Of a DNA stretch of 64,000 nt, positions 1-64,000 are shown one piece after another. Position 1 is the first letter of the stretch; each line of letters opens with the position of its first letter. Both the position numbers and the translations under genes were made by a program. The notes under the pieces were generated by a model. It was not told where the DNA came from, searched no databases, and saw nothing but the letters and a program-made list of their open reading frames with translations. Source of the stretch: Moorella glycerini (GTDB taxonomy: Bacteria > Bacillota > DSM-521 > Neomoorellales > Neomoorellaceae); the NCBI RefSeq assembly GCF_009735625.1, contig NZ_CP046244.1, positions 1,550,001 to 1,614,000 on the forward strand, read 5' to 3'.

Positions 1-254
1 TGTTCAGGGTCAGGGAAACGGCGCCCCAGGTCAACCTTTCCCGGCGCTCCAGGTGGCAGAATTTAGGCGGCGCTTTCAAGGTAACAGCACCGGGTAAAAT
101 AACAGGGCGCCATTTGCTCCTGGTGGACGATGTCCTGACCACGGGGGCAACGGCTAGCGCCTGTACCCGTGCCCTGCAGGCTGCCGGGGCGGCCGATGTG
201 GCTGTAGTTACCCTGGCTACGGGCATCGAAAATCTTCCCTGCTTTTCACCATAA
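1..254 (+). CDS. comF: ComF family phosphoribosyltransferase-like protein, C-terminal part
   Basis: The open frame enters at the window edge (first full codon at 3) and stops at 252-254, so only about the last 83 residues are visible. They carry the PRPP-binding loop of type I phosphoribosyltransferases, seen as LLLVDDVLTTGATA (about 111-152), preceded by a Q-x-x-L-x-x-x-x-R-x-x-N-x-x-x-AF stretch typical of ComF. In the family this protein is linked to DNA uptake during competence, although its enzymatic role is poorly defined. The position upstream of hpf-secA-prfB matches the Bacillus-type order in which comF genes precede hpf and secA. The name rests on the motif and context; the N-terminal zinc-binding part lies outside the window. 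Confidence 0.85.
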   Translation, partial: FRVRETAPQVNLSRRSRWQNLGGAFKVTAPGKITGRHLLLVDDVLTTGATASACTRALQAAGAADVAVVTLATGIENLPCFSP

Positions 255-347
255 ACAGCCACAGCGAATACCCGTATCGACAAAATTTTAGGCCTTCCAC
301 ATTTCCATCCACAGTTACAAGGCAGGGATTGCAATTTATTAACAGGG

Positions 348-365
348 TTATCCACTTTATCCACA
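348..365 (+). promoter_or_regulatory. Two abutting DnaA-box-like 9-mers
   Basis: TTATCCACT (348-356) is followed directly by TTATCCACA (357-365). The second is a perfect DnaA box and the first has one mismatch. A weaker relative, CCATCCACA, lies at 305-313. They sit in the 3'-comF to csp gap, about 80 bases upstream of the cold-shock promoter. The sequence match is direct; binding by DnaA is inferred. Confidence 0.5.
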
Positions 366-442
366 GGTTTGGGGACTAAAAAACAAGCTTGCGAAGGCAG
401 GTTTCGACATCCAAAAAATGGCATTTTCTGTTGGAGAATGAT

Positions 443-471
443 TTGACAGCCAACTTTAACCATGTTAAGAT
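443..471 (+). promoter_or_regulatory. Sigma-A type promoter for the cold-shock gene
   Basis: TTGACA (443-448), a 17-base spacer and TAAGAT (466-471) give a near-consensus vegetative promoter. The predicted start lies near 478, leaving an untranslated leader of about 55 bases before the coding start at 533. Confidence 0.7.
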
Positions 472-532
472 GGAATTGCTTGAGGGTGCTCCCGACCCCA
501 AGGGAGAATATTTTAGGAGGAATGTTGACAAG

Positions 533-730
533 ATGTTGGGCAAGGTTAAATGGTTCAGCCCGGAGAAAGGTTACGGTTTTATTGAAAAGGAAGACGGTAA
601 GGACGTCTTTGTGCACTTCTCCGCCATCCAGGGTGAAGGTTTTAAAACCCTGGCTGAGGGCCAGACGGTGGAATTTGACATTGTCGAAGGACCTCGCGGT
701 CCCCAGGCAGCAAATGTGATTAAACTGTAG
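533..730 (+). CDS. Cold-shock domain protein (CspA family)
   Basis: A 65-residue single cold-shock domain that binds single-stranded RNA or DNA, usually acting as an RNA chaperone. RNP1 is seen as KGYGFIE and RNP2 as DVFVHF, after the typical MxGKVKWF opening; the length is that of the family. The ATG at 533 is chosen because the family begins there, and a TAGGAGG lies 12 bases upstream. The in-frame extension back to 389 runs through the promoter and is rejected. The gene is monocistronic, with its own promoter and a hairpin after the stop. The close-fitting SD and long leader would allow cold-dependent leader control, but that is inference. Confidence 0.93.
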
Positions 731-736
731 CCTACC

Positions 737-770
737 AGGCCCCGGCTTGTGCCGGGGCCTTGCTGGTATT
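737..770 (+). terminator. Terminator-like hairpin after csp
   Basis: AGGCCCCGGC (737-746) and GCCGGGGCCT (751-760) form a perfect 10-bp stem with a TTGT loop. The T-tract downstream is poor, so termination efficiency is uncertain. Confidence 0.65.
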
Positions 771-847
771 TAAAGGGCAGGAGGCAGGAATTTGCCCGCC
801 TGTGGGGAATAATATATCAACGGACCAGAAAGGAGTGCTTTCAAGGG

Positions 848-1372
848 ATGGAAATCATCATCCGCGGCAAAAACCTCCCGGTAACCGATGCTTTAAAACA
901 GTATATAGTAAAAAGGTTGAGCAAAATTGAACGGTACCTGGAAGGAGTGGATGAGGTCCAGGTTAATCTAGCTGTTAATCGAGACTCCCATGTTGTCGAA
1001 GTGACCATTCCCCTCAACGGCTACCTGTTGCGGGGTGAAGAGGCCACCGGTGATATGTACGGGTCTGTTGACCTGGTAGTAGAAAAGCTGGAAAAGCAAA
1101 TTGCCAAATATAAAACCAAGCTGGCCAGGAAGCTGAAGAACGGCACCTTAAAGGAACTGGTAGTCGAAAATCCTGAAGAAGCCGCTCCGGAACCGAAATT
1201 AATCAGGACCAAGCGTTTTCCCATCAAGCCCATGCCGGTGGAAGAAGCTATCCTGCAAATGAACTTGCTGGGACATAATTTCTTTGTCTTTTCCAATGCG
1301 GAAACGGAAGAGGTTAACGTCCTTTACCGCCGCCGGGATGGAAACTACGGTTTAATTGAGCCGGAATATTAA
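848..1372 (+). CDS. hpf: Ribosome hibernation promoting factor, long form
   Basis: 174 residues. The N-terminal half (about 1-100) has the S30AE/YfiA beta-alpha fold pattern, with MEIIIRGKN at the start and basic residues that contact 16S rRNA. The C-terminal part (about 118-174) is the long-form dimerisation domain, including VEEAILQMNLLGHNFFVF and a final GNYGLIEPEY. Long HPF dimerises 70S ribosomes into inactive 100S particles in stationary phase. The ATG at 848 with AGGAG 12 bases upstream fits the family start; the longer in-frame reading from 749 would cross the preceding hairpin. It is followed by its own terminator. hpf directly upstream of secA is standard Firmicute gene order. Confidence 0.95.
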   Translation: MEIIIRGKNLPVTDALKQYIVKRLSKIERYLEGVDEVQVNLAVNRDSHVVEVTIPLNGYLLRGEEATGDMYGSVDLVVEKLEKQIAKYKTKLARKLKNGTLKELVVENPEEAAPEPKLIRTKRFPIKPMPVEEAILQMNLLGHNFFVFSNAETEEVNVLYRRRDGNYGLIEPEY

Positions 1373-1401
1373 TACAACGACAAAAGATATTTGGAGATTT
1401 T

Positions 1402-1442
1402 GGGAGATATTGGTCGTAATCTACCCATATCTCTTTTTTTTG
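1402..1442 (+). terminator. Rho-independent terminator after hpf
   Basis: GAGATAT (1404-1410) pairs with ATATCTC (1427-1433), possibly extended by G-U pairs, and is followed by a run of nine T. The loop is 16 bases. Confidence 0.7.
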
Positions 1443-1519
1443 CCCTTATTTTATCCCTGTTTAGCAGGGAATTTTATCCTCGCCCGCGAATATAGACCAA
1501 AAAACTAAGAGAGAGAAAG

Positions 1520-2218
1520 GTGAGGGGGTTGCCGGAGTCGAAACGGGAACCGGCGGTTGCCGATTATGAAAAGGTAATCTGCCAGATAAAAGATGTCCTG
1601 GGGGCTCGGTTAGTAACAGCTCCTGATGGGAGCATCAGCGAAATACATATCATGGCTGGTAGTAACCGTAATCCCAAGCAAATTGTCCGCGACGTGGAAT
1701 CGGCCCTGCTTATTCAACTGGGAGTTACTGTTGACCATAAAAAGATCAGCGTGGTCCAGATACAGGGCCAGGAGTTAACGGGAGAAGTGGCTGAAGATAA
1801 GGCCCTTTACCGGTCCACCTGTTTGCCCCTGCGCCTGGTGAGCCTTAACCTCTATACCCGGGGCCTGGAGGCCGAAGCTACCGTCGAACTGGAAGCCGGC
1901 CTTAGCGGTACTATCTACCAGGGGTATGCCTGCGGGCCCAATACGCCGGAGCGCCATCTCTGGCTGGTGGCAGTTGCTACTCTGAATGCCGTTGAAAAAT
2001 ATAGCTGCGGCATCTGGAACCTGGCCCTGGAAGACCTGGTGCTGGTGGAAGTAGCTCACCGCCGGGCTGCCCTCTGCGTTATTGTTTTAGTCAGCCGGGC
2101 AGGATACGAATACCTGGCCGGTGTGGCCCTGGTTAAAGGTGATGACCGCCAGGCTGCCGCCCAGGCCGTCCTGAGAGCCCTTAACTGTCGCTCCTGTGTA
2201 TACGGGTCAGCAGGGTAA
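1520..2218 (+). CDS. Conserved protein of unknown function
   Basis: 232 residues with no signal peptide or membrane segment. I do not recognise a named domain. The N-terminal half contains GSISEIHIMAGSNRNPKQIV followed by a segment ending in DHKKISVVQI, a pattern I associate with small conserved hypothetical proteins of clostridia. The C-terminal half is rich in Val, Ala and Leu and ends with two close cysteines (NCRSC). The start is uncertain: GTG at 1520 overlaps a purine-rich AAAGGTGAGG, and that same run would serve as SD for TTG at 1529. It lies between the hpf terminator and the secA promoter, so it is probably a single-gene unit. Confidence 0.75.
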   Translation: MRGLPESKREPAVADYEKVICQIKDVLGARLVTAPDGSISEIHIMAGSNRNPKQIVRDVESALLIQLGVTVDHKKISVVQIQGQELTGEVAEDKALYRSTCLPLRLVSLNLYTRGLEAEATVELEAGLSGTIYQGYACGPNTPERHLWLVAVATLNAVEKYSCGIWNLALEDLVLVEVAHRRAALCVIVLVSRAGYEYLAGVALVKGDDRQAAAQAVLRALNCRSCVYGSAG

Positions 2219-2246
2219 AAATTCTAAAGGCAAGGCCAAACCTTAA

Positions 2247-2275
2247 TTGCTCCTGGCCCTGATTCGTGTTAAAAT
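2247..2275 (+). promoter_or_regulatory. Candidate promoter upstream of secA
   Basis: TTGCTC (2247-2252), a 17-base spacer and TAAAAT (2270-2275). The secG promoter later in the window has the same TTGCTN/TAAAAT form. Confidence 0.5.
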
Positions 2276-2303
2276 ATAGGTGATAAGGTTTATCCTTTTA
2301 AGG

Positions 2304-2326
2304 AAAGGAACCGGTAGGGTTCCTTT
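2304..2326 (+). other. Leader hairpin ahead of secA
   Basis: AAAGGAACC (2304-2312) and GGTTCCTTT (2318-2326) form a perfect 9-bp stem with a 5-base loop, ending six bases before the secA ribosome site. The T-run is only four bases, so it is more likely a leader structure than a strong terminator. Confidence 0.5.
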
Positions 2327-2347
2327 TATATTGAGGTGATAAAAGCA

Positions 2348-5035
2348 ATGCTGGGAATATTGCGTAATCTGCTTGATGATAATGCCCGCGATATAAAAAA
2401 ATTAAGCCGCCAGGTCGAGGCCATCAACGCCCTGGAACCGGAAATCCAGGCCCTGCGGGACAGCGACCTCCAGGCCAAAACGGCTGAGTTTCGCCGCCGC
2501 CTGGATAACGGGGAAAGCCTGGATGAACTGTTGCCGGAGGCCTTTGCCGTGGTCAGGGAAACCTCGCGGCGGGTCCTGGGCCAGCGTCACTTTGATGTCC
2601 AGCTCATGGGGGGGATTGTCCTCCACCAGGGCCGCATTGCCGAAATGAAAACCGGTGAAGGCAAAACCCTGGTGGCTACCCTGCCGGCCTACCTCAACGC
2701 CCTCACCGGCCAGGGGGTGCATATTGTCACCGTCAACGATTACCTGGCCCGGCGGGACAGCGAGTGGATGGGCCGGATTTACCGCTTCCTGGGACTGAAG
2801 GTGGGCCTGATTGTTCATGGCCTGGACGCGGCCGCCAGGCGAGAAGCCTATGCCGCCGATATAACCTATGGTACCAACAACGAGTTCGGTTTTGACTACC
2901 TGCGGGACAATATGGCCCTGCATCCTGAGGAGATGGTCCAGGGGGAGCTAAATTACGCCATTGTTGACGAGGTGGACAGCATTTTAATTGACGAGGCCCG
3001 TACTCCCCTGATTATTTCCGGTATGGCTGAAAAGCCGACGGAAATGTATTATACCGTGGCCCGGATTATTCCCCGTTTAAGGCCGGGGATAGATTATACT
3101 GTGGATGAAAAGGCCAAAGTAGCCACCCTGACGGAAGCCGGGGTGGCCAGGGTGGAAGAAATGCTGGGGGTGGACAATCTCTACGACGATGCCAATATCG
3201 AGCTTTCCCACCATGTCAACCAGGCCCTCAAGGCCCATACCCTGATGAAAAGGGACCGGGACTACGTCGTCAAGGACGGCCAGGTAATTATCGTCGATGA
3301 ATTTACCGGGCGGCTCATGTTTGGCCGGCGCTACAGCGAGGGGTTGCACCAGGCCATTGAAGCCAAGGAAGGCGTCAAGATTGAACGGGAATCCCAGACC
3401 CTGGCGACCATTACCTTCCAGAACTACTTCCGGATGTACCGTAAACTCGCCGGCATGACGGGTACGGCGGCCACGGAAGCAGAGGAGTTCCGCAAGATTT
3501 ACCACCTGGATGTAGTGGTGATTCCCACCAATAAGCCCATGATCCGCAGGGATTACCCTGATGTCGTCTACCGGACGGAAAAGGGTAAATTTGAGGCGGT
3601 AGTAAACGAGATCTGCGAGCGGCACGCTAAAGGGCAGCCCGTACTGGTGGGCACCATTTCCATCGAAAAATCGGAACGCCTGAGCGAGATGCTAAAAAGG
3701 CGGGGCGTACCCCACCAGGTACTGAACGCCAAGTACCATGAAAAGGAAGCTGAGATTATCGCCCAGGCCGGCCGGCTGGGCGCGGTGACCATTGCCACCA
3801 ACATGGCCGGCCGCGGTACGGATATCATCCTGGGGGGTAACCCGGAGGCCCTGGCTAAAGAAAGGATGCGGCAGGCCGGTTTCAGCCCGGAACTGATTGC
3901 CGCGGCAAGCTGGTTTAAAGTGGATGGAGAAAACCCGGAGGTAGAGGAAGCCCGGCGGGCCTACCAGGAGTTCCTGGCCGCAGCCCAGAAGGAGACAGAA
4001 GCTGAACGGGAAAAGGTCGTGGCCCTGGGGGGTCTCCATATTATCGGTACCGAGCGCCATGAGAGCCGGCGCATTGACAACCAGCTGCGCGGCCGCGCCG
4101 GCCGCCAGGGCGACCCGGGCTCCAGCCGCTTCTACGTCTCCCTGGAAGACGATTTAATGCGCCTCTTCGGGTCCGAGAGTTTAACCGGGATTCTCGACCG
4201 CCTGGGGATGGATGACAGTACGCCCATCGATCACCCCCTGGTGTCCCGTTCCCTGGAGCAGGCCCAGAAAAAGGTGGAGGCCCATAACTTCGACATCCGC
4301 AAGCACGTCCTGGAATATGACGACGTCATGAACCAGCAGCGGGAGATTATCTACCGCCAGCGGCGGGAGGTGTTGGCCGGGGCGGACCTGCGGCCGACCA
4401 TTGAAGACATGATTACCACCGTCGTGGACCGGACCGTCGACCGCTTTGCCGGCGAGAGCAAGTACCCCGAAGAGTGGGACCTGGCCGGTATGCTGGAATA
4501 CGCCGAACAGCTCTTTTTACCCAACTGCAACCGCGAGGCCTTAATCCAGGCCAGCCGGGAAATGGAAAAAGAAGAAGTCTATGGCTTCTTAAGGGAAAAG
4601 GCCCTGGAAGCCTACCGGCAGCGGGAAGCAGAGCTGGGCCCGGAAAATTTGCGCGCCATTGAGCGCCTGGTTCTCTTAAGGGTAGTGGACATCAAGTGGA
4701 TGGATCACCTGGATGCCATGGACCAGCTGCGCCACGGCATCGGCCTCAGGGCCTACGGCCAGCAGGATCCCCTGGTGGCCTACAAGTTTGAAGCCTACCA
4801 GATGTTTAACGACATGATCGCCTCCATTCAGGAAGAAGTCGTCCGCTATCTCTACCGCGTCAAGGTTGTCCAACCGGAAGCCGAACGGCCCCGCCAGGTG
4901 GTAGAAAACCGTTATGCCGGGGAAGAATCAGGGCCGCGGCAGCCGGTGCGCCGGGAGCAAAAGATAGGCCGTAACGACCCCTGCCCCTGCGGCAGCGGCA
5001 AAAAATACAAAAAGTGCTGCGGGGCAGGAAAGTGA
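2348..5035 (+). CDS. secA: Preprotein translocase ATPase SecA
   Basis: 895 residues, the usual full length. SecA is the peripheral motor that pushes unfolded preproteins through SecYEG. Walker A is seen as TGEGKT (about 102-107). The DEAD-like motif lies in [17 protein letters not shown], and helicase domain 2 shows [11 protein letters not shown] and [13 protein letters not shown]. The extreme C-terminus is the zinc-binding SEC-C tail, [13 protein letters not shown], which contacts ribosomes and chaperones. ATG 2348 is chosen because GAGGTGAT sits nine bases upstream; an in-frame GTG at 2336 lies inside that SD. prfB follows after a long leader, as in the conserved hpf-secA-prfB order. Confidence 0.98.
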
Positions 5036-5062
5036 GGGAAGAAACTATGTTTATCAACTGTT

Positions 5063-5314
5063 GCCGGGTATGTCCCAGAGCTGCGAATAGCGGAGCGCCG
5101 GTAACAGGACAGGCGAGGTGAGGCTAACCGTTGCCGCCGCCGAGGACGCCTGAGCGAACCTTTGAGAGGGAATTATTGCCAACTCATAGAAAGATCAAAG
5201 CTTGCGGAACCAGTAGCCTTTTCATTGGTAATCCGCAGGCGGCGTGCAACGGTCCGAACCGAGCCGTTGTCCTGTCGGCGCGTAGCTCCTGAGCGGCGAA
5301 GGGACATACCCGGC
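5063..5314 (+). repeat. Structured intergenic element, copy 1 (leader of prfB)
   Basis: This 320-base gap between secA and prfB has no gene. It is bounded by a perfect 14-bp inverted repeat, GCCGGGTATGTCCC (5063-5076) and GGGACATACCCGGC (5301-5314). Inside the arms, ACAGGAC and ACCGTTGC also recur in inverted order, so the whole can fold as one long imperfect hairpin. The stretch 5069-5157 aligns almost without gaps to elements at about 12569 and 51359, sharing TGTCCC, GCGAA-AG, a CCGGTAA-like core and GGCGAGGTGAGGC. CAGGCG (5110-5115) pairs with CGCCTG (5147-5152). It may be a cis-acting RNA or a miniature mobile repeat; I cannot assign it to a known family. Confidence 0.6.
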
Positions 5315-5357
5315 CTTGAAAATATTTGTTTAAGATCTTTACTAGAGGTGATCAGCC

Positions 5358-6465
5358 ATGCTACAGGACTATAAAGGCCGCCTGGAGGATTTAGCCCGGC
5401 GGCTGGAAGAATTGAGGGTTTCCCTTTGACCTGGAAGCAGCAACGACAGAAATAGAACGCCTGGAAAAGGAGATGCTCAGCCCCGGCTTCTGGGAAGACC
5501 GGGTCCGGGCCGAGGCCGTGGGCAAACGCCTCAACTACCTTAAAGAAAAACTGGCCCGGTACCAGGAACTGGAGAGGAAGTATACCGAGGTCCGGGAACT
5601 CTGGCAATTGGCCCTGGACGAAGAAGATACATCCCTGGAAGCAGAGATCGCCGGGGAACTGGCCGCCGTAGAACGCCAGGTAGAGGAACAGCTCCTGGCC
5701 ACCCTTTTGAACGGCCGCTATGACCGTCATAATGCCATCCTCTCCCTGCACCCCGGCGCCGGGGGCACGGAATCCCAGGACTGGGCCGCCATGCTCCTCA
5801 GGATGTACAACCGCTGGGCCGAAGACCACGGTTACCAGGTGGAACTCCTGGACTACCTGGAAGGGGAGGAGGCGGGGATTAAAAGCGCCACTATCCTCGT
5901 CAAGGGCGAGAATGCCTATGGCTACCTCCAGGCCGAGAAGGGCGTCCACCGCCTGGTGCGGGTTTCGCCCTTTGACGCCGCCGGTCGCCGGCATACCTCC
6001 TTTGCCTCCGTCGACGTTATCCCCGAGGTGACGGCCGATGAGGAAGTGGTCATTAACCCCGACGATTTAAAGATCGATACCTTTCGCTCCCAGGGTGCCG
6101 GGGGCCAGCACGTCAACAAGACGGATTCGGCGGTACGCATAACCCACCTGCCCACAGGGTTAGTCGTTACCTGCCAGAACGAGCGTTCCCAGCACGCCAA
6201 CCGTCTTGCAGCCATGAAAATTCTCCAGGCCAAACTGGCGGCCTTAAAACGCCAGGAACAGGAGGCGGAACTAGCCCAGCTCCGAGGTGAGCAGCGGGAG
6301 ATAGCCTGGGGGAACCAGATTCGTTCCTATGTTTTTCACCCCTACAGCCTGGTCAAAGATCATCGTACCGAGGTAGAAACAGGCAACATCCAGGCTGTCA
6401 TGGATGGCCAGCTGGATCCCTTTATCCACGCCTATTTACACTGGCAGCGGCGCCAGAATGGGTAA
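5358..6465 (+). CDS. prfB: Peptide chain release factor 2, with programmed +1 frameshift
   Basis: RF2 ends translation at UGA and UAA. Frame 1 runs from ATG 5358 (SD AGAGGTGAT at 5344) for 23 codons to an in-frame TGA at 5427-5429. Translation must shift +1 at CTT-TGA-C to continue from GAC 5428 to the stop at 6465, giving about 368 residues. The shifted frame reads DLEAATTEIERLEKEM, which joins smoothly to the RF2 coiled N-domain. The codon-recognition tripeptide SPF lies near residue 203. The peptidyl-hydrolysis motif GGQ lies near residue 247, within SQGAGGQHVNKT. Autoregulation through the frameshift is well established for the family. A terminator follows directly after the stop. Confidence 0.97.
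5411..5430 (+). other. RF2 +1 recoding site
   Basis: TTGAGGGTTTCCCTTTGAC: the slippery CTT (5424-5426), the UGA stop in poor context with a following C, and an SD-like GAGGG a few bases upstream. This is the usual prfB autoregulatory frameshift layout, although the SD-like element lies farther from the shift codon than the E. coli AGGGGG. Confidence 0.93.
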
Positions 6466-6491
6466 AAGCCCGGTTTTAAAGCCGGGCTTTT
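6464..6491 (+). terminator. Rho-independent terminator after prfB
   Basis: AAAAGCCCGG (6464-6473) and CCGGGCTTTT form a perfect stem with a short loop; the 3' arm provides the T-tract. It overlaps the prfB stop codon. Confidence 0.85.
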
Positions 6492-6494
6492 GCC

Positions 6495-6523
6495 TTGACA
6501 TGGCCTGGAGTTTAGTGTAGGAT
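6495..6523 (+). promoter_or_regulatory. Promoter of the radical SAM operon
   Basis: TTGACA (6495-6500), a 17-base spacer and TAGGAT (6518-6523), just after the prfB terminator and about 90 bases before the next start codon. Confidence 0.7.
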
Positions 6524-6615
6524 GAAAGCGGGTCATTTGGGTCTTTTGGGTATAATATTTGGGTTTCTGGGCATTGCTAAAGGAAACTGCATCAGGAAAG
6601 GAGAGGGGTTGAGCA

Positions 6616-8007
6616 ATGGTCGCCGTGCGTGCCAACCTGGACCTGGCCAAAAGGTACGTGGCCGAAAAAGTTTTACGGGAAGCCTTCGGTTACATGGAAA
6701 AAAATCCAGAAGAGAATTTCCCCCGCCTGCTGCATGTGGCCCGGATGCTGGCCCGGAAAGAAGTACATAAGCAGCAGATCGCCAAAGTCCTGGAGGCTTA
6801 CCGGCAAAACCCCAGCATCCACGCCTATGTAAACCGCCTTTTTAACCTGCACCCCAATGTCAAGCAGCGCCTTATTTACAACTGGTTCGTCAACGCCATG
6901 CTCCTGGGCATCCCCCGCCAGCAACAGGTGGAAAAGGAGACGGGCGTCCATATTCCCAACTTTTTCCTGCTGGACCCCACCAGCGACTGCAACCTGCGCT
7001 GCCACGGCTGCTGGGCCGGGGAGTATGCCCACCATGACAGCCTGGAACTGGACCTGGTGGACCGCCTCTGCCGGGAGGCCAAAGAAGTGGGCATCTACTG
7101 GCTGGCCATGTCCGGGGGCGAGCCCTTCCGCTGGCCCCACCTCTTTGAACTGGCAGAAAGGCACCCGGATATGACTTTCATGCTCTACACCAACGGCACG
7201 TTAATTGATGACGCCGTTGCCGACCGCCTAGTGGAAGTGGGCAACATTACGCCGGCCATCAGCCTGGAAGGCTGGCGGGAACGCACCGACGCCCGCCGGG
7301 GCAAAGGCGTTTTTGACCGGGTCATGGCGGCCATGGACGCCTTGAGGGAACGGGGCCTGGTCTTTGGCGTTTCCCTTACCATTACCCGGGAAAACGTCGA
7401 GGAAGTAACCAGCGATGCCTTTATCGATTTCCTGCTGGAAAAGGGAGTTATTTACGGCTGGAGTTTCCACTACATTCCCATTGGCCGGGAACCCAATCCC
7501 GAACTGATGATCACTCCCGAGCAGCGGGCCTACCTGGTGGAGCGCGTGGCCTATATCCGTAACCACAAGGGCCTGCAGCTGGCCGATTTCTGGAATGACG
7601 GCGAACTGACCCTGGGCTGCATCGCCGGTGGCCGCCGCTACTTCCATATTACCGCCAGCGGGGCCGTCGAACCCTGCGCCTTTATCCACTTCTCCCTGGA
7701 TAATATCAAAGAGAAAAGTTTAATGGAGGTGCTCCAGTCGCCCCTCTTCCGGGCCTACCAGCAGCGCCAGCCCTTCAGCGATAATCTGCTGCGTCCCTGC
7801 CCCTTAATTGACGTTCCCGCAGCCTTACGGCAGATCATTGCCGCCACAGGGGCCAGGCCTACCCACCCGGGGGCGGAAACGGCCTTAAGCGGACCCATTG
7901 GTGCCTACCTGGATGCCAATGCCGCTCGCTGGGGCGCAGTTGCCGATAGAATCTGGCAGGAACGCCACCCGGTGGAAGCAGAAAAAGAATTGACAGCCGG
8001 GAAATAA
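6616..8007 (+). CDS. Radical SAM protein, possibly SPASM-like
   Basis: 463 residues. The radical SAM 4Fe-4S motif CxxxCxxC is at Cys125, Cys129 and Cys132 (CNLRCHGC), followed by the SAM-binding GGE segment in MSGGEPF. The first 110 residues form an alpha-helical extension. Further cysteines lie in TLGCIAGG, EPCAFIHF and RPCPLID, consistent with an auxiliary cluster region. The enzyme would cleave SAM to a 5'-deoxyadenosyl radical; its substrate is unknown. ATG 6616 follows GGAGAGG. The next gene is a winged-helix-like regulator only about 40 bases away, so the pair probably forms an operon ended by the terminator at 8727. Confidence 0.85.
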   Translation: MVAVRANLDLAKRYVAEKVLREAFGYMEKNPEENFPRLLHVARMLARKEVHKQQIAKVLEAYRQNPSIHAYVNRLFNLHPNVKQRLIYNWFVNAMLLGIPRQQQVEKETGVHIPNFFLLDPTSDCNLRCHGCWAGEYAHHDSLELDLVDRLCREAKEVGIYWLAMSGGEPFRWPHLFELAERHPDMTFMLYTNGTLIDDAVADRLVEVGNITPAISLEGWRERTDARRGKGVFDRVMAAMDALRERGLVFGVSLTITRENVEEVTSDAFIDFLLEKGVIYGWSFHYIPIGREPNPELMITPEQRAYLVERVAYIRNHKGLQLADFWNDGELTLGCIAGGRRYFHITASGAVEPCAFIHFSLDNIKEKSLMEVLQSPLFRAYQQRQPFSDNLLRPCPLIDVPAALRQIIAATGARPTHPGAETALSGPIGAYLDANAARWGAVADRIWQERHPVEAEKELTAGK

Positions 8008-8049
8008 AAGGATATGCTGGGGGTAACATGGTATGGGAGAGGGACGCCT

Positions 8050-8721
8050 ATGCTTACCAGACGCCGATCCCAGTTCCTGGACAGGATCAGGGCAATCTAC
8101 CAGGAAACCGGGGAGCCGGTCCATTATATTACCGTAGCTGAAGCTTTACAGGTCAGCAAGTGGACAGCCTACGATGTGTTGCTGGAGCTGGAGAAGGAAG
8201 GTTTCCTGGAACGGCAGTATATCGTCAACAGTAACGAAAAAACGCCGGGCCGCTCCATGATAATGTTTGTTCCTACCCCCCTGGCCGAAAGTCATTCTAC
8301 CTTTGCCCTCGACTGGCAGCAGGCCCGCTCCAGGTTGCTGGAAACCTTAAGCAACCTCTTACCCCGGGAGGCCGGCCGGGTGGCGCGGGAACTATTAGAA
8401 GAGATGCCCGGCAAGGCCCACCCGGTAATTACCAGCGCCTACACCCTGACTATCCTGCTGGTGTATTTGAAATCCCTGGGGGAAAAGGCCCTGCAGCTGG
8501 TGCGCAGTGCCCTGAAGAAAGCGCCACGGCCGGAAGCCGGCCTGCTCCTGGCGACGGGTACGGGCTGGGGCCTGGCCGCCAATATGCTGCCCCAGGGTAA
8601 CCTGGCCGGACAGCTGGCTGCTTATTTGAGCCGCCTCCAGGAGCAGATCGAGAATTTAACTGGCGGCGAGCACAAACTGCTGCTGGATTTTCTTCATGAA
8701 GCCCTGGAACGGGCCAGTTAA
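8050..8721 (+). CDS. Winged-helix transcriptional regulator-like protein
   Basis: 223 residues. The first 70 residues look like a helix-turn-helix with wing: YITVAEALQVSKWTAYDVLLELEKEGFLER. This is the layout of Lrp/MarR/DtxR-like DNA-binding domains. The rest is mainly helical with hydrophobic segments such as ITSAYTLTILLVYL and may be a sensor or dimerisation part that I cannot name. ATG 8050 is chosen because GGGAGAGGGA precedes it. ATG 8014 lies only two bases after AAAAGG and is less likely. It sits directly after the radical SAM gene and before a strong terminator, suggesting it controls that gene or an allied process. Confidence 0.7.
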   Translation: MLTRRRSQFLDRIRAIYQETGEPVHYITVAEALQVSKWTAYDVLLELEKEGFLERQYIVNSNEKTPGRSMIMFVPTPLAESHSTFALDWQQARSRLLETLSNLLPREAGRVARELLEEMPGKAHPVITSAYTLTILLVYLKSLGEKALQLVRSALKKAPRPEAGLLLATGTGWGLAANMLPQGNLAGQLAAYLSRLQEQIENLTGGEHKLLLDFLHEALERAS

Positions 8722-8726
8722 AAGGT

Positions 8727-8760
8727 AAAAGCCCGGTGCTGTATCAGCCCGGGCTTTTTT
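8727..8760 (+). terminator. Rho-independent terminator
   Basis: AAAAGCCCGG (8727-8736) pairs with CCGGGCTTTT across an 11-12 base loop and ends in TTTTTT. Confidence 0.85.
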
Positions 8761-8783
8761 AAACTAAATGGAGGCTTAAGCTG

Positions 8784-10448
8784 ATGTCCCTGCGGCGCCG
8801 TTATATCCACCTCCACCGTTACCGCCAGGTAGTGAATGTCCTGGCCCGCTATGGTTTTGGCTATCTCCTTGACCAGCTGGGGTTGGGCGAGCTAATCTTA
8901 AGGCGACCGCGGCGGGAAGCCCCCTTATCTCCCGGAGCGCGCCTGCGCCTGGCCCTGGCTGAACTGGGTCCTACCTTTATCAAGCTGGGGCAAATTTTGA
9001 GCACCCGCCCCGACCTTTTGCCAGCGGATATCATTGCCGAGCTGGCCCGCCTCCAGGACCGGGTGCCGCCCTTTCCCTTCGCCGCAGTTCAACATACGGT
9101 AGAAAAGGAGCTGGGCCAGCCCCTGGAACAACTCTTTCGCGAATTTGATCCCGAGCCCCTGGCGGCCGCCTCCATTGGCCAGGTACACCGGGCCACCCTG
9201 CCCGGGGGCAACCAGGTCATCGTTAAGGTCCAGCGGCCGGGCATAGCAGAACAGGTGCGGGTGGACCTGGAAATTATCTTCGACCTGGCCCGCCTGGCCC
9301 AGCGCCATACGGCTTACGGCCAGATCTATGACTTCACCCAGATGGTAGACGAATTTGCCCGCGCCATGGAGGGAGAACTGGATTATACCCGGGAAGGCCG
9401 CCATGCCGATCGCCTGCGGGAAAACCTGGCCGGCAACCCCCAGGTCTATATTCCGGCCGTTTACTGGGATTATACCACTGTGCGGGTGCTGACCCAGGAA
9501 TATGTAGAGGCGGTAAAACTAAACGACCTGGAAGAAATAGACCGGCGGGGTTATGACCGCCGGCGGATAGCCACCAATCTGGCCCGGGCCATTTACCAGC
9601 AGGTCCTGGTGGATGGCTTTTTCCACGGCGATCCCCACCCGGGGAACCTGGCGGTACTGCCGGGGGAAGTGATTGTCTTTATGGATTTTGGCCTGGTGGG
9701 GGCTTTAAGTGAGGAGCGCCAGGAGCAGTTTATCAACCTGATGCTGGGCATCATCCGCCGCCGCAGCCAGGATGTCCTGCGGACCATTTTGGCCATGGGC
9801 GTGGTGCCGGACGGGGTGGATAGGAATGCCCTGAGGCATGACATTGAAACCCTGCGCGATCGCTATTACCACCTCGCTTTAAGCCAGATCAGCCTGGGCC
9901 GGGCCGTTGAAGAGCTGCTGCAGCTGGCCTTCAAATATCGTTTACGCCTGCCGCCGGAACTAACCCTGCTGGCCAAGACCCTTATTACCCTGGAAGGCCT
10001 GGCCCGGGAATTGGACCCCACCCTGGAGCTCGCTGAACTGGCCGAGCCCTATGGCCGGGAACTCTTACGCCGGCGCTTTAGTGCCGGGGCCCTCTGGCAG
10101 GCCCTGGCTGATAACCTGTCTTCCACGTGGGAGATGCTGCAGCACTTGCCCCGCCAGTTCCAGCATATAGTGGAAATGCTGGAAGGGGGAGAATTAACTC
10201 TTAAAATTGAACTCCTCAATTTACGCTCCCTGGTGCGGCAGATTGACCGGATTATTAATAAACTAACCATGAGCGTAGTCCTGCTGGCCTTCAGCATCAT
10301 CATGGCCAGCCTGATTATCAGTACGGCCCTGGGAGCGCCCGGTACCAGCCTCTTTTTCCGCCTGCCCACCCTCGAGATTGGTTTTGGCGCTGCCGGTTTA
10401 ATGCTTTTGTGGCTGCTGGTGGCCATGTGGCGGGGTAGTCGTGATTGA
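8784..10448 (+). CDS. UbiB/AarF/ABC1 family atypical kinase
   Basis: 554 residues. The family signatures are visible: KLGQ in the N-terminal extension (about 66-69), the Ala-rich loop AAASIGQVH in place of a glycine-rich loop, VKVQRPG with the ATP-contacting lysine, the catalytic loop HGDPHPGN and the metal-binding DFG in MDFGLVG. Two hydrophobic segments close the protein (SVVLLAFSIIMASLIIS and GAAGLMLLWLLVAMW), typical of membrane-tethered UbiB. In other bacteria such proteins support isoprenoid quinone synthesis or lipid handling. In an acetogen-like anaerobe the partner would more likely be menaquinone or another prenyl lipid, which is inference. ATG 8784 has GGAGG ten bases upstream. Confidence 0.9.
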   Translation: MSLRRRYIHLHRYRQVVNVLARYGFGYLLDQLGLGELILRRPRREAPLSPGARLRLALAELGPTFIKLGQILSTRPDLLPADIIAELARLQDRVPPFPFAAVQHTVEKELGQPLEQLFREFDPEPLAAASIGQVHRATLPGGNQVIVKVQRPGIAEQVRVDLEIIFDLARLAQRHTAYGQIYDFTQMVDEFARAMEGELDYTREGRHADRLRENLAGNPQVYIPAVYWDYTTVRVLTQEYVEAVKLNDLEEIDRRGYDRRRIATNLARAIYQQVLVDGFFHGDPHPGNLAVLPGEVIVFMDFGLVGALSEERQEQFINLMLGIIRRRSQDVLRTILAMGVVPDGVDRNALRHDIETLRDRYYHLALSQISLGRAVEELLQLAFKYRLRLPPELTLLAKTLITLEGLARELDPTLELAELAEPYGRELLRRRFSAGALWQALADNLSSTWEMLQHLPRQFQHIVEMLEGGELTLKIELLNLRSLVRQIDRIINKLTMSVVLLAFSIIMASLIISTALGAPGTSLFFRLPTLEIGFGAAGLMLLWLLVAMWRGSRD

Positions 10449-10494
10449 ATAATGTCTCCTGTTAAGGCGAACAATGGAGGTAAAAAGCGGGGGG

Positions 10495-10755
10495 ATGGCC
10501 ATGCCTTACAGGATAACCAATGCCTGCATTGCCTGCGGCGATTGTACGGTGGTTTGCCCCCGGCAGGCCATTACGGAGGACGGCAGGCCCCATGATGGTG
10601 GCGGCAGCAATTCCTGGGAAGGAGTCGCACCCGGGGGGGTTAGGAACAGTTCCCCTGGCAGTCCGGCCGCTTTTTTCCGGATAACGGCTGACTGTGATGC
10701 TTGCGGCTGCTGCCGGGAGGTTTGCCCGGCCGGGGCCATTATCTGGGAGGATTAG
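10495..10755 (+). CDS. 2[4Fe-4S] ferredoxin-like protein with an internal insert
   Basis: 86 residues. Two canonical cluster motifs are present, CIACGDCTVVCP and CDACGCCREVCP, each of the CxxCxxCxxxCP form, so two 4Fe-4S clusters are expected. Clostridial ferredoxins space these motifs by about 25 residues. Here an extra Gly/Ser/Pro-rich loop (around HDGGGSNSWEG) lengthens the gap. Its likely role is low-potential electron transfer. The start is either ATG 10495 or ATG 10501; GGAGG at 10476-10480 is somewhat distant, and ATG 10474 overlaps that SD. It follows the UbiB gene by under 50 bases. Confidence 0.85.
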   Translation: MAMPYRITNACIACGDCTVVCPRQAITEDGRPHDGGGSNSWEGVAPGGVRNSSPGSPAAFFRITADCDACGCCREVCPAGAIIWED

Positions 10756-10849
10756 GCGGGCGGGAGTATGGAGCAGACAAAATTACTGTTGCCAGGCAGG
10801 AAAATAGCTTTTTCTGGCGAAAAGGAATAACGTTCCAGGGGGTAGCGGT

Positions 10850-11692
10850 GTGCGGCGCAAAGAATGGCTTGACTACCTGGGCATTACAACCGGCACCTTG
10901 ATTACCGCCCTGGGACTGGTGCTTTTCCTGGTTCCCAATAAAATTGCCGCCGGCGGCGTCAGCGGCCTGGCCACGGTGCTCCATTATGTCTTCGGCTGGC
11001 CGGTAGGCCTGACCATGCTGGCCCTCAATATCCCCCTTTTCCTGGCCGGGCTGAAAGTCCTGGGCTGGAATTTTGGCCTCAAGACCCTCTACGGTACCCT
11101 TATGCTTTCCGTATTTACCGATGCCCTCACCCTGTGGCTCCATGCGCCCACGGCCAATGCCCTGCTGGCCTCTATTTACGGCGGCCTCATGAGCGGTGTG
11201 GGGCTGGGAGTTGTTTTCCGCTCCGGCGGGAGCACCGGTGGTACCGACCTGGCGGCCCTCCTCTTTGGCCATTTTCTCCATATCAGCTCCGGGGTGGGCT
11301 TGCTCCTGGTTGATGCCCTGGTAATCAGCCTGGCGGGCCTGACCTTTAATGTAGAACTGGCCCTGTATGCCCTGCTGGCCCTAATTTTAACCAGCCGGGC
11401 CATTGATGCCATCCAGGAGGGCAGCGGCTATGCCAAGGCAGCTATCATCATTTCCGACCATGCCGAAACCATAGCCCGGCAGGTAATGGAGCAGCTGGAT
11501 CGCGGCGTAACCGGCCTGGCTGGCCGTGGGCTGTATACGCGCCAGGAACGGGAAGTTTTACTGGTGGTGGTGCAGCGGTCCGAGGTCAGCCGCCTTAAAG
11601 CGCTGGTGGCGGCCATTGACCCGCGAGCCTTTGTCATTGTCAGCAATATCCATGAAGTTCTGGGCGAAGGTTTTCGCCAGTGGAGGAGATGA
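10850..11692 (+). CDS. YitT family membrane protein (DUF161/DUF2179)
   Basis: 280 residues. The first 180 contain five or six hydrophobic membrane segments, with the family hallmark FRSGGSTGGTDLAA between them. The last 80 residues form a soluble cytoplasmic DUF2179 domain (GYAKAAIIISDHAETIA to HEVLGEGF). YitT proteins are widespread in Firmicutes and some affect siderophore or xenosiderophore transport, but a general function is not established. GTG 10850 follows CCAGGGGG. The stop overlaps the next start (TGATG at 11690-11694), so it is translationally coupled to the transketolase N-terminal gene. Confidence 0.9.
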   Translation: MRRKEWLDYLGITTGTLITALGLVLFLVPNKIAAGGVSGLATVLHYVFGWPVGLTMLALNIPLFLAGLKVLGWNFGLKTLYGTLMLSVFTDALTLWLHAPTANALLASIYGGLMSGVGLGVVFRSGGSTGGTDLAALLFGHFLHISSGVGLLLVDALVISLAGLTFNVELALYALLALILTSRAIDAIQEGSGYAKAAIIISDHAETIARQVMEQLDRGVTGLAGRGLYTRQEREVLLVVVQRSEVSRLKALVAAIDPRAFVIVSNIHEVLGEGFRQWRR

Positions 11693-12513
11693 TGGGTTTG
11701 ACAGCAGATTTTCCAGAGTTAACGGCAACGGCGCGTCGGCTGCGGCGGCACATCATCAGGATGGTTGGCGCGGCCGGTTCCGGCCACCCCGGCGGGTCTT
11801 TATCGGCGGTAGAAATTATGACGGCCCTCTATTTTAAAGTCATGCGCCTGGACCCGGCCCGGCCGGACTGGCCGGAGCGGGACCGGTTTGTCCTTTCCAA
11901 GGGCCATGCCGCCCCGGTCCTTTACGCTGCCCTGGCGGAAAGGGGCTTTTTCCCGGTGGAAAGGATCACCACCCTGCGCCAGCTGGGCAGCCCCCTGCAG
12001 GGCCACCCGGACCGTAAAGTCCTGCCGGGAGTGGAGGTTTCCACCGGTTCCCTGGGCCACGGCCTGGCCGTAGCCAACGGCATGGCCCTGGCCGGCCGCC
12101 TGGACGGGCGGGATTACCACGTCTATGTCCTCCTGGGCGACGGCGAACTGGAAGAAGGCATGGTCTGGGAAGGGGCCATGGCCGCCGCCCATTATCACCT
12201 GGACAACCTGACGGCCATTGTCGATCACAATCATCTCCAGATTGACGGCCGGGTAGAAGACGTCATGTCACCGGAGCCGGTGGCTGATAAATTCCGCGCC
12301 TTTGGCTGGGAAGCAAAGACCATTGACGGCCACGATTTCGGCCAGATCCTGGCCGCCCTGGCCTGGGCGCGGCAAGTAAAGGGTAAACCGGCGATTATTA
12401 TCGCTGAAACCATCAAGGGCAAAGGGGTCAGTTTCATGGAAAACGAGGCCGGCTGGCACGGCAAAGCCCCGAAACCGGAAGAAGTGGAAAAGGCCCTGGC
12501 CGAGCTGGCCTGA
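11692..12513 (+). CDS. Transketolase, N-terminal (thiamine diphosphate-binding) subunit
   Basis: 273 residues, equal to the first domain of full-length transketolase. The ThDP and Mg binding motif is visible as GDGELEEGMVWEGAMAAAHYHLDNLTAIVDHN (GDG then about 30 residues to N). GSGHPGGSLS and GSLGHGLAVANG provide substrate and cofactor contacts. Together with the C-terminal gene at 12772 it would form the two-part enzyme that moves C2 ketol units between sugar phosphates in the non-oxidative pentose phosphate pathway. Of two adjacent ATG codons, 11692 has the better spacing (five bases) from GGAGG. Confidence 0.95.
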   Translation: MGLTADFPELTATARRLRRHIIRMVGAAGSGHPGGSLSAVEIMTALYFKVMRLDPARPDWPERDRFVLSKGHAAPVLYAALAERGFFPVERITTLRQLGSPLQGHPDRKVLPGVEVSTGSLGHGLAVANGMALAGRLDGRDYHVYVLLGDGELEEGMVWEGAMAAAHYHLDNLTAIVDHNHLQIDGRVEDVMSPEPVADKFRAFGWEAKTIDGHDFGQILAALAWARQVKGKPAIIIAETIKGKGVSFMENEAGWHGKAPKPEEVEKALAELA

Positions 12514-12559
12514 CCGCTACCCCCATGGGCGGCTGACACCCGCCGCCGGTGATGGCTGT

Positions 12560-12745
12560 TAACGACGGTATGTCCCATAGACGCGAAAAGCAGGGTGCCG
12601 GTAAAAGAACCTGCGGGGTGAAGGCCTCCGGCACTCAATCTGGAGTAAGAAAGCTGTTGCTCATACAAGGGCGTACCCCTTGAGGGAGACGCGGAAGAAC
12701 AAGTAGGGTGAACAGGAAGCCCTTGAGAGATAATACCTTTAGCAG
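12560..12745 (+). repeat. Structured intergenic element, copy 2 (between the transketolase halves)
   Basis: The 258 bases between the two transketolase genes hold no gene. GGTATGTCC (12567-12575) can pair with GGGCGTACC (12669-12677), with G-U pairs where copy 1 has Watson-Crick pairs. GCAGG (12590-12594) with CCTGC (12609-12613) and GTGCCGG (12595-12601) with CCGGCAC (12628-12634) are both perfect and cross each other, the layout of an H-type pseudoknot. The stretch aligns with copies at about 5069 and 51359 through TGTCCC, GACGCGAA-AG, GCCGGTAAAAGAAC and GGGGTGA-GGC. A second GAGACGCG-AAGAACA-like stretch follows at about 12684. Confidence 0.6.
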
Positions 12746-12771
12746 GACACTATTATCGGAGGAAGATATAT

Positions 12772-13707
12772 ATGACCAAGATTGCGACCAGGGAAGCTTA
12801 CGGCAGGGCCCTGGTGGAGCTGGGACGGCAGAACAGCCAGGTAGTGGTCCTGGACGCCGACCTGTCCAAATCCACTATGACCCACTACTTTGCCCAGGAG
12901 TTTCCCGAGCGCTTTTTCAATATGGGTATCGCCGAGCAGAGCCTCATGGCCACGGCCGCCGGCCTGGCCTTGAGCGGCAAGATCCCCTTCGCCAGCACCT
13001 TTGCCGTCTTTGCCACCGGCCGCGCCTACGACCAGGTGCGTAACGGCATAGCCTATCCTAAAGTAAATGTTAAGATTGGGGCCACCCACGCCGGACTCAC
13101 CGTGGGGGAAGACGGGGCTTCCCACCAGGCCATCGAAGACATCGCCCTCATGCGCGCCATCCCCAACATGACGGTCATCGTCCCGGCCGACGGGGAGGAA
13201 ACCAGGCAGGCCGTCTTCGCGGCCGCCGCCCACCAGGGACCGGTGTACCTGCGCCTGGGCCGCCCGGCCGTGCCGGTTATTTACAACGAGAATTATCAAT
13301 TCCAGATTGGGCGCGCTCACACCTTGCGACAGGGAAAGGATGCGGCCATTATCGCCTGCGGCGTCATGGTCCATGAGGCCTTGAAGGCAGCGGAAGAACT
13401 GGCCGCAGCAGGCCTGGACGTCATGGTTGTTAATATGAGCACCATCAAGCCCCTGGACCGGGAGGCGGTCCTGGCGGCGGCAGCCACCGGGGCGGTGGTG
13501 ACAGCCGAAGAACACACCGTCATCGGCGGCCTGGGGAGCGCCGTCGCCGAGGTCCTGGCCACGGAAAAACCCGTCCCCCTGGCCATGGTCGGCATCCGCG
13601 ACACCTTCGGCGAGTCCGGCAAGCCGGACGAGCTGATGGCCAAATACGGCCTGACGGCAGCAGACATCGTGGCGGCGGTGAAGGGGTTAAAGGGAAAAAA
13701 GGATTAA
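12772..13707 (+). CDS. Transketolase, C-terminal subunit
   Basis: 311 residues, covering the pyrimidine-binding and C-terminal transketolase domains. Visible features are GIAEQSLMATAAGLALSG with the catalytic Glu that activates ThDP, the phosphate-binding GEDGASHQAIEDIALMR, and a C-terminal Rossmann-like part with EEHTVIGGLGSAVAE. The subunit pairs with the product of the gene ending at 12513. ATG 12772 follows GGAGG at 12759. The intervening 258-base element is unusual, since split transketolase genes normally abut. A strong terminator follows at 13803. Confidence 0.95.
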   Translation: MTKIATREAYGRALVELGRQNSQVVVLDADLSKSTMTHYFAQEFPERFFNMGIAEQSLMATAAGLALSGKIPFASTFAVFATGRAYDQVRNGIAYPKVNVKIGATHAGLTVGEDGASHQAIEDIALMRAIPNMTVIVPADGEETRQAVFAAAAHQGPVYLRLGRPAVPVIYNENYQFQIGRAHTLRQGKDAAIIACGVMVHEALKAAEELAAAGLDVMVVNMSTIKPLDREAVLAAAATGAVVTAEEHTVIGGLGSAVAEVLATEKPVPLAMVGIRDTFGESGKPDELMAKYGLTAADIVAAVKGLKGKKD

Positions 13708-13802
13708 AATCAAAGTCTCCCTGGAAGCCGCCCTCCGCCGGCGTCCCGGATAAACTGACTACCACAGTTGACTTCTGCGACTTAAAGAACCGCATCGACA
13801 TT

Positions 13803-13828
13803 AAACCGCCCCTTAGGGGGCGGTTTTT
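13803..13828 (+). terminator. Rho-independent terminator after the transketolase genes
   Basis: AAACCGCCCC, loop TTA, then GGGGGCGGTTTTT: a perfect stem with a T-tract. Confidence 0.9.
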
Positions 13829-14120
13829 ACTTTTAGCGTGGGGGCAATGCGCCCGCGTGGATGCCGGGACCGGGCCGGTGCCATGACGCCGGCGAGCCGG
13901 GGAGGCGTTTCGGGAATTAGTAGGAGCGCTGAAATAATATTGATAATTTGGAAAATATCAGGTGCAGGGGCTGGCAGGAGCGGTGAATAATGTGACGAGG
14001 TCTGTTTTTCGTTTGATCGACATGCCGCGCTTCCGGGAAGGAACGCCGGCGAACCGGGGCCGGGGGAACGACTGTCAATGACTGGTTGGGAATAGAACGG
14101 GATGGCTTAAAGAGTTACGA
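13829..14120. other. GC-rich intergenic region with a direct repeat
   Basis: No convincing gene is seen. ACGCCGGCGAGCCGGGG (13885-13901) recurs as ACGCCGGCGAACCGGGG (14043-14059), 16 of 17 identical, 158 bases apart. An imperfect palindrome, TGATAATTTGGAAAATATCA, lies at about 13940. The region marks the left edge of the accessory island. Confidence 0.4.
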
Positions 14121-14462
14121 TTATACATCGTCCGGGATCTGGAGGGCGGCGATAAAGGCGGCGATGTTTTTGGCCGGGACGCCGGTGCGCTCGGACAGCA
14201 GCTTGACCAGTGGGTCGGCGGCCAGGGAACGATAGCTGGCCAGGGGTAACGGGGCAGCGGCTCTTTCGACGCCCACCAGCTCGTCCAGGGAAACACCAAA
14301 GAGTCGGCTCAGCCTGACCAGCGTCTCCAGGCCGGGCTGCTTCGTCCCGCGCTCCCAGTTGGCGACAGTGGGACGCTCGACGCCGACCATCCTGGCCACG
14401 TCTTCCTGCCGCAGGCCCTTCCGCTGGCGCAGCTCCTTTAGCGACTCGCCGAACTTCAGCAC
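14121..14462 (-). CDS. XRE-family helix-turn-helix regulator
   Basis: 113 residues. The N-terminal 60 residues are a Cro/CI-type HTH: LKELRQRKGLRQEDVARMVG, then VERPTVANWERGTKQPGLETL, where the recognition helix lies. The remaining 50 residues (PLASYRSLAADPLVKLLSERTG and onward) are of unknown role. GTG at 14462 is chosen because a near-perfect GGAGGTGAT ends eight bases before it; the ATG at 14468 is too close to that SD. It is divergent from another XRE gene at 14598. The 15-bp palindrome at 14479-14493 sits just upstream of its SD and is a natural autoregulatory operator candidate. Confidence 0.9.
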   Translation of the reverse strand: MLKFGESLKELRQRKGLRQEDVARMVGVERPTVANWERGTKQPGLETLVRLSRLFGVSLDELVGVERAAAPLPLASYRSLAADPLVKLLSERTGVPAKNIAAFIAALQIPDDV

Positions 14463-14478
14463 GATCATCACCTCCAAA

Positions 14479-14493
14479 GTTTCTAATAGAAAC
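14479..14493. promoter_or_regulatory. Perfect 15-bp palindrome, putative XRE operator
   Basis: GTTTCTA-A-TAGAAAC is fully symmetrical about one base. Related GTTTCC half-sites lie at 14521 and 14544 around the divergent promoter, and TTGGAA (14503) with TTCCAA (14523) is another inverted pair. Binding by either XRE protein is inferred. Confidence 0.6.
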
Positions 14494-14513
14494 CTTATAT
14501 GTTTGGAATCCTA

Positions 14514-14543
14514 TTGACAAGTTTCCAACAGATTACATATAAT
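14514..14543 (+). promoter_or_regulatory. Consensus promoter for the rightward XRE gene
   Basis: TTGACA (14514-14519) and TATAAT (14538-14543) are both perfect, spaced 18 bases. GTTTCC half-sites lie immediately after each hexamer, a layout suited to repression. Confidence 0.8.
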
Positions 14544-14597
14544 GTTTCCAGACGGCACATCAGGGGATGAGCAGTACGAGAGAAAAGGAGGCAGCTA

Positions 14598-14843
14598 ATG
14601 CGCACTGCCCTGCGCAGGGTCCGGCTCCAGGCCGGCCTGACGCAATCCGAACTGGCCCGACGGGTTGGGTTGACGCGTGCTTCCTACACGAACATCGAGA
14701 AGGGGCGCAAAAACCCTTCCGTGGGCACCGCCCTCCGCATCGCCCGGGCCCTCAACCGGCCGGTTGAGGAGCTCTTCGCCGACGAGTCCCCTGCCGTCCA
14801 GGACGCCAGGAGCGGAAGGAGGGCGATGCGGGAGGAAGGTTGA
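14598..14843 (+). CDS. Small XRE-family helix-turn-helix regulator
   Basis: 81 residues, nearly all HTH: LRRVRLQAGLTQSELARRVG, then LTRASYTNIEKGRKNPSVGTA and RALNRPVEELF. The close match to the short phage- and plasmid-type regulators that activate or repress one divergent partner suggests a two-gene switch with the leftward XRE gene. ATG 14598 follows AAAAGGAGG at 14583 with good spacing. It has a perfect consensus promoter. Transcripts may read on into the surface-protein genes downstream, because no terminator is seen before 15069. Confidence 0.9.
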   Translation: MRTALRRVRLQAGLTQSELARRVGLTRASYTNIEKGRKNPSVGTALRIARALNRPVEELFADESPAVQDARSGRRAMREEG

Positions 14844-15068
14844 ACGGGCTCCAGGTGCGTACCGTCGGAAGTAAATATTGCCGTTGCTGCCGCGGATTAT
14901 GCACAGGGCCGCGGCCTGCCCGGGGAAAGCTGGTGTGCCAGCCGGCGGGCCGGGCGCCGGTCCCGGCGGCGGCGATGCCCGGAGGAGGTGGGAGTAGCAA
15001 AGAGAGGGTAGATACGGGTGCACCGGTGACATCCATATCGAGGCAGCTAAATCTCAGCGAGGAGGGTA
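14844..15068 (+). other. GC-rich leader with serial hairpins before the surface-protein genes
   Basis: No gene is seen. GCCGCGG (14889-14895) pairs with CCGCGGC (14909-14915), and GCTGG (14929-14933) pairs with CCAGC (14938-14942). A GCCGGG/CCCGGC pair follows at about 14950-14970. There is no T-tract. It looks like a structured 5' leader rather than a terminator; no known riboswitch core is recognised. Confidence 0.4.
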
Positions 15069-18000
15069 TTGAAAAGAGTGAGTGCGCAATCTTTGACTAA
15101 AAGTTTTAAAAAGGCGCGCAGAGCCGTAGCCGTAGTGGCGGTCCTCGCCCTGCTTTTGGCGCTACTGCCGGCGGTGCCGGCGATGGCGACTGCAGCGAAT
15201 GTCAACGTGTCTCCAAGTTCCGGCAAGGCAGGCGCCGTTGGGAGCTATACTATTACCTTCAGTTCCGACACTTCAGTTAATCCAGGCGACCAGATCGCCG
15301 TAATTTTCCCCAGCGCGTTTGGAGACGCGAATGCCGCGGTGGAAAAGGTTACGGTAAACGGTGCAGTGTACAGCTTCAGTGCCCAGCGCCAGGCGCCCGG
15401 AGTGTGGTCCCTATACTACACTGGAAGCCAGGCTATTCCGGCGAACGTTTCCTACGCGGTTTACTTCAACAATCTAGTGAACCCCACCACAGCAGACAGT
15501 TATCAGATTACGGTCCGCGCCCCCTATCCCACCGATGCCGGGAGTTCGGCAAGTGTAACGATCACTCCAGCGGATCCTGTTAAGCTGGTGATCCAGGGTC
15601 TCACGGATGAAGACGGTAGTGCACCTGGCATCCAGATAACGGTCGGTAGCACCCAGAATTTGGTTATCACACTGGTCGACCGGTACGGCAACGTGGGCGC
15701 AGAGAACAGCACCGGCAAGGACATCCACGTAAAGCTGACCGATACCGATACCCAGGCTAACTTTGGTAGCAACCAAGAAGTCGAGGTAACAATTGCGCAA
15801 GGAGCCACGCAAAATACTGCGGCGTGGACGCCCAAGACCGCTGGCACGGTGACCATCACCGCCACCGACGTGACGGAAAACCCGAACCCGCAGATGCAGG
15901 CGGCTTCGGTGGACGCGCAGGTGCGTGCTGCCGCTCCCGCTAGCATTCTGCTGGACGGACCCAGCTATCTCGATAAGGACGCAGAGGGTGCCTATAACGT
16001 CACTTTGAAGGATGCCTATGGGAACACGGCCCCAGCACCAGCAGGTGGCATCACCGTTACCCTGGCTGCCAGCCCCGGTGATGGCGTAACTTTCACACCC
16101 AGCAGCGTTGTGATCCAAGAAGGTCAAAGCTCAGGCACCTTCAAATTCAAGAGCAGCAAGGCCGATATGTACAACATCACGGCGTCAGCTACCGGTCTGG
16201 TGCAGGCCGAAAAGAGGGTCGCCGTGGGCGTGACCGTCCTGAGTAAGCTTGCCGTCACCGCACCGGCTACGGGCGAGGTTGGTATTGCCAACGAAATCAC
16301 CATCGAGTTAAGAGACCAGTTCGACAAATCGTTTGCCGCTCCGAACGACCTGACGGTCACCCTGAGCACCGACAAAACCGGTACCTTCTACGACAAGCCC
16401 TCGAACGGTACTAGCATCCTCAGTGTAACCGTTCCAAAGGGCCAGAGCAGCGTCAAGGTCTACTACGTGCCCGGCACCAACGCCGTTGGCGCTCACAAGC
16501 TGATCTTCTCGACTGTTCAGCTTTTGAGCGACGGGCGCTCTACAGGTACCACCGTCACGGCTGAGGCCACCATCAACGTGGGCACCGGCGCTGAGCTTAG
16601 CCTCGTGGTGAGCGGGCTCAACTTCACCGCCGGCCAGCGGGGCGAGGTCACCATCACGGTTAAGGACGGCCACTACAACGACGTTCCTGCAGGCCCGAAC
16701 GGCCGTGTGGTCTACCTGGAAACCGAGAGCCCGACCGGCAAGTTCTACTCTGCTGCTGAGGGCGGCGACCCGATCACCCAGGTGACCATCCCGGCAGGGC
16801 AGGCAAGCGTGAAGGTCTACTACGTGGACACCGAGAGCTGGACCAAGAAGGCTATGGCCGACGGTAAGCTTTCATCCGCAGCTGTTTCGGATAGTGGGCT
16901 TTACAGCTACACTGTGGCCTTCCGCTCTGAGGGTGTGATTGGCTTCTCCGGAAAGGCTATCGTCAATCCGGACGAGGCCAAGGCCATCACCCTGGACATA
17001 GCGCAGCAGGATGTGAACGCGGTGCCCGATTCGATTTGGACCCAGATCGGTTCCAAGATCGGCGCCACCGACCTGATCGGTATTGCCAAGATGCGCGTCG
17101 GCGTGGTCGACCAGTACGGCAATCCTGTGCCGCAGAACACGCTGCTTCGCATCTCGGTGAAGAACGACTCGCCGTCGGCGTTCCTCTGGGTTGACTACGC
17201 GGAACTCGAGAACGGCGAGTGGGCTGAGGAACACGATGCCTGGCTCATCGTCACCGCGCCTAGCACGTACAACGTGACCGCTTCTGCGGGCGGCTTCGAA
17301 GCCGTCTCGAAGCAGGTCGTCTTCGAAGAGCCGTCCCTAGAGATCGTAGCTCCGGCTACGGCCCTGCCCGACACCCGCGTGCCGGTGATGGTAAGGCTCA
17401 CCAACCTATGGGCTTCCGGCCGTGACCTCGAGGTTGACCTTGCCACCAGCACGACGAACAGCGCCTTCTACGCTACTGATCAAACCGCGGAGCCCATCAC
17501 CCAGGCAGTCATCCAGGCATATAACAGCGAAGTCACCGTATACCTCGAAAGCGACGACCCGCTGGGCACCGCAGTTGAGCTCACCGCCTCCATCGCCGAC
17601 CTTAACCTGACGGCAAAGGCAACTATCAACCTCGGCAGGAGTGCTGATGGTACTACGACGCTGAGCCGCGGCTGGAACATCGTCTCCACGCCGTGGACGC
17701 TGGCTGAGGGCAAGAACACTATCGATCAGGTTCTGTCCCATCCCGAGTACGTAGAGCAGGCCTACGGCTACGCCAATGGGCAATGGTATCAAGTGACCAC
17801 CGCGGATCCAGCGACCATGGAACTCCGACCGCTGGAGGCGCTGTACGTGAAGCTCAAGGGTGCCACCGACGCGGCCTTCTGGGCGAGGCGCGGCCTGGGC
17901 ACGCCGCCGGTGCGGGATCTGGCGGCTGGCTGGAACCTGATCGGCAACCCGGCGAGTAGTGCAACGGGAGCGAACGAAGCTCTCTCCAGCATCACTGGCA

Positions 18001-18161
18001 GCTACGCGGTGGTGATCAACCCGGCCGGTTGCAACCAGGGTGACTGGGTCTATACCCCGCAGACGGCAACGGTACCTAACATGGAAGCTTTCCGCGGCTA
18101 CTGGGTCTACATGACCAAGGCCGATAAGTTGGCTGGCCAGGCTATGCCGCCGCTGGAGTAG
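15069..18161 (+). CDS. Large exported surface protein with Ig-like repeats
   Basis: 1030 residues. A Sec signal peptide with a basic n-region and the hydrophobic core VVAVLALLLALLPAVPAMA ends at AxA near residue 40. The mature part is a string of beta-rich, Thr/Val/Gly-rich Ig-like modules. Each carries variants of DQYGN/DRYGN/DAYGN, and several carry repeated VTIPAGQASVKVYYV-type strands. The C-terminal 170 residues have two GWN modules (SRGWNIVSTPW and AAGWNLIGNPA) ending with GYWVYMTKAD, seen in clostridial envelope proteins. No SLH or LPXTG anchor is present. TTG 15069 lies three bases after AGGAGG, so GTG 15078 is an alternative start. It is followed 14 bases later by an SLH protein gene, probably a functional pair. 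Confidence 0.85.
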   Translation: MKRVSAQSLTKSFKKARRAVAVVAVLALLLALLPAVPAMATAANVNVSPSSGKAGAVGSYTITFSSDTSVNPGDQIAVIFPSAFGDANAAVEKVTVNGAVYSFSAQRQAPGVWSLYYTGSQAIPANVSYAVYFNNLVNPTTADSYQITVRAPYPTDAGSSASVTITPADPVKLVIQGLTDEDGSAPGIQITVGSTQNLVITLVDRYGNVGAENSTGKDIHVKLTDTDTQANFGSNQEVEVTIAQGATQNTAAWTPKTAGTVTITATDVTENPNPQMQAASVDAQVRAAAPASILLDGPSYLDKDAEGAYNVTLKDAYGNTAPAPAGGITVTLAASPGDGVTFTPSSVVIQEGQSSGTFKFKSSKADMYNITASATGLVQAEKRVAVGVTVLSKLAVTAPATGEVGIANEITIELRDQFDKSFAAPNDLTVTLSTDKTGTFYDKPSNGTSILSVTVPKGQSSVKVYYVPGTNAVGAHKLIFSTVQLLSDGRSTGTTVTAEATINVGTGAELSLVVSGLNFTAGQRGEVTITVKDGHYNDVPAGPNGRVVYLETESPTGKFYSAAEGGDPITQVTIPAGQASVKVYYVDTESWTKKAMADGKLSSAAVSDSGLYSYTVAFRSEGVIGFSGKAIVNPDEAKAITLDIAQQDVNAVPDSIWTQIGSKIGATDLIGIAKMRVGVVDQYGNPVPQNTLLRISVKNDSPSAFLWVDYAELENGEWAEEHDAWLIVTAPSTYNVTASAGGFEAVSKQVVFEEPSLEIVAPATALPDTRVPVMVRLTNLWASGRDLEVDLATSTTNSAFYATDQTAEPITQAVIQAYNSEVTVYLESDDPLGTAVELTASIADLNLTAKATINLGRSADGTTTLSRGWNIVSTPWTLAEGKNTIDQVLSHPEYVEQAYGYANGQWYQVTTADPATMELRPLEALYVKLKGATDAAFWARRGLGTPPVRDLAAGWNLIGNPASSATGANEALSSITGSYAVVINPAGCNQGDWVYTPQTATVPNMEAFRGYWVYMTKADKLAGQAMPPLE

Positions 18162-18175
18162 GGGGTAGGTAAGGA

Positions 18176-20569
18176 ATGCGCAGGCAGCGCCACGTAAGGC
18201 TCTTGAGCATGTTGGTGGTCGCTGCCCTGCTCTTAGCGGTGATGGGCGGAGGGCTGGCCCTTGCGCAGGGCACGCCCTCCGCACCCGTCTTGCCGCAGAG
18301 CTTCTGGGGCAGCGTGAAGGACGCGAGCGGTAATCCCATTATCTCTGGGACCGTGGAGGCTTGGATGAGCGGCATGAAGCAGGATAGTATCGCCATCGTC
18401 AACGGGCAGTACGGCGGTCCTGGTGGTTTTGATGAAAGGTTAGTCGTTCAAGGGACAAGCGAGGAAGTAGGTAAAACCATTGAATTTTATGTGAATGGTG
18501 TCAAAGCTAATGAAACGTACCAGTACGCGCCAGGAGAAAAAACGAACCTTAACTTGACCGTAGCTGGAGCACCCCAGCCTCCCCAAGATACTACCCCACC
18601 AGCGGTGGTCAGTACGGATCCGGCTGACGGTGCCACTGGAGTTGGGGTTGATAAGACTATCAATGTAACTTTCAGTGAAAGCATTCAGGCAGGAGATGCA
18701 AAGGAAGGCGTTTTAGTTAAGGACTCCGCGGGCAACGCGGTGGCTGTGAACACAAGCATCGAGGGCAATATTCTCAATGTAAAGCCAAGCACAAGCCTCG
18801 CATACAATACCAAGTACACCGTAGCCATCCCCGCCGGCGCTGTGAAAGACGCGGCGGGTAATAACCTAGCGCAGGCCTACGTGTTCAGCTTCACCACCTC
18901 CCAGGCAGTAACGAAAGTAGAAATAAGCGTGCCTTCTGATGGCAAGCTGGACAACTTCACCATGCCGCCTGGCGCTTCCAGCGTAGTTTTGAACCAAGGC
19001 GGCGCTCAGATGGAAATCCCGCAAGGCGCTTTTAGCGGCGCAGCAGCAATCACTTTCAAGCCTGTGGATAATACTGGGCTTCCCGGCGCCAGCTCGATAG
19101 GCCAGGTCTTTGAAATAAAGATCGAGAAAGTGACCCTTTCCCAACCGGTGACCCTGCGACTGCCTGCACCGGCCGGCGATCGGGTACGGGTGTTTAAGCT
19201 GGTAGGCGGCCGCTGGGTTAACCTTGGAGGCACCGTAAGCGGTGGATATGTAGAGGTAAGCCAGAACTTTTTTAGCCTCTTCGCCGCTGCCAATGCCCCG
19301 GCACCTCCTACAGCCAGCCCGGAACCCGGCAGCTACACTGGCAGCGTGCAGGTGACCCTTTCTGCGGAATCTGGCGCCACTATCCTTTACGGGCTTAACG
19401 CTCCCCCGCAGAACACCTACACAGCGCCCATAACGCTGACCTCGAACGGTACCATCCGGTCGGTGGCAGTGAAGGACAACCTCACCAGCGATGAGGTGAA
19501 CTTTGCCTACACCGTAACCACTTCCACCGGCAGCAGCGGGGGCGGCGGTGGCGGTGGTGGGGGAGGCGGTGGCGGCGGCTCGACCACCCCTTCCACCAAC
19601 CGGGTAGAGCAGCCCATCCAGTCCAGTGCGGCGACGGTAGCTGAACTCTCCGGCGTCGCCCGCGTTGACGTGCCGGCCGGGGCGGTTTCCGGCACGGGCG
19701 CGACCATCGCCGCCGAGGTGAAAGACGACTCCCTGGCCGCCCAAGCCGGCATGCCCCTCATCAGCAAAGTCGTCGACGTGACCCTGAACAACGGTACCTT
19801 GAGCGGGCAGCTAACCATCACCCTCTACTACGATAAAAGCAAGCTCGCCGCCGATCAGCAACCTGTGGCCTGCTATTACAACGCCAGCCAGGGGCAGTGG
19901 GTGCGCCTTGAAGGTAGCGTGGACGAAAATGCCGGCACGGTGTCAGTCACTGTCGACCACCTCACCACCTTCGCCGTCTTCGCCGCGGCCAAGGAAGAAA
20001 CGCCGCCGGTGACCTTCAAGGACATGCAGGGCCACTGGGCCACCGGGACGGTCAGCCGCCTCGCGAGCATGGGCGTCATCTCCGGCTATCCAGATGGTAC
20101 CTTTAAGCCTGACATCCAGATCACCCGGGCGGAAGCCACCGCCATCCTGGCGCGGGCGCTGAAGCTGGCTCCGGGCACCGAGCAGGACCTGAAATTTAAA
20201 GACAACGCCGCCATACCAGACTGGGCCCGTGGGGTCGTCGCAGCGGCTGCCAGGGAAGGGCTGGTGAAGGGTTATCCCCAACCGGACGGCTCGGTAACTT
20301 TTGAGCCCGGCCGCTCCATCTCCCGGGCGGAGCTGGCCGCCATAGTGGTCCGCATCCTGGCCATGAAGTCGGGCGCCCCGGCGCCGGCCGAGCTCAAGTT
20401 CACCGACACGACCAGCATCCCCGTCTGGGCGCGCCGGAGTGTGGCCCAGGCTGTAGCCAGCGGAATCGTCGCCGGTTATCCCGACAACACCTTCCAGGCC
20501 GAGCGACCCGTCACCCGGGCGGAAGCCGCGGCCATGATCCTGCGCCTTCTGGATAAGATTGGAACCTAG
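18176..20569 (+). CDS. S-layer-homology (SLH) domain surface protein
   Basis: 797 residues. The signal peptide (RRQRHVRLLSMLVVAALLLAVMGG) has a likely cleavage after ALA near residue 29. Then come an Ig-like domain with TTPPAVVSTDPADGATGV (Big_5-like, about 139-243), a ZU5-like segment, a chitobiase-type beta module (TASPEPGSYTGSVQVTLSAESG) and a run of 14 glycines near residue 460. A second beta segment follows, and finally three SLH domains (about 617-797), each ending with an ITRAE or VTRAE-type motif. SLH domains bind pyruvylated secondary cell-wall polymer, so the protein is anchored to the wall, perhaps holding the upstream secreted protein. ATG 18176 follows AGGTAAGGA. Two terminators follow. 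Confidence 0.92.
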   Translation: MRRQRHVRLLSMLVVAALLLAVMGGGLALAQGTPSAPVLPQSFWGSVKDASGNPIISGTVEAWMSGMKQDSIAIVNGQYGGPGGFDERLVVQGTSEEVGKTIEFYVNGVKANETYQYAPGEKTNLNLTVAGAPQPPQDTTPPAVVSTDPADGATGVGVDKTINVTFSESIQAGDAKEGVLVKDSAGNAVAVNTSIEGNILNVKPSTSLAYNTKYTVAIPAGAVKDAAGNNLAQAYVFSFTTSQAVTKVEISVPSDGKLDNFTMPPGASSVVLNQGGAQMEIPQGAFSGAAAITFKPVDNTGLPGASSIGQVFEIKIEKVTLSQPVTLRLPAPAGDRVRVFKLVGGRWVNLGGTVSGGYVEVSQNFFSLFAAANAPAPPTASPEPGSYTGSVQVTLSAESGATILYGLNAPPQNTYTAPITLTSNGTIRSVAVKDNLTSDEVNFAYTVTTSTGSSGGGGGGGGGGGGGGSTTPSTNRVEQPIQSSAATVAELSGVARVDVPAGAVSGTGATIAAEVKDDSLAAQAGMPLISKVVDVTLNNGTLSGQLTITLYYDKSKLAADQQPVACYYNASQGQWVRLEGSVDENAGTVSVTVDHLTTFAVFAAAKEETPPVTFKDMQGHWATGTVSRLASMGVISGYPDGTFKPDIQITRAEATAILARALKLAPGTEQDLKFKDNAAIPDWARGVVAAAAREGLVKGYPQPDGSVTFEPGRSISRAELAAIVVRILAMKSGAPAPAELKFTDTTSIPVWARRSVAQAVASGIVAGYPDNTFQAERPVTRAEAAAMILRLLDKIGT

Positions 20570-20627
20570 GGAGGCCAGTAAAAGTTGCAAGAAGCAAACC
20601 AGAAATAACCGTTAAAGAAAAGGCAAA

Positions 20628-20660
20628 AGGCGGGGCAATTTAAAGCCTCGCCTTATTTTG
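20628..20660 (+). terminator. Terminator after the SLH gene
   Basis: AAGGCGGGGC (20628-20637) pairs, with one mismatch, with GCCTCGCCTT (20646-20655), followed by ATTTTG. Confidence 0.7.
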
Positions 20661-20689
20661 TTGCGGATAGTAAAGTTTGGCTGACTGTC

Positions 20690-20728
20690 CGGGGCTCCTG
20701 CTCTTTGTTAGCAGCGCCCCGGTTTTAT
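20690..20728 (+). terminator. Second terminator-like hairpin after the SLH gene
   Basis: CCGGGGC (20690-20696) pairs with GCCCCGG (20717-20723), with an inner TGCT/AGCA stem, then TTTT. With the hairpin at 20628 it closes the surface-protein unit. Confidence 0.6.
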
Positions 20729-20870
20729 ATACAGAGTAGACTGCCAGCGGCCCCTGACTTGAGTGGAATTCCCAACCGGTAAAGGCAAAATTACCGGCGA
20801 CCGGATGGCATGGATCTGGCAGATAAAAGCCGTCTGGATGACAGGACCCGCCTCAAAATATCGGGCAAAA

Positions 20871-21892
20871 TCACTGTTCCAGCTGTTTCTTCAACACGGC
20901 GATCTCGTCCGGAGTAAGCCCCGTAGCTTTAACAATGGTCTCTATATCGACGTTGAGCAGCAGCAGGTTCCGGGCTACTTCTCGTTTGCCCTCCAATTTT
21001 CCTTCCAGTTTTCCTTCCAATTTACCTTCCAGTTTCCCTTTCTGTTCGCCTTCTTTTAAGCCTTTTAACAAAGCCTGCTGTTGCATCTCTTCCAGGGTTA
21101 TTTCCAGGTTGTAAATCATCCGTTCCACCTCCCAGGGATTGCTTGCGTCCAGGATGCCGTCGATTTTTGCGCTAAAATCTCCAGGTATTCTGGGCTTGAC
21201 GACGTTCTTCAGCCAGGTCGTAAAATGGCGGAACTCATCAGGCGTGAGCCGCCTTAAAATACCTGATAGTTTCTGCAACCTTCCAACCAGGTCTTCCGGG
21301 TGCATCCTCTGGTCCAAAAGAAAGATGCCGGCTATCAGATTGGCCACCCTGATTAGCTCTTCTTCGTTGTAACGGTTGACGTCAAATAGCAGGTAGCGGT
21401 AGTCCAGAAAATGCCCGCTGAAGTCTTGGTAACCGTCTAGCATTTCTTTGAAGGAGAGCGCCGCCGTCCAGGAGCCGGCCCCGTTGTAGAGCACCGCCGG
21501 GATGATGGGCGGCAGGCGGAAATGCTTGCTCTCCCGCTCGTGCTGCGGGGTGTTGTTGTAGATTTCCCGCCAGATTTCAACCATATAGAGCAGCAGCCGG
21601 AAAGGGATCAGGTAGTCTACCGTTGACTGCAGCTCCAGCAGGACGTAAAAGATGACGTTTCTATCTTTGGTCTTGAGCCGGTAGACGATATCGGCTTCTT
21701 TCTCGCTGAAATCCTGGAGGACGTAGGACTTGTTCACCAGATGAGGTCGTCGGCGTCAATGGCCTCCACCCAGTCTTCCCGGACGAAGGTCTTCAGCAGT
21801 TCCAGGAATACCCTTTTGTCGGCCAGGAGCTGCCTGTAACCCTTGTCGTGGGGGTGGTGGGGAGGCCGGGGTTGCCCTTCATTTTCCGGCAA
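20871..21892 (-). pseudogene. Rpn-family (PD-(D/E)XK nuclease/transposase-like) gene with a one-base frameshift
   Basis: The main frame (20871-21737) encodes 288 residues with NKSYVLQDFSEKEADIVYRL and VIFYVLLELQSTVDY, the core of Rpn-type recombination-promoting nucleases. The missing N-terminus lies upstream in another frame: from TTG 21892 (after AAGGTGAT) it reads 52 codons including KGYRQLLADKRVFLELLK and EDWVEAIDADDLIW, then TGA at 21736-21734. A single missing G in TGG(G)TGAAC would restore one protein of about 340 residues. The second frame can start at GTG inside that TGA (GTGA overlap), so coupled translation is possible. A minus-strand TATAAT lies upstream at about 21918. The C-terminus has a GKLE repeat. 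Confidence 0.75.
20991..21038 (-). repeat. Four tandem 12-bp units encoding GKLE
   Basis: Four 12-base units encode GKLE four times in the C-terminal coiled part of the Rpn-like gene, followed by a related GKRE unit. Such runs change copy number by slippage. Confidence 0.85.
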
Positions 21893-22012
21893 GGGATCAC
21901 CTTCTTCTGGATTTTATTATAGCATATTTTTGTGGTATGACCGGTGGGGAGAGATATTCGCTGGCACAAAAACGCTAACGGGTGTAGCTATAGAATGCAT
22001 AAAGAAGGTTTA

Positions 22013-22459
22013 TTAGCCACCTCGCAGTTGAATGGATTTTATTTTGTAACGGAATACCCCGCCCGGTGCATTTACTTCTACTTCATCACCGACTTTTTTT
22101 AATAATAATGATTTGCCTACCGGTGATATATATGAGACATCTCTTTCCCCTATACTATTATGAAAGGGATTCACTATGCAAAACTTAAGAACTTCCTGGG
22201 TGTCCAAGTCTTGAACTTCAACTTCACTACCGATAGTGACAAAGGGGACTTGACCGCCCGCAGTTTGTGACTTATTTACATTTCTAATAAGCTGGTCAAT
22301 CTGTTTTATATAATCTTCAATAAGCTTCACAAACTCATTACGTTCTTTTGACGGCTCAGGGAAATATTGTTCAACAAGTTTATTCTTCCCTTCCTCGACT
22401 TCTACCAAGTGTTTGACTAAATTTTCAAAGGTAGCTTTCGACAAGGTAACCTTAGCCAA
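22013..22459 (-). CDS. GreA/GreB-family C-terminal domain protein
   Basis: 148 residues. The N-terminal half is helical and probably coiled-coil (KATFENLVKHLVEVEEGKNK and a helix to IDQLIRNV). The C-terminal half has the FKBP-like Gre domain: VTIGSEVEVQDLD, NPFHNSIGERDVSYISPVG and GDEVEVNAPGG. Gre factors act in the RNA polymerase secondary channel; Rnk-type relatives lack cleavage activity. This protein lacks a clear pair of acidic tip residues, so its activity is uncertain. TTG 22459 is chosen because GGGAGG lies seven bases upstream; a longer reading to 22549 has no SD. The region is clearly AT-richer than its surroundings, which suggests transfer. Confidence 0.8.
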   Translation of the reverse strand: MAKVTLSKATFENLVKHLVEVEEGKNKLVEQYFPEPSKERNEFVKLIEDYIKQIDQLIRNVNKSQTAGGQVPFVTIGSEVEVQDLDTQEVLKFCIVNPFHNSIGERDVSYISPVGKSLLLKKVGDEVEVNAPGGVFRYKIKSIQLRGG

Positions 22460-22549
22460 TTTAATTCCTCCCAGCATTTGCCCATTAAATGGAAAATCCC
22501 ATATAAAGCGTAAGGGCGCTTCGCCATAGCGGCGGAGCACCCATTTCAA

Positions 22550-22870
22550 TTACAATATACCATCAGAAACAATCATTGTCAACGGAGTATGATATTGCCA
22601 TTTAATACAAGGGGTTAAAGTTTCTGGTATTTTCAAAAACAATCCATAACAGTATCGGTAATGTACCATGGACCAAAGTGGTGTACCCCAGCCAAGGCGG
22701 GCAGCCCTGCGCTTTAACTCCCTAACGTCCTTTTCGGTAACCGGAGGGTTACCGATATTAGATAACGATGAGACTTTTCTCATCCAGATTGATAACAAAA
22801 TCGATAGACAAATTATTACAATAACCACCAACCAAAAGGATTCTCGCCATTTGTGTCGAAAACAACCCAT
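22550..22870 (-). CDS. Possible small single-span membrane protein
   Basis: 106 residues, unrecognised. Residues about 12-30 (FWLVVIVIICLSILLSIW) form one membrane span after a basic N-terminus, so the bulk would be outside the membrane. The rest contains a KDVRELKRRAARLGWGTP segment. The SD is weak. The ATG at 22870-22868 lies in the loop of an AAAACAACC/GGTTGTTTT hairpin, which could block translation. Composition is AT-rich like the adjacent Gre-like gene, with which it may be co-transcribed. It could also be non-coding. Confidence 0.4.
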   Translation of the reverse strand: MGCFRHKWRESFWLVVIVIICLSILLSIWMRKVSSLSNIGNPPVTEKDVRELKRRAARLGWGTPLWSMVHYRYCYGLFLKIPETLTPCIKWQYHTPLTMIVSDGIL

Positions 22871-22888
22871 GTGGTTGTTTTTTCTTTT
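22859..22888 (+). terminator. Terminator-like hairpin just before ftsE
   Basis: AAAACAACC (22859-22867), loop CATGT, GGTTGTTTT (22873-22881), then TTCTTTT. No + strand gene precedes it within 2 kb, so it may act as a leader attenuator for ftsE or only as a barrier. Confidence 0.6.
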
Positions 22889-22905
22889 CCCCTGGAGGTG
22901 CTGGT

Positions 22906-23598
22906 TTGAGTTTAATCCAATTTTATAATGTTACCAAGGTTTACCCGCCGCATATTACCGCTCTCGATGACCTCAGCGTGAAGATAGATAAAGGCGAATT
23001 TGTTTTCCTGGTAGGGCCCAGCGGGGCCGGGAAGACGACCTTTATCCGGCTCCTTTTCCGGGAAGAAGTGCCCACCAGGGGGCAGATTCTCATTGGCGGC
23101 CGGAGTATTGCCCGTCTAAAAAGGAGTGAAGTACCTTTTTTGCGGCGCAATATCGGCATCGTTTTCCAGGATTTCCGCTTACTACCGGAATGGACTGTTT
23201 TTGAAAATGTAGCCTTTGCCTTACGCGTGATCGAAGTTTCTCCCCGGGAAATTAAACCACGGGTCGAAAAGGCCCTGGAACGGGTGGGTTTGAGCAACCG
23301 GGCGCGGATGTTTCCCCACCAGCTGTCCGGCGGCGAGCAGCAGCGGGCGGCCATCGCCCGGGCCATCGTCAACAACCCCCGCATCCTGGTGGCCGATGAA
23401 CCTACCGGCAACCTTGACCCGGCAACATCCAGGGAAATAATGAAGCTCCTGGAAGAAATAAACTACCAGGGGACCACCGTGATCATGGCCACCCATGCCT
23501 GGGATATTGTCAACAGCATGCGCAAGCGGGTTATTGCCCTGCAACAGGGCCGGCTGGTACGGGACGACCGGGAGGGGGCCTACGGTTATGAAGCTTAG
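22906..23598 (+). CDS. ftsE: Cell division ABC transporter ATP-binding protein FtsE
   Basis: 230 residues. The ATPase half of FtsEX, which drives peptidoglycan hydrolase activation at the septum or side wall. Walker A is GPSGAGKTT, the Q-loop lies in [18 protein letters not shown], the signature is LSGGEQQR and Walker B is [12 protein letters not shown], followed by the H-loop [12 protein letters not shown] 22906 is chosen because GGAGGTG ends six bases upstream. Its end overlaps ftsX by 11 bases. A terminator-like hairpin in the leader suggests attenuation. Confidence 0.97.
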
Positions 23599-24475
23599 AA
23601 CGGCCGGCTATTTTTTCAAACAGGCCGGCATATCTTTGTGGCGCAATTTCTGGATGAGCCTGGCGGCGGTGGCCAGCGTGGCCATCTCCATGTTTCTCCT
23701 GGGAGCCTTTTTGCTCCTAGTCTTTAATGTCAACTATATTGCCGCTAACCTCCAGTCCAATGTCGAAATCGCCGTTTTTCTCCAGGTTGATACCCCGCGC
23801 CAGGCAGCTTACCAGGTCCGGGACCAGGTCAAGGCCATGCCCGGCGTGACGGAGGTAACCCTGGTTCCTAAAGAAGAAGGTTTGAAGCAATTAAGCCAGC
23901 AATTTGGCGGCGAAGAGGAGCTCTTAGGGGCTACTGGCGGCGTCAACCCCCTGCCCGACTATTTGCGGGTCCGGGTGGCCGACCCGGAAACCATTCACGA
24001 AGTGGCGGGGGCTATTGCGAAGCTGCCAGGGGTGGAAAAAGTAAATTACGGCCAGGAGATTGTCGATCGCCTGTTTGCGGTAGTGCGCTGGCTGCGCTGG
24101 CTGGGAGCGGGCATTATTCTCGTTTTGGGGCTGGGGGCCCTCTTCCTGATTATCATCACCATCCGCCTGACAGTTTACTCCCGCCGGCGGGAAATCAACA
24201 TCATGAAGTATGTAGGTGCAACCGACTGGTTTATTCGCTGGCCCTTTTTCCTGGAAGGCCTTTTCTTAGGGCTGGTGGGCTCCGGGTGTGCGGCCCTGGC
24301 CATTTATGCCGGTTACAGCCTGCTCTTAACCAGGGCGGGGGCGGCCCTGGTTTTCATACCCCTCCTCAATGACCGGGGACTGTTGTTAAACAGCGTTTTG
24401 AGTCTGGTGGCCGGAGGTGCCCTGGTAGGAGCCCTGGGCAGCCTCCTCTCTATCAGGCGTTTCCTGAAGGTCTGA
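23588..24475 (+). CDS. ftsX: Cell division permease-like protein FtsX
   Basis: 295 residues with four membrane spans: one near residues 23-46 (VASVAISMFLLGAFLLLVF) and three after residue 170. A large external loop between spans 1 and 2 binds the hydrolase activator. The IRLTVYSRRREINIMKYVGAT stretch is the conserved FtsX cytoplasmic coupling helix region. ATG 23588 overlaps ftsE and is the family start ([13 protein letters not shown]). FtsX passes ATP-driven movement from FtsE to the periplasmic or wall hydrolase, here most likely the product of the next gene. Confidence 0.96.
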   Translation: MKLRTAGYFFKQAGISLWRNFWMSLAAVASVAISMFLLGAFLLLVFNVNYIAANLQSNVEIAVFLQVDTPRQAAYQVRDQVKAMPGVTEVTLVPKEEGLKQLSQQFGGEEELLGATGGVNPLPDYLRVRVADPETIHEVAGAIAKLPGVEKVNYGQEIVDRLFAVVRWLRWLGAGIILVLGLGALFLIIITIRLTVYSRRREINIMKYVGATDWFIRWPFFLEGLFLGLVGSGCAALAIYAGYSLLLTRAGAALVFIPLLNDRGLLLNSVLSLVAGGALVGALGSLLSIRRFLKV

Positions 24476-24500
24476 TCTAGCGCAGAAGGGAGGTGAAGCC

Positions 24501-25634
24501 ATGCGCGGTAAAGTTACGGCCTGGTTGATCCTGGCGGTTTTTGCCCTGGGTATGCTGCCGGCCTACGGTGCTACCCTGGATGAACTGCAAAAGCAGCAAC
24601 AGCAAATCCAAAAGAATATCGAGGACCAGCAAAGGCTCCTGGAGCAGAAGAATGATGAAGGCGAAGCCCTCCTGCGGCAACTGCAGCAATTGGAACAGGA
24701 GATCAAGGAAAAGGAAGCCCAGATAGCCAGGCTGGACCAGGAACTGAACGCCGCCCAGGCGCGCGTCCAGCAGGCAACTCTCAAGCTGCAGCAGGCCGAA
24801 GCGGCCCAGGGAAAACGCATGGATATATTGCGGACCCGCCTCAAGGATATCTACCAGGTGGGCCAGGTAAATTACCTGGAAGTCCTCCTCCAGTCCACCA
24901 GCCTGGAAGATTTCCTGGTGCGCATGGAACTCCTGGCCAAGATCGCCCAGGGTGATATGAAGCTCATCCAGGAGATCAAGGCTGAACGGGAAAAGATTGC
25001 CGTCCAGAAGGCCGAGCTGGAAGCCGAGCGGGATAAGATTGCCCAGCTGCGGCGCCAGGCCGACGGGGAGCGGGTGCAGCTGGCTTCCCGCCAGGAAAGC
25101 CGGCGGCAGCTCCTGGCCCAGGTCGAGGCCGAGAAAAAGCGGGTCGCCGCGGCCCTGGATGAAATGGAAGCCCTGGCCCGCCAGATTGCCGCCAAAATCC
25201 GGGCCGAGCAGGCCAAAAGCAAACGCCAGCTGGCACCTGGTGGCACCAAAGGTATGCTCTGGCCGCTGCCGGGTTATACGGATATTTCTTCTCCCTTTGG
25301 CTGGCGCATCCATCCCTTGCTGAAGACCAGGCGCTTCCATGACGGCGTTGATCTCCCGGCTCCTGCGGGGACGGAGATCATCGCCCCGTTAGACGGCCAG
25401 GTCATATCTACCGGCTACCTGGGGGGGTACGGCAATCACATTGTCATTGATCATGGCGGGGGGTTGTCCACCATGTACGCCCACCTGTCGGCAATCCTGG
25501 TCCGGGAGGGCCAGGAGGTAAAGAAAGGCCAGGTAATTGGCCGGGTAGGTTCAACGGGTTGGAGTACAGGCCCTCATCTCCACTTTATGGTCCTGCTCCA
25601 GGGTGAGCCCACCAACCCCATGAATTATTACTAA
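24501..25634 (+). CDS. Coiled-coil murein hydrolase (activator), EnvC/M23 type
   Basis: 377 residues. A signal peptide (VTAWLILAVFALGMLPAYG) is followed by a long coiled-coil rich in Gln, Glu and Lys (about 25-245). A C-terminal M23 LytM domain carries FHDGVD (HxxxD) and the HLHF motif, with GWRIHPL before them. All zinc ligands seem present, so it may be an active DD-endopeptidase rather than a degenerate activator. The arrangement resembles CwlO and EnvC, which are switched on by FtsEX through the coiled-coil. Position directly after ftsX supports this. ATG 24501 follows AGGGAGGTG. Confidence 0.93.
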   Translation: MRGKVTAWLILAVFALGMLPAYGATLDELQKQQQQIQKNIEDQQRLLEQKNDEGEALLRQLQQLEQEIKEKEAQIARLDQELNAAQARVQQATLKLQQAEAAQGKRMDILRTRLKDIYQVGQVNYLEVLLQSTSLEDFLVRMELLAKIAQGDMKLIQEIKAEREKIAVQKAELEAERDKIAQLRRQADGERVQLASRQESRRQLLAQVEAEKKRVAAALDEMEALARQIAAKIRAEQAKSKRQLAPGGTKGMLWPLPGYTDISSPFGWRIHPLLKTRRFHDGVDLPAPAGTEIIAPLDGQVISTGYLGGYGNHIVIDHGGGLSTMYAHLSAILVREGQEVKKGQVIGRVGSTGWSTGPHLHFMVLLQGEPTNPMNYY

Positions 25635-25662
25635 TCTCTATCCCTGCTACATAAATTAAAGT

Positions 25663-26865
25663 ATGGGTTCAGGGAATGTTTTAGAGCAGGCGGTGGTTGG
25701 CGTGGCAAAGATCTGGCGACAGGTTACCAACGGGCTACTGGTCCTTTGTGTCCTGGTCACCCTGGCCCTGGGGGTGGGGGTGGCGACCCACTTCCAGGAA
25801 GTAGAGCAACTGGTTAAGACCTATACCCTGTTGCGCTTCCAGGCGCTGGAGCCCATCAACACGGACAAGCTTATGGAAGGGGCCATCAGGGGCATGGTGG
25901 ATGCCCTTGATGACCCTTATTCTACTTATCTTGATGCTAAAACCTACCGGCACCTCCAGGAAAGCGTTAGCGGCAGTTATGGCGGCGTTGGCCTTTTGAT
26001 TACCCTGGATGAGAAAGACAAGAGGCTGATGGTGGTTTCTCCTTTTAAGGGCACCCCGGCCCAGCGGGCGGGGATTAAAAGCCGGGATTATATCGTCGCC
26101 ATCGACGGCCGCGATACCACCGGTATGGACCTGGAGACGGCCTCCAACCTGATGCAGGGGCAGCCGGGCACCAGGGTCGAACTCACCATCCTCTCCGCCG
26201 GCGAGAGTAATCCCCGCAAGGTAACCCTGACCCGGGAGATTATCAAGGTACCGACGGTGGATGGCAAAATACTTCCCGGCCATCCCGGCACCGGTTATAT
26301 CAGCCTGACCATGTTCAATGAACAGACGGCCGGCGACCTGGGGCGGCAGCTGAACGAACTGCGCCAGCAGGGGATGCAGAAGTTGATCCTGGATTTGCGC
26401 AATAACCCCGGCGGCGCCCTGCCGGCGGCCGTCGATGTGGCCAGCTATTTTGTGTCCAGAGGGCCGGTGGTTTATATCGCCGACCAGAAAAATACCGAAG
26501 CCCTCATGGCCCGGGGGTATGCCCAGCCCCTGCCCCTGGTGGTCCTGGTGAATAAAGGCAGCGCCAGCGCGGCGGAGATTGTGGCCGGGGCCATCAAGGA
26601 TACGGGCAGCGGCACCCTGGTGGGCGAGACGACTTTTGGAAAAGGTATAGTGCAGACGATCTTCCCCTTACCCGGCGGCGGCGCGGTGAAGATCACCACC
26701 CACAAATACCTGACCCCTGGCAAGCATGATATAAATAAGAAGGGGATTACCCCCGATTACGTAGTCCCAATGGACCCCCAGCTGGAACAGCAGGTCCTGG
26801 CCCGCGCCCCGGACCTGGAGCGGGATGTCCAGTTGCAGAAGGCGCTGGAGGTGCTGGGGAAATAG
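25663..26865 (+). CDS. ctp: Carboxy-terminal processing protease, S41 family
   Basis: 400 residues. An N-terminal membrane anchor (LLVLCVLVTLALGVGVAT, about 25-42) is followed by a PDZ domain (about 100-190) and the S41 core. The catalytic serine lies in NKGSASAAEIVAGAI and the lysine about 25 residues later in TFGKGIVQT. DLRNNPGG is conserved. CtpA/CtpB proteins cut exported substrates near the C-terminus, including sporulation signalling proteins in Bacillus. The ATG at 25663 has only a weak SD. The ftsEX-M23-ctp order matches many Firmicutes. Confidence 0.94.
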   Translation: MGSGNVLEQAVVGVAKIWRQVTNGLLVLCVLVTLALGVGVATHFQEVEQLVKTYTLLRFQALEPINTDKLMEGAIRGMVDALDDPYSTYLDAKTYRHLQESVSGSYGGVGLLITLDEKDKRLMVVSPFKGTPAQRAGIKSRDYIVAIDGRDTTGMDLETASNLMQGQPGTRVELTILSAGESNPRKVTLTREIIKVPTVDGKILPGHPGTGYISLTMFNEQTAGDLGRQLNELRQQGMQKLILDLRNNPGGALPAAVDVASYFVSRGPVVYIADQKNTEALMARGYAQPLPLVVLVNKGSASAAEIVAGAIKDTGSGTLVGETTFGKGIVQTIFPLPGGGAVKITTHKYLTPGKHDINKKGITPDYVVPMDPQLEQQVLARAPDLERDVQLQKALEVLGK

Positions 26866-26922
26866 GATATACTCCGGAAAGGTTCCCGAGAATCCACAAT
26901 CCTTGTAATTACTTGCTTGTCC

Positions 26923-26951
26923 TTCACAATCTGTTTCCTGTATGGTATAAT
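26923..26951 (+). promoter_or_regulatory. Promoter of a small unknown gene
   Basis: TTCACA (26923-26928), a 17-base spacer and TATAAT (26946-26951). Predicted transcription start is near 26958. Confidence 0.65.
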
Positions 26952-26956
26952 TTTCC

Positions 26957-27283
26957 TTGAACATACAGGTTCGTATCTTTAGCTGTTTCAGCTGGGGGTT
27001 AAGGTATATACATTTAGATCGGGAACAATTGCTTAGAAAAAGCAAACAGTGGAAAAGATTTAACGCCTGGGAAGTGAAGGAGGCCAAAGTCGAAACTACC
27101 GAATTGTCAGCGGTATTCGACTGGTTTGGCGCAGCCTGGGAATTAGCGCGAAAACTTAATCCTGCCTGGGCTGAAGGAAAAATTGACACGAATAAGATTC
27201 GGCGTATACAAAAAATGAGAGCTGCCTTAGCTCAGTTAGGAAATTGTAGCGGGGTATTTTTTAATGGACGCTCTCGAACGTAG
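26957..27283 (+). CDS. Small protein of unknown function, start uncertain
   Basis: Up to 108 residues; hydrophilic and helical. The conserved-looking core reads LDREQLLRKSKQWKRFNAWE, then FDWFGAAWELARKLNPAW and a basic end, KIRRIQKMRAALAQLG. I do not recognise a domain. The only in-frame canonical starts are TTG 26957, which coincides with the predicted transcription start, and TTG 27029, which has a poor SD. Between them GGGGGTTAAGG (26995-27004) sits before ATA 27008, so a non-standard start is possible. It has its own promoter and stands alone. Confidence 0.6.
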   Translation: MNIQVRIFSCFSWGLRYIHLDREQLLRKSKQWKRFNAWEVKEAKVETTELSAVFDWFGAAWELARKLNPAWAEGKIDTNKIRRIQKMRAALAQLGNCSGVFFNGRSRT

Positions 27284-27455
27284 TTTAAAGCAGATAACCA
27301 CTTTTTTACAGTATTTTATTTAGAGTGTTTATCAAGATGACCGGTGCAGGCAGGACAATTATCGGAAGAGAGGACTTCCGCGGGGGCATATTTTATATTT
27401 TACTACTATAGTACCCCCTTTTTTTATAACTGGAACAGGGAGGATGAGAACTGAT

Positions 27456-28013
27456 ATGCGCCACATTCTCTTTGTCATCGACATGCAGAATGATTTTGTC
27501 GCCGAAAGTGGGGCTTTAAGTTTTCCCGCTGCTAAGGAAATAATACCTTTCATAACAGGCAAAGTGAAAGAAGCCCTATCCCAGGGGCAGGAAGTGCTTT
27601 TTACCCTTGATACCCATGCCCCCGGTGATGCCGAATTTCAAAAATTCCCGCCCCATTGTTTAGAGGGAACCCCCGGCCAGGCCCTGATCCCTGAGTTACA
27701 GGCGCTGATTGCCCCTTATGAGGGGACAGGGCAGATTAAATTGCTCAAGAAGAACCGCTATAGCGCTTTCTTTAACACCGATTTAGATGCCTGGCTGGGG
27801 CTGACGCCTGGCAGCCCTATGGAAAAGGTGAGCCAGGTCGACCTGGTGGGCGTATGTACTAACATTTGCTGCTTTTTTACGGCTGAAGAGCTGGCCAACC
27901 GTGATATTCCTGTCCGCGTCCTGGCAGAAGGTATGGCTTCTTTTGACCTCGAAGCTCACCGCTGGGCCCTGGACCAGATGCGGCGGGTTCTGGGGCTCCA
28001 GGTGGTTGAATAA
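27456..28013 (+). CDS. Isochorismatase-like cysteine hydrolase
   Basis: 185 residues. The catalytic triad of the nicotinamidase/isochorismatase fold is visible: Asp in FVIDMQNDF, Lys in LKKNRYSAF and Cys in VGVCTNICC. The extended DTHAPGDAEF region carries metal-binding residues expected of nicotinamidases, so conversion of nicotinamide to nicotinate in NAD salvage is possible, although the substrate cannot be fixed from sequence. ATG 27456 is chosen, 12 bases after AGGGAGG; ATG 27444 abuts that SD. rtcB follows 44 bases later. Confidence 0.88.
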   Translation: MRHILFVIDMQNDFVAESGALSFPAAKEIIPFITGKVKEALSQGQEVLFTLDTHAPGDAEFQKFPPHCLEGTPGQALIPELQALIAPYEGTGQIKLLKKNRYSAFFNTDLDAWLGLTPGSPMEKVSQVDLVGVCTNICCFFTAEELANRDIPVRVLAEGMASFDLEAHRWALDQMRRVLGLQVVE

Positions 28014-28057
28014 TGGCCTGCCGGAGTTAACCGGGCCTGTTTTCTGGAGAGGATCAT

Positions 28058-29491
28058 ATGCCGGAAAAGCTACAACTGGTAGCCAAAAACTGCTATATTT
28101 ACCGGGCTGGAGACAGCCCGGTAGCGATTCATGTTTACCTGAGTAAAAAACTCCTGGCCACTTTTACGGAGACTGAGGCCCTGGAGCAGCTTTATAACGC
28201 CTCCCTCTTACCCGGGGTAGTCGGGCCGGTCATCGGCATGCCTGATATCCATACCGGCTACGGCCTGCCTATCGGCGGGGTGATGGCTGCCGACTACGAG
28301 CGGGGCGTCGTCTCTGCCGGGGCGGTGGGGATGGACATCAACTGCGGCGTGCGGTTATTGACTACCAGAATCCCGGCCGCTGATATAGATCGGGCCATGC
28401 TTACAAAGCTGCTGGCAGCCATTGCCCGGCGGGTGCCGGCGGGAGTGGGGCGTATCAGCCAGGTTAAAGAACTGCGCCGGGCTAGCCTGGAAGCCGTTGC
28501 CGCCGGCGGCGCCGGGTACTTTATCAGAGAGGGTTTTGGCCGCCGGGAGGACAGGGAGAGGATAGAAGATGGCGGCTGCCTTTCGGGAGCCGACGTAGCT
28601 GCCGTGAGCAAGGCGGCGCGGGAGCGGGCCGACCAGCTGGCCACCATCGGCGGCGGCAATCACTTTGTGGAAATCGGCAAGGTGGCGGCCGTCCTGGAGG
28701 AGGGGCTGGCCGCCGGCTTCAGGCTCCAGAAGGACCACCTCTACATTTTAATCCATACCGGCAGCCGGGGCCTGGGCCACCAGATTTGCACCGATTACAG
28801 CAACCTCATGTGGGCCAATGCGGAACGAAACGGTACGCCGGCACCGGTCAAAGGGCTGGCCTGCGCTCCCATCGCTGCGCGCGACGGCCAGAATTACCTC
28901 AAGGCCATGGCCCTGGCTGCCAATTATGCTTTTGCCAACCGCCAGCTCATTACCCACTTTGTCCGGGAAGGTTTTGTTGAAGTGTTAAAAAAGCCGGAGG
29001 AAGAACTGGGCCTGGACCTTCTCTATGACGTGGCCCATAACATTGCCAAAAAAGAAAAGCATGGTGCCAGGTGGCTTCTAGTCCACCGCAAGGGGGCGAC
29101 CCGGGCCCTGCCCGCAGGGCATGGGGACAATCCCGGCTGCTACCTGGCAACGGGACACCCGGCCATTATCCCGGGAAGCATGGGGACAGCCTCCTATGTG
29201 GTGGTAGGGACGGGCGAGATAAATAAGACTTTCTGCTCGGTCAACCACGGTGCCGGCCGGGTTATGTCCCGGAAAAAAGCCCGGCAGGAATTTTCCCGGG
29301 AGGATTTATTGAACCAGATCGGCGGTGTCGTTATCGCTGCCCGGGATATTAAATTTTTAAAAGATGAAGCGCCCCTGGCCTATAAAGATATCGATGCGGT
29401 TGTCGCCACCCTGGCGGAAGCCGGCCTGACCCGGCCGGTGGCCAGGCTGCAGCCCCTGGGGGTGCTGAAGGGTGAAGGGGAGGAAGCTTAA
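28058..29491 (+). CDS. rtcB: RNA-splicing ligase RtcB
   Basis: 477 residues, full length. RtcB joins 2',3'-cyclic phosphate or 3'-phosphate ends to 5'-OH RNA ends using GTP and Mn2+. Motifs in order: PDIHTGYGLPIGG, GMDINCGVR with metal-binding Asp and Cys, GGGNHFVEIG, HTGSRGLGHQ, the guanylated histidine region VNHGAGR, and the C-terminal LQPLGVLKG. ATG 28058 follows GGAGAGGAT. No archease or RtcR regulator gene is adjacent. It may be co-transcribed with the isochorismatase-like gene. Bacterial RtcB acts in repair of cleaved tRNA or rRNA. Confidence 0.95.
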   Translation: MPEKLQLVAKNCYIYRAGDSPVAIHVYLSKKLLATFTETEALEQLYNASLLPGVVGPVIGMPDIHTGYGLPIGGVMAADYERGVVSAGAVGMDINCGVRLLTTRIPAADIDRAMLTKLLAAIARRVPAGVGRISQVKELRRASLEAVAAGGAGYFIREGFGRREDRERIEDGGCLSGADVAAVSKAARERADQLATIGGGNHFVEIGKVAAVLEEGLAAGFRLQKDHLYILIHTGSRGLGHQICTDYSNLMWANAERNGTPAPVKGLACAPIAARDGQNYLKAMALAANYAFANRQLITHFVREGFVEVLKKPEEELGLDLLYDVAHNIAKKEKHGARWLLVHRKGATRALPAGHGDNPGCYLATGHPAIIPGSMGTASYVVVGTGEINKTFCSVNHGAGRVMSRKKARQEFSREDLLNQIGGVVIAARDIKFLKDEAPLAYKDIDAVVATLAEAGLTRPVARLQPLGVLKGEGEEA

Positions 29492-30006
29492 GAAAGCGAG
29501 ATGGCCGTTAGTGTGGACGTATGACCTGTAGATATAGCATTGAATAAGGCGTTTAAGTGATCATGCTAAAATTTTTATCGCAAAACTTTCAGGCTCAAAT
29601 CTTTGGCAGGCAGGGTTCACGGCGATTTTTGATGCGTCAGCACTGGAGGGCCGCCGGGACCCTGGTTGTAGAATTAAATCTAGCTTTATGATACAATTGT
29701 CCAGAAAGCGGAGTGAAAGCGGAGTGATCCCGGAGAGGGTCCCGGTCATGATGTTAAACTACACTTAACGGGTCGGCCGTCGTCTACCGGCGGGGGCAGA
29801 ACAATGGTATTATAAAAAGTCGTGTGAGTAGGTATGATTAGATAAAAAAAGGCAATTCGTTGAGGTATAATAGAAGCAGGGCAGGAGAAATTTGAGTTAT
29901 CCTGGACAGAGTCGCCGGTTGTTACGAAAAAGGCGTGCCGGGAGAGCTGCCGAGTTGGATGCTTAGTAGAGGGGTTATTTTTAGCCATGAAAGGGGGTTA
30001 GACGCG
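29492..30006. other. Intergenic region of about 500 bases without a clear gene
   Basis: Only short, composition-poor frames are present. Two perfect 11-bp units, GAAAGCGGAGT, stand in tandem at about 29704-29725. A TATAAT at 29866-29871, with a weak -35 region, may serve the next gene. The stretch may be decayed sequence. Confidence 0.4.
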
Positions 30007-30609
30007 ATGGCAACGGAATTTAGAGGTATAACTCCAGAATTATACCATGCTATTATAGCTATAGTTGATCAGCGCATGGCGGAAATCAAGGTTACCCGTG
30101 CAGATTTCGATGATCTCAAAGATGTAGTCAAAGAATTGGCCGAGGCTCAGAAGCGTACCGAGTATAAATTGGAGGAGCTGGCCGAGGCCCAGAAACGAAC
30201 GGAAGCGGAATTGCAGCAGCTGGCGCGTCAGGTGGGTTCCCTTTCCGCTACAATGGGTTTTGGCCTGGAGGATATAGCCAGGGTGGTCCTACCCGGTTAT
30301 CTGGAACGTAACCTGGGTGTAAAGATAGATAAGCTTACCAGGAAATATATAGATGCCGGCGGCGAACCGGTGGAAATCGATCTTTTTGGCTCCGGGACAA
30401 AAGCTGGACGACCGGTGACGGTGCTTGGCGAGGTAAAGGCACGCATCTACAGCCGGGAAGTAAAAACCTTTGCCCGTAAGGTTGCCAGGGTACGAGCATC
30501 ACTCCAGGGCGAAATACTAAAAGTAATGTTCGGCTACCTGATTCACCCATCGGCGTCGGAATTAGCGACCCGGGAGGGGATAATCCTGGTAGCCTCGTAT
30601 GAACGCTAA
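30007..30609 (+). CDS. Coiled-coil protein with PD-(D/E)XK-like C-terminal domain
   Basis: 200 residues. Residues about 25-85 form a coiled-coil with the repeated module ELAEAQKRTE (twice). The C-terminal half has EPVEIDLFGSG followed by VTVLGEVKARI, matching the D...ExK metal site of PD-(D/E)XK nucleases. Similar proteins are annotated DUF3782-type and are often found in mobile-rich genomes. A DNA or RNA cleaving role is inferred; a decayed nuclease is possible. ATG 30007 follows AAGGGGG; a longer reading from 29935 has no SD. It is alone between a gap and the uvrB promoter. Confidence 0.75.
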   Translation: MATEFRGITPELYHAIIAIVDQRMAEIKVTRADFDDLKDVVKELAEAQKRTEYKLEELAEAQKRTEAELQQLARQVGSLSATMGFGLEDIARVVLPGYLERNLGVKIDKLTRKYIDAGGEPVEIDLFGSGTKAGRPVTVLGEVKARIYSREVKTFARKVARVRASLQGEILKVMFGYLIHPSASELATREGIILVASYER

Positions 30610-30647
30610 AAATAATTGCCTCAGGATACCATGTTCGCCGTTAGACC

Positions 30648-30685
30648 GGCCCGGGGTAGTATACCCCGGGCCGCTATGATATAAT
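30648..30685 (+). promoter_or_regulatory. Perfect palindrome abutting the uvrB -10 box
   Basis: GGCCCGGGGTA (30648-30658), loop GTA, TACCCCGGGCC (30662-30672), then TATAAT at 30680-30685. The 11-bp inverted repeat covers the expected -35 position. It could be a repressor site or the terminator of the preceding gene without a T-tract. It does not match the Gram-positive LexA box. Confidence 0.55.
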
Positions 30686-30708
30686 AGCTCCCGGAAGGGG
30701 GAAGCGCC

Positions 30709-32703
30709 ATGCCGCCCTTTGTCCTGAAGTCAGACTACCAGCCGCGGGGAGACCAGCCGCAGGCCATTGCCGCCCTGGTGGAGGGGTTGCAGAAGGGTTA
30801 CCGCCACCAGACCTTGCTGGGGGCCACCGGCACCGGCAAGACCTACACCATGGCCCAGGTCATCCAGGCAGTGCAGCGGCCCACCCTGGTCCTGGCCCCC
30901 AACAAGACCCTGGCGGCCCAGCTCTGCGGCGAGTTCAAGGAGTTTTTTCCCGACAACGCCGTCGAGTATTTTGTCAGCTACTACGACTATTACCAGCCGG
31001 AGGCCTACGTGCCCCAGACGGATACCTATATCGAAAAGGATAGCTCCATCAACGACGAGATCGACAAGCTGCGCCACTCGGCTACCGCCGCCCTCTTTGA
31101 GCGGCGGGACGTCATCATTGTAGCCAGCGTTTCCTGTATCTACGGCCTGGGCTCGCCGGAGGACTACAGCACCCTGATGCTCTCCCTGCGGGAGGGCCAG
31201 GAATACGACCGGGATGCCATTTTACGGAAGTTGGTGGACATCCAGTACAGCCGCAATGATTACGACTTCAAGCGGGGCACTTTCCGCGTCCACGGCGACG
31301 TGATTGAGATTTTCCCGGCTTCCTACCATGAGAAGGCCGTGCGGGTGGAAATGTTTGGCGATGAAATCGAGCGCCTGCTGGAGATCGATACCCTGACCGG
31401 GGAGGTCCTGGCCCGGCGCCGGCATGTGGCCATCTTCCCGGCCAGCCACTATGTGGTGGAAGAAGGCAAGATGGAGCGGGCTTTAAAAAGCATTGCGGCC
31501 GAGCTGGAGGAACGCCTGCAGGAACTGCAGCGGCAGGGGAAGCTCCTGGAGGCCCAGCGCCTGGAGCAGCGGACCCGGTTTGACCTGGAGATGATGCGGG
31601 AAGTCGGCTTCTGCAAGGGCATCGAAAACTATTCCCGCCACTTGACCGGCCGGGCGCCGGGGGAGCCGCCCTATACCCTGCTGGATTACTTTCCCGACGA
31701 CTTCCTGTTGATCATCGATGAGTCCCATATCACCGTGCCCCAGATCGGCGGCATGTATGAAGGCGACCGTTCCCGCAAGCAGACTTTGGTAGATTATGGT
31801 TTTCGTTTGCCCTCGGCCCTGGACAACCGGCCCTTGACTTTTGAGGAGTTTTGCCGGCACATCAACCAGGTAATCTACGTCTCGGCGACACCGGGGCCAT
31901 ATGAACTGGAACACTCCCAGCAGGTGGTGGAGCAGATCATCCGGCCTACCGGCCTGGTGGACCCGGAAGTCATGGTGCGGCCTGTCAGGGGCCAGGTTGA
32001 CGACCTGGTGGGCGAGATAAATAAGCGGGTGGCCCGAAATGAGCGCGTCCTGGTGACCACCCTGACCAAGCGCATGGCCGAGGATTTGACCGATTACCTG
32101 CGGGAACTGGGCATCAAGGTGCGTTACATGCACTCCGATATCGGCGCCATTGAGCGCATGGAGATCATCCGCGACCTGCGCCTGGGGGTTTTTGATGTCC
32201 TGGTGGGGATTAACCTGCTGCGGGAAGGGCTGGACCTGCCGGAGGTTTCCCTGGTGGCCATCCTGGATGCCGATAAGGAAGGCTTCCTGCGTTCGGAGCG
32301 CTCCCTGATCCAGACCATCGGCCGGGCCGCCCGCAACGCCAACGGCCAGGTCATCATGTACGCCGACACCATTACCGCCTCCATGCGGCGGGCTATAGAT
32401 GAAACCAACCGCCGCCGCCAGGTGCAAATAGAGTACAACCGCCGGCACGGCATTATCCCCCGGACCGTCAGCAAACCGGTGCGGGATATTATTGAAACCG
32501 CGGTGGCCGAGGAACCGGCCAGGTACCAGGCGAGCCAATCCCAGGCTAAGGAAAAGAAAAAGGGCCAGTTTACGAAACGGGAGCTGAAGTCCCTCATCAG
32601 CCAGCTGGAGAAAGAGATGCGGGCGGCAGCCAAAAGGCTGGAATTTGAACGGGCCGCAGAACTGCGTGATGCCATCCTGGAGTTAAAGCTGCAGGCGGGT
32701 TAG
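30709..32703 (+). CDS. uvrB: Excinuclease ABC subunit B
   Basis: 664 residues, full length. UvrB verifies DNA damage delivered by UvrA and loads UvrC for dual incision. Walker A is GATGTGKT. The beta-hairpin that inserts into DNA lies in [21 protein letters not shown]. The DEAD-type box is IIDESH, and helicase motif VI is QTIGRAARN. The C-terminal UVR domain (about 625-660), which contacts UvrC, is present. ATG 30709 follows GGGGGAAG. uvrA and uvrC follow after the EndoQ-UvrD gene and DUF1638, so the excision repair genes are gathered here but not in one operon. Confidence 0.98.
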
Positions 32704-32822
32704 CACTGAAAACCGCGCTTTTCCCATGTTTCGCGTTCCTTCCTGACATAGACGTCTATCTCTTCTTTGGTTTGGCCGTAGACACCCTTTAATGCTCCGG
32801 CCAGCAATGCAGTGTAACTTTT
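32700..32822 (-). pseudogene. Possible C-terminal remnant of an antitoxin-like gene
   Basis: On the minus strand, after an in-frame stop at 32825-32823, 40 codons read SYTALLAGALKGVYGQTKEE, continuing to [14 protein letters not shown] and a TAA that overlaps the uvrB stop. A terminal GVYG-x-T-x-EE-I-x-x-YV-x-x-ER-x-x-WE pattern resembles the end of small ribbon-helix-helix antitoxins, but the DNA-binding part is missing and no toxin gene is near. The assignment is weak. Confidence 0.3.
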
Positions 32823-32861
32823 TTACAACTAACAAGTGGTTTTGACAAGAATGGGTGATTA

Positions 32862-36611
<3,750 letters not shown>

Positions 36612-36640
36612 AAATGGGACTTTAAAACCAGCACCCTTAA

Positions 36641-36802
36641 CGGAATTACCAGGTTAAGGAACGCATCCGGGTAGCGGCGCCGGGCGGCGGTTATATCTGC
36701 AGCAGCGCCAACAGCCTGCCCAGCTACGCCAGGCTGGAAAACGCCCTGGCTATGCGGGACGCCATTAAGAAGTATGGCAGGTATCCTATTGAGTTAGATT
36801 AG
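36641..36802 (+). pseudogene. C-terminal remnant of a uroporphyrinogen decarboxylase-family gene
   Basis: After a stop at 36638, 53 codons read RNYQVKERIRVAAPGGGYIC, then SSANSLPSYARLENALAMRD and AIKKYGRYPIELD, ending in TAG at 36800. The GGGYI-x-SS-x-N-S-x-P pattern with a final KKYGRYPI is the end of URO-D/MtaA-like methyltransferases. The normal length is about 340 residues, so roughly 85 percent is missing, and no start or SD is present. The next gene, DUF1638, commonly accompanies corrinoid methyltransferase genes, so this is probably the scar of a lost C1-transfer locus. Confidence 0.75.
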
Positions 36803-36814
36803 TCCAAGTGTGCG

Positions 36815-36846
36815 CTTAATGCGGGGGGCAATGCCCCCCGCTTAAG
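36815..36846 (+). terminator. Strong GC hairpin
   Basis: CTTAA-T-GCGGGGGGC, loop AAT, GCCCCCCGC-TTAAG: a nearly perfect 14-bp stem. The T-tract lies a few bases later (ATCTTTTTC). Confidence 0.65.
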
Positions 36847-36859
36847 TTACATCTTTTTC

Positions 36860-36889
36860 CCGGCCGGATAAAAATACCCGGTCGTTTTT
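36860..36889 (+). terminator. Rho-independent terminator before the DUF1638 gene
   Basis: CGGCCGG (36861-36867) pairs with CCGGTCG, using one G-U pair, and is followed by TTTTTG. With the preceding hairpin it isolates the repair block. Confidence 0.7.
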
Positions 36890-36966
36890 GTTTAAGGGTT
36901 CCCGGGGTTCGCTTATTTATAGTAATATGTTTATATAAGACTAGCATAGGGGGAGGGAACATCAAT

Positions 36967-37641
36967 TTGATGCGGCGCATTATCGCCTGTGAAGTTTTGC
37001 GCTATGAAATGGAAAGCCTGGGCGTGCAGGCGGACGAAGCCATATTTTTAAAGCAGGGCCTGCACCGGACCCCGGACCTGCTGCAGGCTACCATCCAGGA
37101 AAATATTGATCAATTAGAAGCCGGGAGTTACCGCGGCAGGATTATCCTGGGTTACGGGCTTTGTGGTAATGGCATCGCCGGTCTTAAAACCAGGTACTGC
37201 GATTTGGTATTTCCTGGAGCCAATGACTGCATTGACCTCCTCCTGGGTTCCTGCCAGGCCCGCCAGGAAGATACTCTGAAGGGCTACGCCTACTACTTCA
37301 GCCCCGGCTGGGTCGCTTTCAGTGAGAACTCTTATACTGAATACCAGCGCTGCCTATCCCTTTACGGGGAGGAAACGGCCCGCTGGGTTATAGGCGAGAT
37401 GCTCAAGGCCTATAAGCGGGTGACTTATATTGATACCGGACTACAGTCTGGTGAGGAAGATCGCCAGTTTGTCAGGTTATTTGCCACAACCTTTAATCTT
37501 ATCCCGGATGAAATTCAAGGTAGCCTGGAGTGGCTGGCTCGCCTTTTACATGGCGAAGGTGACGATGTAATTAAGCTTGCTCCTGGAACGGCAATTGAGG
37601 CCGATAAACTGGGGCTGGCAGGGAATATTCTAAGCCAGTGA
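36967..37641 (+). CDS. DUF1638 protein
   Basis: 224 residues, soluble. The N-terminus RRIIACEVLRYEME, the central GYGLCGNGIAGL, and PGANDCIDLLLGS are typical of DUF1638. The conserved cysteines (in ACEVL, GLCGNG and NDCIDL) suggest metal or corrinoid contact. Proteins of this family are found near methylamine, methanol or glycine betaine methyltransferase genes in methanogens and acetogens; their biochemical role is unproven. Either TTG 36967 or ATG 36970 can be the start after GGAGGG. A URO-D-family remnant lies just upstream. The gene is flanked by terminators on both sides, so it is monocistronic. Confidence 0.85.
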   Translation: MMRRIIACEVLRYEMESLGVQADEAIFLKQGLHRTPDLLQATIQENIDQLEAGSYRGRIILGYGLCGNGIAGLKTRYCDLVFPGANDCIDLLLGSCQARQEDTLKGYAYYFSPGWVAFSENSYTEYQRCLSLYGEETARWVIGEMLKAYKRVTYIDTGLQSGEEDRQFVRLFATTFNLIPDEIQGSLEWLARLLHGEGDDVIKLAPGTAIEADKLGLAGNILSQ

Positions 37642-37706
37642 CAGGGCGATCATTAGCGCCACCCATTTCCCCTTTAAAGCTAAGGCAGTAAGTAAACTGA
37701 TTCCGC

Positions 37707-37735
37707 GACCGGGTAAATACCCGGTCTTAATTTTT
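37707..37735 (+). terminator. Rho-independent terminator after DUF1638
   Basis: GACCGGGTA (37707-37715), loop AA, TACCCGGTC (37718-37726), then TTAATTTTT. Confidence 0.85.
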
Positions 37736-37809
37736 GTACGCCCGGCCCCTCCACTCGGTAGCAGCATCCTGATTATTCCCTCCAGGTATGCCCTTACTGG
37801 CGTTTATGG

Positions 37810-37815
37810 TATAAT
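37810..37815 (+). promoter_or_regulatory. -10 element of the uvrA promoter
   Basis: TATAAT stands 81 bases before uvrA. The -35 region at the right spacing (TATGCC) is poor. The leader contains GCCAGG/CCTGGC and CCCGGGGAATTTCCCG-type pairings. Confidence 0.5.
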
Positions 37816-37895
37816 ACTGGCGAGAAGCAAGGTATTACCCTGGCCAGGTTTTACGCCTGGCGCTAAGCCCGGGGAATTTCCCGAGGGGGTATCTT

Positions 37896-40811
37896 ATGGC
37901 CACTGATAAAATCGTCATCCAGGGGGCACGGGCCCACAACCTGAAAAATATTAACGTTACCATCCCCCGGGATAAACTGGTAGTCATTACCGGCCTGTCG
38001 GGGTCGGGGAAGTCTTCCCTGGCCTTTGATACCATCTATGCCGAGGGACAGCGCCGTTATGTCGAGTCCCTCTCTTCCTATGCCCGGCAATTCCTGGGCC
38101 AGATGGACAAACCTGACGTTGACGTTATCGAAGGACTATCCCCGGCTATTTCCATTGACCAGAAGACGGCCAGCCATAACCCCCGTTCCACAGTAGGCAC
38201 GGTGACGGAGATTTATGACTACCTGCGGCTGCTTTTTGCCCATATCGGCCGCGCTCATTGTCCCCGGTGCGGCCGGCCCATTACGCCCCAGACGGTTTCC
38301 CAGATGGTGGACCGCCTGCTGGCTTACCCGGAAGGGACCCGTTTCCAGGTTATGGCCCCCATTGTCCGGGGCCGCAAAGGGGAGTACCGCAACGTCCTGG
38401 AGGAGATTCGCAAAGAGGGTTACGTGCGCGTCCGGGTGGACGGGGAAATCCGGGAAACGAGCGAGAATATCAATCTGGCTAAAAATAAAAAGCATACTAT
38501 AGAGGTAATCGTGGACCGCCTCCAGGTGCGGCCGGGGGTGGCCGGCCGCCTGGCCGAATCCCTGGAAACGGCCTTGAAGCTCGCCGGCGGTATTGTCCTG
38601 ATCGATATCGTCGGCCAGGAAGAGTTGCTTTTAAGCGAGAAATTCGCCTGCATCGAGTGCGGCGTCAGCCTGCCGGAAATCACGCCGCGTCTCTTTTCTT
38701 TTAATAATCCCTACGGCGCCTGCCCGGCATGTACCGGCCTAGGTGTAACTATGAAGGTCGATACCGACCTGGTCATTCCCGATCGCGACCTTACCTTAAG
38801 GGAAGGGGCCATAGCGCCCTGGAGCCGCAGCAATAACGGTTACCAGCAGATACTGGAGTGCCTGGCCGAACATTACGGTTTCAGCCTGGATGTGCCCGTG
38901 CGGGAGCTCAAGCCGGAGCACCTGCAGGTCATCCTTTACGGTTCCGGGCAGGAGCGCATCAAATTCCGCTACACCAACCGTTTTGGCGACCGGCGCACTT
39001 ACGAAGCCCCCTTTGAGGGGGTCATCCCCAATCTCGAGCGGCGCTACCAGGAAACCCAGTCGGAGTGGGCGCGGGCGGAGATTGAAAACTATATGAGCCA
39101 GCAGCCCTGCCCGGCCTGCAAGGGGGCGCGGTTGAAACAGGAAGCCCTGGCCGTCCGGGTTGGCGGCCTTAATATCTGCGAAGTGGCGGCCCTTAATGTC
39201 CGGGCGGCGGCCGGGTTTTTGCGCAATTTAACTTTAAGCGAGCGCGAGGAGATAATCGCCCGCCAGATTTTAAAGGAAATCCAGGCCCGGTTGCAGTTTT
39301 TGCTGGATGTGGGCCTGGACTACCTGACCCTGGACCGGGCGGCGGCCACCCTCTCCGGGGGGGAAGCCCAGCGCATCCGCCTGGCCACCCAGATCGGGTC
39401 GCAGCTCATGGGCGTCCTGTACATCCTGGACGAGCCCAGCATCGGCCTGCACCAGCGGGACAACGCCCGCCTGATTGCCACTTTGAAGCGCTTGCGGGAT
39501 CTTGGCAATACGGTCATCGTCGTCGAGCATGACGAGGATACCATGCGGGCCGCCGACTATATCATCGACATTGGTCCCGGGGCCGGGGAGCAGGGCGGCC
39601 GGGTGGTGGCGGCCGGTACCCCGGCAGAAGTAATGGCCAATCCCCGTTCCCTCACCGGCCAGTATTTGAGCGGCCGGCGGCGTATCCCGGTGCCGGCAAG
39701 GCGGCGCCGGCCGGGCGACAAATGGTTGACCGTTAAAGGCGCCCGCGAGCACAATCTGAAAAATATCGATGTCAGCTTTCCCCTGGGCCTGTTTATCGGC
39801 ATTACCGGTGTTTCCGGCTCCGGCAAGAGCACCCTGGTCAATGAGATCCTCTACCGGGCCCTGGCCCAGCGCTTGAACGGTGCCCGGACCAACCCGGGGG
39901 CCTTTGCGGCCATTACCGGCACCGAGCACCTGGACAAGGTCATTGAGGTGGACCAGTCGCCCATCGGCCGGACGCCGCGCTCCAATCCGGCCACCTATAC
40001 CGGTGTTTTTGACGACATCCGCGCCCTCTTTGCGGCCACCCCGGAGGCCCGCACCCGGGGCTACAAACCGGGGCGCTTTAGCTTTAATGTCAAGGGTGGC
40101 CGCTGCGAGGCCTGCGGCGGTGATGGTATTATTAAGATTGAGATGCATTTCTTGCCCGACGTTTATGTACCCTGTGAAGTCTGCCAGGGGAAGCGTTATA
40201 ACCGGGAGACCCTGGCCATAAAATACAAGGGAAAATCCATTGCTGACGTCCTGGCCATGACTGTGGACGAGGCGGCGGAATTTTTTGCCGCCATTCCCCG
40301 CCTGCACCGGCGCCTTGCCACCCTCCAGGACGTGGGCCTGGGCTACATCACCCTGGGCCAGCCGGCCACCACCCTTTCCGGGGGGGAAGCCCAGCGGGTG
40401 AAACTGGCCGCGGAACTGGCCCGGCGCAGCACCGGCCGGACCATGTATATCCTGGACGAGCCCACCACGGGTTTGCACATGGCCGACATCGAGCGGCTGT
40501 TGAACGTCCTGCAGCGCCTGGTGGATGCCGGCAATACGGTTGTGGTTATCGAGCATAACCTGGATGTCATCAAGTCGGTGGACTATATCATCGACCTGGG
40601 CCCCGAGGGCGGCGAGGGCGGCGGCCGGGTGGTGGCCGCCGGCACGCCGGAAGAGGTCTGCCGGGTAGCGGAATCCTATACCGGCCAGTTCCTGGCCCCC
40701 GTCCTGGAGCGGGATAAAGAGAGGCAGGCGGGCCGGGACCTGGAAGGAAGCCCGGAGTACGGCCCTCCGGCGGGACATCAGGACCTGCCCCGGGTAGTAG
40801 GGCAGGAGTAG
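37896..40811 (+). CDS. uvrA: Excinuclease ABC subunit A
   Basis: 971 residues; the dimeric ATPase that finds DNA lesions and hands DNA to UvrB. Two ABC modules are visible, with Walker [10 protein letters not shown] near residue 34 and GVSGSGKST near residue 640, and two LSGGEAQR signatures. Zinc motifs are seen in [10 protein letters not shown]...CPACTGLG and in CEACGGDG...CEVCQGKRY. The UvrB-binding region lies after Walker A ([20 protein letters not shown]). ATG 37896 follows GAGGGGG. It has its own promoter after a terminator. uvrC follows after 16 bases, so uvrA-uvrC are co-transcribed. Confidence 0.98.
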
Positions 40812-40827
40812 ATGAGGAAGGGATACC

Positions 40828-42669
40828 ATGGACCTGGAGGAGAAACTGGCGCGCCTGCCGGACCACCCCGGCGTCTACCTCATGCGCGATGCCAAAGGCG
40901 AGATCATTTACGTCGGCAAGGCCGCTTCCCTGAAAAACCGGGTGCGCTCCTATTTCCGCGGCCAGCACCAGCCGCGGACGCAGGTCTTAGTCAGCCATAT
41001 TGCCGACTTCGAGTATATCCTGACGGATAACGAAGTCGAGGCCCTGATTCTAGAGTGCAACCTGATTAAAGAACACCGGCCGCGGTACAACGTCAGTTTA
41101 AAGGACGACAAAAGCTACCCGTATATCAAAATTACCACCCAGGAACAGTTTCCCCGGCTGCAGATCACGCGCTCCCTGGTCCGGGACGGTTCCCGCTACT
41201 TCGGCCCCTATACCAACGTGGGGGCTTTGCGGGAAACCTTAAAAATCCTGCGCGGCCTTTTCCCGGTACGCACCTGCCGGGAGACGCCCCTGCAGCACCG
41301 CAGCCGGCCCTGCCTCAACGCCCATATTAACCGCTGCCTGGCTCCCTGCAGCGGTACAGTCGACCCGGGGGCCTACCGGGAAGCGGTAGATAATGTTATC
41401 CTGTTCCTGGAAGGGAAGCATACCACCCTGGTCAAGGAATTAAAGGAACAGATGGCAGCCGCCGCCGAACGGCTGGAATTTGAAAAGGCAGCCAGGTTGA
41501 GGGACCAGCTGCGGGCGGTGCAGGAGGTCTGTGCACGCCAGAAAATTACTGACGCTGGCGGCGATGATGCCGATGCCGTTGCTTTCGCCCGGGAAGGGGA
41601 AGCGGCCCTGGGTCTCATCTTCTTCAGCCGGGGGGGTAAGGTTATCGGCCGCGACCATTTTTTCCTTACGGGGACAGAGGGCTTATCCCGGGCCGAAATT
41701 ATGGCGGCCCTGCTGAAAGAATATTACAGCCGGGGAGTAGAAATTCCCCCGCAAATCCTCCTCCATGACGAACCGGATGACGCCGCCACCATCGCCCGCT
41801 GGCTGGGCCACCTGCGCGGCGGCCGGGTCGATTTAAAGGTACCCAAACGGGGTAGCAAGTTAAAGCTGCTGCAGCTGGTCCATGAAAATGCCGTCAGCCT
41901 CCTCCAGGAGCACCTCCTGGCCCGCCAGCGCCAGGAGGAGGGTGGCAAGGCGGCCCTGATGGAACTGCAACAGGTCCTTGGCCTGCCGCGCCTGCCGCGG
42001 CGCATGGAAGCCTATGATATTTCCAACTTCCAGGGGAACAGCCCGGTGGGGGCCATGGCCGTCTTTGTGGATGGCCGGCCGTTGACGTCGGCCTACCGCC
42101 GCTTCCAGATCAAGACGGTCAAAGGCCCCAATGACTTTGCCTCCCTCCAGGAGGTTTTAAGCCGGCGTTTTCACCGCGCCGCCGGGGAGGACCCGCGTTT
42201 TGCCGAGTTACCGGATTTCGTCCTTATTGACGGGGGCCTGGGCCAGCTTCATGCCGCCCGGGAGGTCATGGCGGCCATGGGTTTGACGTCAATTCCTACC
42301 TTTGCCCTGGCCAAGGAGGAAGAGCTGCTGTTCCGGGAAGGCAGCCCTGAGCCGGTTCGCCTGCCCCGGGATAGCCGCGCCCTGCAGCTCCTGCAGCACT
42401 TGCGGGATGAGGTGCACCGCTTTGCCATTACCTACCACCGCCAGAAACGGGAAAAGGGCGCCTACCGTTCGGTACTGGATGACATTCCCGGCGTAGGTCC
42501 CAAACGTAAAAAAGCCCTGCTGCGCCGTTTTGGGTCTGTTGCTAAGATAAGCGGGGCCACTCTAGAAGAATTAATGGCCGTAGAAGGGATGAACCGGGCG
42601 GTAGCAGCCCGCATCCTGGAAGGCCTGGGGAGGAAAAATAATGGGGAGAATCCGGCTGGTAGCCCTTGA
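40828..42669 (+). CDS. uvrC: Excinuclease ABC subunit C
   Basis: 613 residues; makes both incisions around the lesion. The N-terminal GIY-YIG nuclease starts with PGVYLMRDAKGEIIYVGKA and makes the 3' cut. A Cys-rich patch includes TCRETPLQHRSRPCL...RCLAPCSG. A UVR domain (about 203-238) binds UvrB. The C-terminal RNase H-like nuclease includes AYDISNFQG and LIDGGLGQL, making the 5' cut. Tandem helix-hairpin-helix motifs at the end contain IPGVGPKRKKALLRRFG. ATG 40828 follows GAGG. Its end overlaps the next gene by 29 bases. Confidence 0.98.
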   Translation: MDLEEKLARLPDHPGVYLMRDAKGEIIYVGKAASLKNRVRSYFRGQHQPRTQVLVSHIADFEYILTDNEVEALILECNLIKEHRPRYNVSLKDDKSYPYIKITTQEQFPRLQITRSLVRDGSRYFGPYTNVGALRETLKILRGLFPVRTCRETPLQHRSRPCLNAHINRCLAPCSGTVDPGAYREAVDNVILFLEGKHTTLVKELKEQMAAAAERLEFEKAARLRDQLRAVQEVCARQKITDAGGDDADAVAFAREGEAALGLIFFSRGGKVIGRDHFFLTGTEGLSRAEIMAALLKEYYSRGVEIPPQILLHDEPDDAATIARWLGHLRGGRVDLKVPKRGSKLKLLQLVHENAVSLLQEHLLARQRQEEGGKAALMELQQVLGLPRLPRRMEAYDISNFQGNSPVGAMAVFVDGRPLTSAYRRFQIKTVKGPNDFASLQEVLSRRFHRAAGEDPRFAELPDFVLIDGGLGQLHAAREVMAAMGLTSIPTFALAKEEELLFREGSPEPVRLPRDSRALQLLQHLRDEVHRFAITYHRQKREKGAYRSVLDDIPGVGPKRKKALLRRFGSVAKISGATLEELMAVEGMNRAVAARILEGLGRKNNGENPAGSP

Positions 42670-43453
42670 CCTGGACGGGACGTTGTTAACCGACGATTTA
42701 GTTATTGAGCCACGGGCTAAAGAAGCCATAAGGAGAGTCCGGGAAAGGGGCATAACCGTAACCCTGGCTACGGGGCGCATGTTCAGCTCGGCCAGGCCCT
42801 ACGCCGTGGAGCTGGGACTGGATTTACCGCTCATTGTTTACCACGGCGCTCAGGTGCGCCACTCGGGGAGGGGGGAAATCCTTTTTGAACGCACCATTCC
42901 TTTACCCCTGTCCCGGTATTTAATAAAACACATTCGCGAATTTGGTTATGCCTATAACGTTTACCTGGATGACCGGCTCTATGTCGAAAGCATCCAGGCG
43001 GAGAACGAAGAATATGCCCGGCGGGCTGGGGTGGATTTACACCGGGTGGAGGATATGCTAACTTTTCTCCAGGAGGAGAAAAGAGAGCCCCTGAAGATCG
43101 TTGCCCTCCGTGACGGCCCGGAACTAGACCCCCTGGAAGCGGCCATCCGCCGGGACGTGGGGGAAGGGGTTTACCTCACCCGGTCACTGCCTCATTACCT
43201 GGAAATGCTCAACCCCGAGGTTAACAAGGCCCGGGGGCTCCAGGCCCTGGCGGAACTGGAGGGTATCCGGCCGGAAGAGATCATGGTTTTTGGCGATAGT
43301 TATAATGATCTCCAGATGTTCCGCTATGCCGGCCTGGCGGTGGCCATGGCCAACGCGCCGGCGGAAGTCCGGGCGGCCGCCGATTATGTCACCGGCAGCA
43401 ATAACGATGGCGGTGTGGCCCGGGCCCTGGAGAAATTTATCCTGGGAGGTTGA
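42641..43453 (+). CDS. Cof-type HAD hydrolase
   Basis: 270 residues. HAD motif I is LDLDGTLLTDD with the nucleophilic Asp; motif II Thr lies in LATGRMFSS; motif III Lys lies in NPEVNKARGL; motif IV is FGDSYNDLQMF. The large C2B cap and the NDGGVARAL end place it with Cof/YcsE/YwpJ sugar-phosphate or FMN phosphatases. The substrate cannot be deduced. ATG 42641 lies within the 3' end of uvrC, so expression is coupled to it. PHP-domain and RapZ genes follow within a few bases. Confidence 0.93.
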   Translation: MGRIRLVALDLDGTLLTDDLVIEPRAKEAIRRVRERGITVTLATGRMFSSARPYAVELGLDLPLIVYHGAQVRHSGRGEILFERTIPLPLSRYLIKHIREFGYAYNVYLDDRLYVESIQAENEEYARRAGVDLHRVEDMLTFLQEEKREPLKIVALRDGPELDPLEAAIRRDVGEGVYLTRSLPHYLEMLNPEVNKARGLQALAELEGIRPEEIMVFGDSYNDLQMFRYAGLAVAMANAPAEVRAAADYVTGSNNDGGVARALEKFILGG

Positions 43454-43456
43454 CCT

Positions 43457-44191
43457 GTGCTGCAGTCCTTCCGGGCTGATTACCATGTGCATACCCGGCG
43501 CAGCGACGGCCGGGCCAGTGCCAGGGATATGGTGGCGGCGGCCCGCCGGGCCGGGCTGGAAGAAGTGGCCCTGACCGACCACGGCCCGCGCAATATCGGG
43601 GTGGGCGTCAATGCCGCCGGCGTATTCTTACGCCTGAAAAGGGAAGTGGCAACCTGGGAGTCCCCGGGCATCCGGGTGCTGGTGGGTGCCGAGGCCAATA
43701 TTGTCGGTTTAAACGGGGAAATCGACATCCCGGCCGCCGTTTACCGGCAGCTGGATCTCCTGCTGGTAGGGCTCCATCCCTATGTCCTGCCCTGGGATTG
43801 GCCAGCGGCCCGCGACCTGGTGCTGGCCAACCAGCTCCAGGGACGCAGCCGCCGCTGGCGGGCAAGGGCCGTGGAGGCCAATACGCGGGCTTTAATGGCG
43901 GCCCTGGAAAAGCACCCTGTCTTTTGCCTCACCCACCCGGGCCTGGGGATGCCGGTAGATATTGAGCCCCTGGCCCGGGCCTGTGCCCGCGCCGGCACCC
44001 TGTGGGAGGTAAATACCGGCCACCTCTACCAGCGTCCGGAAGAACTGGCCCGGGCAGCCCGCTGGGGGGTGAGGTTTGTCGTCAACAGCGACGCCCACCA
44101 GCCGGCCACTGTGGGCCGCCTGGAAGAGGGGTGGCAACTCCTGCGCGCCGCCGGGATACCCCCGGAGCAGGTAATAAACTTGCGTCATTGA
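43457..44191 (+). CDS. PHP-domain phosphoesterase-like protein
   Basis: 244 residues. Metal ligands of the PHP fold are visible in order: DYHVHTRRSDG, ALTDHG, LVGAEANI, GLHPY, LTHPG and NSDAH. The size and order match single-domain YcdX-like or histidinol-phosphatase-like PHP enzymes, which hydrolyse phosphomonoesters using two or three metal ions. The substrate is unknown. GTG 43457 is four bases after the preceding stop, with GGGAGGTTG as SD inside the HAD gene end. It is part of the co-directional run that continues to rapZ. Confidence 0.9.
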   Translation: MLQSFRADYHVHTRRSDGRASARDMVAAARRAGLEEVALTDHGPRNIGVGVNAAGVFLRLKREVATWESPGIRVLVGAEANIVGLNGEIDIPAAVYRQLDLLLVGLHPYVLPWDWPAARDLVLANQLQGRSRRWRARAVEANTRALMAALEKHPVFCLTHPGLGMPVDIEPLARACARAGTLWEVNTGHLYQRPEELARAARWGVRFVVNSDAHQPATVGRLEEGWQLLRAAGIPPEQVINLRH

Positions 44192-44215
44192 TGCTTTTTA
44201 AGGGAGGGGAGAGTA

Positions 44216-45115
44216 GTGACGGCAAGCAACTATCCACGTCTCGTCATTGTAACTGGCCTTTCTGGAGCCGGCAAGACCCAGGCCGTGCGCTGCCTGGAAG
44301 ACCTGGGCTTTTTCTGCGTTGACAACCTGCCCCCCTCCCTGATACCTGGGCTGGTTGATCTCCTGGGGCAACCCGCCAAAGAAGGGGAAGGGATCAACAA
44401 GGTAGCCCTGGTTATGGACATCCGCGGCGGCCAGTTTTTCGACGGCCTGGAGGAAGCCCTGGCCTACCTGGATGGCCGGGGTATCCCCTACGAGATCCTT
44501 TTCCTGGAGGCGGCCGATGAAATCCTGGTGCGGCGTTATAAAGAAACCCGGCGCCGCCACCCCCTCTCCAGCGGCGGCCAGATTCTGGAAGGTATTATCG
44601 CCGAACGGCGGCGCCTGGAAGAGCTGCGGGGCCGGGCCAGCAAGATTATCGATACTTCCGAACTGACGCCGCGCCAGCTTAAGGAGCAGGTAAGCGAACT
44701 TTTTGGCGACAGCCGGCGGCAACTGGTGATTAACATTATTTCTTTTGGCTATAAATACGGCATTCCCCTGGATGCCGATCTGGTTATGGATGTGCGCTTT
44801 TTGCCCAATCCTTTTTATATCCCCGCCTTACGCCCCTTTACCGGCCATGATCGCTGTGTGGCTGAGTTTGTCATGTCTACCCCGGAGGCCCGGCAGTTTA
44901 TCGAACAGTTTGCCGCCCTCCTGCGCTTCCTGATCCCCCATTACCAGCAGGAGGGCAAGTCCCACCTGGTCATTGCCATTGGCTGTACCGGTGGCCAGCA
45001 CCGCTCGGTGACCCTGGCCAATAGACTGGGAGAAATACTCCGGGGCGATAATTACGACGTAGTAGTCAAGCACCGCGACGTAGTACGTTATCTGAGCAGC
45101 GGCAGCAGGAGGTAG
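44216..45115 (+). CDS. rapZ: RapZ/YvcJ-family nucleotide-binding protein
   Basis: 299 residues. Walker A is GLSGAGKTQ near the start, with Walker B-like VALVMDIRG. The C-terminal half carries the YvcJ/RapZ hallmarks [21 protein letters not shown] and [12 protein letters not shown]. In E. coli RapZ guides GlmZ cleavage by RNase E. In Firmicutes the homologue binds GTP/ATP and affects competence and cell-wall metabolism. GTG 44216 follows GGGAGGGGAG. The rapZ-yvcK-whiA order is conserved throughout Firmicutes and Actinobacteria. Confidence 0.96.
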
Positions 45116-45123
45116 GCAGGCGG

Positions 45124-46464
45124 GTGGAGGGTTTAAAGTGGCTTTACCCGGGTTTAAAGATTAAACGCTGGCTGCTGCTGGCTGCCGTGGGCCTGTTTTT
45201 GCTGGTTTCCGGGTTAACAGTTATCCTGGGGGTTACTTTATTAGCCTCGGCGGAAAGGGGCGTTACCTGGTTTATCCTCCATACCCTGGGGGCCCTGGGC
45301 TCGCCCTTGCTGGGCGGGGTGATGGCTGCCGGCCTGGGTCTGGCCCTGATTATTCTGGGGGTCCAGCGCCTGGCTGGTGCGGTTTTTAAAGTCCTGTTGC
45401 CCGGCAATACCTGTAACCCCTGGCAACTTTTTTACCGGCGCCAGTACCTGGCGAAAGGACCCCATATAGTAGCTATTGGCGGGGGTACGGGCCTGGCCGT
45501 CCTCCTGCGGGGGTTGAAAAAATACACCCGCAATCTCACGGCCATTGTCACCGTAGCCGACGACGGCGGCAGCTCCGGCCGCCTGCGCCAGGAGTTAAAA
45601 ATTCCGCCACCGGGGGATATTCGTAACTGCCTGGTGGCCCTGGCCGATACTGAAAGCCTGATGGAGGATCTTTTCAGTTACCGCTTTTACCAGGGAGAGG
45701 GCCTGGCCGGCCACAGCCTGGGAAATCTGCTGCTGGCGGCTATGACGGATATGGCCGGTGATTTTGACCGTGCCATCCAGGAACTGGCCCGGGTGCTGGC
45801 GGTTGGCGGCCGGGTTATTCCTTCCACTACCAGCCATGTCGTCCTGGGAGCCGAACTGGCTGACGGTACCACCATCCTGGGGGAAAGCAATATCCCCCGG
45901 GCCGGCAAGCGCATTAAAAGGGTGTTTTTACAACCGGCCACCTGCCGGCCGCCGGCAGCCGCCCTGGAGGCTATACATAAGGCTGATGCCATCATTATCG
46001 GCCCGGGAAGCCTCTATACCAGCGTCCTGCCCAATTTACTTGTGCGCGGTTTGACTGAAGCTTTACGCCAGTCCCCGGCACCGGTGTTTTATGTCTGCAA
46101 TATCATGACCCAGCCGGGGGAAACTGACGGCTATACAGTAGCCGATCACCTGCAGGCTCTTATTGATCACTGCGGCCCGGGCCTGGTGGATGTAGTTATT
46201 GCCCATCGCGGCCCTATTTCCCGCGGTGCCCTGCGGCGTTACGGCGAAAAGGGGGCGCGCCCGGTGCTGATTAACGGGCCGGCGGTGGCCAGGATGGGCG
46301 TTGAGCTCCGTACGGGCTGGCTGGTGGACGAGACCCATGTAGTCCGGCACCACCCTGAACGCCTGGCCGGCTTGATTATGGAAGAATTTTACCGCCACCA
46401 TTCCCGGCGCCGGCAGCGCCTTATATACCTGGTCCGGGAGAAGTTTCGTAACCTGGCCCATTAA
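45124..46464 (+). CDS. YvcK/CofD-like gluconeogenesis factor with membrane N-terminus
   Basis: 446 residues. The first 100 residues contain two membrane spans (WLLLAAVGLFLLVSGLTVIL and LLGGVMAAGLGLALIILGV), absent from B. subtilis YvcK. The main domain is CofD-like: IGGGTGLAVLLRGLKKYT, TVADDGGSSGRLR, GDIRNCLVALAD, and GPGSLYTSVLPNL. YvcK binds UDP-sugars and supports cell-wall precursor supply during gluconeogenic growth. GTG 45124 follows AGGAGGTAGG. It lies between rapZ and whiA, eight bases after rapZ. Confidence 0.95.
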   Translation: MEGLKWLYPGLKIKRWLLLAAVGLFLLVSGLTVILGVTLLASAERGVTWFILHTLGALGSPLLGGVMAAGLGLALIILGVQRLAGAVFKVLLPGNTCNPWQLFYRRQYLAKGPHIVAIGGGTGLAVLLRGLKKYTRNLTAIVTVADDGGSSGRLRQELKIPPPGDIRNCLVALADTESLMEDLFSYRFYQGEGLAGHSLGNLLLAAMTDMAGDFDRAIQELARVLAVGGRVIPSTTSHVVLGAELADGTTILGESNIPRAGKRIKRVFLQPATCRPPAAALEAIHKADAIIIGPGSLYTSVLPNLLVRGLTEALRQSPAPVFYVCNIMTQPGETDGYTVADHLQALIDHCGPGLVDVVIAHRGPISRGALRRYGEKGARPVLINGPAVARMGVELRTGWLVDETHVVRHHPERLAGLIMEEFYRHHSRRRQRLIYLVREKFRNLAH

Positions 46465-46519
46465 CCGGGGGGCCGGATGGATGAACCGTACAGGAATAAA
46501 ATATTCCGGAGTGGGGCTA

Positions 46520-47455
46520 ATGGCGATATCCTTCTCCTTCGAAACCAAAGAAGAACTGGCCCGGGTAAAAAAACGGCGGCCCTGCTGCGCTGAGGCCGAA
46601 CTGCTCGCCATTTTACGCCAGGGTAACCTGGCCGGTTTACCGGGGGAGGGGGTAATCCTGCTGGCAACCACCCACGCTGCCATAGCCAGGAGGGTTTACT
46701 CCCTGGCCAGGGCAGTGCTGGGCCTGCCGGTCAAAGTACAAACTGAGCGCCGGAGCGGTAAAGGCCGGCCGGTTTTTAAGGTTTTAACTCCGGCCGGGGT
46801 AGAAGCATTGCAGGCCTGGCTGGCCGCCAGGACCGGGGCGCCGGCGCACCAGTGCTGCCGGGCCGCCTACCTCCGGGGTACCTTCCTGGTAACCGGCTCC
46901 GTCAATAAACCATCGGCAACCCATCACCTGGAATTTCTCCTCGATGGGGAGGAGGAAGCTGCCCGCCTCCAGGAGATTATCCAGCAACTGGAACTCCAGC
47001 CCCGTCTCAGCCGGCGCCAGCGCGGGCTGGTCCTTTACCTGAAAGACAGCGAGCAAATTGTCCGGGCTTTAAGCCTCATGGGGGCCCACAGTGCCGTCCT
47101 GGCCTATGAGAACGCCCTCATCTTTAAAGAAATGCGTAACCGGGTCAACCGCCTGGTAAACTGCGAGACGGCCAACTTGAGCAAGACCGTAGAGACGGGT
47201 TTACGCCAGGCAGAAAATATCCGCTACCTGGTGGCCACCCTGGGCTGGGATGGATTACCTGCCGGCTTGCAGGAGATAGCTGCTTTACGTCTCCAGCACC
47301 CGGAAGCAAGTTTAAAGGAACTGGGGGAAATGCTGGTACCGCCGGTAGGGAAGTCAGGGGTCAACCATCGCCTGCGCCGCCTGGAATACTTAACCAGGCA
47401 GGTGCGGGCCCGGAGGGGGGAAATAGATGCGGCGCACGATAACCTACCCTGTTAA
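46520..47455 (+). CDS. whiA: WhiA family DNA-binding protein
   Basis: 311 residues. The N-terminal two thirds form a degenerate LAGLIDADG endonuclease-like domain ([25 protein letters not shown]). The C-terminus is a helix-turn-helix ([21 protein letters not shown], then [12 protein letters not shown]). WhiA governs sporulation in Streptomyces and affects cell division and growth in Bacillus. ATG 46520 gives the family start ([14 protein letters not shown]) and is preceded by GGAGTGGGG; ATG 46481 would add 13 atypical residues. It overlaps the following gene by 29 bases. Confidence 0.95.
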
Positions 47456-48011
47456 CGGTCATAACGCCATGGCCTCCTGGCGCCGGGTTGCTCCTTTATG
47501 GCGGGTAGCCTGGAATTTTTTTTGGATTGAACTCAGCCGCTTTTTACCCTTTTTGCGCCTGAAAAGCTGGCTTTTACGCCACCTGGTAGGGATGGATGTA
47601 GCGCCGACGGCTGCCATAGGGGTTATGGCCATGCCGGATATCTTAAGGCCGGATCTCATTCATATTGGCCCCGAGAGTATTATTGGTTATAATGTCACTA
47701 TTCTGACCCACGAGTTTTTACCCCGCGCCTACCGCCTGGGGGCAGTGGAAATTGGCGCCTGGGTTCTCATTGGAGCCAATGTCACCATTTTACCAGGAGT
47801 GCGCATTGGCGATGGAGCCATTGTTGGTGCCGGAGCGGTAGTTACCCGGGATGTCCCGGCAGGGACCATGGTCGGCGGCGTCCCGGCGCGGGTGATAGGC
47901 AGGTTGGATGGGGACACCCGGACATGTCGCCCGGGGCCGCCCCTTTCTCTGGAACAGGAAACTGCTCCCTGGAAGGAGATGACCGGTGGGGAGGAAAACA
48001 ATGGGAAATAA
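47427..48011 (+). CDS. Left-handed beta-helix (hexapeptide) acyltransferase
   Basis: 194 residues. Hexapeptide repeats run from about residue 55 to 155, including [34 protein letters not shown], and [20 protein letters not shown], ending with GVPARVIG. The catalytic His is likely in ILTHEF. This is the maltose/colanic acid/serine O-acetyltransferase-like superfamily; acceptor unknown. ATG 47427 lies inside the whiA end, so it is coupled to whiA. The position near yvcK suggests envelope polysaccharide modification, which is inference. It overlaps the next start by 11 bases. Confidence 0.9.
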
Positions 48012-48600
48012 CTGGTTAAAACACCTTCTCTGGGAAGCGCCCTACCAGAACTGGTTCCTGGTTACCCTGGCGGTTATCAATCTCCTGGGGTCTATTTATG
48101 GTTACTACTGGTACCGGGAGCAACTGGCCAGTACTCCTTTAATATGGTGGCCCTTTACCCCCGATAGTCCCCTGGCGACAACCCTTTTCGGCCTGGCCCT
48201 GATCCTGGCATTCTACCGCCGGGAAAGCGGCCTGCTGCGGCTGGTGGCAGCAACGGCAGTGATCAAATACGGCCTGTGGGCGATGGTAATCATAAGTGAT
48301 TACTGGCTGGCAGGTGCCCGGGTGACGGTGGTAGAGGCCGGCCTGTGGCTATCCCACCTGGCGATGATGGTCGAAGGCTTCCTCTTCCTGCGGCACTGGC
48401 CGGTCGCTCCCTGGCAGCTAACCCTGGTGGTCCTGTGGTTGGGGTTAAATGACTTCGTTGACTATGGCCTGGGGCTGCACCCCTATCTCTTCAGCCCCGG
48501 CCAGGAAAGCCTGGCCCTGGCAACGGCCGTGGGCTTGAGCCTGGCCTTAACCTTTTACCTGGCCCGGGCAATAAATTGGTCCCGCGGGCAGGAAAAATAG
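48001..48600 (+). CDS. DUF1405 membrane protein
   Basis: 199 residues with about six hydrophobic segments, including [20 protein letters not shown] near the start, [20 protein letters not shown] and [14 protein letters not shown]. The WYREQL and W-P-F-TPDSP stretch is typical of DUF1405, a family known from Bacillus YpjA but of unknown function. ATG 48001 follows GGGGAGG. The preceding gene ends at 48011, so translation is coupled. It is probably co-transcribed with rpoN, which begins 41 bases later. Confidence 0.85.
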
Positions 48601-48640
48601 TCAGGAAGGACGAATAGTATAAATTAGGGGGGGGAGAGTC

Positions 48641-50026
48641 ATGCGCGAACGTTTAGGCCTTAACCTGGAACAGGCGCAAAAGTTAATCATGACGCCGGAA
48701 CTGCGCCAGGCCATTGTTGTCCTGCAGCTCTCCACCCTGGAGCTGGCTGAATACGTCCAGCAGGAACTCCAGGAAAACCCGTTACTGGAAGTAAGGGACG
48801 AGGAAGAAGTTGCCGCGGTCGATGAACTGGTAGACGATCATGAGCCCTTCGAAATTGACTGGCAGGAATATTTCCAGGACGGCAGCGATTTGGGTTATGT
48901 CGGCGTTCCCCGGGAGGAACGCCCGGAATGGAATCACCAGAACCTCCTGACCGGCCAGCCTACGCTGCAGGATCATTTACTGCTCCAGTTAAAAATAGCG
49001 GCCTCGACAACCCGCGAGCTGGAGATTGGGACGTTCTTAATCGGCAATTTAGACGCTAACGGTTACCTGAAGATTAGCCTGAAGGAAGCAGCCGCCTGTT
49101 TAAAGGTTTCCCCTGCGGCCGTCTGGCGGGTACTGCAGTTAATCCAGCATTTTGATCCCCCCGGGGTAGGAGCCAGAAACCTTACGGAGTGCCTGCTCCT
49201 CCAGCTGCGCCAGCGGGAAGATGCTCCCCCGGGAACGGAAAAAATTATTCGCCACTTTTTAACCGATGTTGCTGAGGGGCGGCTGACCCGTATTGCCCGG
49301 CGCCTGAACATGAGTCTCCCGGCTGTCCAGGCGGTGGTGGATTATATCCGCACCCTGGACCCCAAGCCGGGTCGCTCCTTTGGCGGCGGCCAGGAGAACC
49401 GCTATATCGTACCCGATGTAATCATTGAGCGGGTGGGTAGGGATTACGTGGTCCTGGTCAATGACCTGGCCATGCCCCGGCTGGGCATTAACCCCCTTTA
49501 CCAGGCCTTAATGCGCCAGGAGGGGATTTGCGACGAGGCAACCCGGCGTTTCATAGAAAGCAAGCTCAATGCCGCGGCCTGGCTTATTCGCAGCCTGGAG
49601 CAGCGCCGGCTGACCCTTTACCGGGTGGTCAACTGCCTGGTGCAAGAGCAGCGGGAATTCCTGGATAAAGGTATAAAATACCTGAAGCCCCTGACCATGC
49701 GCCAGGTGGCCGCATCCTTAGGCATCCATGAATCTACCGTCAGCCGGGCGACGGCCAATAAATATGTCCAGACGCCCCAGGGAGTCTTTGAATTAAAATT
49801 TTTCTTCGCCAGCGGCGTGGAAAAAAAGGGCGGCGCTGCTGCCGCCGAAAGTATCAAAAAAATGATTGCCGAAGCCATCAGCCGGGAAGATGCCGCCAAT
49901 CCCCTGACGGACTTGCAGTTGCAGGAACTGCTGCAGCAGCAGGGGATCAAGATATCCCGGCGGACGGTGGCCAAGTACCGCGACGAGCAGGGCATTCCCG
50001 CCGCTGCCAAAAGAAAACGTTACTAG
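48641..50026 (+). CDS. rpoN: RNA polymerase sigma-54 factor
   Basis: 461 residues. Region I (LNLEQAQKLIMTPELRQAI) is the Gln/Leu-rich activator-responsive part. The core-binding region spans about 115-310. The helix-turn-helix (TMRQVAASLGIHESTVSRA) is followed by the RpoN box SRRTVAKYR near residue 446, which reads the -24 element. Sigma-54 needs AAA+ activators, none of which is in the window. ATG 48641 follows GGGGGGGAG. It stands directly before gap, where many Firmicutes carry the glycolysis repressor gene cggR; that gene is missing here. Confidence 0.96.
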   Translation: MRERLGLNLEQAQKLIMTPELRQAIVVLQLSTLELAEYVQQELQENPLLEVRDEEEVAAVDELVDDHEPFEIDWQEYFQDGSDLGYVGVPREERPEWNHQNLLTGQPTLQDHLLLQLKIAASTTRELEIGTFLIGNLDANGYLKISLKEAAACLKVSPAAVWRVLQLIQHFDPPGVGARNLTECLLLQLRQREDAPPGTEKIIRHFLTDVAEGRLTRIARRLNMSLPAVQAVVDYIRTLDPKPGRSFGGGQENRYIVPDVIIERVGRDYVVLVNDLAMPRLGINPLYQALMRQEGICDEATRRFIESKLNAAAWLIRSLEQRRLTLYRVVNCLVQEQREFLDKGIKYLKPLTMRQVAASLGIHESTVSRATANKYVQTPQGVFELKFFFASGVEKKGGAAAAESIKKMIAEAISREDAANPLTDLQLQELLQQQGIKISRRTVAKYRDEQGIPAAAKRKRY

Positions 50027-50030
50027 GCTG

Positions 50031-50053
50031 GCAGGGGGCCAGGCGCCCCCTGC
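50031..50053 (+). terminator. GC hairpin after rpoN
   Basis: GCAGGGGGC (50031-50039), loop, GCCCCCTGC (50045-50053): a perfect 9-bp stem, but without a T-tract. Downstream, AAAGGAGG (50077-50084) precedes a seven-codon micro-frame only (TTG 50088 to TAG). Confidence 0.5.
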
Positions 50054-50155
50054 AACGGTTAATTCTGTCTATTTGTAAAGGAGGATTTTGGCGATTTGTG
50101 TTGAATAGTGAATGATGGTACAAGCGATATCATTATATTGCCTGTTACTTTATGG

Positions 50156-50161
50156 TATAAT
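50156..50161 (+). promoter_or_regulatory. -10 element of the gap operon promoter
   Basis: TATAAT lies 95 bases before gap; the -35 region is weak, suggesting dependence on an activator. The leader has a GCAGGT (50175-50180) / ACCTGC (50198-50203) hairpin. Confidence 0.5.
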
Positions 50162-50249
50162 AAAATAAAGCATGGCAGGTGGGAAGAACCCGGGTCAACC
50201 TGCGCCAGACAAACAGGGTTACATCTCACATCTTATAAAGGAGGAGTAA

Positions 50250-51263
<1,014 letters not shown>

Positions 51264-51351
51264 AGGGACGGTCGCCGCAAGGCGGCCGTTTCGCATGCCG
51301 GGGCAATAAAGATACTTGCACGAAGCCGATAGTCTTGTTGGCTATTGAAGT

Positions 51352-51497
51352 GATGATGCTGTGTCCCGGAGACGCGAATAGTGGAGCGAAGGTCAAAAGA
51401 ACAGGCGAGGTGAGGCAACCGCTGCCGCCGCCGAGGACGCCTGAGCGTGCCAACCACGGAGCCCGGAGCCTGTACCCGCCGGCTCCGAAGCTGATAG
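51352..51497 (+). repeat. Structured intergenic element, copy 3 (leader of pgk)
   Basis: The 288-base gap between gap and pgk holds no gene. TGTCCC (51362-51367), GAGACGCGAATAGTGGAGCG (51370-51389) and ACAGGCGAGGTGAGGCAACC (51401-51420) align with copies at about 5069 and 12569. CAGGCG (51402-51407) pairs with CGCCTG (51438-51443). GGAGCC and GGCTCC close a further stem near 51458-51485. CGAAGCCGATAG (51321-51332) recurs as CGAAGCTGATAG (51486-51497) on the other side, a possible target duplication or chance. The outer stem of copies 1 and 2 is not evident here. Confidence 0.6.
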
Positions 51498-51551
51498 ATG
51501 GTATCAACATTCATTTTTACCAGAAATCCATTTTTGAAGGAGGCATCACTG

Positions 51552-52733
51552 GTGGCCAAGTTAACCCTGAAGGACCTGGAGCTCAATAATAAACGGGTAC
51601 TGGTGCGGGTCGACTTCAACGTTCCCCTGGAGGCAGGCCGGGTAACCGACAACACCCGCATCCGGGCAGCCCTGCCGACCATCCAGTACCTCATTGACCA
51701 CGACGCCCGGGTAATCCTCATGTCCCACCTGGGGCGCCCCAAGGGCAAAGTCAAGGAAGAGCTGCGCCTGGACCCGGTGGCTAGAGAACTGGAAGGCCTC
51801 CTCGGCCGGCCGGTACATAAGGTCAACGATTGTATTGGCCCCGAAGTGGAGGCCGCGGTAGCGGCTCTAAAACCCGGCGAGGTTCTCCTCCTGGAAAACC
51901 TGCGCTTTTACCCGGAAGAAGAGAAAAACGACCCCGAATTTGCCAGGAAGCTGGCCTCCCTGGCCGACCTTTACGTCAACGACGCCTTCGGCGCCGCCCA
52001 CCGCGCCCATGCTTCCACCGAAGGCGTGGCCCACTACCTGCCGGCGGCGGCCGGGTTCCTGCTGCAGAAGGAAATCGAAACCCTGGGCAAGGCCCTGGCC
52101 GACCCGGAACGCCCCTTTGTAGCCATTATCGGCGGGGCCAAGGTATCCGACAAAATCAGCGTTATCCGTAACCTCCTCACCAAGGTGGATACCCTGATTA
52201 TCGGCGGCGGTATGGCCAATACCTTTTTGCGGGCTAAAGGTTATGCCATGGGCAAGTCCCTGGTGGAAGAGGACCAGGTCCCCCTGGCCAGGGAGCTTAT
52301 GGCAACGGCAGAGCAGCAGGGGGTAAAGCTGCTGCTGCCCCGGGACCTGGTGGTGGCCCAGGAGTTCAAGGCCGATGCCCCCCACCAGGTAGTGGCTACC
52401 AGCGCTGTCCCCGACGGTTGGATGGCCCTGGACATCGGCCCCGAAACGGCGCGGGAGTTTGCCAGTGCTTTGACCGGCGCCCGGACCGTTGTCTGGAACG
52501 GGCCCATGGGCGTCTTTGAAATGGATCCCTTTGCCCGCGGCACCGAGGCTGTGGCCCGGGCTGTGGCGGCCGTGGACGGCATGACCATCGTCGGCGGCGG
52601 GGATTCCGTGGCGGCTGTGGAAAAGATGGGTGTGGCAGAGAAAATAGGGCATATCTCCACCGGCGGTGGCGCATCCCTGGAGTTCCTGGAAGGCAAGGCC
52701 CTCCCCGGGGTAGTAGCCCTGACGGAAAAATAG
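51552..52733 (+). CDS. pgk: Phosphoglycerate kinase
   Basis: 393 residues, full length. The N-terminal domain binds 3-phosphoglycerate through VRVDFNVPL and SHLGRPKG. The C-terminal domain binds nucleotide through [17 protein letters not shown] and GGGDSVAAV. It makes ATP from 1,3-bisphosphoglycerate, or consumes ATP in gluconeogenesis. GTG 51552 is chosen because GAAGGAGG ends about nine bases before it and it gives the family start [10 protein letters not shown]; the longer frame from 51498 crosses the SD. tpiA follows after 19 bases. Confidence 0.97.
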
Positions 52734-52752
52734 GGCGAGGGGAGGGATTAGC

Positions 52753-53505
52753 TTGCGCCGACCGGTTATTGCCGGCAACTGGAAGATGCATAATACTACC
52801 GAAAAAGCCAGGGAGCTGGTTACCCTGTTAAGGCCCCTGGTAGGCACCACCGGCGTGGAAGTAGTCGTCTGCCCGCCCTTCACGGCCATAGCGGCAACGG
52901 TCAATGCTGCTGCCGGTTCCAATATCTCGGTAGGCGCCCAGGACCTTTTCTGGGAAGACTGGGGTGCCTATACCGGTGAAGTGTCCGGCCCCATGCTGAA
53001 GGATCTGGGTTGCCGTTATGTCATTATAGGCCATTCCGAGCGCCGCCAGTACTTTGGCGAGACCGATGCCACCGTCAATAAAAAGCTCCATGCTGCCCTG
53101 CGCCACGAGCTGGTCCCCATCGTCTGCGTCGGCGAAACCCTGGCCGAAAGGGAAGCCGGAAAGACCCTGGACGTGGTCCGCCGCCAGGTGCAGGAGGGTT
53201 TGCAGGGGCTGGTACCAGGCCAGGTGGAAACCCTGGTGGTGGCCTATGAACCCGTCTGGGCCATTGGCACCGGCCGGACGGCTACGGCAGCCGACGCCCA
53301 GGAGGTCATCGCCTTTATCCGGGAGACGTTACGGGCCATGTATGGCGAAGAGGCGCAGGCCACCCGCATCCAGTACGGCGGCAGCGTCAAGCCGGAAAAT
53401 ATTGCCGAGCTCATGGCCCAGCCGGATATTGACGGCGCCCTGGTAGGGGGCGCCAGCCTGGATGCCATTTCCTTTGCGGCCATTGTCAACTATAAAGAAC
53501 ACTAG
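52753..53505 (+). CDS. tpiA: Triosephosphate isomerase
   Basis: 250 residues. The N-terminal GNWKMHNT holds the active-site Asn and Lys. The electrophilic His is in IGHSERR, and the catalytic Glu lies in VAYEPVWAIGTG, followed by the phosphate-gripping YGGSVKPEN and GALVGGASL. It interconverts dihydroxyacetone phosphate and glyceraldehyde-3-phosphate. TTG 52753 follows GGGGAGGG and gives RRPVIAGNWK; no ATG suits. It is tightly linked to pgk and gpmI. Confidence 0.97.
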   Translation: MRRPVIAGNWKMHNTTEKARELVTLLRPLVGTTGVEVVVCPPFTAIAATVNAAAGSNISVGAQDLFWEDWGAYTGEVSGPMLKDLGCRYVIIGHSERRQYFGETDATVNKKLHAALRHELVPIVCVGETLAEREAGKTLDVVRRQVQEGLQGLVPGQVETLVVAYEPVWAIGTGRTATAADAQEVIAFIRETLRAMYGEEAQATRIQYGGSVKPENIAELMAQPDIDGALVGGASLDAISFAAIVNYKEH

Positions 53506-53590
53506 GTGAAAGGGGGGAGTTGCCGGGCGGTGCTGAAGCAGCGTTCACCCGGTGGCCTTCCCCAATAACAAGGGAACGGGAGAAATCATC

Positions 53591-56439
<2,849 letters not shown>

Positions 56440-56456
56440 CATCCTTTAGGAAAAAG

Positions 56457-56489
56457 AAACCCCGGCGTGGTAAACCATGGCCGGGGTTT
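56457..56489. terminator. Terminator between eno and corA
   Basis: AAACCCCGGC (56457-56466) pairs with GCCGGGGTTT (56480-56489). A-rich before and T/A-rich after, it can serve the convergent corA gene as well. Confidence 0.85.
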
Positions 56490-56498
56490 AATATATCC

Positions 56499-57449
56499 TC
56501 AGAACCATCCCTTACGCCGGAAGAAAAACAGCATCACCGCCGCCAGCAGGGCCATGACCCCTAGCACGGTAAAATAGCCGTAGCGCCATTCCAGCTCCGG
56601 CATGTAGCGGAAATTCATGCCGTAGATACCGGCGATGAGGGTTAAAGGCATCATTATCGTAGTAATTACCGTCAAGACCTTCATGATTTCATTGAGGCGG
56701 TTGGAGGTCAGGGAAAGGTAGATTTCCAGGGTGGAGCTGGCCAGGTCATGGAAGGTTTCCACCTGGTCGATCAGGCGCAGCATTTCGTTGTAGATATCCA
56801 GGAAAAAGACCCGGTTTTCCGGTTTTACCAGCTTGAACTCGGGATAGGCCAGGAGGTTGATTATATCCCGCTGGGCGCCAAGAATTTTGCGCAGTTTAAT
56901 GGCCTGGCGCCTTAAGGTGAAGACTTGATTGAGAATCTGCCGGGTGGGCCGGCGGAAGACTTCCTCTTCCAGGTATTCGATTTTACCTTCGGTACGGTCA
57001 AAAAAGGTAAAAAAGGTTTCCGTCAGGGGTTCGAGCAGGCTGTAAAGGATAAAGTCGACGCCCTTCTGGAAAAGCTGCGGGTCCTGGCGGTACTGGTGCC
57101 AGAGTTTGGTTACGAACTCCAGTTCTTCCTGGTGGACGGTAACGATAAACTTGGGACCCAGGAAGACATTGAGAGCTGTGGTCAGGGAACGCTGGTAGGC
57201 CTTCACACAGCGCAGGGTGAGGAAGGCATATTCATCATACTGGGCCATCCCGGGCCGGTAGTGGGGGTGACGGCAGTCTTCTACGGCCAGGGGGTGAAAA
57301 TGGAAGAGGTCCGTCAAGAGGTCCAGTTCCGCCGGGGCCGGCTGTACCAGGTCCAGCCAGGTAAACTCCTCGCTCTGGCGGGGCTGGAATCCTGGGGGCA
57401 GATTTTCCTTGAGTCCCTGTTGCTGGTGAAAAATTAAGAGGCGCTGCAT
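56499..57449 (-). CDS. corA: CorA-family magnesium transporter
   Basis: 316 residues. The soluble N-terminal funnel domain (about 1-250) is rich in charged helices. Two C-terminal membrane spans follow: one contains TTIMMPLTLIAGIYGMN with the signature GMN selectivity loop, followed by FRYMPEL, and the other is GYFTVLGVMALLAAVMLFFF. The C-terminus ends in the usual basic RRKGW. It forms a pentameric Mg2+ (or Co2+/Ni2+) channel. ATG 57449 is chosen because AGGTGAT lies four to five bases upstream; a GTG at 57458 is inside that SD. It is convergent to eno. Confidence 0.95.
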   Translation of the reverse strand: MQRLLIFHQQQGLKENLPPGFQPRQSEEFTWLDLVQPAPAELDLLTDLFHFHPLAVEDCRHPHYRPGMAQYDEYAFLTLRCVKAYQRSLTTALNVFLGPKFIVTVHQEELEFVTKLWHQYRQDPQLFQKGVDFILYSLLEPLTETFFTFFDRTEGKIEYLEEEVFRRPTRQILNQVFTLRRQAIKLRKILGAQRDIINLLAYPEFKLVKPENRVFFLDIYNEMLRLIDQVETFHDLASSTLEIYLSLTSNRLNEIMKVLTVITTIMMPLTLIAGIYGMNFRYMPELEWRYGYFTVLGVMALLAAVMLFFFRRKGWF

Positions 57450-57548
57450 GCAAATCACCTGGAATCAGTTTTTCTTTAGTTTACCACAGGAGCGGCTGTC
57501 AAGTACCGGCTTATGACAATATTGTTCCGGTGGGAGAAGGGTGTTAAA

Positions 57549-57740
57549 ATGGTAGATGGCATTCACTACCTGGCGGCCGCTATCTTCGGTTCGGGAGTAT
57601 CATCCTGGAGTAAAGATTTATTCCGTTCTATGCTCGGCTATACGGCTCCCGGCCTTACTGCTTGGGCTAAAATAGCCCTGGCAGGAGGGATTATTTACTT
57701 ATTATGGGCGGAAATTGAGGCATGGCGGCCAAAAAAGTAG
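57549..57740 (+). CDS. Small membrane protein of unknown function
   Basis: 63 residues. One clear membrane span near the C-terminus (AWAKIALAGGIIYLLWAEIEAW) and a weaker hydrophobic N-terminal stretch (HYLAAAIFGSGVSSW); the tail RPKK is basic, suggesting a cytoplasmic C-terminus. No family recognised. ATG 57549 follows GGGAGAAGGG. It sits 32 bases before the DUF72 gene and is probably co-transcribed with it. Confidence 0.65.
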   Translation: MVDGIHYLAAAIFGSGVSSWSKDLFRSMLGYTAPGLTAWAKIALAGGIIYLLWAEIEAWRPKK

Positions 57741-57771
57741 CGGCATACCAGCAGAAGGATGAAAATACAGC

Positions 57772-58626
57772 ATGACGGGCTTCAATGCGGACCTGGCTTC
57801 AGCCAGTTCCAACAAGTCTCCGGTCGCCAACTTCCGGCCTCCGACTTCCGCAATATATATCGGCACCTCTGGTTACAGCTACCGCGACTGGCTGGGCTAC
57901 TTTTACCCGCCGGGGCTGGCGGCAAAAGATATGCTGCCCTATTACTCCCGGGAATTTAACTTTACCGAGGTTAATTCCTCCTATTATGCCCTGCCGCGGC
58001 CCCAGAACCTGGAGCAAATGGCCCGCAAGGTGCCGGACGGGTTTATTTTTGCCGTGAAAGCCTACCGTACCCTGACCCATGAGCGGGGTGATAGCCTGGC
58101 CAGCGACAGCCGGCAGTTACGCCAGGCTCTCCAGCCCCTGGTGGACCGGGGCCAGCTGGGGGCTGTCCTGCTCCAGTTCCCCTTTTCTTTCCGCAATAAC
58201 CAGGCCAACCGCGAGCATTTAACCAGGCTGAAAGAACTTTTACCCGACGTCCCCCTGGTGGTGGAATTTCGCCACAACAGCTGGGTGAATGACGCCATCT
58301 GGGATTTCTTACAGCATCACGAACTGGCCTATACCTGTGTCGATGAGCCAGCCCTGCCGGGACTGGTGGGGCCGGTGGTCCGCTGTACGGCGGCAGTGGC
58401 CTACGTCCGTTTTCACGGCCGTAACGCGGCAAAGTGGTGGCAGCATAAGGAAGCTTATGAGCGCTATGACTACCTTTATACCCCGGCAGAGCTAAAAGAA
58501 TGGCTGCCGGGCATCGCTTACCTGGCTGGCCAGGCGCGCCAGGTCTTTGTGGCCTTTAACAACCATTACCACTCCCAGGCAGTAACCAACGCCCGGATGC
58601 TGAAGGACCTGCTGGCCGGGGTTTAA
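57772..58626 (+). CDS. DUF72 family protein
   Basis: 284 residues. A TIM-barrel-like family (YecE). Conserved features are IYIGTSGYSYRDW, NFTEVNSSYYALP, FAVKAYRTLTH, LLQFPFSF, VEFRHNSW and AYVRFHGRN. Its biochemical role is not established. The N-terminal 25 residues (GFNADLASASSNKSPVANF) are extra relative to the usual start. ATG 57772 is used, with AGAAGGATG 14 bases upstream. Its stop overlaps that of the convergent MBL-fold gene by four bases. Confidence 0.92.
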   Translation: MTGFNADLASASSNKSPVANFRPPTSAIYIGTSGYSYRDWLGYFYPPGLAAKDMLPYYSREFNFTEVNSSYYALPRPQNLEQMARKVPDGFIFAVKAYRTLTHERGDSLASDSRQLRQALQPLVDRGQLGAVLLQFPFSFRNNQANREHLTRLKELLPDVPLVVEFRHNSWVNDAIWDFLQHHELAYTCVDEPALPGLVGPVVRCTAAVAYVRFHGRNAAKWWQHKEAYERYDYLYTPAELKEWLPGIAYLAGQARQVFVAFNNHYHSQAVTNARMLKDLLAGV

Positions 58627-59516
58627 TGGTTGTAAAAATAAAGCCTCCCGCTTTCCAGGGCGCAGGCAACCCGGCCCTGGTCCTTCAAGTAGCTTAGAAA
58701 GGCCGACAGGCTGGCCAGGTTAAGGAAATACTGGGGAATGTCCATAGGGAGATTCTCCTGGATGGCCAGCTCTGCCAGGAGGTCTTCCCGGGTCAGGGGC
58801 CGGGTCAGGAGTTCGGTAATCCTGTCCAGGCAGGCATTAATCTGCCGGCGATTGCTGGCCAGGACGGGGGCCGGGTCAGCAATAACTTCCGGGCTGTGGG
58901 CCGGCAGTAAATACTTGATCTCCAGGCCGGCCAGGGCTTCCAGGGTTGCCAGTTGAGCTTTAATGTCCTGCAGGAAGGGTAAAGGGTATTTGGCCAGGAT
59001 AGCCGGGTGAAAGACGGCATCGCCACTAAAAAGGACACCATCGGGGGTCAGGAAAGCCAGGTGCCCGGCGGCATGCCCCGGAGTGGCGATGGCCTGGATA
59101 CGCTGGTCCAGGAGCTTCAAAGGTCCAGGGCTGATGGTACTGTCTACTCCTACCGGCCGGGCAAAAAGAAGAGGGATTTTTATTTCCGCAAAAGGGAGGG
59201 CACCGTACAGGGCCTTTACCCCCAGCAGGTTATCTTCCATAAATATTTTTTCCCCCGCTGATGCCAGGATCTCCAGGCCGGGGTAAAATTCCTTTAATAA
59301 ACGGTGGGCACCGAAATGGTCGGCGTGGCCATGGGTGGTCAGGAGGTATTTGGGTTTGAGGCCGCTGGCGGCCAGGACGTCCTTGATCTTATGGGCGATG
59401 GTATTGTTGATTCCCGAATCGATCAGCAGGCAGTAACCGCTTTTAGTAGTATAGACGCCTGCATTGGTGGCGCCGGGAATATAGCAGGTATGGCCATGAA
59501 TTTTTACCAGTCCCAC
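58623..59516 (-). CDS. MBL-fold metallo-hydrolase
   Basis: 297 residues. The zinc motif HxHxDH is seen as THGHADHFG (about 61-69). Further metal ligands lie in TPGHAAGH and FSGDAVFH, and LLPAHSPEV follows. The C-terminal 90 residues are helical, as in the glyoxalase II or CzcB-like subgroup of hydrolases. The substrate cannot be deduced. GTG 59516 follows GAAAGGAAAAAT. It is preceded on the same strand by a Cys-rich small gene that has its own terminator. Confidence 0.9.
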   Translation of the reverse strand: MGLVKIHGHTCYIPGATNAGVYTTKSGYCLLIDSGINNTIAHKIKDVLAASGLKPKYLLTTHGHADHFGAHRLLKEFYPGLEILASAGEKIFMEDNLLGVKALYGALPFAEIKIPLLFARPVGVDSTISPGPLKLLDQRIQAIATPGHAAGHLAFLTPDGVLFSGDAVFHPAILAKYPLPFLQDIKAQLATLEALAGLEIKYLLPAHSPEVIADPAPVLASNRRQINACLDRITELLTRPLTREDLLAELAIQENLPMDIPQYFLNLASLSAFLSYLKDQGRVACALESGRLYFYNH

Positions 59517-59604
59517 CAGGTTATTTTTCCTTTCTAAATGGTAATAGCCATTTTATCCTGATTTTATCATATTTACATTCAGGGGTGGAACTACCTGAAG
59601 GGCA

Positions 59605-59627
59605 TAAAAAAAGTGCCACCCGGGCAC
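59605..59627 (-). terminator. Minus-strand terminator of the Cys-rich gene
   Basis: On the minus strand GTGCC (59627-59623), loop CGGGT, GGCAC, then seven T. It overlaps the end of the gene. Confidence 0.8.
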
Positions 59628-59836
59628 TAATCGTTAATCGATACAAAGTCTTTACAATAGCCATCCCCGTTACGGGGCGGGTAAATACGGCCACAGTAGT
59701 GGTTGTTCAAGCAATATACGCATTCTGTCATTTCGCAGGGGGTAATATTAGCGCTGGTTGCGGGGAGCGTGGCCATAACCTTTTGTCCCTCGGGGAAAGC
59801 CTCTTTACTGGTATTACCATAAATCTCCTGGAGCAT
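59627..59836 (-). CDS. Small cysteine-rich protein
   Basis: 69 residues with five cysteines in the C-terminal half: CEMTECVYCLNNHYC followed by GYCKDF. The spacing C-x5-C-x2-C-x5-C plus a late Cys is that of a metal- or cluster-binding knuckle; no named family is recalled. ATG 59836 has an excellent SD (GGGGAGG) seven bases upstream. A second ATG (59776) would give a 49-residue form that still holds all the cysteines. A factor-independent terminator overlaps its stop, so it is a real single-gene unit. Confidence 0.7.
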   Translation of the reverse strand: MLQEIYGNTSKEAFPEGQKVMATLPATSANITPCEMTECVYCLNNHYCGRIYPPRNGDGYCKDFVSIND

Positions 59837-59985
59837 AACCCATCCTCCCCTCCTGGTGCTAAGGATATTGTATCATGTATACACTAAATCCCAAAATGCT
59901 TTCTAAGCCTGTTTTACCATGATTTGTCGGGTTTGCCGGCGCGGAGGTTGATGTTTTACTCTCGCAGGAAGATTTATGTTTTTCC

Positions 59986-60015
59986 TTGCTTAACCGGGTA
60001 TTTATTTGTTAAAAT
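59986..60015 (+). promoter_or_regulatory. Promoter of secG
   Basis: TTGCTT (59986-59991), an 18-base spacer and TAAAAT (60010-60015), about 38 bases before the start codon. Form like the secA promoter. Confidence 0.6.
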
Positions 60016-60052
60016 TATGGCGTCACGGCAGCGCAGCAGGGAGGTGAAGGTT

Positions 60053-60277
60053 TTGCTGCATACCATTATCCTGGTTCTTGATATGCTGGTAGCCCTGGGA
60101 CTGATAGCCACAGTCCTTTTACAGTCCGGTCGCAGTGCCGGTATGTCCGGTGCCATTGCCGGCGGCGCGGAAGCCATCTTTGGCAAGAAGAAGGGCCTTG
60201 ATGAATTTCTCAGCAAGGTGTCAGCAGTCCTGGCCGGTTTGTTCCTGTTGCTGACTTTACTCCTCTCGGTTATTTGA
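60053..60277 (+). CDS. secG: Protein-export membrane protein SecG
   Basis: 74 residues with two membrane spans (ILVLDMLVALGLIATVLLQS and VSAVLAGLFLLLTLLLSV). The loop between them has SGRSAGMSGAIAGGAEAIFG, the family signature. SecG stimulates SecA-driven translocation through SecYE. TTG 60053 is chosen because GGGAGGTGA ends just before it; a longer reading from 59924 crosses the promoter. Location upstream of rnr and smpB is the conserved Firmicute arrangement. Confidence 0.95.
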   Translation: MLHTIILVLDMLVALGLIATVLLQSGRSAGMSGAIAGGAEAIFGKKKGLDEFLSKVSAVLAGLFLLLTLLLSVI

Positions 60278-60328
60278 GCCGGCAAAATTTTTACCATTGT
60301 ACATTTTTAGGGTGAAGGCGATATTATG

Positions 60329-60352
60329 TGGGCGGTGGCGCCCAATTTTTTT
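60329..60352 (+). terminator. Terminator after secG
   Basis: TGGGCG, loop GTGG, CGCCCA, then ATTTTTTTC. It ends just before the SD of the HD gene, so it may partly attenuate that gene. Confidence 0.75.
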
Positions 60353-60370
60353 CATGGAGGTTGATTTTGA

Positions 60371-60922
60371 ATGACCCGGCAGGAAGCATTACAACTAATG
60401 GAGAAACACCTTAAGAATAAAAACCTGCGCAAGCACGCACTCGCCGTGGAGGCAGTCATGCGGGCCCTGGCCCGGCACTTTGGCGAGGATGAGGAGAAAT
60501 GGGGCCTGGCCGGTTTGCTCCATGATATCGACTATGAAAGCACCAAAGACGATCCTAACCGTCACAGCCTGGTGGGGGCTGAAATGCTGGCCCGGGAAGG
60601 TTTACCTGAAGAAGTGGTTTACGCCGTTAAGGCCCATAACGAGCGCCATGGCCTTCCCCGGCCGGACCTGATGAGTAAGGCCCTGTATGCTACTGACCCC
60701 CTGACGGGGTTGATTGTAGCTGCGGCCCTCATTCGCCCTGAAAAGAAACTGGCCATCGTTGACGTGCCCTTTTTACTTAATCGTTACCATGAGAAGTCCT
60801 TTGCCCGCGGGGCCAGCCGGGAGACGATAGCCGCCTGCAGCGAGCTGGGCCTCTCCCTGGAAGACTTTATGCATATTGGCCTGGCAGCCATGCAGGGGAT
60901 TGCCGGCGAACTGGGCCTTTAG
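60371..60922 (+). CDS. HD-domain hydrolase
   Basis: 183 residues. The HD motif is LLHDIDYES, with RKHALAVE before it, HSLVGAEML and KAHNERHG after it, and YATDPLTGLI later. The pattern matches small HDIG-type proteins that bind two metals and hydrolyse nucleotide or phosphate bonds; the exact substrate is unknown. ATG 60371 follows GGAGG at 60356. Terminators lie on both sides. Confidence 0.9.
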   Translation: MTRQEALQLMEKHLKNKNLRKHALAVEAVMRALARHFGEDEEKWGLAGLLHDIDYESTKDDPNRHSLVGAEMLAREGLPEEVVYAVKAHNERHGLPRPDLMSKALYATDPLTGLIVAAALIRPEKKLAIVDVPFLLNRYHEKSFARGASRETIAACSELGLSLEDFMHIGLAAMQGIAGELGL

Positions 60923-60927
60923 GTAAG

Positions 60928-60956
60928 ACACCCGGTTAGCAACCGGGTATCTTTTT
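60928..60956 (+). terminator. Terminator after the HD gene
   Basis: ACCCGGTT (60930-60937), loop AGC, AACCGGGT (60941-60948), then ATCTTTTT. Confidence 0.85.
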
Positions 60957-61024
60957 ACCAGGACAACAGGAAATAATATAGCGAGGAATATTTCATCCTG
61001 GACACATTGCGAAAGGAAGCCTGT

Positions 61025-63301
61025 ATGGACAAAGAAGAATTATTGTGCCTCATGCGGACCCAGTCCTACCGGCCCCTGACGGCGGCAGAGTTAATGGAGG
61101 CGCTGGGCCAGGAGGATGAGGAAGCCTTCCGGGAATTGCTCCATTCCCTGGAACAGGAAGGCTATATTGTTCGCACCCGCAAGGATAAATACGGCCTGCC
61201 GGAAAAGATGGGCCTGGTCAGCGGCCGCCTCCAGGCTTCGACTAAAGGTTATGCCTTTGTCGTGCCCCGGGAAAAGGAGCAGGCCGATGTTTATATCAGC
61301 GCCCTCAACCTGAACGGGGCCATGCACGGAGATCTCGTCCTGGCCAGGATTTTACCCGCTACTACCGGCCGGCGGCAGGAGGGAGAAATTATCCGCATCC
61401 TGCAGCGGGCCAACAGGCGAGTGGTAGGAACCTTTACTGCCACCCGGCATTTAAGCTTTGTGATGCCCGATGATGCCCGTTTGCACCAGGATATCCTCAT
61501 TCCCCCCGGCAATTCCCTGGGGGCCAGGGAAAAGGATAAGGTCGTGGTGGAGATTACCCGCTGGCCGGAGGCCCGGCGCAGTCCCGAGGGGCGGGTGGTG
61601 GAGGTACTCGGCCAGGCGGGCCGGCCGGGAGTGGACGTTTTAAGCATCATCAAAAAGTATGACCTGGAGCCGGAATTTCCCCCCGAGGTTTTACGCGAAG
61701 CCGACGGCTTAAGCAAGGAGTTTGGCCCCCGGGAACTGGCCGGGCGCCGGGACCTGCGGGACTGGCGCCTGGTGACCATTGACGGTGCTGACGCCCGCGA
61801 CCTGGATGACGCCGTGTCCCTGGAGCTTTTACCCGGTGGTAATTACCTCCTGGGAGTACATATTGCCGACGTCAGTTTTTACGTCCGGGAAGGCAGCACC
61901 CTGGACCGGGAGGCTTTCAACCGGGCGACGAGCGTCTACTTTGTGGACCGGGTCATTCCCATGCTGCCGCCCCGCTTATCCAATGATATCTGCTCATTAA
62001 ATGCTGGCGAGGACCGCCTGGCCATGACGGCTTTGCTGACTATCACCCCGCGAGGTACGGTAAAGGACTACGAACTTTTTCCTTCGATTATCCGCGTCCG
62101 GGAGCGGATGACCTATGACGCCGTGCGGCGCATCCTGGTAGATGGCGACCCGGAACTGGTGGAGCGCTACCGGGAACTGGTACCAGATTTCCAGCTCATG
62201 GCCAGGCTGGCAGCTGTTTTAAAGCGACGGCGGGAGAAACGGGGGGCCATTGATTTTGATTTCCCGGAGGCTAGAGTGGAACTTGACGATCAGGGCCTGC
62301 CGGTGGCCATTATCCCGCGCCGGCGTTCGGTAGCCGAGGGGATTATTGAAGAATTTATGATTGCCGCCAATGAAGTGGTGGCCAGGCACCTGTATGAGCT
62401 GGCCGTTCCAGCCGTTTATCGGGTCCACGAGGAACCGGCTCCGGACAAGATGGAAGAGCTCAATAACTTCCTGTCCTTCTTCGGGCTACAGATCAGGCCC
62501 AACCGGGAGGGGCGGGTTAACCCCCGGGCTTTCCAGGAGATCCTTACCGCCGTCCAAGGGCGGCCGGAGGAGCGGGTGATCAGCACCGTCATGCTGCGTT
62601 CCATGAGGCATGCCCGTTACGCCGGCGAGTGCCTGGGACACTTTGGCCTGGCCTCCCCTTATTACTGCCACTTTACCTCTCCCATCCGCCGCTACCCGGA
62701 CCTGGTTGTGCACCGCATTTTACGGGAAACCTGGTCCCCGGGAGGGTTAACACCGCAATGTATGGCGGAACTCGAGGCCTTTGTGGCCCTGGCTGCGGCC
62801 CGGGCTTCGGAAAGAGAAAAAGTGGCTGAGGAAGCCGAGCGGGAAGCCCTGGATATGAAGAAGGTCCAGTACATGGAACGCCATGTGGGAGCTACCTTCA
62901 CCGGAGTTATTAGCGGGGTGGTACCTTATGGCTTCTTTGTCGAGCTGGAAAATACCGTCGAAGGCCTGGTCCATGTATCCACCCTTACGGACGACTACTA
63001 CCATTACCAGGAAGACCAGCTGGCCCTGGTGGGCGAACACACCGGCAAAGCATTTCGTATCGGCCAGCCGGTGGAAGTGCTGGTGGCCAGGGTCAACGTT
63101 GAGGCCCGGCAGGTGGATTTTGAACTGGTTAAACCGGAGGCTACAGTGGACACCGGGCCCGGACCGGTGGCCGGAGTTAAAGGCCGGCAGCAGGTAAAAT
63201 CGCGAGAAAAGGACACTAGCCCGGCCGTAAGCAAAACCAGGCGTAAAATTCGCGGCCAGAGCCGGCGTAAACGGAATAAAGCTACCCGGGGCCGTTCATA
63301 A
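61025..63301 (+). CDS. rnr: Ribonuclease R
   Basis: 758 residues. An N-terminal winged-helix-like RNase B OB region is followed by the RNB catalytic domain, with Mg ligands in TIDGADARDLDDAVSL. DRVIPMLPPRLSNDICSLN and HFTSPIRRYPDLVVHRIL are also present. A C-terminal S1 domain (GATFTGVISGVVPYGFFVEL) precedes a very basic tail (RRKIRGQSRRKRNK). RNase R is a 3'-5' exonuclease that degrades structured RNA and works with SmpB-tmRNA on stalled messages. ATG 61025 follows AAAGGAAGC. smpB lies 390 bases downstream. Confidence 0.97.
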   Translation: MDKEELLCLMRTQSYRPLTAAELMEALGQEDEEAFRELLHSLEQEGYIVRTRKDKYGLPEKMGLVSGRLQASTKGYAFVVPREKEQADVYISALNLNGAMHGDLVLARILPATTGRRQEGEIIRILQRANRRVVGTFTATRHLSFVMPDDARLHQDILIPPGNSLGAREKDKVVVEITRWPEARRSPEGRVVEVLGQAGRPGVDVLSIIKKYDLEPEFPPEVLREADGLSKEFGPRELAGRRDLRDWRLVTIDGADARDLDDAVSLELLPGGNYLLGVHIADVSFYVREGSTLDREAFNRATSVYFVDRVIPMLPPRLSNDICSLNAGEDRLAMTALLTITPRGTVKDYELFPSIIRVRERMTYDAVRRILVDGDPELVERYRELVPDFQLMARLAAVLKRRREKRGAIDFDFPEARVELDDQGLPVAIIPRRRSVAEGIIEEFMIAANEVVARHLYELAVPAVYRVHEEPAPDKMEELNNFLSFFGLQIRPNREGRVNPRAFQEILTAVQGRPEERVISTVMLRSMRHARYAGECLGHFGLASPYYCHFTSPIRRYPDLVVHRILRETWSPGGLTPQCMAELEAFVALAAARASEREKVAEEAEREALDMKKVQYMERHVGATFTGVISGVVPYGFFVELENTVEGLVHVSTLTDDYYHYQEDQLALVGEHTGKAFRIGQPVEVLVARVNVEARQVDFELVKPEATVDTGPGPVAGVKGRQQVKSREKDTSPAVSKTRRKIRGQSRRKRNKATRGRS

Positions 63302-63345
63302 TAGCCATAGATATTACCTCATTTAATTTAAAAGGAGGCAGGGGT

Positions 63346-63612
63346 ATGCCCCGGCGGGTAGCAGTGGAAAGGGATCTCAGCGCCATCGGCGATCACCTAG
63401 CGGAAAACGGCCTTGAGGTCGAGCGAGTTGATATGACCAACCTGACGCCATCCCGGTTGCAGGGCTACGGGGCCGTCGTTATCAGCGGGCAGACAACCAA
63501 CTTTATGGGCATGGAAGATATAAAAACAAAAGTACCGGTAATTGAAGCCGCAGGCAAGACGGCGGATGAAATTACGGCCATGGTGAAAGAACGCCTGCAG
63601 CTGCAAGATTAG
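63346..63612 (+). CDS. UPF0180 (YkuS-like) protein
   Basis: 88 residues. RRVAVERDLSAIGDHLAENG, GAVVISGQTTNFMGMED and VIEAAGKTADEI are the conserved blocks of the UPF0180 family, known from B. subtilis YkuS. Function unknown. ATG 63346 follows AAAGGAGG. It falls between rnr and smpB; smpB has its own promoter just after it. Confidence 0.88.
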   Translation: MPRRVAVERDLSAIGDHLAENGLEVERVDMTNLTPSRLQGYGAVVISGQTTNFMGMEDIKTKVPVIEAAGKTADEITAMVKERLQLQD

Positions 63613-63631
63613 GTAGAATCTGGGCGGCCCC

Positions 63632-63662
63632 TTGACGTTACCCCTGTGCGGTGTGTTATAAT
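63632..63662 (+). promoter_or_regulatory. Promoter of smpB
   Basis: TTGACG (63632-63637) and TATAAT (63657-63662), 19-base spacer (18 if TTATAA is used), 31 bases before the start codon. Confidence 0.6.
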
Positions 63663-63692
63663 AAATCAGGCGGGAAAGCAGGAGTGACATCG

Positions 63693-64000
63693 ATGGGCCG
63701 CCAGGTTAAAATTGTGACGGACAATCGCCGCGCCCGTCATGATTATTTTATCTTAGAGACCTATGAAGCCGGTATTGCCCTTACCGGTACGGAGGTTAAA
63801 TCCCTGCGTAACGGCAAGGCCAATATCAAAGATAGCTACGCCCGGGTCGAAAATGGTGAACTGATTCTCCATGATATGCACATTAGCCCTTATGAGCAGG
63901 GGAACCGCTTTAACCACGAACCGCGCCGGCCGCGGCGCCTGCTCATGCACCGCTACGAGATCCGGCGCCTGTACGGCAAGATCAGGGAAAAGGGTTTGAC
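63693..64000 (+). CDS. smpB: SsrA-binding protein SmpB, 5' part
   Basis: 102 codons are visible before the window ends; the full protein is about 155 residues. The start [20 protein letters not shown] and the OB-fold core [20 protein letters not shown] are SmpB hallmarks, followed by [18 protein letters not shown]. SmpB binds tmRNA and brings it to stalled ribosomes. ATG 63693 follows AGCAGGAGTGA. The tmRNA gene (ssrA) often lies just downstream and would be outside this window. Confidence 0.97.

Follow-up and report, generated by a model that had tools for sequence, protein, structure and literature searches.

Divergent pairs of Cro/CI-like repressor genes and ImmR-type modules are well known. 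In phage lambda, CI and Cro are encoded by two divergent repressor genes with three related operators, and both promoters are covered. In Clostridioides difficile the S-layer cassette is reportedly exchanged, the flanks staying constant while recombination replaces the surface genes between them. Phage-related XRE proteins are known to control a surface trait in Caulobacter, where RtrA/RtrB, CdxA/CdxB and phage TgrL control adhesion; the XRE adhesion regulators form part of a network, share many sites and act on hfiA in trans (PMC10688885). A limited literature search, mostly of titles, found nothing on the pair described here or on XRE control of Moorella surface genes. No description of on/off control of S-layer-like operons in Moorella and its relatives was found in a similarly limited search.

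The window, meaning the whole stretch analyzed, is 64,000 nt of Moorella glycerini DNA. A perfect promoter with half-sites after each hexamer, facing a leftward XRE gene preceded by a perfect palindrome, had been predicted there, and each of these features was borne out. The rightward promoter consists of TTGACA (14514-14519, plus strand) and TATAAT (14538-14543, plus strand) with an 18-nt spacer, one longer than the usual 17. With spacers of 15-19 nt allowed, neither strand of the 64 kb has another 12/12 match. GTTTCC follows both hexamers, at 14521-14526 with one A in between and at 14544-14549. The palindrome GTTTCTA-A-TAGAAAC at 14479-14493 is perfect (7/7 pairs). Four copies of GTTTC/GAAAC are present in the 135 bp from 14463 to 14597 compared to 0.27 expected, and none of 5,000 dinucleotide shuffles reached four. 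The bare 7-bp dyad is not rare, with an equally good one in 114 of 5,000 shuffles and 35 such dyads in the window. The palindrome goes beyond chance because its half-site recurs on the promoter and because it is conserved at 17 loci. The exact 15-mer occurs once in its own genome.

Three candidate operators were defined. O1 (GTTTCTAATAGAAAC, 14479-14493) is the palindrome, and it would cover the -10 and the start of a predicted leftward promoter. This promoter was absent from the original prediction. It reads TTGTCA-17-TAAGGT on the minus strand, with the -35 at 14515-14520 and the -10 at 14492-14497. Its -35 overlaps that of the rightward promoter, so the two promoters should exclude each other. 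O2 (14521-14535, plus strand) has a good left half, GTTTCC, and a weaker right half. O3 (GTTTCCAGACGGCAC, 14544-14558, plus strand) lies 23 bp from O2. A matrix built from O1 sites only, from five lineages with the window's own O1 among them, ranked O2 (14521) 16th and O3 (14544) 77th of 63,986 positions. The original interpretation was supported in part, in that the arrangement is that of a divergent XRE pair of the Cro/CI kind whose several operators are graded.

The leftward gene, XREL, encodes a repressor-like XRE/HTH_3 protein of 113 aa (14121-14462, minus strand). Its start is most likely the GTG at 14462 because relatives keep GTG or ATG at that codon. The ORF is open to a TTG at 14477, which gives a 118-aa form. 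The rightward gene, XRER, encodes a Cro-like XRE protein of 81 aa with an HTH only (14598-14843, plus strand; Pfam HTH_3 and alignment). Both proteins belong to HTH_3 (PF01381; cut-off 23), XREL with 68.5 bits (4.9e-19) and XRER with 66.9 bits (1.6e-18). Pfam matched the 118-aa form of XREL and the 81-aa XRER to HTH-type families only, with no further domain type, and no CI-type C-terminal oligomerisation or autocleavage domain was found in either. The score for the RstR family repressor (NF041951) was 62.7 bits, below the curated cut-off of 80. The best profile match of XREL among solved structures was the ImmR DNA-binding domain (7t8i, 9.6e-14, HTH part), and its nearest solved relatives were ImmR, a Listeria regulator, DdrO and P22 c2. 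A conserved C-terminal stretch is retained in the XREL alignment. The AF2 model of XREL predicted an HTH and C-terminal helices (pLDDT 79.5, pTM 0.54) and was not strong enough for a dimerisation fold to be named. Foldseek matched this model to DdrO 6jq1 (3.7e-4; TM about 0.5, rmsd 6.7) and to SinR (1b0n/3qq6). In the alignments R and N are common to XREL and XRER at matching positions of the second HTH helix (VERPTVANWERG, LTRASYTNIEKG), whose DNA-touching positions are presumed to be those of phage repressors. Because R and N fall at matching recognition-helix positions in both proteins, XRER may read the same half-sites as XREL.

Loci for comparison were collected through XREL only. Six of the 11 genomes searched in the genus had a relative at 84-99% identity, the window's own included, and a close relative was absent from the other five Moorella genomes. 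The order search covered 22 genomes, of which eight matched at E<=1e-13. A phylum draw of 398 genomes, scored for the best 11 candidates at most per genome and therefore soft as to absences, yielded at least 20 at E<=1e-19, of which at least nine at E<=1e-49. Searches by class matched 2 of 13 genomes in the class of G041 and 6 of 113 in the class of G311. Seventeen loci from 16 genomes and seven families were read (G000, which is the window's own genome, G002, G005, G007, G009, G010, G016, G041, G184, G311, G404, G407, G411, G457, G459 and two in G011).

The order O1, -35, O2, -10, O3 was the same at the 17 loci, with deletions and degenerate copies counted. O1 lies at the leftward gene, O2 and O3 lie on the rightward promoter, and the two divergent promoters have overlapping -35 boxes. 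GTTTC-N5-GAAAC was found 5' of an O2-like site at 17/17 loci; because O1 and O2 were located by patterns, their conservation partly reflects how they were chosen. Locating the sites made no use of the right half of O2, of the -10, of O3 or of most of the leftward -10. The distance from the start of O1 to that of O2 was 41-43 bp at 15 of the 17 loci (38 in G010 and 333 in G005). O3 followed O2 by 23 bp at 14 of 17, by 24 in G459 and by 22 in G407 (by reading), and was deleted in G010. Conservation was scored at nine diverged loci of the 17, leaving out near-identical Moorella copies and broken or displaced loci. There the majority-base fraction was 0.96/1.00 for the arms of O1, 1.00 for the -35, 0.93/0.93 for O2, 0.98 for the -10 and 0.89/0.83 for O3, and the leftward -10 reached 0.94. 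Outside the sites it was 0.57 in the spacer, 0.51 in the leader and 0.56 upstream. The leftward -35 was TTGTCA at 15 of 17 loci and the leftward spacer was 16-18 nt at 13, where the -10 was TAAGGT (9), TAAAGT (2), TAGAGT (1) or ATACGT (1). Both arms of O1 are altered in G005 (GTTTCCAATGGAAAC, GTTTCCA-A-TGGAAAC) with the symmetry retained. Both arms of O3 are likewise altered in G041, where the site is symmetric (GTGTCCAGGCGACAC, GTGTC-CAGGC-GACAC).

In G005 the distance from O1 is about 310 bp to the rightward -35, compared with 20 in the window, and about 370 bp to XREL, compared with 16. The -35 overlap is therefore not retained everywhere. Several hundred extra bp lie either side of O1 at this locus (L043 10020-10700), where inspection by eye showed a leftward ORF that is short (about 27 codons) and has a good ribosome site. 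In G459 (L117, reversed, about 8650-8720) a terminator-like hairpin and T run, also noted by eye, lie between the rightward promoter and XRER and may be an attenuator.

Two surface-protein genes stand behind XRER in the window. SurfA (15069-18161, plus strand) is an ORF for a secreted-looking surface protein of 1030 aa. The next gene of the putative operon (18176-20569, plus strand) encodes an SLH-anchored surface protein of 797 aa, with three SLH domains (2.8e-39) and Big_5 predicted by Pfam. An imperfect CGG-type triplet tract (poly-glycine) was seen inside this gene at 19528-19579. The link of the divergent XRE pair to surface-protein genes, also part of the original prediction, recurs in several families. 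The next genes at the 17 loci were surface-protein homologues at nine (SurfA, SLH or Ig-like homologues behind XRER in G000, G002, G009, G016, G184, G311, G404, G411 and G459) and exported-looking genes w/o a Pfam surface domain at two (G041, G457). Surface genes were fused to the switch by deletion at two (G007, G010), and other genes were found at four (G005, an MCP gene in a flagellar/chemotaxis region; G011a; G011b, disrupted; G407, a contig end). SurfA of G184, G311 and G404, behind the same switch, is 64-70% identical to that of the window. Two of the five SurfA genomes (G189, G260) have SurfA without the switch. In front of these switch-less genes (L121 111-1225, L123 389-1269) are small Cys-rich ORFs with the pattern LRCVCNRLIC...IEIKCxKCKR. 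They resemble Mu Com proteins by eye, and Pfam gave no match for the one tested.

A transcription terminator between the XRE gene and 15069, which would speak against the link, was looked for and none was found in the window scan. The gap from XRER to the surface gene was scanned at six loci (window, G009, G311, G404, G184 and G411), and none showed a terminator-like or sigma70-like site. Few such sites would arise by chance over this length, which makes their absence weak evidence. About 30 bp behind XRER the leader contains a conserved non-coding element, TATTGCC-N14-TTATGC (14871-14902, plus strand), identified by alignment. It was present at 11 of 14 loci, even before an MCP gene, and missing in G459, G041 and G407. 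Its exact matches lie only behind XRER, in the four Moorella genomes with an intact pair. A sigma-factor identity for the element was dropped, as by eye its spacing is not known to fit any sigma factor. An 86-aa ORF at 14840-15100 was considered as a small Cys-rich protein and rejected; its frame is not kept, with a stop in G005, and the conserved block was therefore treated as non-coding. A tRNA-Gln called by ARAGORN at 14880-14974 was also rejected as it was not at the same place in G009, G002, G005, G016 and G011. Rfam at E<=1 gave two sub-threshold matches only.

In Moorella the gene bodies of the surface locus vary from species to species, and the switch forms its constant left edge. Compared to G009, backbone identity was 78.9% (6001-12523) and 78.2% (22806-24810), with 86.9% at 12757-13882. 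It was 91.6% at 13803-15188, which holds the switch and the SurfA signal peptide, and 91.5% at 19565-20654, the end of the SLH gene. Nothing between 15188 and 19565 could be aligned at the DNA level. The contrast was similar with G010 (backbone 79.1%; 87.1% at 12685-13868, 87.8% at 14095-14527 and 90.6% at 19531-20654). There was no such contrast with G002 (backbone 93.9% vs. 91.9% and 89.5%), where the surface bodies still differ. The pattern fits an exchange of surface-gene bodies that may have occurred by recombination in the constant flanks. G003 and G004 lack the surface locus between transketolase and ftsE. An Rpn-type transposase-related gene lies behind the SLH gene in the window (20867-21940) and upstream of XREL in G009.

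A domesticated phage/ICE-type (ImmR/Cro-type) repressor pair probably controls the surface-protein operon. XREL would bind as a dimer to the three related 15-bp sites. At O1 it would cover its own -10 and start and so limit itself. At O2 and O3 it would cover the strong rightward promoter and keep XRER, SurfA and the SLH gene off. Since the -35 boxes overlap, RNA polymerase could occupy only one promoter at a time. If XREL dropped, the rightward promoter would fire and XRER would be made together with the surface proteins, from genes presumably co-transcribed with it. XRER would then bind the same half-sites, shut XREL and damp its own promoter. Two stable states depend on the operator preferences of both proteins, which are not readable from sequence, and that the circuit has them is possible and rather doubtful. 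Phase-like surface behavior, also raised in the original prediction, is likewise no more than possible. The O1 pattern with up to two mismatches occurred at 23 places in the window's own genome, fewer than the 57 for a reversed control. With one exact match, XREL and XRER therefore look local and no wider regulon is claimed.

In a narrower form of this explanation, XREL alone is a homeostatic repressor that sets a graded level of the surface operon, XRER is a dispensable brake and the circuit does not have two states. Four of the 17 loci have no intact XRER, through truncation in G007 (after codon 32), G011b and G457 and through its absence in G010, and all four retain XREL and at least O1. 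The perfect site on XREL's own promoter favors self-limitation, and the lack of a CI-type C-terminal domain points the same way. However, XRER is readable at the remaining 13 loci and the overlapping -35 boxes favor exclusion. The loci were also found by XREL, so any loss of XREL with XRER kept could not be seen. A purely homeostatic role is quite possible, if short of probable.

The pair may otherwise be a mobile-element immunity remnant that hitchhikes at recombination hot spots, with the surface genes as neighbors and not targets, which is distinctly unlikely. Other divergent XRE pairs of the genus bear on this. Those at L051, L107 and L108 adjoin an M78 peptidase of the ImmA/IrrE type, so kinship with mobile elements is visible, and that at L051 (5494-9978; G000, second contig, 50 kb) also has a large serine recombinase. 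The other neighbors in G005 and G011 and the mosaic surface locus fit a remnant too. However, the block XREL-XRER-SurfA-SLH has the same gene order in G000, G184, G311 and G404 despite different outer neighbors, and the gap behind XRER has no terminator or second promoter at the six loci scanned. No integrase, peptidase or ligand domain was found among the 12 neighboring window proteins scanned. Surface genes do not follow the pairs at L044, L051, L107 and L108, which makes the surface link specific to the present switch family. By eye, the strong promoter at L051 carries TGTGYA-type repeats where that of the window has GTTTCC. A search of the plasmid collection gave no match. The phage collection gave 147 matching records, all below 60% identity, of which four covered at least 80% of the query. 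Viral contigs searched with XRER gave 18 loci at 33-50% identity.

Phase variation by DNA rearrangement or slippage at the switch is very unlikely, even though surface gene bodies vary between species behind a constant switch and G007 and G010 have deletions that join the switch to surface genes. In G007 (L039 10170) the deletion joins codon 32 of XRER to codon 118 of SurfA, and in G010 (L042 9864) it removes the -10, O3 and XRER. Both are draft assemblies of different species and not phases of one strain. Repeat scans found nothing at the promoter that could invert or slip: it has no short tandem tract and is not surrounded by long, well-matched inverted repeats. The genome has one SurfA copy at E<=1e-40, and what varies between species is the surface-gene sequence behind the switch. 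A chance promoter beside a chance palindrome, for which only the frequency of the bare dyad in shuffles speaks, is contradicted by the 17-locus conservation and the both-arm changes and has a negligible probability.

If the domesticated pair does control the surface operon, it is a clear example of a host that has put phage/ICE-type control logic to use at its own surface. In that case the regulators are conserved and the output genes exchangeable. As the switch is small and self-contained with three mapped operators, all-or-none coat expression is directly testable. A bolder reading, which is unlikely, is that a captured phage-derived two-repressor switch serves as a portable bistable on/off controller of the surface coat, with operators retained from family to family and coats swapped behind them by recombination. 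If so, cells of one culture may carry or lack the coat, for example escaping phages, and a new coat could plug in behind a ready-made switch.

Among known systems, ImmR/ImmA of ICEBs1 and related ICE/phage pairs share with this locus an ImmR-like XRE repressor (the 7t8i match) and divergent small XRE genes, and paralogous pairs of the same genus carry an ImmA-type peptidase. Unlike those systems, no M78 (ImmA/IrrE) peptidase was found among the 12 neighboring window proteins scanned, and the likely output is a surface operon rather than conjugation genes. The locus resembles lambda CI/Cro, at the level of sequence, in its divergent repressor-like genes and several related operators over both promoters. 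The number of related operators is also three, with an O2-O3 spacing of 23 bp here. It differs from lambda in having no CI oligomerisation/S24 domain, in its overlapping -35 boxes and in its location, which is not a prophage; the neighbors are transketolase halves, surface genes, ftsEX and others. Foldseek matched the predicted model of XREL to DdrO and SinR, two XRE repressors whose C-terminal domain is small and helical. The match beyond the HTH is not reliable, however, and there is no regulon of sites here. The Caulobacter regulators are also phage-related XRE proteins that control a surface trait, but the present pair adjoins its surface genes and has no visible regulon. The organism and proteins are unrelated to those of the Clostridioides difficile cassette. 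As is reported for that cassette, surface genes appear to be exchanged between constant flanks, but here a divergent XRE switch forms the left one.
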